From the NCBI RefSeq assembly GCF_026283925.1, contig NZ_JAPDPF010000002.1, positions 434,001 through 498,000 of the forward strand: DNA of 64,000 nucleotides, in the 5' to 3' direction. Shown here in pieces: positions 1 to 64,000 of the stretch. The position numbers were made by a program, and so were the translations under genes. Each line of letters begins with the position of its first letter. Position 1 is the first letter of the stretch. Source of the DNA: Dyella halodurans. Lineage in GTDB: Bacteria; Pseudomonadota; Gammaproteobacteria; Xanthomonadales; Rhodanobacteraceae. The notes under the pieces are model-generated. The model saw only the letters and a list, made by a program, of their open reading frames with translations. It made no database searches and was not told the DNA's origin.

Positions 1-2226
1 CAAAGCGCCTCCCACCCCATCACCGGCGTGCCGACTTCGATTACCGCCTTCGTGGGTTACACCAACAGCGGCATCGACAACAGGGCGCAGGAAATCTTCA
101 GTTTCGGCGATTACGAGCGCTTGTATGGCGGCCTCGCCTCCGACAGCGAGGTGAGCTACGCGGTGCAGCAGTTCTTTCAGAACGGCGGCGCGCAAGCCTA
201 TGTCGTGCGAACACCGGCTGCATCGCTCGGCGCCACGGCTGCGAACGTGGTGTTTCAATCCTTCACTTTCGAAGCACTGAGCAGCGGTACCGCCGCGAAC
301 GCCAATCTGATGATCGACATCGACTACATCGGACTGAATCCGGACACGGGCAGCAAGAATGACAAGATCTTCAATCTGACGATCACCGACCTGGCCGGCG
401 GTACAGTCGAATACTTCCCTTCCGTTGCCTACGACAACACCCTGAGCAACTGGGTGCAAACCGTCATCAACGATCCGGACAACGGCTCACAACTGATCAA
501 GATGGATACGCCGAACGCGCTGCAGCTCGGCGCAATCAAGGCCCTTATCGGCGTGGGCATCGAACAAACCGGACTCGTAGGCACAGGCATCACGCCTTAC
601 AGTGTCGCCAGCGCGATCTGCGGTACGACGGCCATGGCTTCCGGCAATGTGGCTGTCACGGCAGGCAGCAACGAAGTGATCGGCACCGGCACGCACTTCA
701 GCACCGAGTTGAAGTTCGGCCAGTGGATCACCATCGGCGCCGACACCACGCCATACCGCATTCTTGCAATCGCCAATGACACCAGCCTCACGCTGGCACA
801 AAACGCCGGCACTACCCAGGCCGGTGTAGGCATCACCGTGGCCAACACCACCATACCGAACAAGGACTACGGGCTCACGCTGAGCACGAGCAATCCCGCC
901 ACGCCGCCGGCAGGGCTGCCGATGACGGTAAAGGTGATTCCCAAGAACAGCCAGTTGCCGATGACACTGAGCGGCCTCGCCACGCAGCTCCAACAAGCTT
1001 TCAACGCAGCGCTGGCGGTGCAGATGCCGGGTGCGACGGTGCAGATCACCGTAACGCAGTTGCCCGGTTCGCCAACTGCGCAGGCGCTCCGCATCAATGC
1101 CCTGCTCCCCGGCAACCCGGACGCGGTGATCAGCATCGCGGATCCGTCTGGCGCATCCACACTGCAAGCCTGCACCACGTACATCGGCCTTAAGGCCGGC
1201 ACGACCACCAATAATGTCGCCCATTACGCGCTGGGTACGGGTCATGGCGGCTGGGGCGACCAAACCACTTCGGCCCTGGGCGCGGATGGCACGGGCCTGC
1301 CAGCCACCGCCGACATCATCGGCGACCAGGCATCGTTCACCGGCATCTACGCGTTGCAGAAAGTCGATCTGTTCAACCTCCTCTGCATTCCCGATGCGAC
1401 GCGCGCCACCAAGGGCGACCCCTCCGCGCTGGATCCGAACATCAATACCAGCGCGATCTATAGTACGGCCGTCGCACTGTGCGACCAGCGGCGCGCGTTT
1501 CTGTTAATCGATTCGCCACCGAACGTCACTAGCGTGGCATCCGCAGTAGATTGGAAGAGCACGGGCCTGGGTGTGGTCGATGCAAACGGCGCCGCGTTCT
1601 TCCCGCGCCTGCGTCTCCCCGATCCGCTCAACAAGTATCAGTTGCGCACCTTCGCGCCGTGCGGTGTTGTCGCGGGCGTCTATGCCACCACCGACGGCAG
1701 TCGCGGCGTGTGGAAAGCGCCCGCGGGCACAGCCGCCGTGCTCAATGGCGTACAGAGCATGGCCTACAAGCTCAGCGACGCCGAAAACGGTGTACTCAAT
1801 CCGCTGGGGCTTAACTGCATGCGCAACTTCCCCGTGTACGGTTCGGTGCTATGGGGTGCGCGCACGCTGATGGGTGCGGACGCGATGACGAACCAATGGA
1901 AATACGTACCGGTGCGGCGCACCGCGTTGTTCATCGAGGAAAGCCTTTATCGCGGCACGCAGTGGGTCGTGTTCGAACCGAACGATGAGCCGTTGTGGGC
2001 GTCCATCCGGCTTAACGTCGGAGGATTTATGCAAACCCTGTTCCTCAAGGGCGCCTTCCAGGGAAGCACGCCGCAGCAGGCCTATTTCGTCAAATGCGAC
2101 GGCGAGACGACCACGCAAACCGATATCGACAACGGCATCGTCAACATTCTTGTCGGCTTCGCCCCGCTGAAGCCGGCGGAATTCGTGGTGATCCAGATCG
2201 AACAGATCGCCGGGCAGACGTCCTGA
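1..2226 (+). CDS. Contractile tail sheath protein, 5' end outside window
   Basis: This is the sheath that contracts to drive the inner tube through a target membrane. The frame is open from base 1; the first codons read Q-S-A-S-H-P-I-T-G before the GTG at 28, so that GTG is internal and the real start lies upstream. The N-terminal 'TSITAFVGYT' and the C-terminal 'FIEESLYRGTQWVVFEPND' followed by a long 'GFMQTLFLKGAFQG' stretch are typical of phage/eCIS sheath families. At more than 740 residues it is long for a sheath; the middle (roughly residues 190-420) is a Gly/Thr/Ala-rich insertion of probable beta structure that would decorate the outside. It heads the eCIS operon seen here; other sheath or tube paralogues could lie upstream. 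Confidence 0.95.
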   Translation, partial: QSASHPITGVPTSITAFVGYTNSGIDNRAQEIFSFGDYERLYGGLASDSEVSYAVQQFFQNGGAQAYVVRTPAASLGATAANVVFQSFTFEALSSGTAANANLMIDIDYIGLNPDTGSKNDKIFNLTITDLAGGTVEYFPSVAYDNTLSNWVQTVINDPDNGSQLIKMDTPNALQLGAIKALIGVGIEQTGLVGTGITPYSVASAICGTTAMASGNVAVTAGSNEVIGTGTHFSTELKFGQWITIGADTTPYRILAIANDTSLTLAQNAGTTQAGVGITVANTTIPNKDYGLTLSTSNPATPPAGLPMTVKVIPKNSQLPMTLSGLATQLQQAFNAALAVQMPGATVQITVTQLPGSPTAQALRINALLPGNPDAVISIADPSGASTLQACTTYIGLKAGTTTNNVAHYALGTGHGGWGDQTTSALGADGTGLPATADIIGDQASFTGIYALQKVDLFNLLCIPDATRATKGDPSALDPNINTSAIYSTAVALCDQRRAFLLIDSPPNVTSVASAVDWKSTGLGVVDANGAAFFPRLRLPDPLNKYQLRTFAPCGVVAGVYATTDGSRGVWKAPAGTAAVLNGVQSMAYKLSDAENGVLNPLGLNCMRNFPVYGSVLWGARTLMGADAMTNQWKYVPVRRTALFIEESLYRGTQWVVFEPNDEPLWASIRLNVGGFMQTLFLKGAFQGSTPQQAYFVKCDGETTTQTDIDNGIVNILVGFAPLKPAEFVVIQIEQIAGQTS

Positions 2227-2264
2227 TGTCGAACCGTCCTCATGAAGCTCCATCTTTTCCTTGT

Positions 2265-2343
2265 CGTCATTCCCGCGAAAGCCGAGGCCCATCCTCACTT
2301 TTACCCAAGAAAACCATCAAATCCCGCTTTCGCGGGAATGACG
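2265..2343. repeat. REP-like inverted repeat between sheath and tube genes
   Basis: Two perfect 18-base complementary arms (2265-2282 and 2326-2343), each containing the 'cattcccgcg' core, are separated by 43 bases. They fill most of the 177-base sheath-tube gap. Related hairpin sequence recurs at 18860-18881. In RNA it would form a strong stem that could tune expression of the downstream tube gene or protect the upstream message; that role is inferred. Confidence 0.75.
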
Positions 2344-2403
2344 GCAAAGAGAGAACACGCATTGCCGATGGAACATGACCCGCGTCTTCTACGGAGATGA
2401 ATC

Positions 2404-2931
2404 ATGGCCGAATTCACTGCCAATCCCCAGCGCTTCGATCCTTACAAGAACTTCAAATTCCGCCTCAAATGGGGCGGACGCTATGTGGCCGGCGTTAGCA
2501 AGGTATCGGCGCTCAAGCGCACCACCGAGGTGGTCAAGCATCGCAACGGCGGCGATCCTAGCACCAGTCGCAAGTCGCCCGGGCGCAACGAGTTCGAGGC
2601 GATCACGCTGGAACGCGGCGTGACGCACGATCCCGATTTCGAAGCCTGGGCAGCCAAGGTATGGCAGGTCGGCGCCACGCTTGGGAGCGAAGTGTCTCTG
2701 GCGGATTTTCGCAAGGACGTGATCCTTGACTTCTACAACGAGGCCGGGCAACTGGCGATCAGCTACAAGATTTATCGCGCCTGGGTATCCGAATACCAGG
2801 CATTGCCGGATCTGGATGCCAACGCTAACGCCGTCGCCATTCAGCACATCAAGCTGGAAAACGAAGGCTGGGAGCGCGACACCTCGGTCACCGAGCCTAC
2901 CGAGCCCAGTTACAACTCCACCGCGGCCTAG
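2404..2931 (+). CDS. eCIS/phage tail tube protein
   Basis: This 175-aa protein is the inner tube (Hcp/gp19-like) subunit. It starts ATG with GGAG about seven bases upstream. The N-terminal half carries the pattern of the conserved phage tail region family: 'RFDPYKNFKFRLKW', then 'VAGVSKVSALKRTTEVVKHR', then 'ITLERGVTHDPDFEAWA'. The length is slightly above the roughly 150 aa usual for Afp1/Afp5 tubes. It lies directly downstream of the sheath, as in most contractile systems, and is the only tube gene in the window. Confidence 0.93.
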   Translation: MAEFTANPQRFDPYKNFKFRLKWGGRYVAGVSKVSALKRTTEVVKHRNGGDPSTSRKSPGRNEFEAITLERGVTHDPDFEAWAAKVWQVGATLGSEVSLADFRKDVILDFYNEAGQLAISYKIYRAWVSEYQALPDLDANANAVAIQHIKLENEGWERDTSVTEPTEPSYNSTAA

Positions 2932-2934
2932 GAC

Positions 2935-3669
2935 GTGATGATGCCTATGCTACCCCTCTCCGGCGAACGCTTGCTGGCCGCATGCGAACAGGCGCATGGC
3001 GAGTCCGCCATGTTACGCGCCATCACGCTGCTTGCTGCGGTGTTGCCGGAATGCGGGCGCGAACAAGTGCTGCAATGGCCGATCGCGCAGCGCAACCGTC
3101 TTTTGCTGCAACTGCATCGGATCAGCTTTGGCCCTTCGCTGGACGGCTATGCCGCCTGCACGCAATGCGGTACCGGCATGGAACTTCACCTGGCGGTCGC
3201 CGACGTACTGGATGACATCGACGAGAGCCGCGTACCCACGGGCCTCGAATGGCTCGAAGCGGATCAACCCAGATCGATGCGCCAGGCCACTAGCGCCGAT
3301 TTGCTGGCCGCCGCCCAGGCTCCCAGCGAGGCGATAGCCGAAGAACGATTGTTGCTGCGCTGCATGGGCATGGACGAATCCTCCGCACCGACGCTTCCGG
3401 CAGACGCCATGCAGGCGGCACGCGTGCGCTTTGAGCAGCTGCATGCCGCTAGCCAGTTGCATTGCGTGATGCACTGTCCCGAATGCGATCACGAAGCCGC
3501 GTGGGAGCTCGATCCCGTGCACTTCGTGTGGCGGGAAGCACGGCGCGCCGCAGGCCGCCTGCTCAACGACGTCCACATGCTCGCCCTTAACTATGGCTGG
3601 AGCGAGGCGGACATTGTCTCGATGAACCCCAGGCGCCGCGAAACCTACCTGGAGTTGCTTGAGGCATGA
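2935..3669 (+). CDS. Zinc-ribbon baseplate/tail assembly chaperone-like protein
   Basis: A 244-aa protein with two CxxC pairs ('CTQCG' near residue 76 and 'CPECD' near residue 181) that together could bind one zinc ion. This arrangement and its place between tube and DUF4255 genes match the 'T4 family baseplate hub assembly chaperone' proteins of eCIS loci. The start is ambiguous: GTG 2935 is followed by ATG codons at 2938, 2941 and 2947. The end overlaps the next gene by ATGA. The role as assembly chaperone is from family context; no catalytic motif is visible. Confidence 0.75.
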   Translation: MMMPMLPLSGERLLAACEQAHGESAMLRAITLLAAVLPECGREQVLQWPIAQRNRLLLQLHRISFGPSLDGYAACTQCGTGMELHLAVADVLDDIDESRVPTGLEWLEADQPRSMRQATSADLLAAAQAPSEAIAEERLLLRCMGMDESSAPTLPADAMQAARVRFEQLHAASQLHCVMHCPECDHEAAWELDPVHFVWREARRAAGRLLNDVHMLALNYGWSEADIVSMNPRRRETYLELLEA

Positions 3670-4325
3670 GTCCTATCCTGCACAGGCTGATCAGTGACGC
3701 CCGCGGTGTAGATCAATCCGCCGTGCCGCGGATCGAGCCATTGCTCGCGCCGCACTTTGCCGGAAGGCCACGCGCTGGAGACATGTCGCCTTTGCGCGGA
3801 GTTCAAGCGCAAGTCGACGCGCCTGTGCATACGATGACAACGGCCGGCCTGGCGCATACGCGGGTGCCGCCGATGCGAACACGCAGCACGACCGTCGCCA
3901 CGTCGCAAGCCGCACCCTCGACACACGCCGAACGCGCTCACGACGCGCAAATGGGCGAATCGGCCCAGGCGATAGCCTCGCCGGCACCGCTGGAGCAGGC
4001 ACCCTCACACTTGCTGATCGAACACGTGCGCGAGGAACCCGTTGCACGCGACACGCTCCAACCGATCCTGCCGGCGACGGTCCCTCCAGAGCAGAGCGCA
4101 CCTAAGGCAGCTCGTGCGACAGCCGGACCGTTGCACCTGGCGCAAGCCGTCGCAGGCCAAGCCCCCGCGATCGAAGAGCACACTCAAACCATCACCATCT
4201 CGATCGGCCGCGTCGAAGTGCGCAACGCACCGCCGCCCGCGCTGGCGCCATCGCGCCGCTCGACGTTCAAGCCAGGCATGAGCCTTGATGCCTTCCTCGG
4301 CCGTGGCAGGAGCGATGAACGATGA
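3666..4325 (+). CDS. Ala/Pro-rich eCIS linker protein of unknown function
   Basis: 219 aa, mostly low-complexity Ala/Pro/Arg sequence with no globular domain that I recognise. The C-terminus is different: 'ITISIGRVEVRNAPPPA' followed by an Arg/Ser stretch and 'GMSLDAFLGRGR'. A short conserved tail of this type (isoleucine-rich strand, Pro run, then S-L-D-x-[FY]-L) is common on small proteins encoded just before the DUF4255 gene in eCIS operons. It overlaps both neighbours by ATGA, so it is made in step with them. Probably a tethering or assembly factor; inference only. Confidence 0.7.
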   Translation: MSPILHRLISDARGVDQSAVPRIEPLLAPHFAGRPRAGDMSPLRGVQAQVDAPVHTMTTAGLAHTRVPPMRTRSTTVATSQAAPSTHAERAHDAQMGESAQAIASPAPLEQAPSHLLIEHVREEPVARDTLQPILPATVPPEQSAPKAARATAGPLHLAQAVAGQAPAIEEHTQTITISIGRVEVRNAPPPALAPSRRSTFKPGMSLDAFLGRGRSDER

Positions 4326-5578
4326 GCAATTACCTTGCCGTCGGCGGCGTTAGCGCGGTGTTGCGCTGGTTGTTGACCGATGCATTGACCAGCGGCGGTC
4401 CTAGCGTGATTCTCGGTGGCAGCAGCGCCGGCATCACTGTCACCTCGCCCGATCTGGTGCCGGTGGGCGCGGACGAGCAGCCGGGCGTGAACATTTTCAT
4501 GTATTACGCCAGCCTCAATCCGGCGTTGCGTAATGTCAATCTTCCATCGCGTAATGCCTATGGCAATGCCATCAGCAATCCGCCACTCGCACTCAACCTG
4601 CACTACTTGGTCAGCGCCTACGGGAGCAAGCAGTTCGATCCGGAAATCCTTCTTGGCTGGGCCATGAAGGTGCTTCACGATACGCCGGTGGTACCCCGCC
4701 AGACGATTCAGGATGCGCTCGACGCGCTATTGCCCGGCGGCACGCACGAAGGTTCGTTGATCGACGGCTGTCTACTCGCCAGCCAGATCGAACACATCCG
4801 CATCACGCCGGAAACGCTCACCACCGAAGAGATCTATCGGTTATGGACCGCGTTCCAGACCAGCTATCGGCCTACTACGTCGTATCAGGTTTCGGTGGTC
4901 GTGATCCAGGACACCAATACCTATGCATCGAACCTTCCGGTGCAGACGCGTTCGGTGTTGGTGCTGCCAATGCAATCGCCGGTGATCGACAGCATCGTGC
5001 CGGGCGCGGTGGCCGCCGGCGGCACGTTCACCGTGCTGGGAGGCAACTTCGTGGGCGATGCGGCCAGCCAGACACTGGTGTCGATCGACGGCGCTGCCGG
5101 CATCGCGCCTGCCACGCTGCAAAGCAAGGCGTTGCGTGTGACGCTTCCATCAACATTGCAAGCCGGCACTCGACTGCTGCGCGTGCAGCGCACGGTCACC
5201 TTTCCCACGTCGTCAAAGCCGCATGCGGGCTTCAGCTCCAGCCCCATGCCATTCCAGTTGCTGCCGACGATCACCAACGCGACACCCAATCCCGTCGCGC
5301 AGAGCGGTTCGGTGACGATCACCGTATCGCCGTCGGTGGGCAGCATGCAGCAGGCCGCGCTTTATATCGGCGATATCGCTATCCCCATCGATCAGCGCCC
5401 CACCAGCGCACCGTTAAGTTCCAGCACGCTGGTCTTTCCGCTCGCCAACTCGGTGCCGGTGGGCACATATCCGCTCCGCATCGAGATCGACGGCGCGCAA
5501 AGCCGGCTCACCTTGGACACCACTACCGGAAGCCCGACCTTCGGTGAGTACCTGCCGCAATTGCAGGTGACGCCATGA
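4322..5578 (+). CDS. DUF4255 (Pvc16/Afp16-like) tail terminator
   Basis: 418 aa. The first ~190 residues match the DUF4255/Pvc16 N-terminal family ('AVLRWLLTDAL', 'GVNIFMYYASLNPALRN', 'LNLHYLVSAYG', 'PEILLGWAMKVLHDTPV'). In Afp and PVC particles this family caps the end of the sheath-tube and fixes its length. The C-terminal half contains two beta-rich IPT/TIG-like Ig repeats ('IDSIVPGAVAAGGTFTVLGGNF' type pattern at about 220-310 and 'ITNATPNPVAQSGSVTITV' at about 315-400), as seen in longer members. ATGA overlaps bind it to both neighbours. Confidence 0.9.
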   Translation: MSNYLAVGGVSAVLRWLLTDALTSGGPSVILGGSSAGITVTSPDLVPVGADEQPGVNIFMYYASLNPALRNVNLPSRNAYGNAISNPPLALNLHYLVSAYGSKQFDPEILLGWAMKVLHDTPVVPRQTIQDALDALLPGGTHEGSLIDGCLLASQIEHIRITPETLTTEEIYRLWTAFQTSYRPTTSYQVSVVVIQDTNTYASNLPVQTRSVLVLPMQSPVIDSIVPGAVAAGGTFTVLGGNFVGDAASQTLVSIDGAAGIAPATLQSKALRVTLPSTLQAGTRLLRVQRTVTFPTSSKPHAGFSSSPMPFQLLPTITNATPNPVAQSGSVTITVSPSVGSMQQAALYIGDIAIPIDQRPTSAPLSSSTLVFPLANSVPVGTYPLRIEIDGAQSRLTLDTTTGSPTFGEYLPQLQVTP

Positions 5579-7518
5579 ACGCCGTCCGCACGCTTGCCAA
5601 CGAATCCCTCTCGCAGGCATTGGATCGCGTCTACCGCAAACTCGTGACGGGAGCCGGCACGGAGACGCCGCAAGCGTCAGCCTCACTCCCCTACAACGCC
5701 GACGACGAAACACCGGGGCACCGCCTGCACGACCTGCAGGCCATGTTCGCCCTCAGTCCATTCGAACGCGATGTGCTGGTGTTGTGCCTGGGTTGCAGCA
5801 TCGAAGCACGATTCGTGACAGCCTGCGCCGCCGCACACGAGAACGCGCAAGCCAACTGGCCCACCTTTGGGCTGGCACTGGCGACCTTGGACGATCCGCA
5901 CTGGAGCGCCATCGGCCGTGCGCGGCCACTGCGCTACTGGACCCTTATCGAGATGGTGCGCCCGGCCGGCAACTACGCGCCGCTACTACACGCGCCGTTG
6001 CAGATCGACGAACGCATTCTGCATTACCTCCTCGGCGTGCCAGCTATTGAGGAACGGCTAGAAGCGCTAACGCACCCGTTCTCCGTCCCGTCGGACTCGG
6101 GCAATGCATTGCGTCGGGACAGTGCATTGCGCGATGGGCTTCGCCACTGGCTTGGCCATGCAGAGCAAGGCAAGGCCGTCTTGTTGTGTGGCGAACGCAG
6201 CGCGTCGCGTTCGTCGGCCTTCGTCGCGCTGTGCAAAGAAGCCGGCTTGAATCCATACAGCCTGTACGCAGCGGATCTTCCCGCCGCCGCGGAAGAGCGT
6301 AACACGCTGGCCCGCTTATGGACGCGTGAAGCGGCGCTGCAAAACGCAGCACTGTTTGTTCGCTGCAACGATGGCGACAACGTGCATATGCTGGCCGGAT
6401 GGTTGGATCAGGTACAGGCCCCGGTCGCCGTGGATGCCCCATCGGGATCGTCGGCGGAACGACTGCCGGGCTTGCGCCTGGAAGTGCCGGAGCTTTCGGC
6501 CGAAGAACGCAAGGCGGCCTGGATCGATCAATTGGGTGACGTGTCGCGGCATCTCAATGGCACTCTGGATCGCATCGTCGAATACTTTCATTTCGACGCG
6601 GCCACGATCCAGGCTGCCGCGTCCATCGCACGGGAGACGGAGCTTGACGAGCATGAAGCGATTGAGCGAACCGCTTGGCGCATTTGCCGACAGCAGGGGC
6701 GCCGTTCGCTGGACAATCTCGCGCGCAGGATCGAGCCGCGCGCCGAGTGGTCAGACTTGATATTGCCACCCACGCAAACCGAGACGCTGCAGCAGATCGC
6801 CATTCACATGCGCCAGCGCGCCGTGGTCAACCAATGCTGGGGCTTCGCTGAACGCTACAGTCGCGGTCATGGCTTGAGCGCATTGTTCGCAGGAGCCAGC
6901 GGCACGGGCAAGACCATGGCCGCGGAAGTGCTCGCGCGCGAACTGGACCTGGACCTGTACCAGGTCGATCTCGCCGCTCTGGTCAGTAAATACATTGGCG
7001 AAACCGAAAAGAATCTGCGCCGCGTGTTCGATGCCGCGGAGGAAAGCGGTGCGGTGTTGCTGTTCGACGAATGCGACGCCTTGTTCGGAAAACGTAGCGA
7101 AGTGCGCGACAGCCACGACCGCTACGCGAATATGGAAGTGGCTTACCTTCTGCAACGCATGGATAGCTATCGCGGAGTGGCGATCCTCACGACCAATATG
7201 CGGCACTCGTTGGATTCGGCGTTCGTGCGGCGTATCCGCTTCATCGTGCAGTTTCCTTTCCCCGACGCAGCGTCGCGCGCACGCATCTGGCAAGGAATCT
7301 TCCCCAAGAACGCGCCGCTCGACCGGATCGACTACGAGCAGTTGTCGCAACTGAATATAGCCGGCGGCACGATCCGCAATATCGCCACACATGCGGCCTT
7401 CCTGGCGGCCGAGGCTGGTACGTCGATTGGCGCGCCACAGATTCTCGCCGCGTCGCGACTGGAATACGCGAAATTGGACAAGCCACTCACATCGTCGGAA
7501 ACGAAGGGATGGGTATGA
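5575..7518 (+). CDS. eCIS AAA+ ATPase (Afp15/Pvc15-like)
   Basis: 647 aa. The C-terminal AAA+ module has Walker A GASGTGKT (residues ~440-447), Walker B 'LLFDECDA' with Asp near 498, and an arginine-finger region 'FVRRIRFIVQFPFP'. The N-terminal ~400 residues are an Afp15-type accessory domain containing a second, degenerate P-loop-like region. In Afp, the ATPase is needed for assembly of mature particles, not for contraction. It starts ATG overlapping the cap stop (ATGA) and ends ATGA into the next small gene. Confidence 0.94.
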   Translation: MNAVRTLANESLSQALDRVYRKLVTGAGTETPQASASLPYNADDETPGHRLHDLQAMFALSPFERDVLVLCLGCSIEARFVTACAAAHENAQANWPTFGLALATLDDPHWSAIGRARPLRYWTLIEMVRPAGNYAPLLHAPLQIDERILHYLLGVPAIEERLEALTHPFSVPSDSGNALRRDSALRDGLRHWLGHAEQGKAVLLCGERSASRSSAFVALCKEAGLNPYSLYAADLPAAAEERNTLARLWTREAALQNAALFVRCNDGDNVHMLAGWLDQVQAPVAVDAPSGSSAERLPGLRLEVPELSAEERKAAWIDQLGDVSRHLNGTLDRIVEYFHFDAATIQAAASIARETELDEHEAIERTAWRICRQQGRRSLDNLARRIEPRAEWSDLILPPTQTETLQQIAIHMRQRAVVNQCWGFAERYSRGHGLSALFAGASGTGKTMAAEVLARELDLDLYQVDLAALVSKYIGETEKNLRRVFDAAEESGAVLLFDECDALFGKRSEVRDSHDRYANMEVAYLLQRMDSYRGVAILTTNMRHSLDSAFVRRIRFIVQFPFPDAASRARIWQGIFPKNAPLDRIDYEQLSQLNIAGGTIRNIATHAAFLAAEAGTSIGAPQILAASRLEYAKLDKPLTSSETKGWV

Positions 7519-7961
7519 GCGCGTCACATCACCCGCGTCGCACGCGCTTGGCAGAAGCGGCCCCATCCCCTGCTCGCAGGAGAGGTCTGGGGTGGGCTGA
7601 GACCTTGCCTCAGCCCTCTCCGCCAGGCTTCACGCCCTCCCAACCTATCCCGGGGATCAGGGGCAAGGGCCCATTGGAGGCGCATCCCTCGCATGTGGCC
7701 GTACGTATCGATATCGGGACACTGTACTTGCACGGATATAGCACAGCACAGCAACGACGATTCCTGCGTACGTTGGAGACGCAACTCGCGCAAATGGCGA
7801 CCGCTCGAACCGATTGGTCAGTGCTCGCATCGCGACATATTGCGCGCCTTGAGCCCTTCCAAGTGCGCGCGGGCACCACGCCCGAAGAGGCCGCGTCCAT
7901 GGTCACGCAACAACTGTTTGACCTGTGCACAGGTCACGACACGGAGGACCTCCATGGCTAA
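7515..7961 (+). CDS. Small eCIS protein of unknown function; N-terminus includes repeat sequence
   Basis: The ATG at 7515 overlaps the ATPase stop (ATGA) and gives 148 aa. Residues ~10-60 are encoded by a Pro/Gly/Arg-rich stretch that looks like an intergenic repeat, not a domain. The plausible conserved part begins at an in-frame GTG (7695): 'VAVRIDIGTLYLHGYS', followed by a helical region and 'RLEPFQVRAGTTPEEAA'. A protein of ~88 aa with this opening (basic, then L-x-L-x-G-[FY]) is found at this spot in other eCIS operons. If the repeat was inserted, the original start may be 7695, 14 bases after a GGAGG. Confidence 0.6.
   Translation: MSASHHPRRTRLAEAAPSPARRRGLGWAETLPQPSPPGFTPSQPIPGIRGKGPLEAHPSHVAVRIDIGTLYLHGYSTAQQRRFLRTLETQLAQMATARTDWSVLASRHIARLEPFQVRAGTTPEEAASMVTQQLFDLCTGHDTEDLHG
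7561..7680. repeat. Intergenic-type repeat read through by an eCIS gene
   Basis: This stretch is rich in 'ccccatcccc', 'ccctctccgcc' and 'cccgggga' words, includes a CCTGC-tc-GCAGG hairpin (7569-7580), and encodes low-complexity P/S/R/G. Such words are usual in extragenic repeats of GC-rich proteobacteria. It sits between the ATPase stop and the conserved part of the next gene. Confidence 0.45.
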
Positions 7962-8556
7962 CGTGTCGCCGCTGCTACGCAAGGGCGCCATTCTCACGCT
8001 CGACCCGACGCTGGGAATTCCTCTCGGCAAGATCATGCTGCAATACAACCCCGACACGATCACGCGCTCGCTCAAACCGCAAAGCGTAGGCGACGAACCC
8101 GATCGAACCGAGATCCTTCGCCTTAAGGGCCCGCCGATCGAAACCATCAAGTGCGAGATCGAGATCGACGCGACCGATCAGCTGGCCGATAGCGATGCCA
8201 CTACGATGTCGCTGGGCATCCAGCCACAGCTATCGCTGTTGGAACTCTTGCTCTATCCGAGCAGCGGCACGCTGATCGTCAACGAAGTACTGTCGCTGTT
8301 CGGAACCATCGAGATTCTACCGATGGAATCGGCGCTCACCGTCTTCGCATGGAGCAACCAGCGCGTGACGCCGGTGCGCATTACCGAGATGGAGATCACC
8401 GAGGAGGCCTTCGATCCTCAGCTCAACCCGATCCGCGCCAAGGTTTCGCTTGGCCTGCGCGTGTTGAGCGTAAACGACGTCGGCTTCCTCACGCCTGCGG
8501 GTGCGTTGTATCTGGTCTACCAGACCAGCAAAGAAGCCATGGCGCAGATGGGATAG
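7954..8556 (+). CDS. CIS tube-initiator protein (Afp7 N-terminal-like)
   Basis: 200 aa from ATG 7954, which has GGAGGA six bases upstream; longer in-frame extensions run over the previous gene and are unlikely. The opening 'GAILTLDPTLGIPLGKIMLQYNPDTITRSL' has the 'FQ/YNP' motif of the contractile-injection-system tube N-terminal family (Afp7/Pvc7, gp53-related), which forms the first ring between tube and spike hub. In Afp7 a LysM-type domain follows in the same polypeptide; here that domain is on the next gene (8567-8932). (The quoted opening continues past the Y-N-P motif; positions are residues 11-40.). Confidence 0.85.
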   Translation: MANVSPLLRKGAILTLDPTLGIPLGKIMLQYNPDTITRSLKPQSVGDEPDRTEILRLKGPPIETIKCEIEIDATDQLADSDATTMSLGIQPQLSLLELLLYPSSGTLIVNEVLSLFGTIEILPMESALTVFAWSNQRVTPVRITEMEITEEAFDPQLNPIRAKVSLGLRVLSVNDVGFLTPAGALYLVYQTSKEAMAQMG

Positions 8557-8566
8557 GGGAACCGAT

Positions 8567-8932
8567 ATGGATCAGGCGCTCGCTTCGCTCATCACCTCAG
8601 CGGCCGGCACCGGCGCACCGACGCTTACCTCCAGCCGCTACTACGGCTCGGCCACTTGCCCATACACTCTGCCGAACGGCACGCAGGTGATGTATCTAGC
8701 ACGGCGCATTCTGCCGCAGGCTGGCATCTATCAAGCCGTGCAGACCTATGTGGTGGTAGACGGCGATCGCCTGGACAATCTCGCCGCGAAGTTTCTCGGC
8801 GATCCGCTGCTGTATTGGATGATCTGCGATGCCAACAACAGCACGGATCTCGATGCGCTCACCGCTCAAGTCGGTCGCAGCATCCTGATTCCGATGTCGT
8901 CGAGCATTCCTCCCGGAGCGCGCTATGGCTAG
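8567..8932 (+). CDS. LysM-like baseplate protein (gp53/Afp7 C-terminal-like)
   Basis: 121 aa from ATG 8567, ten bases after the stop of the CIS-tube protein. Residues ~60-112 resemble a LysM fold as found in baseplate gp53 proteins: 'TYVVVDGDRLDNLAAKFLGD' followed by 'YWMICDANN' and a terminal 'GRSILIP'. In phage-like baseplates this domain binds the hub rather than peptidoglycan. The gene overlaps the hub gene start by eight bases. Upstream in-frame starts would overlap the preceding gene and lack a ribosome site. Confidence 0.85.
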   Translation: MDQALASLITSAAGTGAPTLTSSRYYGSATCPYTLPNGTQVMYLARRILPQAGIYQAVQTYVVVDGDRLDNLAAKFLGDPLLYWMICDANNSTDLDALTAQVGRSILIPMSSSIPPGARYG

Positions 8933-10061
8933 CCCGCTCTACCTCACGCTGATGGCCGGACCGGGCGTCGCACTGCCGGTGCCCAAGCCGCTTATCGATG
9001 CACTGGTGTCAGCCGAAGTGACCGAGTCCGCCACAGGGAAAAGCGGCTTCCAGCTTACGTTCACGCTGGCCGACAACTCGATTCTGGAAACCTTCTTCCT
9101 GCTTGCCGCGTCCGCGCCCATTCCCTTGCTGCGCGTTGTGTTGATGGCGAATTTTGGCGGCCTGCCGCAAATCGTGGTGGACGGCATCGTGCTGCACCAC
9201 GAAGTGGTGCCCGACGCGATGAAAGGATCGTCCAAGCTGGTGGTCACCGGCCAGGATCTTTCGGCGCTGATGGACCTGATCGATTTTACCGGCCTGCCCT
9301 ATCCCGGCATGGGTCCGGATCTGCGCGTGCTCACCATCCTTGCCAAATACGCGGCGTTCGGCGTGGTTCCGGAAGTGATTCCGATGCTGATACCGGACAT
9401 CGAAGTACCGGTCGTTTCCACGCCCTCGCAGAAGAGTACCGACCTTTCCTACATCCAGCAGTTGGCCAAGGACTGCGGCTACGTGTTCTACATGGTTCCC
9501 GGTCCGCTACCCGGCATGAGCCAGGCGTATTGGGGACCGATGATACGCATCGGCATGCCGCAACAATGCTTGAACGTGAATCTGGACTGCTGGACCAACG
9601 TGGAGAGTCTCAACTTCAAATACGAGCCGCAGCACTCGGTGTTGCCAATCGTGTTCTCGCAGGATCAGTACACCAAGCTGGTGTTTCCGATTCCAATTCC
9701 GCCGATCACACCGTTCAATCCGCCGCTTGGCATCGCCGTGCCGATTCCGCAGAAAGTGGAACAACTCGACGAGACCGCGAAGCTGCCGATCGGCCAGGCG
9801 ATCATGCAAGGCATGGCGCGCGCAGTCGAAAGCGCTGACGTCGTGACCAGCGAAGGGTCGCTGGATGTATTGCGTTACGGCGACATTTTGCGTGCGCGCA
9901 GCCTGGTGGGCATGCGCGGCGCAGGCATCGCCTTCGACGGCATGTATTACGTGGACAGCGTCACGCATCACCTGAAGCCCGGCGAATACAAGCAGAACTT
10001 CGTGCTCAAGCGCAATGCGCTGATCGCGAACACGCCGATCGTGCCTTCGTTGCCGTTCTGA
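8925..10061 (+). CDS. Baseplate hub protein (gp27/gpD-like, Afp8 N-terminal half)
   Basis: 378 aa. The sequence shows the beta-barrel hub pattern of phage late control gpD / gp27 proteins: an N-terminal 'TFTLADNSILETFFLL', the 'VVTGQDLSALMDL' segment, and 'TDLSYIQQLAKDCGYVFYM' near residues 167-185. In Afp8/VgrG this hub is fused to the OB-fold and spike; here the next gene (10085-10600) supplies them. It ends 23 bases before that gene. Confidence 0.9.
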   Translation: MASPLYLTLMAGPGVALPVPKPLIDALVSAEVTESATGKSGFQLTFTLADNSILETFFLLAASAPIPLLRVVLMANFGGLPQIVVDGIVLHHEVVPDAMKGSSKLVVTGQDLSALMDLIDFTGLPYPGMGPDLRVLTILAKYAAFGVVPEVIPMLIPDIEVPVVSTPSQKSTDLSYIQQLAKDCGYVFYMVPGPLPGMSQAYWGPMIRIGMPQQCLNVNLDCWTNVESLNFKYEPQHSVLPIVFSQDQYTKLVFPIPIPPITPFNPPLGIAVPIPQKVEQLDETAKLPIGQAIMQGMARAVESADVVTSEGSLDVLRYGDILRARSLVGMRGAGIAFDGMYYVDSVTHHLKPGEYKQNFVLKRNALIANTPIVPSLPF

Positions 10062-10084
10062 CCGAGTCGACACGGAGCCCGCCC

Positions 10085-10600
10085 ATGAGCAAGTCCGGCA
10101 AGCACTACGGCAAATACCGCGGCACGGTGCTCGACAACATCGATCCGATGCAAATGGGCCGGCTGATGGTGCAGATCGCCGATGTATCCAACGTGCTTCC
10201 TTCCACGTGGGCAATGCCATGCCTGCCGTTCGGCGGCATTCAGTCCGGCATGTTCGTAGCGCCGGCGATCGGTTCGGGCGTGTGGATCGAATTCGAGCAA
10301 GGCAATCCGGATTACCCCATCTGGGTCGGGTGCTTTTGGGGATCGGCAGCAGAAGTTCCCGCGCTCGCATTGGCCACGCCGCCGGGGCTGCAAAGCATGG
10401 TGATGCAAACCACGCTGCAGAATACGCTGATGATCAGCGACGCGCCCGGTCCGACCGGCGGCATTCTGCTGAAGACCACCGCGGGCGCGATGATTTCGAT
10501 CTCCGAAATCGGGATCACCATCAGCAACGGCCAGGGCGCCACCATCGTGATGGCGGGCCCAAGCGTCACCATCAACGAAGGCGCGCTGGAGGTAATCTGA
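10085..10600 (+). CDS. Baseplate assembly/spike protein gpV-like
   Basis: 171 aa, with GGAG upstream of the ATG. The OB-fold of gp5/gpV is recognisable: 'YRGTVLDNIDPMQMGRLMVQ', then 'PCLPFGGIQSGMFVAPAIGS' and 'VWIEFEQGNPDYPIWVGCFW'. The C-terminal ~60 residues ('GGILLKTTAGAMISISEIGI' and similar) are alternating-hydrophobic beta-helix repeats that form the needle. It caps the hub and carries the PAAR-like tip made by the next gene, which starts in its stop codon. Confidence 0.92.
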   Translation: MSKSGKHYGKYRGTVLDNIDPMQMGRLMVQIADVSNVLPSTWAMPCLPFGGIQSGMFVAPAIGSGVWIEFEQGNPDYPIWVGCFWGSAAEVPALALATPPGLQSMVMQTTLQNTLMISDAPGPTGGILLKTTAGAMISISEIGITISNGQGATIVMAGPSVTINEGALEVI

Positions 10601-10920
10601 TGCCCGGCCCACTTCTCCAGCAAGGCGCAACGGTCGTGTGCATGCACGGCGGTCAGGCCATGCCGACGGTGCCCAACCCCGCGGTAACGCTAAGCGGCAT
10701 GCCCAGCTCCCTGTTGCCTGAGCCGTGGAGTGTGATCGGATGCGCCGGCATCCCGCCGGCCGGCATTCCTCCTTGCGTTACGGCCCAGTGGACAGCGGGT
10801 ACCACCCGCGTAACATCGTTCGGCCAACCCTTGCTTGTACTGAGCAGCACGGCCGTATGCATGCCGACCGGTACGCCGTTGCTTCCGGTCGTCGCACAAC
10901 TTCGCGTGACGGCGATGTGA
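10600..10920 (+). CDS. PAAR-like spike tip protein
   Basis: 106 aa starting at ATG 10600, overlapping the gpV stop (ATGA) and preceded by GGAGGT. The sequence is Pro/Gly/Thr-rich with repeated short strands and Cys/His residues ('VVCMHGG', 'GCAGIPP', 'IPPCVTA', 'AVCMPTG') suited to the metal site of a PAAR cone. Position right after the spike and before gp25 fits Afp10. An in-frame extension to 10207 only overlaps the gpV gene and is rejected. Confidence 0.8.
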   Translation: MPGPLLQQGATVVCMHGGQAMPTVPNPAVTLSGMPSSLLPEPWSVIGCAGIPPAGIPPCVTAQWTAGTTRVTSFGQPLLVLSSTAVCMPTGTPLLPVVAQLRVTAM

Positions 10921-10927
10921 GGGGCCA

Positions 10928-11302
10928 ATGAACATCGCCTTCCCTTATCAACTCGACACCAGCGGCCACACCGCGCAAGTTGACGTTTCACAGCACGTCG
11001 CCGACATGATCGAGCAGATCCTGTTCACCTCGCCCGGCGAGCGCGTGAACCGTCCCACCTTCGGCAGCGGCACGGCGCAACTGGTCTTCGCGCCGAACAG
11101 CGACGTGCTGGCAATGGCGCAGCAGAACGTGATCCAGGCGAGTCTGCAGATGTGGCTGTCGGATCTGATCCGGGTGCAATCGGTCACTGCAGTCGCCGAC
11201 GATGCGACCTTGCAAATCACCGTGGTCTACACCCTGCTGCAAACCCAACAGCAGCAAACGCAGCAATTCGTCTACGGTAGCGGCCCGGGACCAAGCCCAT
11301 GA
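10928..11302 (+). CDS. gp25-like baseplate wedge protein
   Basis: 124 aa. It has the GPW/gp25 signature: 'VADMIEQILFTSPGERVNRP' with 'FGSGTAQLVFAPN'. gp25 (Afp9) joins the baseplate wedges to the first sheath ring and is the most conserved small protein of contractile systems. AGGGG lies just upstream of the ATG; the stop overlaps the next start (ATGA). The end is Gln-rich. Confidence 0.95.
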   Translation: MNIAFPYQLDTSGHTAQVDVSQHVADMIEQILFTSPGERVNRPTFGSGTAQLVFAPNSDVLAMAQQNVIQASLQMWLSDLIRVQSVTAVADDATLQITVVYTLLQTQQQQTQQFVYGSGPGPSP

Positions 11303-13758
11303 TCTACTTCTGCGCCCAGAAGAGTCGCCGCGACCTGGTCTTGCGCAGTGCGCTTCTCAACGGCATCGACTACCTGGAAGTGGTGAGCGACCACCCGGGG
11401 TGCGGCAAGCAATTGGCCGTTACCTTCTTGAAGGACGCGCGCGGCCTGCAGCTCGCGCCGGCAAACGTCGTCGTCAGCGGCGATACCGTGCTGAACGTGG
11501 TCGCCGTGCATGCCGCCACCGACGAAGACCCGCAGCTGGTCATTGTTGACCTCGACCACACCGGCGATTTCTCGCCCTATACGCTTACGCTGGTCGGTCT
11601 GCCCGGCGGCATCGATCCGCCGGCAGGACTCGATCCGCAGCTTTCGGCACTGACGTTCTCGTTCAAGGCGGACTGCCCGTCACCGGTCGATTGCCGCGTC
11701 GAATCGTGTTGCCCCTTGCCGGCCATCGCGCCACCCGACATCAACTACCTGGCCAAGGATTACAGCGGTTTCGTCCAGGTGATGCGTGATCGCATGGCGG
11801 TACTGGTACCGGGTTGGAACGAAACGCATGCGGCGGACATCGGCATCGCCATCATCGAAGCGCTGGCCTATGCCGCCGACCATCTGAGCTACCAGCAGGA
11901 TGCCGTGAGCACGGAGGCCTACATCGGCACCGCGCGCAGCCGCATTTCGTTGCGCCGGCATGCGCGGCTGGTAGATTACACCGTAGGCGAAGGCTGCAAT
12001 GCGCGCGCATGGGTCTACCTGGAAACCCTGATCGATGGATTGCCCGTACCGAAAGACACCGCGTTCTATGTACGCACGCCGGGCGAGGCCGCAGTCGTCG
12101 ATCCGCTTGACCTACCCCACGCAAGCCTGTTGAGGAACAGCACGCAACCGATCTTCAGCAGCCTCTGCGATGCAAGGCTGTACCAGGAACAGAACGAGAT
12201 CCACTTCTACACCTGGGGCGACAGCGATTGCTGCCTGCCAGTCGGCGCCACGCAGGCAGCGCTGGTCAATACGCTCGGCACGCTGGCCGTAGGCACCGTG
12301 CTGATCTTCGAGGAAGTGGTGGGACCGCGGACGGGAAGCCCGGATGACGCTGACCCCATGCATCGCTGGGCTGTGCGGCTGACTGGCGTGCGTACGACGA
12401 GCGACAACGGCACCGCACTGAGCGATCCGCTCAACGGCCAGGCCATCACGGAGGTGAGCTGGTCGAGCGACGACGCGCTGCCGTTTCCGCTGTGCCTTTC
12501 ATCCACCTACACCGGCGACGACGGTCCCGTTCAACTGTTCGATGTCAGCGTGGCGCGGGGCAATATCGTGCCTTCCGACCACGGCATCGCCGTGCGGGAT
12601 GAGGTGCTTGGCGTCGTGCCCGATCTTCCGCCGGAACCGCAAGTGGAAACCAGTTGCGCGTGCGATACAGAGACGATTGCAGCCGCATCCATGCTGCCGC
12701 CGCACGCGCGCTTCTATCCGCAACTCGCACAAACACCGCTGACTTTTGCGCACGCCTACGACGCCAGCGCACCCGCCAGTGCGTTCGCTACGGGAATGCC
12801 CAGCACCGCATCGGCAATGATCGCCGTCTACAGCGACGACGGACGCACCTGGACTGCCACCGAAGACATGCTTTCCAGCCGTGCCAACAGCAACAGCTTT
12901 GTGCCGGAGGTCGAATATGATGGCTCGGCGTTCCTGCGCTTTGGCGACGGCCAATACGGCGAGGCGCCCGATCCCGGTTTGCAATTCACCGCCGACTACC
13001 GCGTGGGCAATGGCAGTCAAGGCAACGTCGGCCACGACACGATCGCGCACATGATCGGCAACCCCAAGCAGATCCGTAGCGTGCGCAATCCGCTGGCGGC
13101 GACGGGCGGCGTGGACCCGGAAAGTATGGAACACATTCGCCAGTACGCGCCGTTTGCGTTCCAGGCGCAGGAGCGCTGCGTCACCGAAGACGACTACGGC
13201 ACGATGACCGCGACCTTCCCCGGCGTCCGCCAGGCGCGCGGCAGCCTGCGCTGGACCGGAAGCTGGTACACCGCCTTCGTATCGGTGGAAGCACAAGGCG
13301 CGCTATCACAGCAGCTTGTTCACGATACCAAACATCGTTTGAATCTTCTGCGCATGCTCGGCGTTGACGTGGCCGTGGAAGCGGCCAAGATCGTCGGGCT
13401 CGATATCGTGCTGCGCATTTGCGTGGCGCCCGATCATTTCCGCGGCGACGTGTATGCTGCGCTGCTGAAGCTGTTCATTACCGGCGACCAGTGCGGCGGG
13501 CAACGCGGCCTGCTCAATGCTGACAACTTCGTCTTCGGCGAATCCGTCTATGCGAGCCCGCTGATCGCCGCCGCACAGTCCGTGGATGGCGTGGTGTCGG
13601 CAACCTTGGTGACATTTGGCCGCCTGGACAAACCTTGGGTTAACGGCACGGTGAAGGGCTATATCGCCCTCGCCCGCCTGGAAATCGCCCGCTGCGATAA
13701 CGATCCCAATCACCTCGACCGCGGCGTGTTCGCGCTGCAACTGGATGGTGGAAAATGA
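11299..13758 (+). CDS. Baseplate J/gp6-like wedge protein (Afp11-like)
   Basis: 819 aa. It resembles the 'putative baseplate assembly protein' family: 'PPDINYLAKDYSGFVQVMRD' near residue 150, 'HAADIGIAIIEALAYAADHL' near 180, and the J-like segment 'FLRFGDGQYGEAPDPG' with 'YRVGNGSQGNVGHDTI' around 545-585. It is one of the two large wedge components that hold the baseplate ring. Two acidic/Cys-rich inserts ('ESCCPLP', 'SCACD') may bind metal. ATGA overlaps at both ends. Confidence 0.9.
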   Translation: MIYFCAQKSRRDLVLRSALLNGIDYLEVVSDHPGCGKQLAVTFLKDARGLQLAPANVVVSGDTVLNVVAVHAATDEDPQLVIVDLDHTGDFSPYTLTLVGLPGGIDPPAGLDPQLSALTFSFKADCPSPVDCRVESCCPLPAIAPPDINYLAKDYSGFVQVMRDRMAVLVPGWNETHAADIGIAIIEALAYAADHLSYQQDAVSTEAYIGTARSRISLRRHARLVDYTVGEGCNARAWVYLETLIDGLPVPKDTAFYVRTPGEAAVVDPLDLPHASLLRNSTQPIFSSLCDARLYQEQNEIHFYTWGDSDCCLPVGATQAALVNTLGTLAVGTVLIFEEVVGPRTGSPDDADPMHRWAVRLTGVRTTSDNGTALSDPLNGQAITEVSWSSDDALPFPLCLSSTYTGDDGPVQLFDVSVARGNIVPSDHGIAVRDEVLGVVPDLPPEPQVETSCACDTETIAAASMLPPHARFYPQLAQTPLTFAHAYDASAPASAFATGMPSTASAMIAVYSDDGRTWTATEDMLSSRANSNSFVPEVEYDGSAFLRFGDGQYGEAPDPGLQFTADYRVGNGSQGNVGHDTIAHMIGNPKQIRSVRNPLAATGGVDPESMEHIRQYAPFAFQAQERCVTEDDYGTMTATFPGVRQARGSLRWTGSWYTAFVSVEAQGALSQQLVHDTKHRLNLLRMLGVDVAVEAAKIVGLDIVLRICVAPDHFRGDVYAALLKLFITGDQCGGQRGLLNADNFVFGESVYASPLIAAAQSVDGVVSATLVTFGRLDKPWVNGTVKGYIALARLEIARCDNDPNHLDRGVFALQLDGGK

Positions 13759-16538
13759 GCGTGTGCCCGGCTACGACGGAACAGCTGTGCGGTTGCTGCA
13801 TCGGCATTGCGTTGGAGACGCCGGAATACATCGGTAATCGTCCCGCCTTGCCGGCCATCGCCTATCGCGTCGGACGTTATGCCACGTTCGACGCAAGCAT
13901 GCTGGCCTGCCTTTCGCCAGACGCGTACAAACCCATGGGTTTACTGCGCACGCGCGAGAGCAGTGACTATACCATCGCCCTGCTCGACAGTTGGGCGGTG
14001 GTGCTGGATATCCTGACGTTCTATCAGGAACGCTTCGCGAACGAAGCGCATCTGCGTACGGCGGTCGATCAACGTTCGGTGTTCGAACTGTCGCGACTGA
14101 TCGGCTATGTGCCTTCGCCTGGCGTGGCCGCTTCCGCCGTGCTGGCTTTCACGCTTTCCGATGCACCTGGCTCGCCCGATAACGTGACGATACCGGCCGG
14201 TACGCGCGTGCAGAGTGTGCCAGGACCGGGACAGACGCCGCAGGTGTTCGAAACCAGCACGGCCATCACCGCCATCATCGATTACAACGCCTTGCCGGCG
14301 CAGACGGCGGTGCCATGGCAACTGGCGGGCAGCGACACCTTTACCTGGTTCAAAGGCACGGCCAACAACATCAACGTGGGCGACATGCTGTTGTTTGTCC
14401 GAGCCAAGAACGGTGTGCCCAACGGCACCGGGCCTGGCGATGCGCACTACGTGGTTGCGGTCAACGTCGACAACAACGGCGGCAACACGCAGGTGACATG
14501 GGATGCGCCATTGAACAGCGACTTCCCTGCCGGGCTCGGGACGCAGGACGTTTGCGTCTACATTTTCCGAAAAAAAGCCGCGCTCTATGGCGCGCAGGCC
14601 CCCAACGCCGCGTCGCTGCCCTATTCGGCCGTCCAATACGTGGGAGGCTCGCCTGGCGCCGTAGGTCTCGACTGGGATTACGACCAATACGGCTACGGTA
14701 GCGACCAGATCAGTCTGGATGCGTCCTATGCAGGGCTGACACCCGCATCCGGTGCGCCGCAATGGATCGTGCTCACCACAACACGGGACGTCATCGTGTT
14801 CTTCCAGATCACGAATGCGAACGACGGCAATCCCAATTTCTACACGCTCACCACCAAGGTCACGCAGCTCACGCTCGCCCTGGGCCAGGTGATCGCGCCG
14901 CCCGGTACTTATGCGCTGGACGACGTCCTGGCATATTTTACTGCGGAAACGCGCGGCACTACCGCTTACGTGCAGAGCGTGCAGCTGACGCCGGCCGGTT
15001 TGCCGTTGACACAATGGAGCGGCTCCTACACGTTGTCATCAGGGATGCTCGCACCTGTAGCAGGAAACAAGGTGACGGTGACGGGCGGGCAATTGGTCGT
15101 GCCGGGCCAGCCGACGGGCCTTTCAGGCAAGCGCGTACGCATCCAGGTGCAGCCGGGCGCAAGCGCCAGCTTCACACCCGCACAATCCAGCGCTGAGCTG
15201 ACGGTTGCCGACGACCAGATCTTCCTGGTCGACGCCTATCCGCCGCAGCCGGACCATAGCGGCACGCCGGCGTGGTCGGTTATCAGCTTGAACGGTGTTG
15301 CCGGCACGCTGCGGCTGGACGATGCCTACGTGAAACTGTTGCCCGCCGACAAGAACGATGCCGTGGCGAGCGAAGCGGCACTGGTCAGCACAACCCAGGT
15401 CAACGGCGACCTTTCCGCCATCGGCCTGGACGACGCCCTGGCACGCATCTACGACGCCAGCACAGTCAAGCTGAATGCGAACGCCGTCAGTGCCACGCAA
15501 GGCGAGACCGTGCAAGAGCTGCTGGGCTCAGGCGACGCTACCAATGCCGCGCTGACGTTTACGCTTAAGCAGACACCGCTCACCTATGTCTCGTCCACCA
15601 GCAACAACGGCACGAAGTCCACGCTGCAGGTGTGGGTGAACAATCTTCAATGGCACGAGGTGACCAATCTCCTCGCTGCCGGCCCTGCTGATCGCGTGTT
15701 CGTGACGCGGGCGAACGCGAGCGGACAGACCATGGTGCAGTTCGGCGACGGCATCAACGGTGCGCGCACGCCGACTGGGCAGATGAATATCCGTGCGATC
15801 TATCGCAAAGGCATCGGCAGCGCCGGCAACGTAATCGCTGGACAGCTTTCGCAGGCGCTGGATCGGCCGCAGGGTTTGAAATCCGCCACTAATCCCGGCG
15901 CCGCATCCGGCGGTGCGGACCCGGCAACGGCGGACGACGCGCGTGCGCGCGCTCCGCTGCCAACGCTCACGCTCGCCCGCGTGGTATCGCTGGAGGACTA
16001 TCAGAACTATGCGCTTAACTTCGGTGGCATTGCCAAGGCTGCCGCATCGTGGACGTATTTCAACGGCAGGCGCGGTGTCTTCCTCAGCGTGGCAGGCGCA
16101 GACGGTACGACGTTCCAGCCGGATGATCCGGTGATCATGCATCTGATCCAGTCGCTGCAGACCTACGGTAACCCGTACGTGCCCTTGCAGGTGGTCTCCT
16201 ACGTGCCGGTGCCGTTCCAGATCGCGGCGAGCGTCCGCGTCGATACCGACGATTACGACAACAAGGCCGTGCTGGCGCAGGTGTGGCAGAACATCACCGA
16301 TGTATTTGCTTTTGATCGCCGGCAGCTCGGTCAAAACGTGACAGCCAGCGAAATCATCGAGATTGTACAGCAGACGCCCGGCGTGGTCGCCACACGCCTC
16401 ACGGCGCTGTTCGTCTCCACCGACCCGACCGGCATGGTACCCGCGCAACTCTGCGCGGCCAGCGCGCAACCGCCGCTTGGCGCGCAAATGCTGCAACTGG
16501 ATCCGGCCTGCGAAAACGCCTTCGGAGCATGGACATGA
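13755..16538 (+). CDS. Second gp6/J-like wedge protein (Afp12-like)
   Basis: 927 aa. The N-terminus has the wedge pattern 'WAVVLDILTFYQERFANEA' and 'ELSRLIGYVPSPGVAASAVLAF'; the J-like segment is 'MVQFGDGINGARTPTGQ' and 'YRKGIGSAGNVIAG' near residues 660-695, then 'RVVSLEDYQNYALNF' near 745. It pairs with the preceding protein in each baseplate wedge. A long variable beta region fills residues ~180-600. Both ends overlap neighbours by ATGA. Confidence 0.9.
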   Translation: MSVCPATTEQLCGCCIGIALETPEYIGNRPALPAIAYRVGRYATFDASMLACLSPDAYKPMGLLRTRESSDYTIALLDSWAVVLDILTFYQERFANEAHLRTAVDQRSVFELSRLIGYVPSPGVAASAVLAFTLSDAPGSPDNVTIPAGTRVQSVPGPGQTPQVFETSTAITAIIDYNALPAQTAVPWQLAGSDTFTWFKGTANNINVGDMLLFVRAKNGVPNGTGPGDAHYVVAVNVDNNGGNTQVTWDAPLNSDFPAGLGTQDVCVYIFRKKAALYGAQAPNAASLPYSAVQYVGGSPGAVGLDWDYDQYGYGSDQISLDASYAGLTPASGAPQWIVLTTTRDVIVFFQITNANDGNPNFYTLTTKVTQLTLALGQVIAPPGTYALDDVLAYFTAETRGTTAYVQSVQLTPAGLPLTQWSGSYTLSSGMLAPVAGNKVTVTGGQLVVPGQPTGLSGKRVRIQVQPGASASFTPAQSSAELTVADDQIFLVDAYPPQPDHSGTPAWSVISLNGVAGTLRLDDAYVKLLPADKNDAVASEAALVSTTQVNGDLSAIGLDDALARIYDASTVKLNANAVSATQGETVQELLGSGDATNAALTFTLKQTPLTYVSSTSNNGTKSTLQVWVNNLQWHEVTNLLAAGPADRVFVTRANASGQTMVQFGDGINGARTPTGQMNIRAIYRKGIGSAGNVIAGQLSQALDRPQGLKSATNPGAASGGADPATADDARARAPLPTLTLARVVSLEDYQNYALNFGGIAKAAASWTYFNGRRGVFLSVAGADGTTFQPDDPVIMHLIQSLQTYGNPYVPLQVVSYVPVPFQIAASVRVDTDDYDNKAVLAQVWQNITDVFAFDRRQLGQNVTASEIIEIVQQTPGVVATRLTALFVSTDPTGMVPAQLCAASAQPPLGAQMLQLDPACENAFGAWT

Positions 16539-18817
16539 GCCTCGACGCCGCCGGCCTGTATGCATTGATGCCCGCGGTCTACCGCACGCGCGACGCCGTG
16601 AGCGGCGGACCGCTGCAAGCCTTGTTCAAAGTGCTCGCGCTGCAGGCGGGCATGGTCGAGGAGAATATCCAGCAGCTCTACGATGATGAGTTCGTCGAGA
16701 CCTGCATGCCGTGGGTCATTCCGTATATTGGCGACCTGATTGGCTACAACAGCATCTATCAGATCGCCGCAGGAATCGACAGTCGCGCCGAAGTGGCCAA
16801 TACCATCGGCTACCGGCGGCGCAAGGGAACGCCCATCGCATTGCAGCAGGTAGCCACGAACGTTTCCGGTCGACCCGCCGTGGTGGTTGAGGAATTTCGG
16901 CGCGTGATCACCACACAAAGCATGCGCCTGCCACGACCGCATCACGTGGCGTGCCTCAATCTGCGCTGCAGCGACGTGCTCGAAAACCTGCACGACACCG
17001 CGTTCGATCTGAGCAGCCGTACAGTGGAAGTGAGGCGCATCGCGCCGCGCCTACGCAACATCGCGACCCCCGATCCGGCACCGATCGACATCGCCCTTCA
17101 TGGTGGCGGGCGTTTCAATGTACCGGATATCGCCGTGCATCTGTGGCGGTGCCAGCCGTGGTTTGTCGATCACGCGCCGGCCTTCGTCATCGATGCGCAT
17201 CGCTTCAAGTTCCATCCGATCGGCCTGGACGCGCCGCTGTTTTCACTGCCGCCGACTTATCCTGCCTTCACGCACATCAATACGCGCCTGGACGTACCGC
17301 AGCCGATCCGGCGCGGTGAATTCGAACGCCAGTTGACGGATTTCTACGGCCCTAGCCTCATGCTCTACGCTGACGGCGTAGTTGTGCCCGTGACCCAGAT
17401 CTATAGCGCGAATCTTGCCGATCGCCCGAACGGCACATGGTGCAAAGTCGCCGCTGGCAAGATCGCGATCGATCCCGAACTCGGTCGCATCCAGTACGCC
17501 GCCGATCTCACGCCGCCGCAATCGCTACGCCTGAGCTACACCTACGGTTTTCCGGCGGCTATCGGCGGCGGTCCTTACGACCGCACGGCCACCCTCGGCC
17601 AGGAAATGCCGACCGCCCATCCCGAACAAGCGCAGTTCTTTGCGCAAGTGGGCACGGCGGCATTTCCCGATCTCGCCAGCGCCGTCGCGCAGTGGAATCT
17701 GTTGCCGGCAGGCTCCACCGGCATCATCGTGCTCACAGGCTTTGAGCGCTATGCGATCGACCTCACCGGCGCGAATGCGATTTTACTCGCGTCGGGAAGC
17801 ACGCTCGCCATCGCCGCCGCTGTGCCGGTACCGTCCGGCGGTGCGCGCGACATGGTCTGGAACAACGCCTGCGTCACCCTGCGCGGCAACATCACCGTGC
17901 AAGGGCTTCCGCCACCGGCGATGCCCGAGGGCGAAACGGCGCCACCCGGGCAGTTGATCGTCAATGGCCTATGGATCGAAGGGCAGCTCGTGATGGGCGG
18001 CAACGCCGCCATGATACAGATGTCCGACTGCACGCTGATACCCGGGCTGGGTGCGGCCAATCCTGGGGTCTCGCCATGCGAACCGGGCGTGGTCGTCGGC
18101 AACGACAGTACGTTCTGCATGGCCCGCTGCATTAGCGGTCCGATCGCCGCAAACGTGGCCGGCAGCGTGCGCGTATGCAATAGCATCGTCGACGCAAACT
18201 CGCCGTGCTGTGTGGCGTATGCCGGTCTCGACGGCTATTCGCCCGGCGCCGATCTTCATATCGAAGACAGCACGGTAATCGGCAAAGTCCGCACGCGCAC
18301 TCTGCAGCTCGCGTCCAATACTATCTTCTTCGCACGCCTTGGACGGCACGATCCGTGGCCAGCGGCGCTGTGGTGCAGTCGCCGACAAACCGGTTGCGTG
18401 CGCTTTTGCTCGCTGCCGCGCGAGGCCATCACACCGCGACGTTACGAGTGCCTGCCGCCCGATGCCAGTAGCGCGGCCAGGTTCACGCCAAGCTTCATCA
18501 CGTTGAGCTATGGCCACCCTGCCTACGCACTACTCAGCGGCGTTACGCCCATCGCTGTGTGGCGCGGCGCGGATGATGGCTCGCAAATGGGTGTGTATCA
18601 CCAAATCCAGGAAACCCAGGCGGTATCCAACGTGCAGATCCGCACCCCCGAATATCTGCCGGTGATGCTGGAAGCGGGCATCTTCCTGCATCCCTCGCAG
18701 CCCATGTTGCGTCCCGCACCGCCCGCGTTCAGTTACTACCACCGGGCAGCGAGCTGCTGCGGCGACGACGATGACGACTCGGCGAACCTGCCGGGTATCG
18801 GTTCGAATTTGCTGTAG
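16535..18817 (+). CDS. P2-I-like tail protein with C-terminal beta-rich domain
   Basis: 760 aa from ATG 16535, chosen because it overlaps the preceding stop (ATGA) and has GGAG eight bases upstream; ATG 16529 is also possible. Residues ~1-130 match the phage tail protein I family used in eCIS baseplates ('LYALMPAVYRTRDA', 'WVIPYIGDLIGY', 'RRRKGTPIALQQVA'). Residues ~400-620 alternate hydrophobics and Gly/Asn in the style of a right-handed beta-helix ('GQLIVNGLWIEGQLVMGG' and following), with many Cys residues around 545-640. This arrangement suggests a baseplate-attached fibre or sensor. Confidence 0.82.
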   Translation: MSLDAAGLYALMPAVYRTRDAVSGGPLQALFKVLALQAGMVEENIQQLYDDEFVETCMPWVIPYIGDLIGYNSIYQIAAGIDSRAEVANTIGYRRRKGTPIALQQVATNVSGRPAVVVEEFRRVITTQSMRLPRPHHVACLNLRCSDVLENLHDTAFDLSSRTVEVRRIAPRLRNIATPDPAPIDIALHGGGRFNVPDIAVHLWRCQPWFVDHAPAFVIDAHRFKFHPIGLDAPLFSLPPTYPAFTHINTRLDVPQPIRRGEFERQLTDFYGPSLMLYADGVVVPVTQIYSANLADRPNGTWCKVAAGKIAIDPELGRIQYAADLTPPQSLRLSYTYGFPAAIGGGPYDRTATLGQEMPTAHPEQAQFFAQVGTAAFPDLASAVAQWNLLPAGSTGIIVLTGFERYAIDLTGANAILLASGSTLAIAAAVPVPSGGARDMVWNNACVTLRGNITVQGLPPPAMPEGETAPPGQLIVNGLWIEGQLVMGGNAAMIQMSDCTLIPGLGAANPGVSPCEPGVVVGNDSTFCMARCISGPIAANVAGSVRVCNSIVDANSPCCVAYAGLDGYSPGADLHIEDSTVIGKVRTRTLQLASNTIFFARLGRHDPWPAALWCSRRQTGCVRFCSLPREAITPRRYECLPPDASSAARFTPSFITLSYGHPAYALLSGVTPIAVWRGADDGSQMGVYHQIQETQAVSNVQIRTPEYLPVMLEAGIFLHPSQPMLRPAPPAFSYYHRAASCCGDDDDDSANLPGIGSNLL

Positions 18818-18859
18818 ATACATGAACATGACATCCCGCCAGGAGCTTCACATGGTCAT

Positions 18860-18881
18860 CATTCCTGCGTTCGCGGGAATG
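18860..18881. repeat. Short REP-like hairpin
   Basis: CATTCC-t-GCG / TTCGCGGGAATG forms a near-perfect hairpin in the 114-base gap before the DUF6519 gene. The core words match the larger inverted repeat at 2265-2343. It is the only other sizeable gap inside the eCIS operon. Confidence 0.6.
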
Positions 18882-18931
18882 GCGGCAAAAATCAGGCGAG
18901 ATCTACGACATACCTACACAGGGTAAAGGCC

Positions 18932-21568
18932 ATGAAAGGTGATTTCAGCCGGATTCGCTTCGAGCCGAACAAGCATTACACGGACGTGCTCGATCAACAG
19001 GGCCGTGTGGCTTACGACGCGGATCACAATGAACAGCGCTTTATCGACGGCCACCGGCGCACGGCGCAGACCATCGACACGATTGGCCCTTACGGGGCGC
19101 CCATGGGCGACGCCGGCTTCGCCATCAGCATCGTGGGTGGAAACCTGCAGATCGGCGCCGGACGCTACTACGTGCTGGGCCTTCTGTGCGAGAACCCGGA
19201 CGCGATTTACTACGACCAGCAGCCGTTCCTTCTCGACGGTGGCGATACCGGCAATCCGACGTTCCTGCTGGAAGAATTGTTGCGCCAACGGGACGCTTGT
19301 CTGTGCGTTTATCTGGAAGTGTGGCAGCGCATGGTCACCGCACTGGACGACGATTGCCTGGGCGAACCGGCGCTAGGCCAGGCGGATACGACCGTGCGCA
19401 TGCAGACGGTTTGGCGCGTGGTGGCAAGCTTGCTCATACCCAAGAGCTCATCGAAAGGAACGCTGACGAATCCAGCGAGTGAAAACGCGACGGCGAGTTC
19501 GTCGCTTACGCTTCGAGAAGCGGTACTGCAGGCCAGCGCGAACATGAATGCCGTCCATCTCAAGGCGGCGACGCCCGCGGCGGCGACGGAGAACCCGGCA
19601 TTTACCGACGCTGCGCTCGGCGATGTATCCGCGACACATCAAGCCACCGGCTGCAGCTGCGCGGCGATGTACAAACAATTGCCGCTGGCGCACACCGGCA
19701 CGCTATGCGCCGGGCTCGCCGACAACGGCGGCGATTGCGGTTGCCAGCCGATCCCGGCTGCCGGCTATACCGGCCAGGAGAATCAGCTCTATCGCTTCGA
19801 GATCCAACACACCGGATCGTTGAGCACCGCCACGTTCAAGTGGTCGCGAGAGAATGCGTCCATCGTGGCCGCCGTCCTCGCCGTCACCGGAAACAAGGTG
19901 ACGGTCAGTAGCCTAGGCATGGACGCCAATCTCGGCTTCCAGGAAGGTCAGTGGGTAGAGATCGGCGATGACAACGATCTGTTCGGCGAAACGCCGAATC
20001 AACCCGGCAAGCTGTATCAGATCCAAAGCATCGATCGCCCCTCGCTGACAGTCACGATGACGACGACGGTGCAGCCGGTAGATACCGCACGTCACGCACG
20101 CATGCGTCGTTGGGATCAGAGCGACGCTAGCGCCGGTACCGCAGGGCAGCCATTGTCCGACAACTGGATCGACATCGAAAATGGTATCCGCGTGCGCTTC
20201 GGCAAAGGCCATTACTTCGCTGGCGACGCGTGGGTGGTTCCGGCGCGCAGTGCGACGGGCGACATCGATTGGCCGCCGTGCGGCAGCAATGGCGATTGTT
20301 TTCAGCCGCCGCACTACGCGATGGTGTACCGCGCACCGCTCGCATGCATTCACTCGAACAACGCGTTCAACCGCGCCGCGCTAGACATCAATGAAAGTGT
20401 CGGAAACTATGGCGGTCGCTTCAAGGTCGACGACTGCCGGCGCCTCTTTCCAAGCCTTACCGATATCGGCAACCTGGCCAATGCAAACGCGCTGCACATT
20501 ACTGGCATCAGCTGGAACAACGATCGCGCGATGACCTTCGATGCGCTGATCAAGCAAGGTCTGACGGTGACGTTCGATCAACCGCCCGATAGCCCACTCA
20601 CGCCCGCGAATTTCATCGTCACGTTCGAGATGCCGATGGTGGCGCAGGCGGAGTACGGAACGATGCAGAACGCATTCGCCTTGAATACCTTGAACCCTTC
20701 CCCGCCTGCTCCCGCGGCGTCGCCGGCACCCGCACCCGCGCCGGCGACGCCCGCGCCGGCAGCCGGCGTCGATAAAAACCTGCTCAAAGATATACAGTTT
20801 CGCCTGCTTCCTACGCCGACGACGATCCGCTCGCCGTTCATCGTCGATTCGAGCGTGGCCGCCAACGGTAACGACGTCGTGTGGAGCCTACCTATCCAGG
20901 GGGTCAGCAAAAGCCAGCTAACGGAATTGGAAGCGATCGACTTGGCGCTGGCAGCTTCCGCGCGGCAGGGGTTGCCGGCGCGCGTGCGCGTGAAACTGCC
21001 CGGCCACATGCTTTATGCGACTACCGCCGCGGGCAAGCAGTTGTATCTGGATGGACAGGTATTCGGCATCACCGCCGGATCGGCCAACATTGCATTCAAT
21101 GAGCAGTACGTCGACCTGCAATTCCCGAGCGGTAACGACATGCGGGCCAGCGATTTCGAAAGCTGGTTTTATCTTTATCCCGCGCTGGCGGTGCAAAGCG
21201 TGAGCTTTACTTACAGCCAGGTCACCGTTGCCGATGAAAATGGGAATACCGTGGTGACCAGCACCATGCCGGCAGCCGCCACCAGTCCGGTAGTGCAGCA
21301 GGCAACGATTGCCTTGAATTATTCGGCACTGCAAGCCACCACCGTGCAACTGGCGATGTCGGGCGATGCCAGCATTGCCAGCGTACCTGCGTCGGTGACA
21401 GTACCAGCCGGCGAAAGCAGCGTAACGGTGGATGTGACGCTGCAAGGTGTTCCGCCGAACGCCGGCACGGACTCGTTCACGCTTACGGCGTCGCTGCCTT
21501 CGGCACTGGGCTTCGCCACGTCGCAAACCGCTTCGTTCAGTGTCACCGGCACCCTCTTCTTCAAATAG
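18932..21568 (+). CDS. DUF6519 eCIS protein with C-terminal Ig/Calx-beta-like region
   Basis: 878 aa. The N-terminus 'MKGDFSRIRFEPNKHYTDVL' with 'VAYDADHNEQRFID' is characteristic of DUF6519 proteins that sit downstream of baseplate genes in eCIS loci. A Cys-rich patch ('CSCAAM', 'CGCQPIP') lies near residues 230-275. A Pro/Ala-rich linker (about 588-612) precedes a C-terminal beta-sandwich part that ends with a Calx-beta-like repeat ('SVPASVTVPAGESSVTVDVT'). Likely an outer baseplate or fibre-type component involved in attachment; function inferred from layout. Confidence 0.8.
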   Translation: MKGDFSRIRFEPNKHYTDVLDQQGRVAYDADHNEQRFIDGHRRTAQTIDTIGPYGAPMGDAGFAISIVGGNLQIGAGRYYVLGLLCENPDAIYYDQQPFLLDGGDTGNPTFLLEELLRQRDACLCVYLEVWQRMVTALDDDCLGEPALGQADTTVRMQTVWRVVASLLIPKSSSKGTLTNPASENATASSSLTLREAVLQASANMNAVHLKAATPAAATENPAFTDAALGDVSATHQATGCSCAAMYKQLPLAHTGTLCAGLADNGGDCGCQPIPAAGYTGQENQLYRFEIQHTGSLSTATFKWSRENASIVAAVLAVTGNKVTVSSLGMDANLGFQEGQWVEIGDDNDLFGETPNQPGKLYQIQSIDRPSLTVTMTTTVQPVDTARHARMRRWDQSDASAGTAGQPLSDNWIDIENGIRVRFGKGHYFAGDAWVVPARSATGDIDWPPCGSNGDCFQPPHYAMVYRAPLACIHSNNAFNRAALDINESVGNYGGRFKVDDCRRLFPSLTDIGNLANANALHITGISWNNDRAMTFDALIKQGLTVTFDQPPDSPLTPANFIVTFEMPMVAQAEYGTMQNAFALNTLNPSPPAPAASPAPAPAPATPAPAAGVDKNLLKDIQFRLLPTPTTIRSPFIVDSSVAANGNDVVWSLPIQGVSKSQLTELEAIDLALAASARQGLPARVRVKLPGHMLYATTAAGKQLYLDGQVFGITAGSANIAFNEQYVDLQFPSGNDMRASDFESWFYLYPALAVQSVSFTYSQVTVADENGNTVVTSTMPAAATSPVVQQATIALNYSALQATTVQLAMSGDASIASVPASVTVPAGESSVTVDVTLQGVPPNAGTDSFTLTASLPSALGFATSQTASFSVTGTLFFK

Positions 21569-21584
21569 CCATCGGGAGCTCGCC

Positions 21585-22493
21585 ATGCGTGCCGTGTGGT
21601 CGTTCTGGAGCAAGCCTTATCAAGCCCGTAAGGGACGGACCTGGCGGGAACCGCATCATCACCTGCTCGCCTGGGGTTTGTCGCTACGGCAAGCGAGAAA
21701 ACACTATCCGGACACCATGCTGGTGACCGACAAGGCTGGCAAGGCACTGCTGATCGACCAGCTGGGCCTGGATTTCAAGCACGTCAGCACCGAACTGGAC
21801 GCATTGCGTGACGTGGACATTGGCTGGTGGGCGCTCGGCAAGGTGTATGCGTACAGCTTGCAAGATCGACCGTTCATCCATCTGGATACTGACGTATTCC
21901 TCTGGAAGCCATTGCCGTCGAGCGTGGCCCAGTCGCCGGTGTTCGCGCAGTCGCCGGAGTTCCATCCCGGCGTTGGTCCAGACTGCCCGCCCGCGAAAGT
22001 CGAAGCGGCGTTCGCGAAATATGACCTGGAGTTGCCGCGGGAATGGGAATGGTCTCGCTCGCTCGGCGAATCGTCTTTCCGCGAGGAAAACTGCGGCATC
22101 CTCGGTGGACAACGCCACGACTTCCTGCGCTATTACGCACAGCTTGCCTTGCGCATGGTGCGTGACCCGATCCACGTACCCGCGTGGCGGGAGCTGCCAA
22201 ACAAGGACGGTTACAACATGATGGTCGAACAGTTCCTGCTGTCGGCCTGCCTGGATTACCACCGCATCCATCCGCAATCGCCTTATCGCGACGTAAGGGT
22301 CGGCTATCTGCTACCGAATTGGGCAGACGCGTTCGATTCGTCGAAGGTCGCGCAAGTGGGATACACCCACTTGCTCGGCGACAGCAAGGCCGACGGAGCG
22401 GTAATGCAACGGCTAGAACGACGCATGCAAAGCGAAGATCGCAATTTCTACCGACACTGTCTGTGGCTCGGTCAACGCCTGGCCGGCGCGTGA
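21585..22493 (+). CDS. Glycosyltransferase-like protein (DUF6734-type)
   Basis: 302 aa from ATG 21585, with GGAG upstream; the longer frame from 21447 overlaps the previous gene. The sequence 'MRAVWSFWSKPY' followed by 'FIHLDTDVFLWKPLP' resembles a GT-A fold with a D-x-D metal site (DTDVF, near residues 100-104), and 'FREENCGILGG' resembles the acceptor-side segment of such enzymes. There is no signal peptide or membrane segment, so it should act in the cytosol. Its place between structural and DUF4157 genes suggests modification of the particle, a cargo or a target-cell factor. The family name is from memory and moderately sure. Confidence 0.6.
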   Translation: MRAVWSFWSKPYQARKGRTWREPHHHLLAWGLSLRQARKHYPDTMLVTDKAGKALLIDQLGLDFKHVSTELDALRDVDIGWWALGKVYAYSLQDRPFIHLDTDVFLWKPLPSSVAQSPVFAQSPEFHPGVGPDCPPAKVEAAFAKYDLELPREWEWSRSLGESSFREENCGILGGQRHDFLRYYAQLALRMVRDPIHVPAWRELPNKDGYNMMVEQFLLSACLDYHRIHPQSPYRDVRVGYLLPNWADAFDSSKVAQVGYTHLLGDSKADGAVMQRLERRMQSEDRNFYRHCLWLGQRLAGA

Positions 22494-22494
22494 C

Positions 22495-23931
22495 ATGGAC
22501 AAACGCCCAGCCAAGCCGATCGGTGATGTGGTTCGTCCTGCTAGCGCGCGCAAGCAAGGCGGCAATGCCGCGTCATCGTCGGCGCAACGGACAAAGGGGC
22601 CGCAAGCCACCAGCAACGCGACGCCGAAAGCACCGACGCACATTCCCGCTTTGGCGCCAAACGAACACGCTGCAGGTCGCCCCTTGAGCCCCGAACTGCA
22701 GTCTCACTTCGCCACGCGCATGCAAGCCGATCTGAGCAACGTGCGCATCCATACCGACGAAGCGGCCGCACGATCGGCGGCCGACATGCACGCGAAAGCC
22801 TATACCATCGGCAAGGACATCGTCTTCGGTGCGCAACGCTATCAACCTGAAACGCGCGGCGGCGAGCGCTTATTGGCCCACGAATTGGCGCACACGGCGC
22901 AAACCAGCGACACCGCCGCATCAACCGTCAGCAAGCCGACAGACGAGAGCGAACGCGACGCCGACCGCGTGGCCGACGCCGTAACCCGAGGAGATCACGC
23001 GACGCCGCGCGCCAAAGCCAATGCGGCCATTCAACGCGAGCCGCTGAACGACAAGGATGCTTCCAAGCACGAACCCCTGCTCGATCGCATGTTGGACAAG
23101 GCTTCACCTTTGCTCGCCGCGTCGACAGGCTCGACCACCTTGAACAACTTTGATACCGGCAAGTCCGATCTCAAGCCCAAGCATCTCGCCGAGCTTCGAA
23201 AAACCGCGCAGACGATCACGGTACTGCTGCGCCAGTACCCGAACTCCACCGTCACCATCATCGGCCATACCGATACCGTAGGAACGGAAGCACGCAATCT
23301 CGCGCTCGGTCAGGCCCGCGCTACCGCAGCAGCGGATGCACTGGAAAAATTCGGCGTGCCCGCCGCCATCGTCACCACTACCAGCGCCGGCGAAGGTCCG
23401 CCACAGGCCGTGAAGACCAAGGACGAAGTGCCGAATGTGCAAAACCGTCGCGTCGAAGTGCGCTTCGACCCGAAAGCGTCACCCATCCCCAGCATCGTGC
23501 CCAAGCTGGAGCCCAAGAAGCAGGACGAGCCAAGCATCTTTGCACAACCGCCCCCGCCGCCGATCATCGACCTGCGTATTCACCCCCATGACGACGACAT
23601 GCATCCCGTGGGGCCCTACCGCCACGACGATGCACCACCCAATTTGTGGAAGCCGATTCCGCCGGCCCCGAAAGGTACCGGACCGAAATCCGCTCTGGAT
23701 ATCATCGGCGAAAGGATCATCGATCCGGTCGTCGATGGCGTTGCGCATGGCTTGTCCAAGGACATGCGCGACAAGATCAAACAAGCAGCACGCGACGCGG
23801 TGAAATCAGGCGTCGCAAAGGGCGCAAGGGCGGCTGCCGAAGCCGCCGGCTTAAGGGACACGAAGGGACTGGATGCCGTCGAGAAGGCGACGGAAGCGGC
23901 TATCCAAGAAAAGGGACGCACGCCGCCATGA
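22495..23931 (+). CDS. DUF4157 protein with C-terminal OmpA-like domain
   Basis: 478 aa. The DUF4157 (eCIS core) domain covers residues ~60-145: 'LSPELQSHFATRMQADLSNV' and 'RIHTDEAAARSAAD', ending in the zincin-like 'HELAH' (129-133). An OmpA/MotB-like domain follows at ~219-327: 'FDTGKSDLKP', 'VTIIGHTDTVGTEARN', 'NRRVEVRF'. The C-terminus is Pro-rich then Ala/Lys helical. DUF4157 is the domain most often attached to eCIS cargo. OmpA-like domains bind peptidoglycan, but no signal peptide is present. It begins one base after the previous stop. Confidence 0.85.
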   Translation: MDKRPAKPIGDVVRPASARKQGGNAASSSAQRTKGPQATSNATPKAPTHIPALAPNEHAAGRPLSPELQSHFATRMQADLSNVRIHTDEAAARSAADMHAKAYTIGKDIVFGAQRYQPETRGGERLLAHELAHTAQTSDTAASTVSKPTDESERDADRVADAVTRGDHATPRAKANAAIQREPLNDKDASKHEPLLDRMLDKASPLLAASTGSTTLNNFDTGKSDLKPKHLAELRKTAQTITVLLRQYPNSTVTIIGHTDTVGTEARNLALGQARATAAADALEKFGVPAAIVTTTSAGEGPPQAVKTKDEVPNVQNRRVEVRFDPKASPIPSIVPKLEPKKQDEPSIFAQPPPPPIIDLRIHPHDDDMHPVGPYRHDDAPPNLWKPIPPAPKGTGPKSALDIIGERIIDPVVDGVAHGLSKDMRDKIKQAARDAVKSGVAKGARAAAEAAGLRDTKGLDAVEKATEAAIQEKGRTPP

Positions 23932-23945
23932 TCAATCCGATCTAG
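23928..23945 (+). other. Five-codon mini-ORF overlapping DUF4157 stop
   Basis: ATG 23928 overlaps the preceding TGA exactly as at other junctions of this operon, but reads M-I-N-P-I then TAG at 23943. The large cargo gene opens eight bases later in another frame. It may be a reinitiation leader, or a frameshift scar that shortened the cargo N-terminus. Confidence 0.4.
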
Positions 23946-23952
23946 CCAAGAA

Positions 23953-26900
23953 ATGGGCGCCCAGGCCGTCAGCGCCGCCAAGAGTATCGCCGTTGGTGCA
24001 CGTGAGGCGGCAAAGGTGACGCGCGCGAAAGCGCCTGCAGATCGACCCGCGCAACAAGAGCTCGATGCCAGCCGGACCTTTTCCCTGCCCGCTACGTTCG
24101 GGTCGATTCCGGCGCAGGCGCCGGACGAAGGCACGAACCTTCCCTTGCGACTTCAGCGAAAATGCGCGAAGTGCGCTGAGGAAGACGATGACGAACTGAG
24201 CATCCACCGCAAACCATCACTCTCGATATTCTCGGCTCCCGAAGTGGCGCTGCAACGCAAGTGCGACGCGTGCGAAAACGACGACGACAGCGAACATCCC
24301 TCCGTGCAACGTAAACCCGTTGCACTTGGTGACCTCTCTTCGACGAGCGTTTTGCTGCGAAGAAAATGCAACCAGTGTAGTAACGAGGAGCACGACGAAC
24401 TGCCACGGCTGCACCGCAAGCCCGTGCGCCAGGAAACGGATGGCCACGCACGGCAAGCCCCGCTTTCGCGTCCCGAGCACCTCGTTCGCGAAGCCATGCG
24501 TCGCAGCGTGGGGCAAGGCCTCACGCCTACCGTACGCCTCCAGATGGAACATGCCTATGGCGTCGACCTCGGCAACGTGAGGATTCATACTGATACCTCG
24601 GCGAACGAAGCAACACAGGCTGTCGCGGCTCAAGCCTACACGCTTGGGCAAGCCATATATTTCGGTCCTGGTCGTTATCAACCGCACACCACGGCGGGGC
24701 GCGAATTGCTCGCGCACGAACTCGCGCACGTGATCCAGAATCGTCGAGGAAAGGCCTCGAGCTCTTCGCGAGATCACTCCATGCAGGTCAGCGCGCCGAA
24801 CGATGCCTGCGAACTGGAAGCGGACGCCGCCGCTCGCGCAGTGATTGCCGGGGGCATCTTCAACGTACGTGGCAGCGGTGGCGACGCGCTGCACCGGAAA
24901 GATCTGCTTGGCACGGCCATCGAGTGGGGAAAGACCAAGGTCGACCAAGCCGAATCCGCCGTGGGCACCGGCGTCAAGGAAGTTGCCGAATTTACCGGCG
25001 AGCAATTGATTGCACTTGTGCGCAGGGTTGCACCGGGTCTTGCCGACATCATCAGCGAAGGCCCCGTCGATTACGCCAAGCGCAAAGTGTCCGAGGCGCT
25101 GGACGCTCATATGCCGGATGCCCTCGGCGGCTTCAGCCTCAGCGAGCTGGGTCAAAACATCGGCTCGTGGCTTGGCGAGGCCAAGGACTTCGTCAAGGGC
25201 CTGGCCCAGGGCGAAGAAGAAGCTTGCCAGAAATTCACCGGTTTCATGAAGAAGCTCTCCGATTTCGTCGGCAAGTTAATCGACAACCCCGTCGTGAATG
25301 CGGTGACCAGTGTGTTCGACAAGGTCACCGACTTCGTCACCAAGGCGCTCAAGGTTGTCGGCGAACCGCTATTCGACGGTTTGAAGGAATACGTGTCGGG
25401 CGCGTGGTCCGCGCTCAAGAAAGTGGCCAGCACGGTCTCTGGTTGGTTCACCGCGGCAAAAAATGCATTAGGCGATCTGTGGACGAAGTTGATGTCCCTG
25501 CTCGGTTTCGACGGCAGCAGCGAAGACGGCGTATGGAGCTGGATGAAAGGCGAAGCCGCCAAGGTTTGGGATGGCATCAAGGCCGCTGTGCAACCCATCA
25601 TCGAGCCGCTCAAGAAGGTCGCTTCGGTGATTGCGTTGCTGACCCCAATGGGCCAGATCCACGCGATCATCAAGTACGGCCCAAAGGTCGTCGAAGTGGT
25701 GAAATGGATCTGGCAGAACGGGCTGGATCCGGAAAAAATACGCAACGCGCCCGCAGACATACGCGGCATGCTGGAGACGGTCGGCGGCGATGTCGACGGC
25801 TTCAAAGGCAAATTGCAGGAAGGCACGGATTGGCTATCCGACAAAATGTCTTCCTTGGCGGATGCCGTGCTGGATGTCGCGTCCAAGGTGAGCGGACTCC
25901 CGCTAGTGAGCTTCGCGCACCAGATGTTTGACGATGCGCGAGATGCCCTCAATACACTTGTCAAGGACATCAAGGACGGCGCGGACAAGGCCGTGGCCGC
26001 CATCGAGGACGTCGGCAAGAAGATTGCCGATTTCGTGGCACCGTACAAAGAGGTGATTTCCAGCGTGATCCTGGCGATTGCGTCGCCGCCGATGATTCCG
26101 GTCATCCTGGCCGGTTGGGCCTGGCGCAAACTGCCCGATTGCATCAAGTCGCCCATCCTCGATTTCGTCCTCGATATCGCCATCAAAGCGATCGGAAAGA
26201 TTCCAGCCGTGCCGACGTTTGGCCTACTGTGGCCATTGCTGAAGCCGGGGGTGCTCACCTTCCTCGAAACATTGCGCGCCGCCGACAAGACGGTGAAGGA
26301 AGACGTTTCAAACAAGATCGCCAAGATCATCAGCGGTGCAAGCCCCGAATTCCTCATCGCGTTCGTCAAAGGATTCTTGCAGGGCGTGTGGGAAGGCATC
26401 AGCGATCCGATCAGCGCGATCTGGACGGTCATGGATGGTCTCGACAAAGCGACGCAATATCTGCTCAGCCTTGCTGGCCTCGACGACAAAACGGGTGAAG
26501 GCGCGGCGGATGCCAGCGCGCAACCCACAGCTTCGAGCGCCGGCGCGCCCCCTGCCGAGCATCATGCAGCGACATCGTCGCCCGCACCTGCAAAAGCGTC
26601 GACAGCGGGATCCGCCGTCGGACCAGCCGCCCCCGCAACGGCGCCTGCGGCGGCTACCGCCGCGCCGTCGCCCAATCATCACACCGTAACGGCAACACCG
26701 GCAACGGCTCATACCGTGACAGCCAGTGCGGCACCTACTGCGGCTACATCCACCGCAGTCGCGGCCACGTCGTCCGGGAGCGATGCCGAGCGCGACGCGG
26801 CGACGCAGTCGCTGGAGCCCGGCGATATGACGGCACTCAAGAGCGCCGCGGGCGATGCCGCAAAAGCCATCGGGCCCGATGTCGACACCGTCAAGGCGAA

Positions 26901-28872
26901 TTTCTGGGATGCCGTGCAGGAGTACTTCAACGGCAGCAGCATCACGTTCGATGAAATGGTGCAGCGCCTGTCCGAAACCTGGGAAGCAGCCAAGTCCAAG
27001 ATTTCCGAAGGCGGCGCCTGGCTTGCGAATCAGTTGATGACATTCTTCAAAGACGGCGGCGCCGAAGCGGAGGTTGGCGACAAAGTCGGCTGGCTCAGCG
27101 GCACTTTGGTATTCCAGATCGTGCTGGATGCGATTACCGCCGGCACCTGGACCGAAGCCGATTCCATCCTGGTCGGCATTGCCAAGTTCATCAACTGGCC
27201 AATGGAAGCGCTTGGCGAAGCATTCAAGCTACTCAAGTCGCTCGGCAAATACCTGCTCGATGGGCTCAAGAGCCTGGGCTCCGCAATCAAGGAAACGGCT
27301 GCAGGCGCCTTCAAGACCGTATCGAAAGCCATCGGCAGCATCGGTGAGAAATTGCTTGCCTTCGGTGAGCAAATGTTCGGCAAATTCGGTAGCAAGGCAG
27401 CGAAAGCCGAAACCAAAGCGGCTGGCTTGCTGGGTAAGGAAGGCCTTGGACTGGGCGAGCGGGAAGCAACCAAGCTGGCCGAAAAAGACACAGCCAAGGC
27501 GCTGGAAGAGAAAGCCGTGGCCGGCGAATCAAAGGTGACCGGCGAAGCATCTGCCGTAGAAGCAAAGACACCCTCGGAAACCGGTCACATCGAGAGCGAC
27601 AAGCTTTCGCCCAGCCAATTGCACAACGAAACTCAGATGCTTTCCGAGCACCCGGAGATGATGGAAGGTGCCCCGCCACATCGACGTGCCCAGGTGGGTG
27701 AACACGAATGGACCGAAAATACGCTCCCCAATGGTGAATGCGAATTCTGCCGTCACTCCGCAGCACGCGTCTGCATTCAGACCCCGGAACTGCGCGCGCA
27801 AGAACTGGGCAAGGCTGACAAACGCCTGGAAGACGCCCAGAAGCTTGCGCAGGAACAGACCGAAAAGGCGAAGGCGTTGCGCGCGGAAGCAGAAGCGCAC
27901 CCCAACCTGAGCGATGCGGAGAAGAAAAGTCTCGAAGATCAGGCCTCTGCCGCGCGGCAGCGCGCCGCAGCCGCGCAGGATGACGCCAGCAAAGCGAGCA
28001 GCGACCTAAAGAAAGCGAGCAAGAAGGGACGCGCTGATCAAATTGACGACGCACAGCGCCGGCTGGACAAGGCTAACAGCGAACTTAAGGCGGCCCAGAA
28101 TGAAGAAGGTAAAGCCGCGGACGCGCTCAGTGCGAGAGAAAGGAAAGTTCAGGAGGCCGCCGGTGCAGAATCACGTGTTACCGGCACGCAGGAAAGAGTG
28201 AAAACCCTGGAAAAGAACGCCGAACGGCAACGCGAACTCAATCAAACGATCGCGGACATGGAGAAGAAGCGGGCCGACATCTTGGCTAAGAACAAACATA
28301 TGCCGCCACCGACGGGTACCAAGGAGGGACGTGAATTTGCCGAGGCCGAAAGCAAACTGGCTAAAGCCAAGCAGGATCTCCAAGCCGTAGCCGAAGCAGG
28401 TACGGGGCTTACCGCCGAGAGGCGCGAATTGCTGCGCGCCAAGACGCCGTTCAAGGGCGAAGGAAGCGCCGAGCGAAAACGGGAGTGGCTGAAGAAGTTG
28501 CAGGATGAAGGGCACGCCAAAGGCAATTTGTACAAGGACTATGCAACGGGCGAGTACAAGTCGCTGGACAAGCTGTCTCCGGACCACCTCAATCCCGTGG
28601 AAGAGATCTTCAATTACGAAGGATTCGGCGAACTGGGTATTCAGGATCAACTGGAAATTCTCGATCTTCCACAAAATCTCAAGCCATTGGACCGTAGCCT
28701 CAATATGTCCAAGCAAGACGAAGTTCTCGAGAACTGGATAGGCAGCAAAAAACCCAAGGCTCCGAAGATGGGGCAAACCGAATTCGACAAACTCAAGGCC
28801 GAGCGCGACAATGCCAGACAGGCAATCCAGGATGAAATTCAAAAGCGTTTGCAAAGGATGAGGGGCCAGTGA
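23953..28872 (+). CDS. Large DUF4157 eCIS cargo with C-terminal HNH-like nuclease domain
   Basis: 1639 aa. Residues ~67-75, 100-108 and 134-142 repeat 'L[QR]RKCxxC' followed by an acidic run and a basic '[QH]RKP'. DUF4157 follows at ~190-265 with HELAH at 255-259. Then come amphipathic helices (~315-850), a Pro/Ala/Thr linker (~856-946), more helices (~950-1180), a 'CEFC' motif near 1263 and a long charged coiled coil (~1280-1500). The last ~130 residues hold 'LSPDHLNPVEEI', then 'NLKPLDRSLNMSK': Asp1544-His1545, Asn1575 and Asn1584 fit an HNH nuclease core. I infer a DNase or RNase delivered by the particle. The ATG 23953 has only a weak AAGAA site; an ATGA at 23928 starts a 5-codon ORF instead. 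Confidence 0.8.
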   Translation: MGAQAVSAAKSIAVGAREAAKVTRAKAPADRPAQQELDASRTFSLPATFGSIPAQAPDEGTNLPLRLQRKCAKCAEEDDDELSIHRKPSLSIFSAPEVALQRKCDACENDDDSEHPSVQRKPVALGDLSSTSVLLRRKCNQCSNEEHDELPRLHRKPVRQETDGHARQAPLSRPEHLVREAMRRSVGQGLTPTVRLQMEHAYGVDLGNVRIHTDTSANEATQAVAAQAYTLGQAIYFGPGRYQPHTTAGRELLAHELAHVIQNRRGKASSSSRDHSMQVSAPNDACELEADAAARAVIAGGIFNVRGSGGDALHRKDLLGTAIEWGKTKVDQAESAVGTGVKEVAEFTGEQLIALVRRVAPGLADIISEGPVDYAKRKVSEALDAHMPDALGGFSLSELGQNIGSWLGEAKDFVKGLAQGEEEACQKFTGFMKKLSDFVGKLIDNPVVNAVTSVFDKVTDFVTKALKVVGEPLFDGLKEYVSGAWSALKKVASTVSGWFTAAKNALGDLWTKLMSLLGFDGSSEDGVWSWMKGEAAKVWDGIKAAVQPIIEPLKKVASVIALLTPMGQIHAIIKYGPKVVEVVKWIWQNGLDPEKIRNAPADIRGMLETVGGDVDGFKGKLQEGTDWLSDKMSSLADAVLDVASKVSGLPLVSFAHQMFDDARDALNTLVKDIKDGADKAVAAIEDVGKKIADFVAPYKEVISSVILAIASPPMIPVILAGWAWRKLPDCIKSPILDFVLDIAIKAIGKIPAVPTFGLLWPLLKPGVLTFLETLRAADKTVKEDVSNKIAKIISGASPEFLIAFVKGFLQGVWEGISDPISAIWTVMDGLDKATQYLLSLAGLDDKTGEGAADASAQPTASSAGAPPAEHHAATSSPAPAKASTAGSAVGPAAPATAPAAATAAPSPNHHTVTATPATAHTVTASAAPTAATSTAVAATSSGSDAERDAATQSLEPGDMTALKSAAGDAAKAIGPDVDTVKANFWDAVQEYFNGSSITFDEMVQRLSETWEAAKSKISEGGAWLANQLMTFFKDGGAEAEVGDKVGWLSGTLVFQIVLDAITAGTWTEADSILVGIAKFINWPMEALGEAFKLLKSLGKYLLDGLKSLGSAIKETAAGAFKTVSKAIGSIGEKLLAFGEQMFGKFGSKAAKAETKAAGLLGKEGLGLGEREATKLAEKDTAKALEEKAVAGESKVTGEASAVEAKTPSETGHIESDKLSPSQLHNETQMLSEHPEMMEGAPPHRRAQVGEHEWTENTLPNGECEFCRHSAARVCIQTPELRAQELGKADKRLEDAQKLAQEQTEKAKALRAEAEAHPNLSDAEKKSLEDQASAARQRAAAAQDDASKASSDLKKASKKGRADQIDDAQRRLDKANSELKAAQNEEGKAADALSARERKVQEAAGAESRVTGTQERVKTLEKNAERQRELNQTIADMEKKRADILAKNKHMPPPTGTKEGREFAEAESKLAKAKQDLQAVAEAGTGLTAERRELLRAKTPFKGEGSAERKREWLKKLQDEGHAKGNLYKDYATGEYKSLDKLSPDHLNPVEEIFNYEGFGELGIQDQLEILDLPQNLKPLDRSLNMSKQDEVLENWIGSKKPKAPKMGQTEFDKLKAERDNARQAIQDEIQKRLQRMRGQ

Positions 28873-29477
28873 CGCAAAGCATCGAAATTGACGGCAAAAC
28901 GCTTGTGGCCAATTGCGACGCGCGCTGGGACGTCGCGGCCAGATCCATGCTTGACTCCCTGGCCTCCATGCATCGAAGCGGACCTCGACTAAGGCCCGGG
29001 TCGCATATCGACTTTGGATGGGCGATGCTGCAGATCGAAGCGCACGCGGATCATTGGGTCGTTTGCGAACCCGACTACAGTCAGGCTCCACTCCAATGGA
29101 AGCCACAAGTGGACGAAACGATCTGGACGTTGAACCATCAAGCCGCACTACACGCAAAACTGCCTGAAGTAGCCGTTGAGCGCACAAGGGGCGATCAACA
29201 GTTTCACCTTGCGCCCGATGCGCTATTTGCAGACATCGCCTACCTGCGCCGGCTTCCTCCTTCTTCCGCACGGGACAGCGGCTGGTATGCCACGACCAGT
29301 AGGGACTCCACGAATGCGGTGCTTCAACAGACGCAACCTGCGTTGGCTGGAAGCCTTCTTGAGGTGGAACCGGAATGGACGGCTGTACTTAATCTACCCG
29401 TAGGCTTCGTCGCCCAATTCGATCACGATCGACTCGTCGCGGTGTTCGATGCCCGACGCAACCTGGTTTATCCCTAA
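28869..29477 (+). CDS. Putative immunity protein for the HNH-like cargo
   Basis: 202 aa, starting GTG 28869 inside the cargo stop (GTGA) with AGGGG upstream. No signal peptide or membrane segment is visible; the protein is acidic, with Trp-rich strands ('DFGWAMLQIEAHADHWVVCE', 'SGWYATTSRDSTN', 'LPVGFVAQFDHD'). I do not recognise the family with confidence; the 'L-P-x-G-F' ending loosely recalls Imm33-like (DUF2185) proteins. The tight coupling to a toxin-like C-terminus, and its being the last gene of the operon, make a cognate immunity role the simplest reading. The end overlaps the convergent regulator gene by three bases. Confidence 0.6.
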   Translation: MTQSIEIDGKTLVANCDARWDVAARSMLDSLASMHRSGPRLRPGSHIDFGWAMLQIEAHADHWVVCEPDYSQAPLQWKPQVDETIWTLNHQAALHAKLPEVAVERTRGDQQFHLAPDALFADIAYLRRLPPSSARDSGWYATTSRDSTNAVLQQTQPALAGSLLEVEPEWTAVLNLPVGFVAQFDHDRLVAVFDARRNLVYP

Positions 29478-30859
29478 GGAAGTATTTCGCTCCTGCCTCG
29501 AAACCGTTCGGGAGCGATATCGTGCTTTCGCATCAATGCGAAAAACGCCCGTCGGTTCTTCTTGGCATCGAGCGCGGCATGGGTAATGTTTCCGGCGTTC
29601 AAGATGAGCAAGCGTTCGATGTAGGTTTTTTCGAATGCCTCAACCATCCGCGCCTTCGCGACACGGAAGGACTCGACGTTATCGTCGTCAGGCCTGTCGC
29701 AAGGAAGCTGCAAATCATCGGCGCCGATGAATGCACCTTGGCAAAACAACACGGCTCGCTCGATCACGTTGTGCAGTTCGCGCACATTGCCCGGCCAATC
29801 GTAGCTGGCGAGCTTGCGCAGCGCTCGGACGGTGAGGCTGGGCATGGCGCGGTGGCGTTGATGGCAATCATTCTCGATGAAGTGGCGCGCGAGTTCCGGA
29901 ATGTCGTCGCGCCGTTCGCGCAATGCTGGCAAGGTCAAGTTAAGTACGTTGAGGCGAAAGTAGAGATCGCTGCGGAAGACGCCCCGCTCGACCATGGTCG
30001 CGATCTGATGGTTACTGGCGGCGATTACCCGCACATCAGCACGGCAGGTGGTGCAGCTTCCGACGGGGCGGTATTCCTTTTCCTGTAGGAAACGCAGCAG
30101 CTTGGTTTGCGCGCCGAGCGGCAGCGAATCGATTTCATCGAGGAGCAGCGTGCCGCCTTCGGCTTCGCGCACCAGTCCGCTGCGTGCCGCGTGCGCGGAG
30201 GTGTAGGCGCCGCGCGTGCAGCCGAACAATTCGCTTTCCATCAGCTCGGTGGGAATGGCGCCGCAGTTAACCGCTACCAGCGGGCGCGAAGCACGCGGCG
30301 AGAGGTAATGCACCGCCCGTGCGAACACTTCCTTGCCGGTTCCAGTTTCGCCCAGGATCAATACGCTGGCGTCACAGTTGGCGACGATCGGCAATGCCGA
30401 CAGTTGTTTCACGAAGCTGGCACTGGAGCCGATCAACTGATGCGCGCGAGCGACGTTGATCACGGCCGATTCGTCCAGACTTGGATGCGCCAGCAAGAAG
30501 CCGGCCGCGCGCTGCACGCGCGTGCACAACTCGGTATCCGGATAGGGCGACGACACGAAGTCGAAAACGCCCACGCCGAGCAATGCAGCGATCTGTTCCG
30601 AACCAAGGTCTGCACAGACCGCGACGATGTTGCAAGCCGGCATGGCTGAACGCAGCTGCGCGATAGTCATCATCGCCAGCGCTAGCGCTTCGGATTCGAC
30701 CGTAAGCACCACAAGATCGCATAGCATCGGCCCCGCCAGCTGCGGTTGCCAGAAGACATTTATTCCAAGAGTCGCTTGCGCGCACAGCACATCGTAGGCA
30801 TGGCGGGCCAACGCCTCGTGCTCTCCTACCTCCACAACCCCGCAAGTCAGCGTTTCCAT
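29474..30859 (-). CDS. Sigma-54-dependent activator (NtrC family, atypical GAYTSA loop)
   Basis: 461 aa from ATG 30859; an in-frame extension to 31003 is possible. An N-terminal receiver-like domain (~1-130) lacks an obvious Asp-box. The AAA+ domain has Walker A GETGTGKE (~170), Walker B 'GGTLLLDEID', and the sigma-54 contact loop reads G-A-Y-T-S-A rather than GAFTGA. The C-terminus ends with a Fis-like helix-turn-helix ('GNITHAALDAKKNRRAFFAL'). It converges on the eCIS operon and is the best candidate for its regulator, activating RNA polymerase with sigma-54. The loop's F-to-Y change is tolerated in known activators; G-to-S is unusual. Confidence 0.88.
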   Translation of the reverse strand: METLTCGVVEVGEHEALARHAYDVLCAQATLGINVFWQPQLAGPMLCDLVVLTVESEALALAMMTIAQLRSAMPACNIVAVCADLGSEQIAALLGVGVFDFVSSPYPDTELCTRVQRAAGFLLAHPSLDESAVINVARAHQLIGSSASFVKQLSALPIVANCDASVLILGETGTGKEVFARAVHYLSPRASRPLVAVNCGAIPTELMESELFGCTRGAYTSAHAARSGLVREAEGGTLLLDEIDSLPLGAQTKLLRFLQEKEYRPVGSCTTCRADVRVIAASNHQIATMVERGVFRSDLYFRLNVLNLTLPALRERRDDIPELARHFIENDCHQRHRAMPSLTVRALRKLASYDWPGNVRELHNVIERAVLFCQGAFIGADDLQLPCDRPDDDNVESFRVAKARMVEAFEKTYIERLLILNAGNITHAALDAKKNRRAFFALMRKHDIAPERFRGRSEILP

Positions 30860-31276
30860 GGATATGGCCCCGCGGCGCACGCGCCGGCTAGACAGATCCT
30901 GCTGCAAGGACACTTCAGTGATACCGGCGTTGCCGCGATGCTCACCTGGAACGCTGTTCGCTCGCCCTGTTGTCCCCTGCGACCCACCTCGCGCGGCAAC
31001 CAAATTTAATCAAGGTCCCGTGACGATCGAGTAAACGTGCCTTGGTTGGTGATGAGAGCTACGAATACCCTCAGCGACGCAATGCTTTCTGGCGTGGCAC
31101 CAGCTTTGCTTCTTTTTGTAGTGCGCGTGATCGCACCATGCCCCGGTGCGTGCACCAGCTTTATTCGGATGAGGTCTTCTGATACGTGGCCTATCTGCAC
31201 CAGCGCGCACCAATCGCCGCACCAAGACGCTCGGCGTGAGCTCGGGACTACCCTCCCCGGCATTCGTTCGGGCCGG
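30860..31276. other. Intergenic region upstream of the sigma-54 activator
   Basis: 417 bases between the activator and the LysR 3' end. It holds the sigma-54 promoter candidate described separately. No convincing gene is seen; short frames on both strands have poor composition and no ribosome sites. Confidence 0.6.
31095..31110 (+). promoter_or_regulatory. Sigma-54 (-24/-12) promoter candidate
   Basis: TGGCAC-c-agct-TTGCT matches the consensus TGGCACG-N4-TTGCW with exact GG-N10-GC spacing (GG 31096-31097, GC 31108-31109). Transcription would run rightward from about 31121. No + strand gene follows before the LysR gene's 3' end, so the product would be a non-coding or antisense RNA. A 6-bp hairpin (31132-31137 with 31145-31150) lies just after the predicted start. 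Confidence 0.5.
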
Positions 31277-32167
31277 CTATGGATAGCGCAAGGCCTCTCG
31301 CAGCAAGGTGAAAGCAGGTGAGCTCTGGCGCCTACTGGGATAGTAAAGGTGGTATCCGGGAAACGGCGGGCACCAGTCAGGGAGCACGCGTATCAAGCGC
31401 CCCTTCGTGATGTGCGCCTGCACCAGGTCTTCGGGCATGTAGGCCAGCCCCAACCCTTTGAGCGCGGCGTCCAGTCGCATGGCGATGTTGTTGAACACCA
31501 GTTGTCCCTCGACGCGTACTTTCAGCTCTTCCCCTTTCTTCTCGAACTCCCAGGCGAAGATGCCGCCGTACGTTGGCAGACGAATGGTGATGCAGTTGTG
31601 CCTAATCAGGTCACGCGGGGTCTTAGGCCGCGGATGTTGAGCGAAGTAGGCGGGCGACCCGACCACAGCCATGCGTACGTCGGGACCGATGCGCAGCGCA
31701 ATCATGTCCTTGGCTACCTGCCCACCCAGGCGTACACCGGCGTCGTAGCCCTCGGCCACGATGTCGGTCAGGCCGTAGTCGACGATCACCTCGATCTGGA
31801 TGTCCGGGTGGCTGGGCAGGATCTTCGCCAGCACGGGTTGTAGAACCGAGATGGCCGCATGCTCGTCTGCGGTGATGCGCAATTTGCCTGCCGGCTTGTC
31901 CCGGAATTCGTTGAGCGAGGCCAGCTCGGTGTTGATCTCGTCGAAGCGAGGAGCGACTACCCGAAGCAGGTGTTCACCAGCCTCTGTTGGCGAAACGCTG
32001 CGAGTCGTGCGCGCCAGGAGGCGCACGCCCAGCCGCTCTTCCAATTGACGCATGGAGCGGCTCAGTGCGGGCTGTGACATGCCGAGCTTGGCCGCCGCGC
32101 GAGTAAAGCTGCGCTCTTGCGCCACGACCGCGAAGATCGCCAGCTGGTCGTAGCTTTCGGTGGGCAT
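31277..32167 (-). CDS. LysR-family transcriptional regulator
   Basis: 296 aa. The N-terminal winged helix is clear: 'FTRAAAKLGMSQPALSRSMR' at ~20-40, then 'RLGVRLLARTTRSVSPTEAG'. The rest is a LysR substrate-binding domain with 'YDAGVRLGG' and 'LGLAYMPEDL'. The ATG at 32167 faces the aldo/keto reductase across 87 bases, a usual arrangement in which LysR controls the divergent gene and itself. The ligand is unknown. Confidence 0.95.
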   Translation of the reverse strand: MPTESYDQLAIFAVVAQERSFTRAAAKLGMSQPALSRSMRQLEERLGVRLLARTTRSVSPTEAGEHLLRVVAPRFDEINTELASLNEFRDKPAGKLRITADEHAAISVLQPVLAKILPSHPDIQIEVIVDYGLTDIVAEGYDAGVRLGGQVAKDMIALRIGPDVRMAVVGSPAYFAQHPRPKTPRDLIRHNCITIRLPTYGGIFAWEFEKKGEELKVRVEGQLVFNNIAMRLDAALKGLGLAYMPEDLVQAHITKGRLIRVLPDWCPPFPGYHLYYPSRRQSSPAFTLLREALRYP

Positions 32168-32182
32168 TTATCCACTCCTGTT

Positions 32183-32201
32183 ATAAACCCTTTCCGATTA
32201 T
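32183..32201. promoter_or_regulatory. LysR-type operator candidate
   Basis: ATAA-N11-TTAT, a perfect inverted repeat with 11-base spacing as expected for a LysR box, lies in the middle of the divergent LysR/reductase intergenic region, 16 bases from the LysR start. Confidence 0.45.
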
Positions 32202-32233
32202 GCCATCTAGTGTGATGAATCCTTCGGTCCTAA

Positions 32234-33574
<1,341 letters not shown>

Positions 33575-33758
33575 AGAGTTCGACGTTGAATTTCACGAGA
33601 CATGGATCCGATCCTCTCACCAGTGAAAGGCTGCCTCTCGGTTTTCCCATCTAGTGGACGAATCTGAAAGAGCCTAGCTTTTCACGCATCCGGCCAGCCC
33701 GCGAAAGCGTAAAGCCACCAGCTTGGTGACCGGCATTTGCTTCCTTTCGGAGACCCCC

Positions 33759-34382
33759 ATGTCCGTCACCACGTATCCCGCCCACCGCACCGCCTACCTC
33801 CTGGTGGATCCGTACAACGACTTTCTTTCCGAAGGCGGCAAGGTCTATTCGCACATTGAGCCGGTGGCCAAGGAAGTTGGTTTGCTCGACAACCTGCGCA
33901 AGCTGGACCGTGAGGTCCGCAAGCAGGATATTCCGATCTTTTTCGTGCCGCATCGCCGTTGGGAGCCAGGCGACTACGAGGGCTGGGACCATCCAACCCC
34001 AAACCAGATGAAAGTGCTGAAGGTTCATCTCTTTGAGCGCGGTCAATGGGGTGGCGAGTGGCATTCGGAATTCGCACCCAAGCCGGGGGACACCATCGTG
34101 CAGGAGCACTGGGGATCCAGCGGTTTTGCCAATACCGATCTCGATCTCCGCCTCAAGCAAAAAGGCATCACGCATGTGATCGTCGCGGGCCTTCTGGCGA
34201 ATACCTGCATCGAGTGCACCGCCCGCTATGCGAGCGAAATGGGCTACCACGTCACACTGGTCCGCGATGCGACGGCGGCATTCAATTCAGAAATGATGCA
34301 CGCCGCGCATGAGCTCAACGGTCCGACCTTCGCCCACGCCATCGTGACAACGAACGAATTGGTCGCGAACCTCGGCGCATAA
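33759..34382 (+). CDS. Isochorismatase-family cysteine hydrolase
   Basis: 207 aa from ATG 33759 (GGAG upstream; ATG 33723 is less likely). It shows the catalytic Asp in 'LLVDPYNDFL' and the nucleophile Cys in 'GLLANTCIECTARYA' near residue 147. The middle catalytic Lys position of the family falls in 'IVQEHWGSSGF', where no Lys is seen, a feature of a recognisable subgroup. Substrate is probably an amide or an isochorismate-like ester, unknown here. It lies just inside the left direct repeat. Confidence 0.9.
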   Translation: MSVTTYPAHRTAYLLVDPYNDFLSEGGKVYSHIEPVAKEVGLLDNLRKLDREVRKQDIPIFFVPHRRWEPGDYEGWDHPTPNQMKVLKVHLFERGQWGGEWHSEFAPKPGDTIVQEHWGSSGFANTDLDLRLKQKGITHVIVAGLLANTCIECTARYASEMGYHVTLVRDATAAFNSEMMHAAHELNGPTFAHAIVTTNELVANLGA

Positions 34383-35533
34383 GCGATCCTCGGTGATCAA
34401 AAAGCGCCCCCTGCTTTCTCGAGCTCCAAGCCCGGAAAACTCGCCAGCGGAGGCGCACTTCGCGCAATGGCGACGACTACGAAACGGTGATTAGCCATGC
34501 GCTTGACCGGAAGCCTCTTTGTCGGTGACAGCGAAATCGCGGCCGCCAAGGGCACCTTGAAGGCCCTCAGTCCCGCAATGAACCCATCCGTTGAAGTGGA
34601 TTTTGCGCTTGGCGGCCCCTCCATGCTCGTTGGCATGGATGGCGAATGTCGGGTCGGAATGACGTCCATTGAACGCCCCCATCGACCGATGAATGATCAG
34701 CATTTTCCCGAAGAGTTAATACCCGAGCCGCTCCAAGAAGCCAATCCGCTGGGTATGCCCCGGCGGGGGGATGGCCAGTAACCATGGGCGCATCGAGGAA
34801 GTAAGCACATGGCTAGCAAACGTCCGGCCTGGATGCCAAGCACGCCGGTGCTCCTGGTCTCAATCCTGCTTCTTTCGACGTTCGACTACGTGACGTGGAC
34901 CATCTGCGTCGGTGATGTAAATTTGGTCAACGATGTCACGGGATGGGAAGCACCCGACGATGATCGCCTTCCCACCCAAATCGACGCGTTGGTCTCCACC
35001 ACGCTTGGGACGCCTCTGGGCTCCCCGACGAAACCCATGTCGGTCCCAAACGGCTCCGCTTTCCCTGCCGGAAATTCGCACCCTCCGGACAGCTTCGATA
35101 GCCGATCACGTAACCCTGACGGCCGTTTCGACGTCAAGCCAATCCAGCCCGGTACCTGCACGGCGGTCAAGACGCGCAAGGGCCACGATTTACTCACGGC
35201 AAGGTCGTGACTGCGCTATCCAAGGCGCTCCCGAAAAGGTCCGATCGCTGCTCCGGAACAGCCCCAGTCAAGTGCAGTGCGCTCAGCCTCATTCGGCCAG
35301 AATGGCGACTGTACCGCCCAGGATGACTTGCCCTAATCATTCATCCCAACCCGGTGAAACCGATCCATCCCTGATGCATCTGATCGACCCATGGCTGAGA
35401 GGTCTTGGGCGCGCATTCAGGGCTGAAAGAGAGCGCTCGATACGTCCCGTTCGCGCAGCCCCATGATTGAGCCCGCCTGGGTGGTGAGGTTGCCTGTGCG
35501 CGTGCGCATGACCTTGCTGGGCGCCGCGGTAAG
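34383..35533. other. Long region without an intact gene
   Basis: 1151 bases between the cysteine hydrolase and the NiCoT gene. Frames of 60-180 codons exist on both strands but none has a family motif, a ribosome site and steady codon usage. The part at 34497-34628 resembles a dehydrogenase N-terminus (listed separately); the rest looks decayed. Confidence 0.6.
34497..34628 (+). pseudogene. Remnant of an aldehyde dehydrogenase N-terminus
   Basis: The first 44 codons read 'LTGSLFVGDSEIAAAKGTL' then 'ALSPAMNPSVEVDFALGG', which resembles the start of 2,5-dioxovalerate (alpha-ketoglutaric semialdehyde) dehydrogenases ('TGxLxIGG...GxxxAxxPATG...F..GG'). After this the frame loses similarity. The neighbouring enolase-superfamily gene fits a former sugar-acid pathway. 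Recognition is by eye only. Confidence 0.3.
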
Positions 35534-36604
35534 CTACTCCAGTCGGGAAAGCCTCCATAGGACCACTGAAGCCAGCCACGTCAACAGAAGAATGCCGACT
35601 ACCGCGAAGCCGAGCCAACTTATGTCCATCTTCTCGATGAAGCCAGCCGCTGACCCCGATGCTTCTGAGATATTGACAACGGCCTGAAGCAATTCAATGG
35701 TGCCGATAATCAAAGCAACGATGACCGAAATGCCGGTAATGGTGATGTTGTAGAAGGTTCTCCGCAGCGGGTTCACGAACGCCCAACGATAAGCCTTGAA
35801 CATCAGCACACCATCCGTCGTGTCCATGAAAGACATGCCGGCCGCAAACAAAATAGGCAGCGAAACCAGGGCAGCAAAGGGAGCGCCGGATGCGGATGCC
35901 CCAGCCGTTGTCGCTAGCAGGCCAACCTCGGAAGCCGTGTCAAATCCCAGGCCGAACAGCAGCCCAATCGGATACATTTGCCAACTTCTGACGACGAATT
36001 TGTCGAAACGACGGCGTAGCAATCGAGCCATGAAGCCACGCCGCGACACCAGCTCGTCGATATGCATGTGCCCTTGATGTCCGGCACCGCCTTGTTTTGT
36101 GGCGCTGATTGTCTGTACCAGACTCCTCAAATTCAGCACGCCCACTGCCAGGAGAAACACGGCTGAGACACCGACCCCGGCGATTCCTCCGAAGTGGCGT
36201 AACGCCGGCATCGCGTGGCGCGTAGCACCACCAGCGACGATTAAAACAAACGAAAGGAGAAGAACTACAGTCGAATGTCCCAGCGAAAAGTAGAAGCCGA
36301 CGCCAAGCGGCGGTTTTTGGCGCTGGACCAGTAGCCGCACCGTATCGTCGATGGCGGCAATATGGTCAGCGTCAAATGCGTGTCGCATACCCAAGAGATA
36401 CGCGGCAAGCCCGAGTCCGATGAGTGCGGGATGCGTGCGGGAGAAATGAAGATAGAATCCCCACCCAAGAAGATGCAGCGCGCCGATAAACCCATAAAAC
36501 GCAATCAGATGCCACCAGTCGGAGCGGGTGAGCGCATGGTCATGCTTGGGAGAGTCGCCATCGTCTTCAACAAGCCGGGCGAGAGGGTGGAATGTAGTCG
36601 ACAT
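35534..36604 (-). CDS. NiCoT-family nickel/cobalt transporter
   Basis: 356 aa membrane protein with about eight hydrophobic segments. Signature motifs of the HoxN/NixA/NicT family are present: 'RHAFDADHIAAID' (H-x4-D-H metal motif), 'LGFDTASEVGLL' and 'LFAAGMSFMDTTDG'. It imports Ni2+ or Co2+ across the inner membrane. It follows the enolase-superfamily gene on the same strand after 65 bases. A His/Asp-rich N-terminus may help metal capture. No riboswitch was recognised upstream. Confidence 0.95.
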   Translation of the reverse strand: MSTTFHPLARLVEDDGDSPKHDHALTRSDWWHLIAFYGFIGALHLLGWGFYLHFSRTHPALIGLGLAAYLLGMRHAFDADHIAAIDDTVRLLVQRQKPPLGVGFYFSLGHSTVVLLLSFVLIVAGGATRHAMPALRHFGGIAGVGVSAVFLLAVGVLNLRSLVQTISATKQGGAGHQGHMHIDELVSRRGFMARLLRRRFDKFVVRSWQMYPIGLLFGLGFDTASEVGLLATTAGASASGAPFAALVSLPILFAAGMSFMDTTDGVLMFKAYRWAFVNPLRRTFYNITITGISVIVALIIGTIELLQAVVNISEASGSAAGFIEKMDISWLGFAVVGILLLTWLASVVLWRLSRLE

Positions 36605-36669
36605 TATGCGAGTTATGCCGGATCCTGCCGCCGAACGCCGACGTGTGATGTGACCGCCGCGCCGAATTG

Positions 36670-37776
36670 TTAGCCATCGGGTAGTCGGTAATCGCGAATA
36701 ACGTTCATATCAGGCTCCAAGCCCAACCCTGGGCCTTGCGGCACCGGGATTCTCCCGGCTTGGGGGCCAAACGTGTCGCCATACCAATGCGCCTCGAGAT
36801 TGAAGGCGCGCCACTCGATCATGGAATCCTTCGTGCCCAACGCGGCTGTCGCATGTATGGCGGCCAACAAACCGGGGCCGTCATAAAACGAATGTGGCAT
36901 GACGGGCACATTGCGCACCGCTGCAATCGGAAACACCTCTCGCAATACGCTAATGCCGCCCATCTTCGCGGGGCTTGGCTGGACATAGTCGACGGCCTCC
37001 ATCGCCAGCATTCGATCGAAGTCGATCAGCGTCGAGACGTTTTCGCCCGCCGCGACTGGAATATGGCAGTGTGCTCGCAATTGTGCGAGGCCACCCCAGT
37101 TCTCTGGTGGCCAAAGGGGCTCCTCCAACCATTTCAGCTTTAGCTCCTCCAGCGGTGCCGCAATGTCCAACGCTTCATTCAGGGTCCAGGCGCAGTTCAC
37201 ATCAACCATCAGCTCGACCTCTGATCCGCACGCTTCGCGGGCGGCACGGATCGCATGAAGATCCATCTCGTGGATCTTTAGGGCACGAAAGCCGGCGCCA
37301 ATGGCCTCCATGACACCTGCTCGCACCAGGGATGGCTCGGAATATCGGACCAGGCTTGCGTAGCACGGAACGTCGATACCGGCTCCGCCCAGCAGCCGGT
37401 ATAGCGGCAAATTGGCGACCTTACCTGCGATATCCCAAAGCGCGATGTCCACGGCGGAGATGCCGTAGCTCAATGGTCCACTGCGTCCAAAGACTTGCAG
37501 CTTCCTATATACGTCGTGCATGACCGGGCCGATTTGCCCTGCGTCCTTTCCGACGCATAAGGGGGCAATCAGTTCGTCGACCGCCAACTTCACCGACCTC
37601 ACGGCGCGAAATCCGAACGCCTCCCCCCAACCTTCAATCCCCTGATCAGTCGTGACTCTTACCAGCAACGAATCGGCCGCCGCCAGATTTTTATCTCCCC
37701 ACGCCGAGTCATCGGATCGGGTTCCCGATCTGAAGGGAATGCGTATCGGCAGCGCCTCGATCTTGGAAATGATCAT
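36670..37776 (-). CDS. Enolase-superfamily enzyme (mandelate racemase/muconate lactonizing type)
   Basis: 368 aa. The capping domain is followed by a TIM-barrel with three metal ligands: Asp in 'LMVDVNCAW', Glu in 'KWLEEPLW' and Glu in 'VAAGENVS'. The second-strand base motif reads K-x-H ('ALKIHEMDL'), and a late-barrel His appears in 'MPHSFYDG', both pointing to an acid-sugar dehydratase or racemase rather than a dipeptide epimerase. It abstracts a proton alpha to a carboxylate, with Mg2+. The substrate cannot be read from sequence. Upstream of a NiCoT gene in the same direction. Confidence 0.88.
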   Translation of the reverse strand: MIISKIEALPIRIPFRSGTRSDDSAWGDKNLAAADSLLVRVTTDQGIEGWGEAFGFRAVRSVKLAVDELIAPLCVGKDAGQIGPVMHDVYRKLQVFGRSGPLSYGISAVDIALWDIAGKVANLPLYRLLGGAGIDVPCYASLVRYSEPSLVRAGVMEAIGAGFRALKIHEMDLHAIRAAREACGSEVELMVDVNCAWTLNEALDIAAPLEELKLKWLEEPLWPPENWGGLAQLRAHCHIPVAAGENVSTLIDFDRMLAMEAVDYVQPSPAKMGGISVLREVFPIAAVRNVPVMPHSFYDGPGLLAAIHATAALGTKDSMIEWRAFNLEAHWYGDTFGPQAGRIPVPQGPGLGLEPDMNVIRDYRLPDG

Positions 37777-37981
37777 GGAGAATTACCGTCGATGCCTCGC
37801 ATCCGTCGTTCCGTGTGGCAATCACCAGCGGGGCAAAATCTCGGGCAGCCCTTTCTTCTCTCGTCAATATCGTTCCGCTCTGTGCCGGCGCCCTACCCTC
37901 ACGATACGTGGCTGCCATTACAGTGCAGCCAAATCATTCGCACAGATCCATTCCTAGCTAAAAACTCGGAGGTCCATTCAA

Positions 37982-38449
37982 CTAGTGACGCTTGGAAATA
38001 CGCGGATCATTATCCGGATCTACATAATCCAGGCCGAGTGGTCCTATCGCGGTGATCTGAGTGATGTATTCACCTGATTTGGCCCAGTGGAAGTGCGGTT
38101 GGTTGCCCGGTAGCACCACGATGCTGCCAGGGCCGTAGGCAACCAGCTTGCTTTCATCGAACTCCTCTCCCAGCCCTATATAAAACACCCCCGACAGTAC
38201 CGTGTAGACGCGGTCTTCCGGATGCTTGTGCGGCATGAATTTGTTGTCGGCCGGCACCTTTACTCGAATCGTATAGGGCCCCGGCTTGCTTGGCTCCCCC
38301 ACCATGATCGCCAAACGGACCGTCGGCGGGTACGCCGGAAACGAGATCCATTGGGCATCTTCGGGCCGTATCGCATGGAACCGGTCCTGGTCTGGCTGGT
38401 GGACGTGCGGTACCACTTTGGTATCAGTGCTTTTTGACTCGCGCATCAT
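37982..38449 (-). CDS. Cupin-domain protein
   Basis: 155 aa from ATG 38449 (or 38446), placed 5-8 bases after a GGAGGA; a longer frame to 38590 has no ribosome site. Two cupin motifs are visible: 'FMPHKHPEDRVYTVLSGVFY' near 85-105 and 'GSIVVLPGNQPHFHWAK' near 122-138, giving His/His/Glu/His metal ligands. Small single-cupin proteins are often sensors or isomerases/dioxygenases for small acids; none can be assigned here. It is divergent from the MmgE/PrpD gene. Confidence 0.9.
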   Translation of the reverse strand: MMRESKSTDTKVVPHVHQPDQDRFHAIRPEDAQWISFPAYPPTVRLAIMVGEPSKPGPYTIRVKVPADNKFMPHKHPEDRVYTVLSGVFYIGLGEEFDESKLVAYGPGSIVVLPGNQPHFHWAKSGEYITQITAIGPLGLDYVDPDNDPRISKRH

Positions 38450-38803
38450 AGCGATCCTCCTGAGCGGCAGGACACAGCCGCCAAGTTCGCCTCCATGACA
38501 GAGGCATCGATTATCGCGTGGTGCCGAACCGCGTGTCGCTGGCACCGACAGAACAGAGAAATCAAAGCAGAACCACTGAGGTGATGCCATCAGACGATGG
38601 TATCAATCACGACTGGGTGTTCGTTCCGACTTCGGCTGGGGCGAAGTCATTCGAAAGCGTGAGATTGGCCGAGTGCCGACACCATCGTCCAATGGAGTTA
38701 TTCGCTCAAGACTGGTCTTATTGATCCGATGATCGGATATGTCTGGAGCGTATCTGCCAGCCATTGAGATTCCTGCTATTTACTCGTCTTGAGGGGAATT
38801 GAG
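38450..38803. other. Divergent intergenic region, cupin / MmgE-PrpD
   Basis: 354 bases. It includes a perfect 7-bp inverted repeat GACTTCG / CGAAGTC (38628-38634, 38642-38648) that could be an operator. No gene or strong promoter was recognised. Confidence 0.5.
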
Positions 38804-40282
38804 ATGCCCATTCCCGACGATCACGCTAAAGGGCCGCAGGCCAATCCCATTCATCAAATTCATCAGGCAGGAGCGCCGGCGCCCCGTCCGGCGGTCGAGC
38901 AAATCGCAGCCTTTGCAGATAGCGCCCGCTTCGAGCACTTGTCGAGCGAGAATCGCCAACTGATGAAGCGCAACATCCTGGATAGCCTCGGCTGCGCGCT
39001 GGCCGCGCTGCGAGGCAGGCCCTTTGCGCAACTACGGCAGCAGTTTGGCGAATTTCGAGGCGCAGGCTCATGCACCCTCATCGGTGGTGGCGCTACTTCC
39101 GTTGACCAGGCGGCCCTCTACAATTCCTGCCTTGTTCGCTACGTCGATCTTATGGACAGCTATATGAGTCCAGGTGGGCTTAGTCATCCTTCGGATAATT
39201 TTGGTGGCGTCCTCGCCGTGGCCGAGTCAGTAGGCGCGACCGGCAAAGACTTTCTGTTGGCCCTTGCCGTCGCCTACGAAGTAGCGTCCCGTTTTACCGC
39301 GACGGTTCCTGTCATGGCTAAAGGTTTCAACCATGCCTTGCAACTGTCCATGTCCATGGCAGCGGCAAGCGGCAAGTTGATGAAGCTGACTCCGCAAGAG
39401 ATCGCCCACGCCATCGCCATGGCAGCTGTTGATAACGTCTCGCTTGCAGCGGTGCACTCCGAACCGGTTTCACAATGGAAAGGGATATCCCCTGGAATAA
39501 CCGCCATGCGGACCGTCTACACGACGGCTATGGCCAAGAGAGGATTCACCGGTCCGCTTCGACTCTTCGAGGGGCCAAATGGCTTGAACCGAATGTTCGA
39601 CCAGGACATACGCATCGACTGGGCCAATCCGTCCTTGGAGATCGTTCGCCATACGGTGATGAAGAAATATTGCTCATTGATTCACGGTCAACCCGTCATA
39701 GAAGCCGCGCTGGATCTGAAACGCGAGCACGACCTCTCGGCCGATGAGGTCGCAGAGGTCATCTGCGAGACCATACAGGGAGGCTTCGACATTGCCGGTG
39801 GCGGTAGCTTCGGGTCCAAAGACCATCCGACCACCAAGGAGCAGGCCGACTACAACCTGAAGTATTTGATTGCCGTGGCTCTACTGGACAACGCGGTTGG
39901 TCCCGCTCAACTCGATGAAGAGCGCGTCAACGCTCCGGATACCCAGGCGCTTCTAACCAAGGTCAAGGTCGAACCGAGTCAGCGGTTTACGCAGGCATAT
40001 CCGGACCATATCGGCTGCAGGCTCACGATCAGGACGCAAAGTGGCCAGACGCACGTCAAAGAACAGGCCAGCTACGAAGGCGGCCTGGATCAGCCTCTGA
40101 CCTGGAGTCGAGTTGTCGAGAAGTTCAATTGGCTAGCCGAGCCTTACGCCGATACTCCCTTGCGCGAAGCTCTGATCGCCGAGGTCGAAGCACTTGATAC
40201 TCGGCCCGTTTCAACGTTGATGAGCCTTTTGGCCGACGTCAGGCCCCACGCGACTTTCAAGGCCACGCTCAGAGGCCTGTAA
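38804..40282 (+). CDS. MmgE/PrpD family protein
   Basis: 492 aa from ATG 38804 with GAGGGG upstream; the TTG at 38789 is less likely. The alpha-helical N-terminal part has family landmarks 'NILDSLGCALAALRG', 'VDLMDSYMSPGGLSHPSDNF' and 'GITAMRTVYTTAMAKRGFTG'; the C-terminal lid domain follows at ~290. Members include 2-methylcitrate dehydratase (PrpD), cis-aconitate decarboxylase and iminodisuccinate epimerase. None of the other methylcitrate genes is nearby, so a different substrate is likely. Confidence 0.92.
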   Translation: MPIPDDHAKGPQANPIHQIHQAGAPAPRPAVEQIAAFADSARFEHLSSENRQLMKRNILDSLGCALAALRGRPFAQLRQQFGEFRGAGSCTLIGGGATSVDQAALYNSCLVRYVDLMDSYMSPGGLSHPSDNFGGVLAVAESVGATGKDFLLALAVAYEVASRFTATVPVMAKGFNHALQLSMSMAAASGKLMKLTPQEIAHAIAMAAVDNVSLAAVHSEPVSQWKGISPGITAMRTVYTTAMAKRGFTGPLRLFEGPNGLNRMFDQDIRIDWANPSLEIVRHTVMKKYCSLIHGQPVIEAALDLKREHDLSADEVAEVICETIQGGFDIAGGGSFGSKDHPTTKEQADYNLKYLIAVALLDNAVGPAQLDEERVNAPDTQALLTKVKVEPSQRFTQAYPDHIGCRLTIRTQSGQTHVKEQASYEGGLDQPLTWSRVVEKFNWLAEPYADTPLREALIAEVEALDTRPVSTLMSLLADVRPHATFKATLRGL

Positions 40283-40369
40283 TGACCGGACACCGCGTTG
40301 CGCGCACCCGGAAGTACCGCCATCAACTTCTGGAAAATCACGTTCTTTGACGAGAGGAGCGGAGCCACC

Positions 40370-41344
40370 ATGTCACACCACTATTCCGGCCCAAACTTTG
40401 GTTTTCCGCATAGTGACGCACGCCTCGACCTGACAGACATCTACGCGTTTCCGAAACCGGGCGACACGAGCAAATCCATCCTCGTCATGAACGTGCATCC
40501 GTCAAGTTCCGTCGTGCCGGTGGCACCAACGACACGCGAACCCTTTTCGCCAGTGGGGCTGTACGAGCTCAAAATCGATACAAACGGCGATGCGGTGGCC
40601 GACATTGCATTTCGCATGCGCGTTTCCTCTACCGTTGGCGCAACTCAACGCGTGACGCTGACCCGCACGGCCGGTCCGCCCGCGGCGGGAGCGGACGACG
40701 ATGGTGAGGTCATCCTTAAAGACGCAATTGTGTCGATGGGACGCGAGGCGCTCGTGTCGACTGAAGGCGACTATCGGTTCTTTGCGGGCTGGCGGAGTGA
40801 CCCCTTTTTCTTCGATACGCTGGGCGCGCTCGACGGGCTGCGTTTTACCGGGCACGATTTCTTCCACGACAAAGACGTTTGCAGCTTCGTCATCGAACTA
40901 TCCAACATTGCACTGGGTGCGGGACCTGTGCGCTTGTGGGGTCGCACGATGGATGGTGGAGTCGGCCGCTACGTACAGGTGGAGCGTGGTGGGCGTCCGC
41001 AGCAGGCCGTGTTTCTACCCGGCGATCAGCAAGGCGACTACATGGCGTCCCAACCCGCTGACGACGCGCGTTTCGTCGCCACGTTCGCGCACTCGCTCGA
41101 ACATGCTGGAGGCTACGAAGCTGAAGAAGCCCTTCGGGTGGCCAAGACGCTGCTGCCGGATGTCCTGCTCTACGACCCGACGCAACCAGCCTCGTTCCCG
41201 CGCAACGGACGAAGTCTCACCGACGATGCTGCCGACCAGTTCATAGCGATTCTCACAAATGGCCGAATCACGAGTGACAGCGTCGGTCCGCACGCCGATC
41301 TACTTGGCGAGTTTCCCTATCTTGGGCCGCCGCACGGCGAGTGA
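40370..41344 (+). CDS. DUF4331 protein
   Basis: 324 aa from ATG 40370 (GGAG at 40361); the frame extends upstream to 40298 without a ribosome site. The start 'SHHYSGPNFGFPHSDARLDL' with 'DIYAFPKPGD' is typical of DUF4331, whose function is unknown. No signal peptide is seen on the short form. The protein follows the MmgE/PrpD gene by 87 bases in the same direction and may be co-transcribed. Confidence 0.85.
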   Translation: MSHHYSGPNFGFPHSDARLDLTDIYAFPKPGDTSKSILVMNVHPSSSVVPVAPTTREPFSPVGLYELKIDTNGDAVADIAFRMRVSSTVGATQRVTLTRTAGPPAAGADDDGEVILKDAIVSMGREALVSTEGDYRFFAGWRSDPFFFDTLGALDGLRFTGHDFFHDKDVCSFVIELSNIALGAGPVRLWGRTMDGGVGRYVQVERGGRPQQAVFLPGDQQGDYMASQPADDARFVATFAHSLEHAGGYEAEEALRVAKTLLPDVLLYDPTQPASFPRNGRSLTDDAADQFIAILTNGRITSDSVGPHADLLGEFPYLGPPHGE

Positions 41345-41384
41345 TGCTCTCGGATGCGCAAGCGGAAGGAGTGTTGCATGGCAC

Positions 41385-41912
41385 TCAGACCACTGGCGGC
41401 TTCAGTCGCTGAGGAATGGCCGCCTGATACAGGCTTGCCCCATGGGTCTCCTCAAGCGGCGAGCCGGCCAATGAGACACCAAGATGCGCGGCCAAGCGTA
41501 GCAAGATGGGGCTCCACCCTCCCCCACAGCTGATGTGCCACACCACGCGGCAGGCCTGTCGTCGGTCGATCGGACCCTCGGCTTCGATCATTGCAAGCAA
41601 GTGAACCTGCGCAAGTGCGACAGCTGCGATGGCTCCGCCGAGGGATGTCCTGGGCGGCGTCGCTTCCAACCATTCCGACGGCGGTGACAGGTCAGCAACG
41701 GTCCACTGGCTCCGGGACACGCGCGCGAGGCGACCTTGCGACGCGACAAACTGCCGATTCGAGAGGCGAAGCATCCTGACCTGCAGGCGGCCAAGGCTGG
41801 AGGCTACTGCGAGAAGAATGAGGCGGGCATCGTCCATGGCAGCGAGCCTAAGGCCATCAAGTCTCAGATCGTGAAACTGATCGATGTCCCCGCCGGGGGG
41901 CACGAGCGGCAC
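41385..41912 (-). CDS. Unrecognised repeated ORF, copy B
   Basis: 175 aa on the minus strand, unrecognised. The middle ~100 residues are the duplicate of copy A (33227-33574); both ends differ. It has no metal-binding, catalytic or membrane motif that I can name, and a Leu/Ala/Arg-rich composition. The open frame through the repeat and the silent pattern of differences favour past coding; present expression is uncertain. Confidence 0.35.
   Translation of the reverse strand: MPLVPPGGDIDQFHDLRLDGLRLAAMDDARLILLAVASSLGRLQVRMLRLSNRQFVASQGRLARVSRSQWTVADLSPPSEWLEATPPRTSLGGAIAAVALAQVHLLAMIEAEGPIDRRQACRVVWHISCGGGWSPILLRLAAHLGVSLAGSPLEETHGASLYQAAIPQRLKPPVV
41551..41857. repeat. 307-bp direct repeat, copy B
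   Basis: Same-orientation partner of 33258-33564, 11 mismatches, no gaps. It closes the 8.3-kb accessory segment on the right. Confidence 0.95.
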
Positions 41913-42239
41913 CTAGTGAAGCGGCCAGCACCTGGCCGCGATAAGCATCCGTGATCCCATCGCGGTTCCTGCGCATGGCGGCGCATACGCACAGAGTCTT
42001 CCGCTCAATCTCACTAATTTTCGGTCTGACGCCGGCTCATCAAACCGCTCAGACCTAGGTCACTTCCCACTATTTGCCTGACGGACACGGCCAGCGTCGT
42101 GTGCGATGGTCGCTCGGTCGCGGTGGTTTCGGTTCGACGCCCCGTCACCAGCGACAGCATGGCAATGAAGAGGCGCGGACCGTGTGAGCTAGGAACTCAC
42201 ACGACCCGCTAACCACAACCAACTACGAAGGAGTTGATC
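41913..42239. other. Intergenic region upstream of small + gene
   Basis: 327 bases with no gene that I can support. It ends in the hairpin at 42181-42203 and the leader of the small gene at 42240. Confidence 0.5.
42181..42203. promoter_or_regulatory. Leader hairpin CGTGTGAG / CTCACACG
   Basis: A perfect 8-bp inverted repeat with a 7-base loop, ending 36 bases before the ATG of the small gene. It may be an operator or a mRNA-stabilising stem. Confidence 0.5.
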
Positions 42240-42587
42240 ATGGCTACGCCAGATCATACGGAACAAGCCCAAGCTTGCCAGCCCTCGGACGCACGTCCCA
42301 GCAACCCGCTTGGCCGTCCTTACTGGACGCTGACCCTCGCCGAGAATGCGAAGCAACGGCGGGCGGCACGTCTCGGCGGCTTGTGCCTCGGCATCCACGC
42401 CGTCTCGCGGATACTCGCCAACAGCGATGCGTTTCGCGAGTTGCAGACCACCTGCCAATCCACCGAGCCGGGGCATTGGCCACTGAAGGGGGATATCACC
42501 GAAGGTCTGTTTGCCGCGTTGTATTTCCTGGGCGAAGAGGCCGAAGCGCTGACTCAGCCTTTGCCGGATCATCCCGCATTTGAGTAA
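42240..42587 (+). CDS. Small protein of unknown function
   Basis: 115 aa from ATG 42240 with GAAGGAG about seven bases upstream, a good ribosome site. It is soluble, with a helical middle ('RLGGLCLGIHAVSRILANSD') and 'GLFAALYFLGEEAEAL' near the end. No family is recognised. It is convergent to the dipeptidase operon and separated from it by a terminator-like hairpin. Confidence 0.7.
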   Translation: MATPDHTEQAQACQPSDARPSNPLGRPYWTLTLAENAKQRRAARLGGLCLGIHAVSRILANSDAFRELQTTCQSTEPGHWPLKGDITEGLFAALYFLGEEAEALTQPLPDHPAFE

Positions 42588-42600
42588 TGCGCTGCAGAGA

Positions 42601-42626
42601 GGGGCGGCGAGCAGGCCGCCCCTTGC
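42601..42626. terminator. Bidirectional terminator
   Basis: GGGGCGGC / GCCGCCCC, 8-bp perfect stem with a 6-base loop (42601-42622), followed by 'ttgcctt'. It lies between convergent genes and can end both. Confidence 0.7.
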
Positions 42627-42641
42627 CTTGCCACACTAACC

Positions 42642-43982
42642 CTACTTGCCGGCGACTGCAGCATCCGCTTGCGCGATGGTCGCAGTGGAAGGCGCTTCCG
42701 TCGCCTGCAAGCGTTTGGCCACGGCAGCGGCTTCGCGCATGACGCGCAGCATGTTGCCGCCGGCCAGCTTGCCGAGGTCTTCGTCGCTCCAGCCGCGTCG
42801 CGCCAGCTCCTGCAGCAGCGCCGGATACTTGTCGACGCCTTCCAGTCCTTGCGGCGTGTTGGGAATGCCGTCGAAATCCGAACCGATGCCGACACAGTCG
42901 ATGCCCGCCACCTGGCGGATATGCTCGATGTGATCGGCCACCATGGCCAGCGTGACCATGGGCCTCGGGTGCTGACGATCCCATTCGGCCATGGCCGCCT
43001 TGGCCCGCTCGGGCTGGCCGATGTACAGGCCGGCATAGGGCGGTGCATTGAAGCGCGTCTGCTCGGCGGCGCGATCGGCTTCCCAGCGGGCGCGCTCGGC
43101 CGAGACATAAGTGCCCGCAAACGTCGCCATCACGATGCCGCGATTGCGTGCCACCATCTTCAGCACATCGTCCGGCACGTCGCGCGGATGGTCATCCAAG
43201 GCGCGAGCGCCGGAGTGCGAGAACATTACCGGGGCTACCGACGTGTTCAAGGCATCGCGCATCGTGTCCGCCGACACGTGGCTCAGGTCGACCAGCATGC
43301 CCAGGCGGTTCATCTCATGCACCACCGCGCGGCCGAACGGCGTCAGGCCATGGTGCTTCGGTGCATCGGTGGCCGAGTCGGCCCAATCGTTGTTCAAGGT
43401 GTGGGTGAGCGTCATATAGCGCGCACCGAGCACATACATGCTGCGCAGTACTGGCAGCGAATTGTCGATCTGGTGGCCACCCTCGATCCCGATCAGCGAG
43501 GCAATGCGGCCGGCCTTGTGCGCGCTGACGATATCCTCAGCCGAATAAGCCATCTGCAGGTCGTGCGGATAACGCACGACCATGGTGCGGACGATATCGA
43601 TCTGCTCGAGCGTCATCTTCACTGCCGCCGGCCCGGTAACCGTGGGCGGAATCCATACGGACCAGAACTGGCCGCCGACGTGGCCCGCACGCAGGCGCGG
43701 AATGTCCGTCATCAACGGGGTCGGCGTTTCACCGGCCTCGGCTTTCATCGGCAGGCTCGCCGTGTTGGCGCTGAGATCCACGCCAGCAATGTTGCCGAAA
43801 CCGGTCCGGATCGCCCAGGGCAGGTCATTGTGCCCGTCGATCAACGGCGTCGCGGCCAGCACCCGATCCACTCGCGCGGCCAGCGCGGCGTCGCTCGGTG
43901 TGGCGGCGTGGGACGACCCGCACAGCATCAGCGCAACGGCCATGGCCGTCATGACAGGGAGGGAGCGCGCGGTGAGTTTCAT
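42642..43982 (-). CDS. Membrane (renal-type) dipeptidase, peptidase family M19
   Basis: 446 aa from ATG 43982; a frame to 44411 only shadows the next gene. A signal peptide is clear (Lys-rich start, then 'VMTAMAVALMLCGSSHA'). Zinc ligands of M19 are present: 'DGHNDLPW', Glu in 'IGIEGGHQ', His in 'VDLSHVSADT' and 'MFSHSGAR', Asp in 'GIGSDFDG'. M19 enzymes cleave dipeptides, including those with a C-terminal D-residue. It is periplasmic and last in the muropeptide-type operon. Confidence 0.95.
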   Translation of the reverse strand: MKLTARSLPVMTAMAVALMLCGSSHAATPSDAALAARVDRVLAATPLIDGHNDLPWAIRTGFGNIAGVDLSANTASLPMKAEAGETPTPLMTDIPRLRAGHVGGQFWSVWIPPTVTGPAAVKMTLEQIDIVRTMVVRYPHDLQMAYSAEDIVSAHKAGRIASLIGIEGGHQIDNSLPVLRSMYVLGARYMTLTHTLNNDWADSATDAPKHHGLTPFGRAVVHEMNRLGMLVDLSHVSADTMRDALNTSVAPVMFSHSGARALDDHPRDVPDDVLKMVARNRGIVMATFAGTYVSAERARWEADRAAEQTRFNAPPYAGLYIGQPERAKAAMAEWDRQHPRPMVTLAMVADHIEHIRQVAGIDCVGIGSDFDGIPNTPQGLEGVDKYPALLQELARRGWSDEDLGKLAGGNMLRVMREAAAVAKRLQATEAPSTATIAQADAAVAGK

Positions 43983-44026
43983 GGCAGGTGTCTCGCAAGA
44001 AAATAGGTAGGCGATGCGGATGACGC

Positions 44027-45127
44027 TTAGGTGTCCGAGGATAGCTGCAGCGCCGCGTCGACCAGTTGCTTGAATGCGGCGCCGCCGCGCATGGGGTCGG
44101 CCACCGGCAGGCCTAGCCGCCGGCTCTCGGCCTGCAACAGCGCCTGCGCCGCATCGGCCTCCAGCTTGCCGGTATTGAGACTTACCCCGGCACAGCGGAT
44201 CAAGGGATTGGTACGGCGGCCAAGCCGGATCGTGAGGTCGATCACCTCCTCGATCGACGGCATCGGAAAGTCCGGATAGCCGAGCATGTGCCGGCGCCCA
44301 GGTTCGTGGCAGACGACGAAGACATCGGGCTGGCTGCCATGCAGCAGGCCGAGCGACACGCCCGCATAGGCCGGATGGAACAGCGAGCCCTGCCCTTCGA
44401 TCACGTCCCAATGCTGCGGCGATGCGGCGGGGCTGAGCAGTTCGGCGGCGCCTGCCTCGAAGTCAGCCACCACCGCGTCCATCGGGATGCCGCCACCGGC
44501 GATCAGGATGCCGGTCTGGCCGCTGGCGCGAAAATCCGCGGCGACACCACGCGCCACGAAGGCCCGCGCCAGCGCCAATGCGGTGTATTTCTTGCCGAGT
44601 GCGCAGTCGGTGCCGACCGTGAGCAAGCGCTTGCCGGAACGCTGGCGTCCGGACGCCACGGGGATACCGTGTGGCGGCGTGCGGATGTCGATCAGGCGAC
44701 GACCGAGGCGCGTGGCGGTCGCCGCGAGTTGCGGGATATCGGCCAGTCGCATATGCATGCCACTGACCAGGTCGAGCCCGGCTTCGAGCGCCTCGATCAG
44801 GGCCGCGATCCAGCGCTCGGGAATGAAGCCGCCGGCATTCGCCACGCCAATCACCAACCCGCGCGCACCGCGTGCCACTGCTTCGCCCGGCGTGAGCAGC
44901 GGTAGTCCTGTGCTGACCGTCGCGCCACACGACCATTCGCCAACGCAACGATCACCCGCCCAATCGCTCAACCCGAATGCCGTCTTGGCAAAGGCGGGCT
45001 CGCTGGTATCACCAAGAAAAAGCAGGTAGGGCTGCGGCAAGGAGCCTACTTGCGCATCCGTGGAAGAAATGGGCGTATCCAAGCGAGCGGGTTCCTGATG
45101 ATGTCTAGACCGAACTCGCGTCGACAT
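44027..45127 (-). CDS. dgcN: DUF1611 protein, DgcN-like D-glutamate N-acetyltransferase
   Basis: 366 aa from ATG 45127 (a TTG at 45130 gives one more residue). DUF1611 features: an N-terminal Rossmann-like part ('QPYLLFLGDTSEPAFAKTA') and a P-loop domain with 'GTDCALGKKYTALALARAF' at ~167-185. DgcN members acetylate D-glutamate so that the partner DgcA can racemise it. The enolase-family partner lies in the same operon (49137-50165). Assignment is by family plus context; other DUF1611 proteins may have other substrates. Confidence 0.8.
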   Translation of the reverse strand: MSTRVRSRHHQEPARLDTPISSTDAQVGSLPQPYLLFLGDTSEPAFAKTAFGLSDWAGDRCVGEWSCGATVSTGLPLLTPGEAVARGARGLVIGVANAGGFIPERWIAALIEALEAGLDLVSGMHMRLADIPQLAATATRLGRRLIDIRTPPHGIPVASGRQRSGKRLLTVGTDCALGKKYTALALARAFVARGVAADFRASGQTGILIAGGGIPMDAVVADFEAGAAELLSPAASPQHWDVIEGQGSLFHPAYAGVSLGLLHGSQPDVFVVCHEPGRRHMLGYPDFPMPSIEEVIDLTIRLGRRTNPLIRCAGVSLNTGKLEADAAQALLQAESRRLGLPVADPMRGGAAFKQLVDAALQLSSDT

Positions 45128-45156
45128 CAACGTGAGTGGCGGCCAAGGGGAAATGT

Positions 45157-46785
45157 CTACTTCGACACGTGGACCGGCGTGAAGCGCAGATCCTGGTAGT
45201 CCCAGCTGAAATCGGCGATCGGCGAGATCGCCTTCATGGTCATCTGGTCGATGCTGCCGTCAGGCTTCAACGCAAAGGTGACATAGGCGTCCTCGACGTC
45301 CGGCATCGCCCAGTGCGTGCGGAAGGTGTCGTATTGCACATGTTCCAGCGTGCCGTGCATGCCGGGCGAGTGATCGAAACTGAGGGTCAGCGCGCCCTTG
45401 CCGTCACGACCAAGCGTCGCGGTGCCGTACCAGGGATCACGGTAAACGCCGACATAGTCGGACAACGGCAGCGATGGCCCGCGTGCGGCATGCGTGGCTT
45501 TGGCGGGCGACTTGAGCGCGGCCACGGCCTCGGCGTTGATCCCGTCGAACACCTGCTTGTAGCCGGCAATCCAGTCTGGCGAAGGCAGGCCGAGCAAGCT
45601 GTCGAGCAGATGCTCGCGCACGGCGAACAGCGTGCCGACATCTTCGGAGTTGAGCATGATGGCGAAGGCCGCGTGCTTTTCCGGAATGATCACCACGGCC
45701 GAGACGCCACCCAGCACGCCGCCGAGGTGGGTGATGATCTTGTGCGCGCGATAATCCTGCACTTCGAAGCCCAAGGCATAGGCCTCGAACTGCGGTTGGG
45801 CCAGCGCCACGGGTTCCGGCAACGCGGAAATCGGAATGAGGGTCTGCGGCGTCCACAGCGCCTTGGCCGCCGCCTCGCTGAAGATCCGCTTGCTCTTGTC
45901 CAGCTGCCCGCTGTCGAGTTGAAGGCGCAGCCAGGGCCCCATGTCCGTCGCGCTCACCTGCAGCGCACCGGCGGGTGCGAACACCTGGCCGGTCATCACC
46001 GTCTTGAGCACCGACTGTTGGCCCACGCCGCGCACCGCCGTGGTGTTCTTGGCATGCAGCGACGCCTGGTCGCCGGTGCGCGTATCGATGCTGACCTGGG
46101 TGTCGTGCATCTGCAGCGGATCGAGGATCTGCTGCTGCACGAAATCCTCCCAGCGCTGGCCGGATACGGCCTCGACCAGGGCCCCGGCTACGATGTACAG
46201 CACGTTGTCGTAGTCATAGCCGCCGCGAAACGAACGCGCCGGCTTCAGATAGCGGATGTCGTGCACCAGCTGCGCACGCGTGCGATCGGAGGTCGGGAAC
46301 ATCATCAGATCGCCCTCCCCCAGCCCCAGGCCGCTGCGATGGACGAGCAGATCGGTCACGGTCATCTCGCTGGACGCGTAGGCGTCGTACATGCGGAAGC
46401 CCGGCAGCTTGTCGACCACGCGGTCGTCCCAACGCAGCTTGCCCTGGTCGACCAGGATCGCCAGCGCGGCCGAGGTGAAAGCCTTGGTGTTGGAGCCGAT
46501 CGGGAAAATGGTGTGCGCATCCACCGGCGACGCATCGCCGAGCTTGCGCACGCCATAGGCGTGCGTGGTGACCGTGTCGCCATCGACGATGGTCACCGCC
46601 ATGCCGGGCGTGTCGAACGTCTGCATGGCCTTGTGTGCGAAAGCGTCGAGTTCCGGTGTCGACACGGACGACGGCGACGCGGATGCCACGGCGCACCACG
46701 ACACCAGCAGGGCCGCGCAGGCAGCAGGACGCCAGCGCCCTGGCAAGGTGCGCGAGGCGGCATTTTCACCGGGACGGCGGATCAT
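45157..46785 (-). CDS. Serine hydrolase, class C beta-lactamase fold
   Basis: 542 aa from ATG 46785, with AGGGGAG 8-10 bases upstream. A signal peptide covers about 35 residues ('PAACAALLVSWCAVASAS'). Catalytic motifs: S-x-x-K in 'GSNTKAF', Y-x-N in 'YDYDNVLY', and H-L-G-G in place of KTG. A C-terminal DUF3471-type beta domain starts near residue 430. Relatives include D-aminopeptidases and esterases rather than resistance enzymes. In this operon a D-amino acid peptidase is plausible. Confidence 0.92.
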   Translation of the reverse strand: MIRRPGENAASRTLPGRWRPAACAALLVSWCAVASASPSSVSTPELDAFAHKAMQTFDTPGMAVTIVDGDTVTTHAYGVRKLGDASPVDAHTIFPIGSNTKAFTSAALAILVDQGKLRWDDRVVDKLPGFRMYDAYASSEMTVTDLLVHRSGLGLGEGDLMMFPTSDRTRAQLVHDIRYLKPARSFRGGYDYDNVLYIVAGALVEAVSGQRWEDFVQQQILDPLQMHDTQVSIDTRTGDQASLHAKNTTAVRGVGQQSVLKTVMTGQVFAPAGALQVSATDMGPWLRLQLDSGQLDKSKRIFSEAAAKALWTPQTLIPISALPEPVALAQPQFEAYALGFEVQDYRAHKIITHLGGVLGGVSAVVIIPEKHAAFAIMLNSEDVGTLFAVREHLLDSLLGLPSPDWIAGYKQVFDGINAEAVAALKSPAKATHAARGPSLPLSDYVGVYRDPWYGTATLGRDGKGALTLSFDHSPGMHGTLEHVQYDTFRTHWAMPDVEDAYVTFALKPDGSIDQMTMKAISPIADFSWDYQDLRFTPVHVSK

Positions 46786-46848
46786 CAGGAACACTCCCCT
46801 TGTATGGATGCTGCCGGGTCAGGCGCATCGTTCGACATGACGCAGGTG

Positions 46849-47769
46849 TCAGGCTTTGGGCTTGCCGCGAGGCTTGCCGGCGACCGCCTTGGGTGGCTTC
46901 GGAGCCTTGCCCGGTTCGCGCTTCTCCGGCGCCGGTGCTTCGACGTAGCCGACCAGTTTTTGCCGCAGCTGGGTGATGTCGCCGATGCGGTCGAACATGT
47001 CGCCCTGTTCGCGCGTGACCGCGCCGATCAGCAGGCTCAGCAGGCTGGTCGCCGCGGTGAAGTTGTGCCACGGCCGCGTCAGGTCGGCCGGCAGCATCAG
47101 GACATGGTTCGTAAGCTGGCGTGCCCAATAACACTGGCTGTCGGTGATGATGACCAACGGAATCCCGCGTGCGGCGCATTCTTCGGCCAGGATGCGGAAA
47201 TGCCGCGAATAGCGCCGGAAGTCGATCAGCAGCACGCAGCTCTTCTTGGTCGAGTCCAGCAGCAGGTCGGTATAGGCGCCGTCCAGGCCTTCGTGGAAGA
47301 TCGTGCGCGGCTTGACGTGCTGCATCAGGCTGGCGAAGCCGAGGCCGAGGAAGCGGCCCTGGTGGAAGCTGGCGACCGACACCCGGTCGGCATCCACCAG
47401 CAGCTTGACGATGGCCTTCCATTCCGGCGCGCGGGTCAGCCCATGGGCAATCGTGATGCCCTGGATCTCGGCCTTGAGGCTCTCGGACATGGCGGCGGAA
47501 TCGCCGGCCTGGTCCGGGCTCTTGTACAGCTGCAACCAGGGCGCGTCGCTACGCAGTTCTTCCTTGAGATCGTTGAGGCCCGCATAACCCAGGTTGTGCA
47601 GGAAGCGACCGACGGTCATGGGGCTTACGCCGACCCGCTGTCCCAGCGACGCGGCGGTCTCGAACGGGATGCCATTGAGGTTGTGCAGCAGGTAGGTGGC
47701 GATCTTCTGCTCGGACGTGGTGAACGTGTTCCAGCCGTCTTTAAGCTTTTTCTGCAGATCCTTGATCAT
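46849..47769 (-). CDS. MurR/RpiR-family transcriptional regulator
   Basis: 306 aa from ATG 47769. The N-terminal helix-turn-helix ('TTSEQKIATYLLHNL', 'TAASLGQRVGVSPMTVGRFL') and a C-terminal SIS sugar-phosphate isomerase-like domain (~130-265) define the family. A Lys/Pro-rich tail follows. E. coli MurR senses MurNAc-6-phosphate, in line with a cell-wall substrate here. It is embedded in the operon, ten bases after the transporter, so it probably controls its own operon through the sites at 54656-54721. Confidence 0.92.
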   Translation of the reverse strand: MIKDLQKKLKDGWNTFTTSEQKIATYLLHNLNGIPFETAASLGQRVGVSPMTVGRFLHNLGYAGLNDLKEELRSDAPWLQLYKSPDQAGDSAAMSESLKAEIQGITIAHGLTRAPEWKAIVKLLVDADRVSVASFHQGRFLGLGFASLMQHVKPRTIFHEGLDGAYTDLLLDSTKKSCVLLIDFRRYSRHFRILAEECAARGIPLVIITDSQCYWARQLTNHVLMLPADLTRPWHNFTAATSLLSLLIGAVTREQGDMFDRIGDITQLRQKLVGYVEAPAPEKREPGKAPKPPKAVAGKPRGKPKA

Positions 47770-47779
47770 CGGCACTCGC

Positions 47780-49105
47780 TCATCGGGCCAGCACCGTGGT
47801 GCCGCCGGCTTGTCCATGTTGCCCCACGCCGCTGTGGCGGCGATTGAGCATATACAAAAGCACGGCGGATAGTCCCGAGACCGCACCGATCAACACGAAG
47901 AACGTGCCATGGCCCATGTGGCTCCACAGGGTGCCCAGCGCGCCGGCCAGCAGGTTGCCGAAGAAGCCGGCGAAGAACCAGGTGGCGATGCTGGTGGCGC
48001 GGAAACCGTCCGGCGCCATGCGCCCGAACAAGGCCAGGCCGGTCGGCAGGATGTACAACTCGCCGATGGTGAACACCACGAACCACACGAACAGCCAGAT
48101 CCAGCTGGCGCGCGTGCCATGTGCATCGCTCCATGCCGCGATCAGGCCCAGCGCCACATAGGACGCCCCCACGATCGCCGCACCAAAAGCCATCCGGCCC
48201 AGCAACGGCGTCACGATGCCGCGCTTGGCCAGTCGCGCCCAGCGCGCCACCAGCACCGGCGTCAGGGCGAACACCGCCAGCGAGTTGACCGACTGGAACC
48301 AGGTCATCGGTATGGTCCAGCCCGGCGCCAGCATGCGGTCGATGCCGGTGTCGGCCCATAGCGCGATGGTATTGCCGTTCTGCTCGTAGGCACCGCGGAA
48401 AATCACCACGATGGCGGCAATGCCGATCAGCAGGCCAAAACGTTCGCGTGCCGCCCGGTCCATCGGCGGGCGCACCTCACGGGTCGCCGCACCAAGCGCC
48501 GGTTCCGTTGGCAGGTAACGACGGCCGCCCAGATAGATCACCAGCGACAGCAACATGCCGATGCCCGCCGCCGCAAAGCCCCAGTGCCAGCCAAACGCCT
48601 CGCCGAGGGTGCCGCATACCAGCGGCGCCAGGAAGCCGCCGAGGTTAATGCCGACGTAGTAGATGTTGTACGCGCTCTTGCTGCGCTCATCGCCTTCGCG
48701 ATAAAGCCCTTCGATCTGGCTGGCGAGGCTGGGCAGGAACAGGCCGTTGCCCAGCGCAATCATGCACAACGCCGGATAGAACAAGGCTTCGGACGACATC
48801 ATGAAATGCCCGAGCGCCATCATCGAGCCGCCGATCACCACGGCCCGCCCCTTGCCCAGCCAGCGGTCGGCAAGCATGCCGCCAAACACCGGGGTGAAGT
48901 AGACGAAGGCCGCGTACACGCCGTACACCACCGACGCGTACTCCTGGTCCATGTCCAGGTGCTTGGTCATGTAATAGACCAGGATGGCGCGCATGCCGAA
49001 GAAGGAGAACATCTCCCACATTTCGGTCAGGAACAGGATGGTCAGGCCACGTGGGTGGCCGAACCAGCTTTTCTCCGTTGCCGGGCTCGTGTCGAAGGCA
49101 GTCAT
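47780..49105 (-). CDS. POT/PTR2-family peptide transporter (MFS)
   Basis: 441 aa from ATG 49105, with GAGGA about 12 bases upstream (ATG 49117 is possible). About 12-14 membrane helices. The TM1 region 'LTEMWEMFSFFGMRAILVYY' is the POT signature, but the proton-coupling E-x-x-E-R motif reads E-x-x-E-M. 'NIYYVGINLGGFLAPLVCG' is the second POT signature. It should import di- or tripeptides across the inner membrane. The changed motif suggests a different coupling or substrate. Confidence 0.9.
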   Translation of the reverse strand: MTAFDTSPATEKSWFGHPRGLTILFLTEMWEMFSFFGMRAILVYYMTKHLDMDQEYASVVYGVYAAFVYFTPVFGGMLADRWLGKGRAVVIGGSMMALGHFMMSSEALFYPALCMIALGNGLFLPSLASQIEGLYREGDERSKSAYNIYYVGINLGGFLAPLVCGTLGEAFGWHWGFAAAGIGMLLSLVIYLGGRRYLPTEPALGAATREVRPPMDRAARERFGLLIGIAAIVVIFRGAYEQNGNTIALWADTGIDRMLAPGWTIPMTWFQSVNSLAVFALTPVLVARWARLAKRGIVTPLLGRMAFGAAIVGASYVALGLIAAWSDAHGTRASWIWLFVWFVVFTIGELYILPTGLALFGRMAPDGFRATSIATWFFAGFFGNLLAGALGTLWSHMGHGTFFVLIGAVSGLSAVLLYMLNRRHSGVGQHGQAGGTTVLAR

Positions 49106-49136
49106 GCGGACGGGCATCCTCGCTGATGGCGCATGT

Positions 49137-50165
49137 TCACTTGCTCGCGGCTGACGCCGGGCCACCCCAGAGCGTGTCGGGACACCAGATAGTGCCATCC
49201 TGGTAAATCACCGACGGCTGATAATCGGCCACCAGGCTGATCGGGCCGTCGAGGTCCACCACATCGCACAACTGGCCCACCACGAACGAAGGCGCCATGG
49301 CCAGCGACGAGCCGCCCATATTGCCGACCATCAGGCCGAAGCCAAGCTTGCGCGCCTCGTCGGCAATAGCAAGGGCCTCGGTGAGTCCGCCGCACTTGTC
49401 CAGCTTGATATTGATGACGTCGACGCGGCCCACCATCTTGGCCAGGTCGCTGCGATCCTGCACGCTTTCGTCCGCCGCGATGCGGATCGGCCGCTGCAGG
49501 CCATCCAGCCAGGCCTCGCTGCCGACCGGGAACGGCTGTTCCACCACGTCCACGCGGGCTTCGACCAGGGTCGGCAACAGCTGCGCGAACGACTCCTGGG
49601 TGAAACCCTGGTTGGCGTCGACCATCAGCCATACGTCCGGGCGCGCCTGGCGCACGGCCAGCACGCGCTCGGCATTGCGCCCGTCGTCGGTGAGCTTGAG
49701 CTTGATCGCGCGAGCCAACGCGTAGCCAGCGGCCTTCCCGGCCATCACTTCCGGCTCGTCCGCACCCACCGTATAGGTGGTCAGCAACGGCTTCGGCGCG
49801 CTCAACCCGGCCAGCTCCCAGACGGGCTTGCCGGCGCGCTTGGCTTCCAGGTCCCACAAGGCGCAGTCGAGCACGTTGCGGGCGCCGCCGGCCGGCAGCA
49901 GCTGCTGCAAGGCTTCGCGGGTGATGCCTGCCTCGATATGCGCGCGCAGCGCCTCGATCTGGGCCAGCATCGATTCGGGGGTGTCCTGGTGGTAATAGAC
50001 GCCTTGCGCTTCGCCACGCCCGGTCAGGCCCTGGGCATCGGTCAGCTCGACGATCAGTGCGTCGAAGGCGGTGAAGGTGTAACCGGTGATGTGGAACGGC
50101 GTGTGGATCGCCCAGCTCTTGCGCGTTGCGTGCAGGCGCAGGCGCCCGTCAACATGGATATTCAT
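49137..50165 (-). CDS. dgcA: Dipeptide epimerase / N-acetyl-D-Glu racemase (DgcA-like)
   Basis: 342 aa from ATG 50165, with GAGGAAG upstream. Enolase-superfamily, L-Ala-D/L-Glu epimerase subgroup: K-x-K in 'AIKLKLTDD', Asp in 'MVDANQGF', Glu in 'VVEQPFP', Asp in 'IAADESV', and the opposite-face Lys in 'VINIKLDKCGG'. It either epimerises L-Ala-D-Glu or racemises N-acetyl-D-Glu made by DgcN; the co-operonic DUF1611 gene favours the second. Confidence 0.88.
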   Translation of the reverse strand: MNIHVDGRLRLHATRKSWAIHTPFHITGYTFTAFDALIVELTDAQGLTGRGEAQGVYYHQDTPESMLAQIEALRAHIEAGITREALQQLLPAGGARNVLDCALWDLEAKRAGKPVWELAGLSAPKPLLTTYTVGADEPEVMAGKAAGYALARAIKLKLTDDGRNAERVLAVRQARPDVWLMVDANQGFTQESFAQLLPTLVEARVDVVEQPFPVGSEAWLDGLQRPIRIAADESVQDRSDLAKMVGRVDVINIKLDKCGGLTEALAIADEARKLGFGLMVGNMGGSSLAMAPSFVVGQLCDVVDLDGPISLVADYQPSVIYQDGTIWCPDTLWGGPASAASK

Positions 50166-50223
50166 GTTTCTACTTCCTCGGATGGAGCGCGCGGCGACGG
50201 TGCTACGTCGCCGCGCAATGAAC

Positions 50224-52251
50224 TCAGTAATGGGCGCTGAAACTGACCAGACCAAAGGTAAGGATCAGCCACACCAGGTAGATCGCCGCCAGCGCCAGCA
50301 GGGTTTCGCCAGCCAGTACCCAGCGACCGCGACGCGGTGCCATCCAGCTCCGCACGCTATGCGCCACCACGGCCAGCGCACCGAGCAGGCCCAGCACGCC
50401 GAGCACGTAAAGCACGTACAGCCACGGCGTCATCGTGCCCTGCAACAACATGTCGTCACTGATCGACGAGACCACCAGCAAGCCCATCCAGCCCACCAGG
50501 ACCACGAACAGGGCGAGCACGCCAAGGCGCGACAGCAGGCGCGAACGGCGCTGCGAGGCATCCAGTGCGAGCGGACGGCGATAGTGGCGACGTACCCAGG
50601 CACCCACGCCCCAGCTCAGCAGTGCGACCACCAACAGGAAGCACGACAGCCCGGCCCACAGGCTCACCGAGCCCATCGAGCGCGCGCCCGAGACACGCTG
50701 GAACACGAACACCGGCACTTCGACGTCGGTCGCCCAGTAGGCGATGTTGCCATCGGCATCATTGACGAACTTCAGGTGCGCGTCGCCGTTGACCTGACGC
50801 CAGGTCGACGGACCCACCTCACGCCAGTACAGCGGCTTGCCGGCGTAGTTGTTCCAGACCGACACCACGATGGTGCCGTCCGGCTGCGCCGTCACGCTGG
50901 ACTGGCCGAACAGGTACAGCGGCTTCAACGCACTGTCGTTGCGGCGGCTCGATTCGTAATAGCCGGACACGCGCTCAGCATCGGCCTTGGCCGTGGCCAG
51001 GGTCTCTTCCTTCGGCGCGCTGTACGGGAAGTAGCGATCCAGGAAGGACTGGAACACCGCCTTGCGGATCACATGTGCGCCACCCTCGTTGCCGGCGCTG
51101 TTGAACGACATGAAGACGCCAACGTTCGCATCCAGCATCAGGTGCAGGTCGCTATGGAACACCTCGGTATCGCCGGCATGGCCGATGATGCGCTGGCCGT
51201 GGCTGTCCTCGTGGTAGAAACCGAGGGCGAAACCACCGAGACCTTCCGCTGCCGTGTGCTGCGGGCTGTGCATCAGCTCGGCGGTTTTCTGCTGCAGGAT
51301 GCGCGTGTCGCCAAAGCGGCCCTGCTGCAGGTGGGCGATCATGAAGTTCGCCATGTCCGTCGCCGAGCTGCTCAGCGCACCGGCCGGTGCCGGGTCGACC
51401 GGCTCGAACGGATGCGGCTTGCCGTCGGACGCGCTCTTGTAGCCATTCGACAACAGCGACGCCAGGTGCGGCGGCAGCGGCTGCTCGAAGCTCGAGTGCG
51501 CCATCTGCAAGGGATCGAAGATGTGCTTCTGCACGTAATCCTCGAAGCGCTCGCCGGATATGCGCTGCACGATATAGCCGGCCAGGCCGCAGCCATAGTT
51601 GGAGTACGCCACGATCGTGCCCGGCGCAAAGATACGCTCCGGCAGGTGCGACTTCAGGTACTTCTCCAGGTTCACGCTGTCGGTGGAGGCCGGTAGCAGA
51701 TCGCGCGCGGTGTCCTCGAAACCCGGTGTGTGGGTCATGATGTTGCGCAGGGTGATCGGCTTGCCGTCACGCGGCGGGATCTTGAAATCCAGGTACTGGT
51801 TGATGTCGGCATCGAGATCCAGCTTGCCCTGCTCGACCAGCTGCATCACCGCGGTCCAGGTGAACAGCTTGGAGGTGGAGCCGGGACGGAACAGCGTGGT
51901 TTCCGGCGACGGTGCCTGGCGCGTCTTGAGATTCGCGTAGCCGTAGCCGCGCGCGAAAATCACCTTGCCGTCCTTGACCACCGAGATCACGCCGCCGGCC
52001 ACGTCGCCGCGCTCCAGCGCAAACGGCACCAGACCGTCGAAGAAGCTCGACAGGTCTTCGCTGGTAATCGCATGCGCCTGGTCGCCCGGGTTCGTCTTGG
52101 CATCGGCCACGGCGGTCGTTGCGCTGCTCGGTGCCGGCAGGGCCACCGAGGTTGCGGGCGCCGGGTTCACCGGCGCGGGTACCTGGGCCAGCGTCACGCC
52201 GGTGGCGAAGGTCACCACCAGGGACGCCAGAATTTTTCTGAAATGGTTCAT
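50224..52251 (-). CDS. Serine hydrolase with C-terminal membrane domain
   Basis: 675 aa. A signal peptide at the start ('ILASLVVTFATGVTLAQ') precedes a class C beta-lactamase-like domain: S-x-x-K in 'GSTSKLF' (~128), Y-x-N in 'AYSNYGCG', and H-A-G-D in place of KTG. After residue ~540 there are four predicted membrane helices ('LWAGLSCFLLVVALLSWGVG' first). This architecture fits a membrane-anchored periplasmic peptidase or esterase. 35 bases after the TonB receptor. Confidence 0.92.
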   Translation of the reverse strand: MNHFRKILASLVVTFATGVTLAQVPAPVNPAPATSVALPAPSSATTAVADAKTNPGDQAHAITSEDLSSFFDGLVPFALERGDVAGGVISVVKDGKVIFARGYGYANLKTRQAPSPETTLFRPGSTSKLFTWTAVMQLVEQGKLDLDADINQYLDFKIPPRDGKPITLRNIMTHTPGFEDTARDLLPASTDSVNLEKYLKSHLPERIFAPGTIVAYSNYGCGLAGYIVQRISGERFEDYVQKHIFDPLQMAHSSFEQPLPPHLASLLSNGYKSASDGKPHPFEPVDPAPAGALSSSATDMANFMIAHLQQGRFGDTRILQQKTAELMHSPQHTAAEGLGGFALGFYHEDSHGQRIIGHAGDTEVFHSDLHLMLDANVGVFMSFNSAGNEGGAHVIRKAVFQSFLDRYFPYSAPKEETLATAKADAERVSGYYESSRRNDSALKPLYLFGQSSVTAQPDGTIVVSVWNNYAGKPLYWREVGPSTWRQVNGDAHLKFVNDADGNIAYWATDVEVPVFVFQRVSGARSMGSVSLWAGLSCFLLVVALLSWGVGAWVRRHYRRPLALDASQRRSRLLSRLGVLALFVVLVGWMGLLVVSSISDDMLLQGTMTPWLYVLYVLGVLGLLGALAVVAHSVRSWMAPRRGRWVLAGETLLALAAIYLVWLILTFGLVSFSAHY

Positions 52252-52286
52252 TAAACGGTTGCTCCAGTAATGCCAGCGTGCCGTGC

Positions 52287-54632
52287 TCAGAAATCGAGGC
52301 CGAGGGTGACGCCTATCGTGCGCGGTGGCACGTAGGACGCAGCAAACGGGCTGCCCTGCGGATCGGTCGTTTCAGAGGCCAGTGAGGTGATGCCGCGCTG
52401 GTTGGTCAGGTTCTTGACGTAGCCCTTGATCGTCCAGTTGCCGTAATAGGTGCCCGCGTGCAGATCGATGCCGTGGTAGCCGGGCACCGAGATGCGCGGA
52501 CCCGGCACGGAGAGGAAATCGGACTCGCGCCGACCAACGTAGTTGTAGCTGCCGCCGACGAAACCGGACCAGCCGCCGCCCAGCGGGAAGTTGTATTCCG
52601 CACCCACGCTGGCATTCCACTTCGGCACCCACGGCAGGCGGTCACCGTTGTAGCCGTACAGCCCTGGCGGGGTATTCTCGGTCAACGCCGCATCGGTCCA
52701 GCTGGCGTTGGTCGACAGCACCAGGCCTTGCACGGGCGCGTACTTCCAGCTGGCTTCCAGGCCCTGGCTCTTGGCCTTGCCGCCGTTGCTGAGGTAAACG
52801 AAGTTGGCGTTGACCGTGGTGAGCTGGATCTGGCTCCAGTCGATGTAAAACGCGTCGGCCTCGAAGGTCATGCGCTGATCGAGCAAGGTGGATTTGAAGC
52901 CCAGCTCGTAGCTGGTCAGCTTGTCCGGCGCGAAGGTCAGCGGCGCACCCAGGCCTGGCGGCACGCCCACGTTGGCGCCGCCGGGACGGAAGCCCGTCGC
53001 CACGCGCAGGTAGGCCATCAGGTTGTCGGTGAACTGGTAGCTGGGATTGAACAAATAGGTGGTCGGCGTATCCGAGCTGCGCGTGGTGAAATCCGCGGCG
53101 CCCGTCAGCAGACCGCTACTCACTTGCGTGTACGACGTGCTGTCGTGGGTCTGGCGGGCGCCTACCAGCACGCTGAGCTGTGAGGTGGCATGCCAAGTCA
53201 CGTCGGCGTAGCCGGCCCATTCCTTGAAGATGGCTGGGCCAAGGTGGATGTCACCCAGGGTGGGCAGATCAATCGGTACCCCGGTGGATGCATCGAAGAC
53301 GTTGACCGACTCATGGTTGGTGGTGCTTTCACGGGTGTAGAACACGCCCGCGCGCCACGCCAGCATCTGGTCCGCCGGTGACTCCAGCCGCAGCTCCTGG
53401 GTGAACTTCCCGAGCGTAATCGGCTGCGTGACCGAATAGCCGCCATTGTCCAGGCCGAAGACGGGGTTGAGCAGCGGACCATAGGCAGCGGTGACGTCGC
53501 CGGTCTGGTCGACTTTCTGCGAGCCGTAGCTGCTCGAAGAAACCAGCTTGGCCCAACCGAAATCGGCGTCGACGGAAAGGTCGTAGAGACGATATTGCAC
53601 CGCGAGCAGGCCGGTCCCGGCAGCACGGCTCTGCTTCTGGTAGCCGTAGATGGGCTGCAGCGTGGCCGGATCCACTTCCACGCCGGTGTTGGCGAGGCCG
53701 TCACCGCGCAGGTTCTGGGCCAGCGCCGACAAGCGCACCTCCACCTTGTCGGTGGGCGTCCACATCAATTGCGCCCGGCCGCCGCTGACGTTGGATTCGT
53801 TGACTTGCTTCTGGCCGGTAAACACGTTGTCGATGTAACCCGGATTATCGCGGTCGTAGGCATTGACGCGCAGCGCCAGCTTGCCCTCCACCAGCGGCAG
53901 GTTGAGCATGGCGCGCTCGGCGAAGCCGCTGCCACCACCATCCACGCTGGTGTAGTCGACCGACGCGCGACCGAACATGTGCGTGGAGTCCGGCGGCGCG
54001 GTGACGAATTTCAACAATCCACCCAGCGAGTTCGATCCGTACAGCGTGCCTTGCGGACCGCGCAGCACCTCGACGCGCTCGATGTCGGCCGGATCGATAT
54101 CCGGCGTCAGCAGGCTGCCGGCGGCATACACGGTGCTGGAACCGTAAGGTGCATCGTCGATATAGGTGCTGACGCTCGAGTTGGACTGCGAGCTGCCCGA
54201 AGTAATGCCGCGCAAGACCAGCTGCGTCTGTCCCACCGAGGTGGAGATCAGGTTGAGCCCGGGTACCTGGCTGGCATAGTCGGCGAATCCGTTGGCGCCC
54301 TGGCGCCGGAGGTCGTCGCCGGAAAGCGCGGAGACCGCCATCGGCACCACCTGCAGGCGCTCCTCGCGCTTGTTCGCGGTCACCATCACGGTGCCCAGAT
54401 TGACGGGCTTCGTGTTGCCGGATGTGGACTGCGGATTCTGTGCCGCGGGTGCCCCAGCATCCGTCGCCGCCACCTGACCCTGTGCCGAATCACCGTTCAC
54501 GACCGCCGGCGCTGCGATATCGCCGCCAACGGACGCCAATGGCTGTGCCGTTGCAGCGAAAGATCCAGACAAGGCGATGGCGACGGCCACACTGATACAG
54601 CGGCGCCTTTGCCGCAGTTGCCAAAATTGCAT
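52287..54632 (-). CDS. TonB-dependent outer-membrane receptor
   Basis: 781 aa from ATG 54632, preceded by GGGGGGAG; the frame to 54698 lacks a site. The signal peptide is 'CISVAVAIALSGSFAATA'. The plug domain follows at ~100-215 with 'TVMVTANKREERLQVVPMAV' and 'ERVEVLRGPQGTLYGSNSLG'; the barrel ends in 'TIGVTLGLDF' with the usual C-terminal Phe. It is the first gene of the operon, so it likely takes up the peptide or muropeptide that the later genes process. The ligand cannot be read from sequence. Confidence 0.95.
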   Translation of the reverse strand: MQFWQLRQRRRCISVAVAIALSGSFAATAQPLASVGGDIAAPAVVNGDSAQGQVAATDAGAPAAQNPQSTSGNTKPVNLGTVMVTANKREERLQVVPMAVSALSGDDLRRQGANGFADYASQVPGLNLISTSVGQTQLVLRGITSGSSQSNSSVSTYIDDAPYGSSTVYAAGSLLTPDIDPADIERVEVLRGPQGTLYGSNSLGGLLKFVTAPPDSTHMFGRASVDYTSVDGGGSGFAERAMLNLPLVEGKLALRVNAYDRDNPGYIDNVFTGQKQVNESNVSGGRAQLMWTPTDKVEVRLSALAQNLRGDGLANTGVEVDPATLQPIYGYQKQSRAAGTGLLAVQYRLYDLSVDADFGWAKLVSSSSYGSQKVDQTGDVTAAYGPLLNPVFGLDNGGYSVTQPITLGKFTQELRLESPADQMLAWRAGVFYTRESTTNHESVNVFDASTGVPIDLPTLGDIHLGPAIFKEWAGYADVTWHATSQLSVLVGARQTHDSTSYTQVSSGLLTGAADFTTRSSDTPTTYLFNPSYQFTDNLMAYLRVATGFRPGGANVGVPPGLGAPLTFAPDKLTSYELGFKSTLLDQRMTFEADAFYIDWSQIQLTTVNANFVYLSNGGKAKSQGLEASWKYAPVQGLVLSTNASWTDAALTENTPPGLYGYNGDRLPWVPKWNASVGAEYNFPLGGGWSGFVGGSYNYVGRRESDFLSVPGPRISVPGYHGIDLHAGTYYGNWTIKGYVKNLTNQRGITSLASETTDPQGSPFAASYVPPRTIGVTLGLDF

Positions 54633-54655
54633 GAGGTTCTCCCCCCGGAGAATCA

Positions 54656-54670
54656 CGTGGACAGTCCACG
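54656..54670. promoter_or_regulatory. Perfect palindrome at predicted transcription start
   Basis: CGTGGAC-A-GTCCACG, 7-bp arms around one base, lies just downstream of the predicted -10 box, a typical repressor position. The regulator could be the MurR/RpiR protein of the operon. Confidence 0.6.
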
Positions 54671-54676
54671 CAATGA

Positions 54677-54705
54677 CTGATATCGCATTACCAAACACGT
54701 GTCAA
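54677..54705 (-). promoter_or_regulatory. Predicted sigma-70 promoter of the TonB receptor operon
   Basis: On the minus strand TTGACA (54705-54700) is followed after 17 bases by TATCAG (54682-54677). The -35 box is perfect and spacing ideal; the -10 box is 4 of 6. It sits 45 bases above the receptor start codon. Confidence 0.65.
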
Positions 54706-54721
54706 TGATATTTCGATATCA
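54706..54721. promoter_or_regulatory. TGATAT-N4-ATATCA palindrome above the -35 box
   Basis: Perfect 6-bp arms abut the -35 box. A third TGATAT half-site (54678-54683) overlaps the -10 box, and CTGATATCG/CGATATCAG form 9-bp arms at 54677-54685 and 54714-54722. The arrangement suggests cooperative binding. Confidence 0.55.
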
Positions 54722-54846
54722 GAGGCGGCGCATCGGCCTCTCCCACCTTCCCTTTCGTCCCGAGCGGCCCGTTGGGGCATCCCATGCCTCGCTTGGCCCG
54801 GGGACGCCGCCCCTGGATGGCGGAGCGCCAATTCGACCCAACGGGG

Positions 54847-59001
<4,155 letters not shown>

Positions 59002-59037
59002 GTTCGTGAGGACCCTTCATTGGGCACGAACCAAGGA

Positions 59038-60183
59038 TCAACCCCCACCACCCTCTCTCAACCATTTGTCGGCGCGATCCTGATCGTCTTCCTGGAAGCG
59101 CCCCGCTATCGTCCGGAATTCGCCTTGCAAGGCCAGAAACGCGTCGACGACATCCGGATCGAAATCGATGCCGCGCTTCTCGACAATCTTGGCCACTGCG
59201 TCTTCGTGCGACATGGCTTTCTTGTAGACCCGTGGACTGATCAAGGCGTCGTAGACATCGGCAACGGCCATGATGCGGGCCGACACGGGAATATCGTCGC
59301 CCTTCTTGCCCTGGGGGTAGCCGCTGCCGTTCCACCTTTCCTGATGGCTGTAGGCGATTTCCTTGGCAAGCCGCAGGAACGGCACATTCATGCCAAGTTG
59401 ATCCTCGGCGTGCTGGATGGCGTCACGCCCCAGCGTGGTATGCGTCTTCATGACCTCGAATTCTTCCGGCGTCAATCGACCCGGCTTCAGCAGAATGACG
59501 TCGGGAATGCCGATCTTGCCAATGTCATGCAACGGCGCCGACTGGAACAACAACTTTCGCGACAACTCATCGAGCTCCGCGGAAAAGCGCGGATGATCCT
59601 TGAGGTGATCCGCCAGCGCCTTGACGAAATGCTGCGTGCGCCTGACATGGCTGCCGGTTTCGTTGTCCCTGGTTTCAGCCAGCGAGGTCAGGGCCAGGAT
59701 GGCGACTTCCTGCACGGCGGTGATTTCGGCGATCCGCCGCGCCACTTCCTGCTCCAGAAACTCGTTCTGGTTTCGCAGGAAGTCCGCGGCAGCCTTCAGG
59801 CGCAGGTGGTTGGCCACGCGCGTCGTCACCACGGGGGGGTTGACCGGCTTGCTGATGTAATCGACCGCGCCTAACACCAGCCCCCGCGTTTCGTCTTCCG
59901 TGGCATTGAGCGAGGTAAGAAAGATCACCGGGATGTCCCGGGTATCGGCTCTTGCCTTGAGCCGCCGGCAAACCTCAAAGCCGTTCATGCCCGGCATCAT
60001 GACGTCGAGCAGGATGATGTCTGGCTTGTCGGCACCTTCCACGATGACAAGGGCCTCTTCGCCGTTGGCGGCCTCCATGACACGGTAAAGAGGCTTCAAC
60101 AGCTCAGTCAGGATCATCCGATTGTCGGATGCGTCGTCGACCACCAGTACGGCGGGAACCTTGGTGGAATCGGTTGCACTCAT
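59038..60183 (-). CDS. RpfG-like response regulator with HD-GYP domain
   Basis: 381 aa from ATG 60183, GAAGGAG upstream; ATG 60201 is less likely. A receiver (~10-125, 'VLVVDDASDNRMIL', phospho-Asp in 'IILLDVMMPGMNGF') is joined to an HD-GYP domain (~155-345) with 'HDIGKIGIPD' and 'HQERWNGSGYP'. HD-GYP enzymes cleave cyclic di-GMP, lowering it. The W-N-G in place of the common W-D-G is a mild variant. It precedes the hybrid kinase by 36 bases in the same direction, so they form a two-component pair. Confidence 0.94.
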   Translation of the reverse strand: MSATDSTKVPAVLVVDDASDNRMILTELLKPLYRVMEAANGEEALVIVEGADKPDIILLDVMMPGMNGFEVCRRLKARADTRDIPVIFLTSLNATEDETRGLVLGAVDYISKPVNPPVVTTRVANHLRLKAAADFLRNQNEFLEQEVARRIAEITAVQEVAILALTSLAETRDNETGSHVRRTQHFVKALADHLKDHPRFSAELDELSRKLLFQSAPLHDIGKIGIPDVILLKPGRLTPEEFEVMKTHTTLGRDAIQHAEDQLGMNVPFLRLAKEIAYSHQERWNGSGYPQGKKGDDIPVSARIMAVADVYDALISPRVYKKAMSHEDAVAKIVEKRGIDFDPDVVDAFLALQGEFRTIAGRFQEDDQDRADKWLREGGGG

Positions 60184-60491
60184 TTCGACGCTCCTTCGCA
60201 TGTCATGTGTGCGAGTCGCGATAGGCGCAGCTCCAGCCGATGAGCCGTCGCATAGAGTATAGGACGACGCTCCCACGGACGTGCTCGGCCATGGCTACGG
60301 GTTCAACGTCAAAGCCGCGACTTGCCATCGGTTACAGGATCGGAACGCCCACCGACACGCGAGCGGTCACCGGAATGGAGTTTGCGCGCACAGTACGCGT
60401 GCCGTGTTCATGACGCTTTGGCGGAAATTTCACGAGGCGATCACAACGACTTGGCGCTGAGTGCAGGCACTGCACCGACAAGAGGCGCGCA
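60184..60491. other. Divergent intergenic region
   Basis: 308 bases between the HD-GYP gene and the bestrophin-like gene. It presumably holds both promoters; I see no strong -35/-10 pair, no riboswitch and no gene. Confidence 0.5.
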
Positions 60492-61307
60492 ATGCTAGCT
60501 CCGCTGCCAGCCGCCATAGAGACATTTGCGGCACTGATCATTGCCGCCCTGATTGGCTTGGGCCTCAGGCGCGTCATCCCCGAGGAGCACAAGGCGCCAG
60601 AAACGATCCAGATCGTTCAGCTGGTCAACGCCATGTTGATCACGTTCGCCGCGTTGATACTCAGCTTGCTGACGGCATCGTCAAAGGCCAGCTTCGACAT
60701 CGTCTCCGATGACTTTCACGCCTTTGGCGCCGACGCGATCCAGTTGGATGGAACGCTTCGCCAGTATGGCAGCGAAGGAGACCAGGCGCGCGCCCTGCTA
60801 CGAAGCTATACCGCGGCGGCCATAGCGAGCACCTGGCCGCATGAGAAGCCTCCTCCCGGCGACTACTATCCAAAGAACCTTGCTCCCAAGGACACCTTGG
60901 ACAATCTCGACGACGTCAGGCTGGACGAAATCCTGGACGGTGTCGGCAAGGAGGTGCACAAGCTTGGCGCCCACGACCGCATCAGCCAGCAACTAAGCGA
61001 TGACGCGCGCGAGCAGGTCGCGCGTTTATTGAACGCCCATTGGAAATTGATCGAGGAGGCTCACAGCTCGATCTCGGTGCCGTTCTTCCTGACCATGGAA
61101 TTCTGGTTGTTCGTGATCTTTCTGAGCTTCGGCCTGATCGCGCCACACAACGCACTGTCCCTCGTCACGATCGGCCTGGGAGCCGTCTTGTTTGCTTCCG
61201 TCGTCTACGTGATCGTCGATTTCGACACCCTCTTTCGCGGCTTCATCGTCGTTCCCAGCCAACCGATGCGCGACGCGCTTACCCATTTGCTCAACGGGGT
61301 CGGCTGA
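60492..61307 (+). CDS. Bestrophin-like (DUF4239) membrane protein
   Basis: 271 aa. Two N-terminal hydrophobic helices (~8-25 and ~43-62, 'VNAMLITFAALILSLLTASS') and two C-terminal helices (~190-235) flank a cytosolic helical region. This four-helix layout with 'LLTASSKASFD' after the second helix is typical of DUF4239, related to bestrophin channels. Substrate is unknown. It stands alone on the + strand. Confidence 0.8.
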   Translation: MLAPLPAAIETFAALIIAALIGLGLRRVIPEEHKAPETIQIVQLVNAMLITFAALILSLLTASSKASFDIVSDDFHAFGADAIQLDGTLRQYGSEGDQARALLRSYTAAAIASTWPHEKPPPGDYYPKNLAPKDTLDNLDDVRLDEILDGVGKEVHKLGAHDRISQQLSDDAREQVARLLNAHWKLIEEAHSSISVPFFLTMEFWLFVIFLSFGLIAPHNALSLVTIGLGAVLFASVVYVIVDFDTLFRGFIVVPSQPMRDALTHLLNGVG

Positions 61308-61395
61308 CTCAGAGTTGGCTATCGAGTCGGGGTGGGAAGTCCATAGCGGCGAGACAGCAAACGTCGTTGCCGCCACCAAGCAAGCTTCGACGGTG

Positions 61396-62652
61396 TCATT
61401 GCTTCCTATTTCCCTGCCCCGTTTCCTTGAGCACAAGGGAAGCCAGTAGAGCCAACGCAATGATCGCCAGCCAGAATACCCCCGCATGACGAAAGTGTTC
61501 GGCCGGATCGGCGTTGACGGCGCCCAGGGTCTTGCCGAAATGACTGGCGAATATCGGGCCGATCACGGCCGTGACACCGAAAGTGAGAAAATTGATGCCG
61601 CCTGTGGCACTGCCCTTTACTCGATCCGGATTGACTTCCTTGATGATGGAGTAAGGGATCATGGCCGCACCCGAAGCCACGCCGAGAATGAGCAATGTCA
61701 GCCATGCAGGCAGAAGCCCAGGCAGGAAGGTCAGCTGGGCCACGCAGAGCAACATCACCACGATGCCGCCCGCCAGCGCCGGCTTGCGTCGATGCAGCTT
61801 ATCGGCGAGCCAACCCAGTAGCGGGCAGCCAATGACCCAGCCCAAGGGCACCATGGACGCCGCGAAGACAGCGCTCTGGTAGGTGAACAACTTGTCTTCC
61901 TGGAAGAAGCGCACGCCCCACACCATGTCGCCAATGGTGGTCGGCACGAACAGCAGGCCCGCAACCAGGCCGCATAAGTACGACTGCGGGTTCGAGAACA
62001 CGATCTTGTACGTGTCGAGCAAGCCCGACACTCCACTCCCAGTGACGACCACGCGAGGTTCCCGCGGTGTAAGCACCATCAGGATCGCACCCGTAACGAG
62101 CACGAGCACGCCGAGCAAGACCCAGAAGCCGGCCACCGACATGACGCCATGAATCAGCGGTCCGACGACGATTTGCCCAGCGGAACCGCCAAGCATCCCC
62201 AGGCACTGCGTGAGACCGATGGCCGTTGCCAGTCGCTGTGCGGAAAAGCCGTGGCTGGCAAGATAGACCGCGCCGGTGAAGGCAAAGGCGGATCCGGCAC
62301 CTTGCAGCAGGCGACCGCCATTGCCAGCCGCCACTTGGGGGAGCGCAAACAGCAGACAGCCCAGGCCGAGAATGGCCATGCCCGCCGGCACCACGTACTT
62401 GGCGCCCAGCCGATCGAGCAGTACGCCAGCGATCAGGCTGGTGGTGGAGTAGGTGTAGTAATAGGTGCCGAGGATTGAGCTGACGCCAAGAGCGCTGACA
62501 CCGAATGCCTGCGAAAGCTCCGGAATCATCACCGCAGGCGCCGAGCGGCCGGCATACTCAAAGAAATAGAACAGCAGCGCACAACCCCAGGCGATGGCGA
62601 ACGCCCGGGTCTGTGGCTGCGGAATCGCCGAGGCTGTGGATACGCTGCTCAC
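61396..62652 (-). CDS. MFS transporter, ACS/anion-cation symporter type
   Basis: 418 aa starting at GTG 62652, supported by AGGAG eight bases upstream. Twelve hydrophobic segments; 'LGWLADKLHRRKPALAGG' is the MFS loop motif and 'LLDRLGAKYVVP' the first-half equivalent. It resembles transporters for organic acids or sugar acids, which cannot be narrowed further. It follows the PoxB-type gene on the same strand after 60 bases. Confidence 0.9.
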   Translation of the reverse strand: MSSVSTASAIPQPQTRAFAIAWGCALLFYFFEYAGRSAPAVMIPELSQAFGVSALGVSSILGTYYYTYSTTSLIAGVLLDRLGAKYVVPAGMAILGLGCLLFALPQVAAGNGGRLLQGAGSAFAFTGAVYLASHGFSAQRLATAIGLTQCLGMLGGSAGQIVVGPLIHGVMSVAGFWVLLGVLVLVTGAILMVLTPREPRVVVTGSGVSGLLDTYKIVFSNPQSYLCGLVAGLLFVPTTIGDMVWGVRFFQEDKLFTYQSAVFAASMVPLGWVIGCPLLGWLADKLHRRKPALAGGIVVMLLCVAQLTFLPGLLPAWLTLLILGVASGAAMIPYSIIKEVNPDRVKGSATGGINFLTFGVTAVIGPIFASHFGKTLGAVNADPAEHFRHAGVFWLAIIALALLASLVLKETGQGNRKQ

Positions 62653-62712
62653 GGGAATGCTCCTGTGGTGACGAGGCGAATCGCGCTTGACACCCCCGCC
62701 CTTGCCGCTGGC

Positions 62713-64000
62713 TTAGCGTCCGAAAGCGGTACGTGCCAATTCGACGATCTCATTGGCTTCACCGTTAAGCACCGCCTTCATCATCCAGATGCTGAATCCC
62801 TTCGCTTGCTCCAGCGTGATCTTCGGAGGCATGACCAGCTCCAGCGGATCGGTGACCACCTCGACGACCGCGGGTCCGGCATGGGCGAAGGCCTGCTTGA
62901 CGGCGTCGGCAAGCTGCGCGGAGTCCTCCACCCGTACGCCGTAGATACCCGCCCCTTCAGCGATCTTGGCGAAGCTCGGATTGTCCAGACGCGTGCCCAC
63001 CGGAAGAAAGCCGCCCGCCTTCATTTCGATATCCACGAAACCCAGCAGGCTGTTGTTGAAGATCACGATCTTCACCGGCAATTTGGACTGCCTGAGGGTG
63101 AGCAGGTCGCCCATGAGCATGCTGAAGCCGCCATCACCCGACAGGGAAACGACTTGTCGACCCGGGAACGCGACCTGGGCGCCAATCGCCTGAGGCATGG
63201 CATTGGCCATCGAACCATGCAGAAAGGACCCGAGCAACCTGCGCTTGCCATTGACGCGCAGATAGCGGGCCGCCCATACCGTCGGCTCGCCAACGTCGCA
63301 GGTGAAGATCGCATCCTCGCTGGCCAGGTCGCTGACAACCTTGGCTACCAGCTGCGGGTGGATGCCTCGCTTCGACGCGTGGCCGACGGCCAAGGCATCC
63401 AGCTCGGCCCGGGCTTTCTTGTAGTGATCGACGGCTATGGTGAGATGTGATTCATCTGGCTTTTCCGACACGCGATCCAACAGGCGCCCCAGCGCCTCCG
63501 GCACGTCACCGATCACGCCCAGATCGAGGCGACATCGTTTGCCGAGATTCTCGCCGCGGATATCTATCTGCGCGATATGCGCTTTCTCAGGATAGAACTG
63601 GCGATAGGGAAAATCCGTGCCCAGCATGAGCAAGGTATCGCAGGCCAACATGGCGTAATAGCCCGATGAAAATCCGATCAAACCCGTCATGCCGACGTCG
63701 AACGGATTGTCCCACTCCACGTGTTCCTTGCCGCGCATGGCGTGGACGACGGGCGCCTTCAGCTTGGACGCCAAGGCGACGACCTCATCGTGTGCACCTG
63801 CGCAGCCCGCGCCGCACAACAGGGTTATTCGCTTGCCGGCATTGAGTAGCTCGGCCAGCGCATCGATGTCCGCGTCCTGCGCCAGGACCTTGGGCAGACG
63901 GGGAATCAACCGTGGCGATGGCTTGCGAGCGACCGCTTCGCGCAGCGCCACATCGCCAGGGATCACGATGACCGCTACACCCTGCTTGCTGATGGCCTCG
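62713..64000 (-). CDS. poxB: Ubiquinone-dependent pyruvate dehydrogenase (PoxB-like), 5' end outside window
   Basis: The frame is open to the right edge; at least 428 residues of the C-terminal two domains are present. The thiamine-diphosphate site 'GDGGFSMLMGDLLTLRQ' with 'VIFNNSLLGFVDIEMKAGG' is clear, as is the middle FAD/Rossmann domain ('LLMLGTDFPYRQFYPEKAHI'). PoxB oxidises pyruvate to acetate and CO2 at the membrane, passing electrons to ubiquinone. The C-terminal lipid-binding tail is present in 'TLEQAKGFSIWMMKAVLNG'. The acetolactate synthase family shares the fold, but these residues favour PoxB. Confidence 0.92.
   Translation of the reverse strand, partial: EAISKQGVAVIVIPGDVALREAVARKPSPRLIPRLPKVLAQDADIDALAELLNAGKRITLLCGAGCAGAHDEVVALASKLKAPVVHAMRGKEHVEWDNPFDVGMTGLIGFSSGYYAMLACDTLLMLGTDFPYRQFYPEKAHIAQIDIRGENLGKRCRLDLGVIGDVPEALGRLLDRVSEKPDESHLTIAVDHYKKARAELDALAVGHASKRGIHPQLVAKVVSDLASEDAIFTCDVGEPTVWAARYLRVNGKRRLLGSFLHGSMANAMPQAIGAQVAFPGRQVVSLSGDGGFSMLMGDLLTLRQSKLPVKIVIFNNSLLGFVDIEMKAGGFLPVGTRLDNPSFAKIAEGAGIYGVRVEDSAQLADAVKQAFAHAGPAVVEVVTDPLELVMPPKITLEQAKGFSIWMMKAVLNGEANEIVELARTAFGR

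Follow-up and report, generated by a model that had tools for sequence, protein, structure and literature searches.

Does the 1639-aa cargo of an extracellular contractile injection system (eCIS) in Dyella halodurans end in a nuclease toxin, and does the gene that begins inside its stop codon encode the antidote? A first-pass annotation of the window, by which we mean the whole stretch of 64,000 nucleotides analysed here, had proposed both. We put the probability that the locus encodes an eCIS cargo nuclease toxin together with its immunity protein at about 0.8. The evidence comes from the gene cluster, the two proteins, their relatives and related systems in the literature.

The eCIS gene cluster and its cargo

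28..21568, + strand: eCIS structural cluster, its start possibly 5' of the window (Pfam scans, PHROGs)
22495..23931, + strand: second protein with eCIS_core (478 aa), which also carries an OmpA domain and a HELAH motif of its own (Pfam)
23953..28872, + strand: 1639-aa cargo (ORF and Pfam)
24523..24750, + strand: eCIS_core / DUF4157 (PVC-metallopeptidase) domain of the cargo, residues 191-266, with HELAH at residue 255 (PF13699, E 2.4e-30)
29474..31003, - strand: convergent sigma-54-type activator, overlapping the predicted immunity gene by 4 bases

In Pfam scans the structural cluster shows genes for a sheath, a gp19-type tube, Pvc16_N, an AAA ATPase, a Phage_base_V spike, gp25, two Baseplate_J proteins and DUF6519, while its T4_baseplate and CIS_tube matches are both below the Pfam cut-offs. 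Judged by this grouping of sheath, tube, baseplate, spike, AAA ATPase, Pvc16-type and eCIS_core genes, the cluster is an eCIS. After the baseplate genes come the DUF6519 and DUF6734 proteins, then the eCIS_core-OmpA protein and finally the cargo (Pfam); a search of this genome found these last two as its only eCIS_core matches. The eCIS_core-OmpA protein, possibly a second loading-type protein, also lies directly 5' of the cargo in Dyella sp. M7H15-1 (L010) and Rhodanobacter sp. C05 (L019). The sigma-54-type activator possibly regulates the eCIS cluster. Rhodanobacter sp. C05 has a similar activator next to the pair (L019 9636-11141), and none is found among the ORFs right after the pair in Dyella sp. 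M7H15-1 (L010).

From N- to C-terminus the cargo consists of the eCIS_core domain, a long scaffold, an Ala/Pro-rich linker, a conserved CxxC-containing segment, a coiled-coil-like stretch and the HNH tail. NCBIfam matches to Rad50/SMC were discarded as coiled coil. The scaffold has one strongly hydrophobic stretch at residues ~700-725 (Kyte-Doolittle up to 2.16), mostly invariant in the cargo alignment, which by analogy with tape-measure-like effectors could help the cargo to meet a membrane. Just before the coiled-coil stretch, residues 1231-1290 (window 27643-27822) contain HEW and CxxC...C residues and are 59% identical to the Dyella cargo and 70% to the C05 cargo. The Pfam scan gave no match in this segment, possibly a small domain of the pre-toxin or metal-binding kind.

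The C-terminal HNH-type tail

28465..28872, + strand: C-terminal HNH-type toxin domain (Tox-DHNNK-like), residues 1505-1639 and stop (alignment, predicted structure, PDB matches)
28582..28587, + strand: D1544-H1545, predicted catalytic pair at the end of predicted strand 1541-1545 (alignment and model)
28675..28713, + strand: N1575 ... N1584-x-S-K1587, with predicted second strand 1576-1580 and helix 1581-1587 (alignment and model)

The D-H/N/N layout that the first-pass annotation had read at the end of the cargo is indeed present, as D1544-H1545, N1575 and N1584. The layout alone is weak evidence: when residues 1500-1639 are shuffled, a loose 'DH...N...N' pattern arises in 538 out of 20000 cases, and it occurs 9 times in the six-frame stretches of at least 100 aa in the window. 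The tighter pattern DHxxP..NL..Nx[ST]K is seen in 0 of 20000 shuffles, a pattern written after the relatives had been viewed. What places the motif above chance, and leads us to reject a chance origin, is the conservation of the residues: D1544, H1545, N1575, N1584 and K1587 are invariant in all 18 aligned tails, a set which includes the window tail and several near-identical rows, and they are kept in tails diverged to ~30% identity.

Structure prediction, which had been suggested as a check on the HNH reading, bears it out. The AlphaFold2 model (pLDDT block means 85-95) places the key residues on or beside a beta-beta-alpha core of the HNH/His-Me kind, and 18 of the 25 PDB matches of the tail, all of them weak, are Cas9, HNH, Cap5 or Vvn nucleases. 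A PDB search by sequence returned nothing meaningful for the tail. The curated HNH-family profiles do not match the window tail, and the GmrSD_C profile matches four tail relatives below its 23-bit cut-off and the remaining relatives not at all. Since no HNH-family profile matches above its cut-off, the tail is classed as HNH-like on its residues and fold. The tail is not basic. A DUF2293 match (E 0.024) covers the C-terminal helix only and was set aside.

These sub-threshold or absent profile matches would also fit a tail that has a structural role or survives as an inactive HNH-like relic, in which case the pair would be no weapon. We consider this very unlikely, given that five catalytic-type residues stay invariant to ~30% identity and that a gene of an immunity family is retained beside the tail. 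Residues and model together support a tail which works like an HNH toxin and is a predicted DNase.

The downstream Imm33-like protein

28869..29477, + strand: 202-aa predicted immunity protein with a GTG start (Pfam, relatives' alignment)
29172..29447, + strand: Imm33-like domain (PF24719), residues 102-193 of the 202-aa protein (E 4.1e-6)

As noted in the first-pass annotation, bases 28869-28872 read GTGA, so that the 202-aa gene starts within the cargo stop codon. The GTG start is plausible, because relatives begin at the same place and a GAGGGG stretch lies just upstream; the database entry P0006 for the identical protein is annotated 52 residues shorter at the start (150 aa). We do not take the overlap as a sign of a toxin-antidote unit, as overlaps are common in this operon: 4 bases are shared at 6 of 13 junctions, counted on a partial gene list in which two junctions skip omitted genes. 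Of the relatives, Dyella has an ATGA overlap at this junction, and Rhodanobacter C05 leaves 2 bases between the two genes.

The 202-aa protein has a pI of 5.4, and its Kyte-Doolittle hydropathy, taken over 19 residues at a time, nowhere exceeds 1.0. Its PF24719 match scores 27.0 bits, exactly the cut-off of 27, whereas the eight other members of the nine-member partner-family alignment exceed it; the partner of Rhodanobacter sp. C05 falls under it with 23.0 bits. A PDB sequence search gave no match, and no fold match was convincing, with Imm-SuFu and Imm34 considered for the N-terminal part.

Alternatively, the downstream protein might serve the cargo as a chaperone for loading, as an adaptor or as a regulator, with protection secondary or absent. 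Adjacency and co-divergence would look identical in that case, no link to a toxin is seen for distant relatives or for one Imm33-domain protein that has been studied, and an extra ~100-aa N-terminal part is common to all nine aligned members, including the window protein. PA2504 of P. aeruginosa, which has a DUF2185 domain, was studied as a partner of RppH in a text that does not use the word 'immunity' (PMC8466066). However, the Imm33-like domain is present in 9/9 of the aligned members, and the partner diverges like the tail and not like the scaffold, where a loading factor would be expected to bind. We therefore think the chaperone or adaptor role improbable. The sequence evidence supports the 202-aa protein as the predicted immunity protein for the tail, a reading which rests on the Imm33-like matches, the same gene order at the two closest loci with known surroundings and the table of Zhang et al. 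2012 (PMC3482391, consulted in part). The earlier proposal of a coupled immunity gene is thus supported.

Relatives and divergence

An Imm33-like gene beside an HNH-type toxin is found in the window, in Dyella sp. M7H15-1, where the gene of the eCIS_core cargo (1553 aa, tail region 31% identical) overlaps that of a 218-aa Imm33-like protein, and in Rhodanobacter sp. C05, where the eCIS_core cargo has 1662 aa and its partner 208 aa. Among the three loci, identity is 65-70% in scaffold residues 321-840, against 30-45% in the tail and 47-53% in the partner. Such a pattern is as expected if toxin and antidote co-evolve, faster than their carrier. Fast divergence alone does not prove this, because the coiled-coil stretch preceding the tail is also at 27-34% identity.

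Among 148 related genomes, the 202-aa protein has relatives in two (the window's own and Dyella sp. M7H15-1, G035) and the tail in four (the same two, G099 and, weakly, G106, whose match at E 0.004 was rejected on an ORF listing unlike a cargo or HNH protein). The scaffold was found in 2 of 197 genomes of the family, again the window's own and G035, and in 1 of 398 of the phylum, the window's own. Genome contigs searched with the 202-aa protein alone yielded no relative, and with the nine-member Imm33-like alignment one locus, that of Rhodanobacter sp. C05. Viral contigs gave no confirmed relative of scaffold or partner, and plasmids none of the 202-aa protein. The longest contigs of database proteins P0018 (a cargo) and P0008 (an Imm33-like protein) both measure 6512 bases, which suggests that the two are encoded on one contig.

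Several matches lie further away. The 599-aa protein of G099 (L007 586-2385, - strand) has a DH..N..NSSK layout around residues 214-267 with a long stretch after it; by its sequence it has the predicted nuclease domain within another architecture. G440 has an Imm33-like match. G259 (L016 1408-2079, 223 aa) and G416 (L017 1177-1857, 226 aa) encode orphan-looking Imm33-like proteins beside RNB/S1 exonuclease and RelA_SpoT genes, both above the PF24719 cut-off and, as distant relatives, 17% and 12% identical to the partner over the full-length alignment. No HNH tail was found in these two genomes, both of which are fragmented, and their proteins could be orphan immunity genes or point to a wider role of the family. 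Rejected candidates include the tail matches in G095 and G618 (E ~0.009), which by eye are SbcC-like coiled-coil frames, the Rhodococcus plasmid matches, which cover 52 query residues only and in which two scanned proteins carry no nuclease or immunity family, and a Sinorhizobium scaffold match at 22% identity with no genes listed.

A homologous tail on a T6SS-associated effector

A homologue of the tail forms the end of a Tox-PAAR-like effector on plasmid pRt932 of Rhizobium tumorigenes (L029; two plasmid records match, and the context is taken from one). It is 28% identical over 147 aa and keeps the D-H/N/N/K residues. As in the window, a small gene follows directly 3'; unlike in the window, the effector gene comes after vgrG and DUF2169 genes, and the 218-aa product of the downstream gene has no similarity to Imm33-like proteins. 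The tail is thus joined to differing N-terminal delivery parts (P0021 and the Tox-PAAR-like effector P0026), a trait of polymorphic toxins. Since homologous tails are carried by an eCIS cargo and a vgrG-linked effector, the tail is a portable cassette used with at least two contractile systems.

Comparison with known systems

The closest described system is that of Zhang et al. 2012 (PMC3482391), as far as the accessible part of that paper goes. Tox-DHNNK is listed there as an HNH/EndoVII family with the motif 'DH, N, N, N, K'; it occurs in PVC systems and together with PVC-metallopeptidase, and its partners are Imm-SUKH, Imm-SuFu and Imm33. In its table Imm33 is paired only with HNH-fold toxins (Tox-HNH, Tox-DHNNK and NGO1392-like HNH). 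The window shares the HNH/EndoVII fold, the DH..N..N..K residues, eCIS delivery, DUF4157 and an Imm33 partner, while a third N, which the published motif includes, could not be placed in its tail. The families of Zhang et al. come from comparative genomics, the window locus is not named in the part consulted, and the window neighbour differs from their Imm33 in being a Pfam Imm33-like protein with an extra N-terminal part.

In the portions consulted, Geller et al. 2021 (PMC8213781) describe 12 antibacterial eCIS toxins and one tested toxin-immunity pair, with the toxin at the operon 3' end and DUF4157, a long linker and a C-terminal toxin as a common layout, as in the window; 'HNH' does not appear in the main text as consulted. 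Their EAT5 also has an adjacent immunity gene, but upstream, and is a RES-like NADase. Partial texts of two further papers describe other tested pairs. Haloarchaeal DUF4157 toxins (Sci Adv 2024, PMC11566945) were neutralised in tandem-expression tests by the gene directly downstream, a gene order like that of the window, although that system is a membrane-bound archaeal T6SS-like machine, unlike the window eCIS. In the actinobacterial CIS pair RS14790/RS14785 (J Bacteriol 2026, PMC13277306), growth inhibition by a contractile-nanomachine effector was relieved by the gene just downstream; this effector is of the tape-measure-related Sle1 type, and Sle1 has no DUF4157 domain of its own, unlike the window cargo.

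The novelty implied in the first-pass annotation was therefore overstated, as antibacterial eCIS toxins and tested pairs had already been published. The combination of toxin and antidote had already been described, and the window locus is a well-supported further instance of it. Within the literature searched (few subscription papers, no bioRxiv preprints), the papers listed include no experiment on this toxin and Imm33-like pair, nor, in the papers on Imm33 and DUF2185, one that tests neutralisation of HNH toxins by Imm33-like proteins.

Proposed mechanism and meaning

From what is known of the family, the eCIS_core domain and long scaffold would recruit the cargo to the interior or the surface of the phage-tail-like particle, and contraction would push it into a target cell. 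There the HNH-type domain, whose residues and fold are indicated by conservation and prediction, would cut DNA by means of D1544/H1545, N1575, N1584 and a divalent metal. By family and gene linkage, the 202-aa protein would protect the producer and its sister cells by binding the tail in their cytosol and inactivating it. The likeliest prey would be competing bacteria, related strains included.

The prey might instead be eukaryotic, such as an amoeba, fungus or insect, with the same toxin-antidote pair and an immunity gene that only shields the producer's cytosol from its own DNase. A DNase is indifferent to the source of its DNA, the abstract of PMC8213781 describes the four first-studied eCIS as acting on invertebrate hosts, and no fibre gene with a phage-type match was recognised in the window (Pfam, PHROGs). 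A cytosolic DNase would endanger its producer whatever the prey, and of the two readings offered in the first-pass annotation, an antibacterial eCIS or one that has to shield its own producer, either may apply. Nevertheless, a notable proportion of PVC-dependent systems have no immunity neighbours (PMC3482391, in part), so that a kept gene mildly favours bacterial prey; the tail homologue is carried by a T6SS-associated effector; and Geller et al. (PMC8213781, in part) tie immunity genes to antibacterial eCIS. Eukaryotic prey seems to us unlikely, though by no means negligible. This reading overlaps the main one, and the odds we attach to them do not sum to one. Within the nuclease-antidote reading, bacterial prey is favoured, perhaps two to one.

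A wider picture is possible, if doubtful as a whole: the released phage-tail-like particle may be a kin-discriminating DNase weapon with a fixed scaffold, in which the HNH cassette co-evolves, as one half of an exchangeable pair, with an antidote made up of the Imm33-like domain and a new immunity domain N-terminal to it, and the nuclease cassette may shuttle between eCIS and T6SS, gaining unrelated immunity proteins in each.

In the part consulted, Geller et al. (PMC8213781) regard it as a puzzle that most antibacterial eCIS toxins lack an adjacent immunity gene, and under the nuclease-antidote reading the window locus would be a clean counter-example. Both partners point to described families, are small enough for testing and have relatives in two further genomes. 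The locus would permit a direct test of eCIS particles in competition between close relatives, and of the neutralisation of HNH toxins by Imm33-like proteins.
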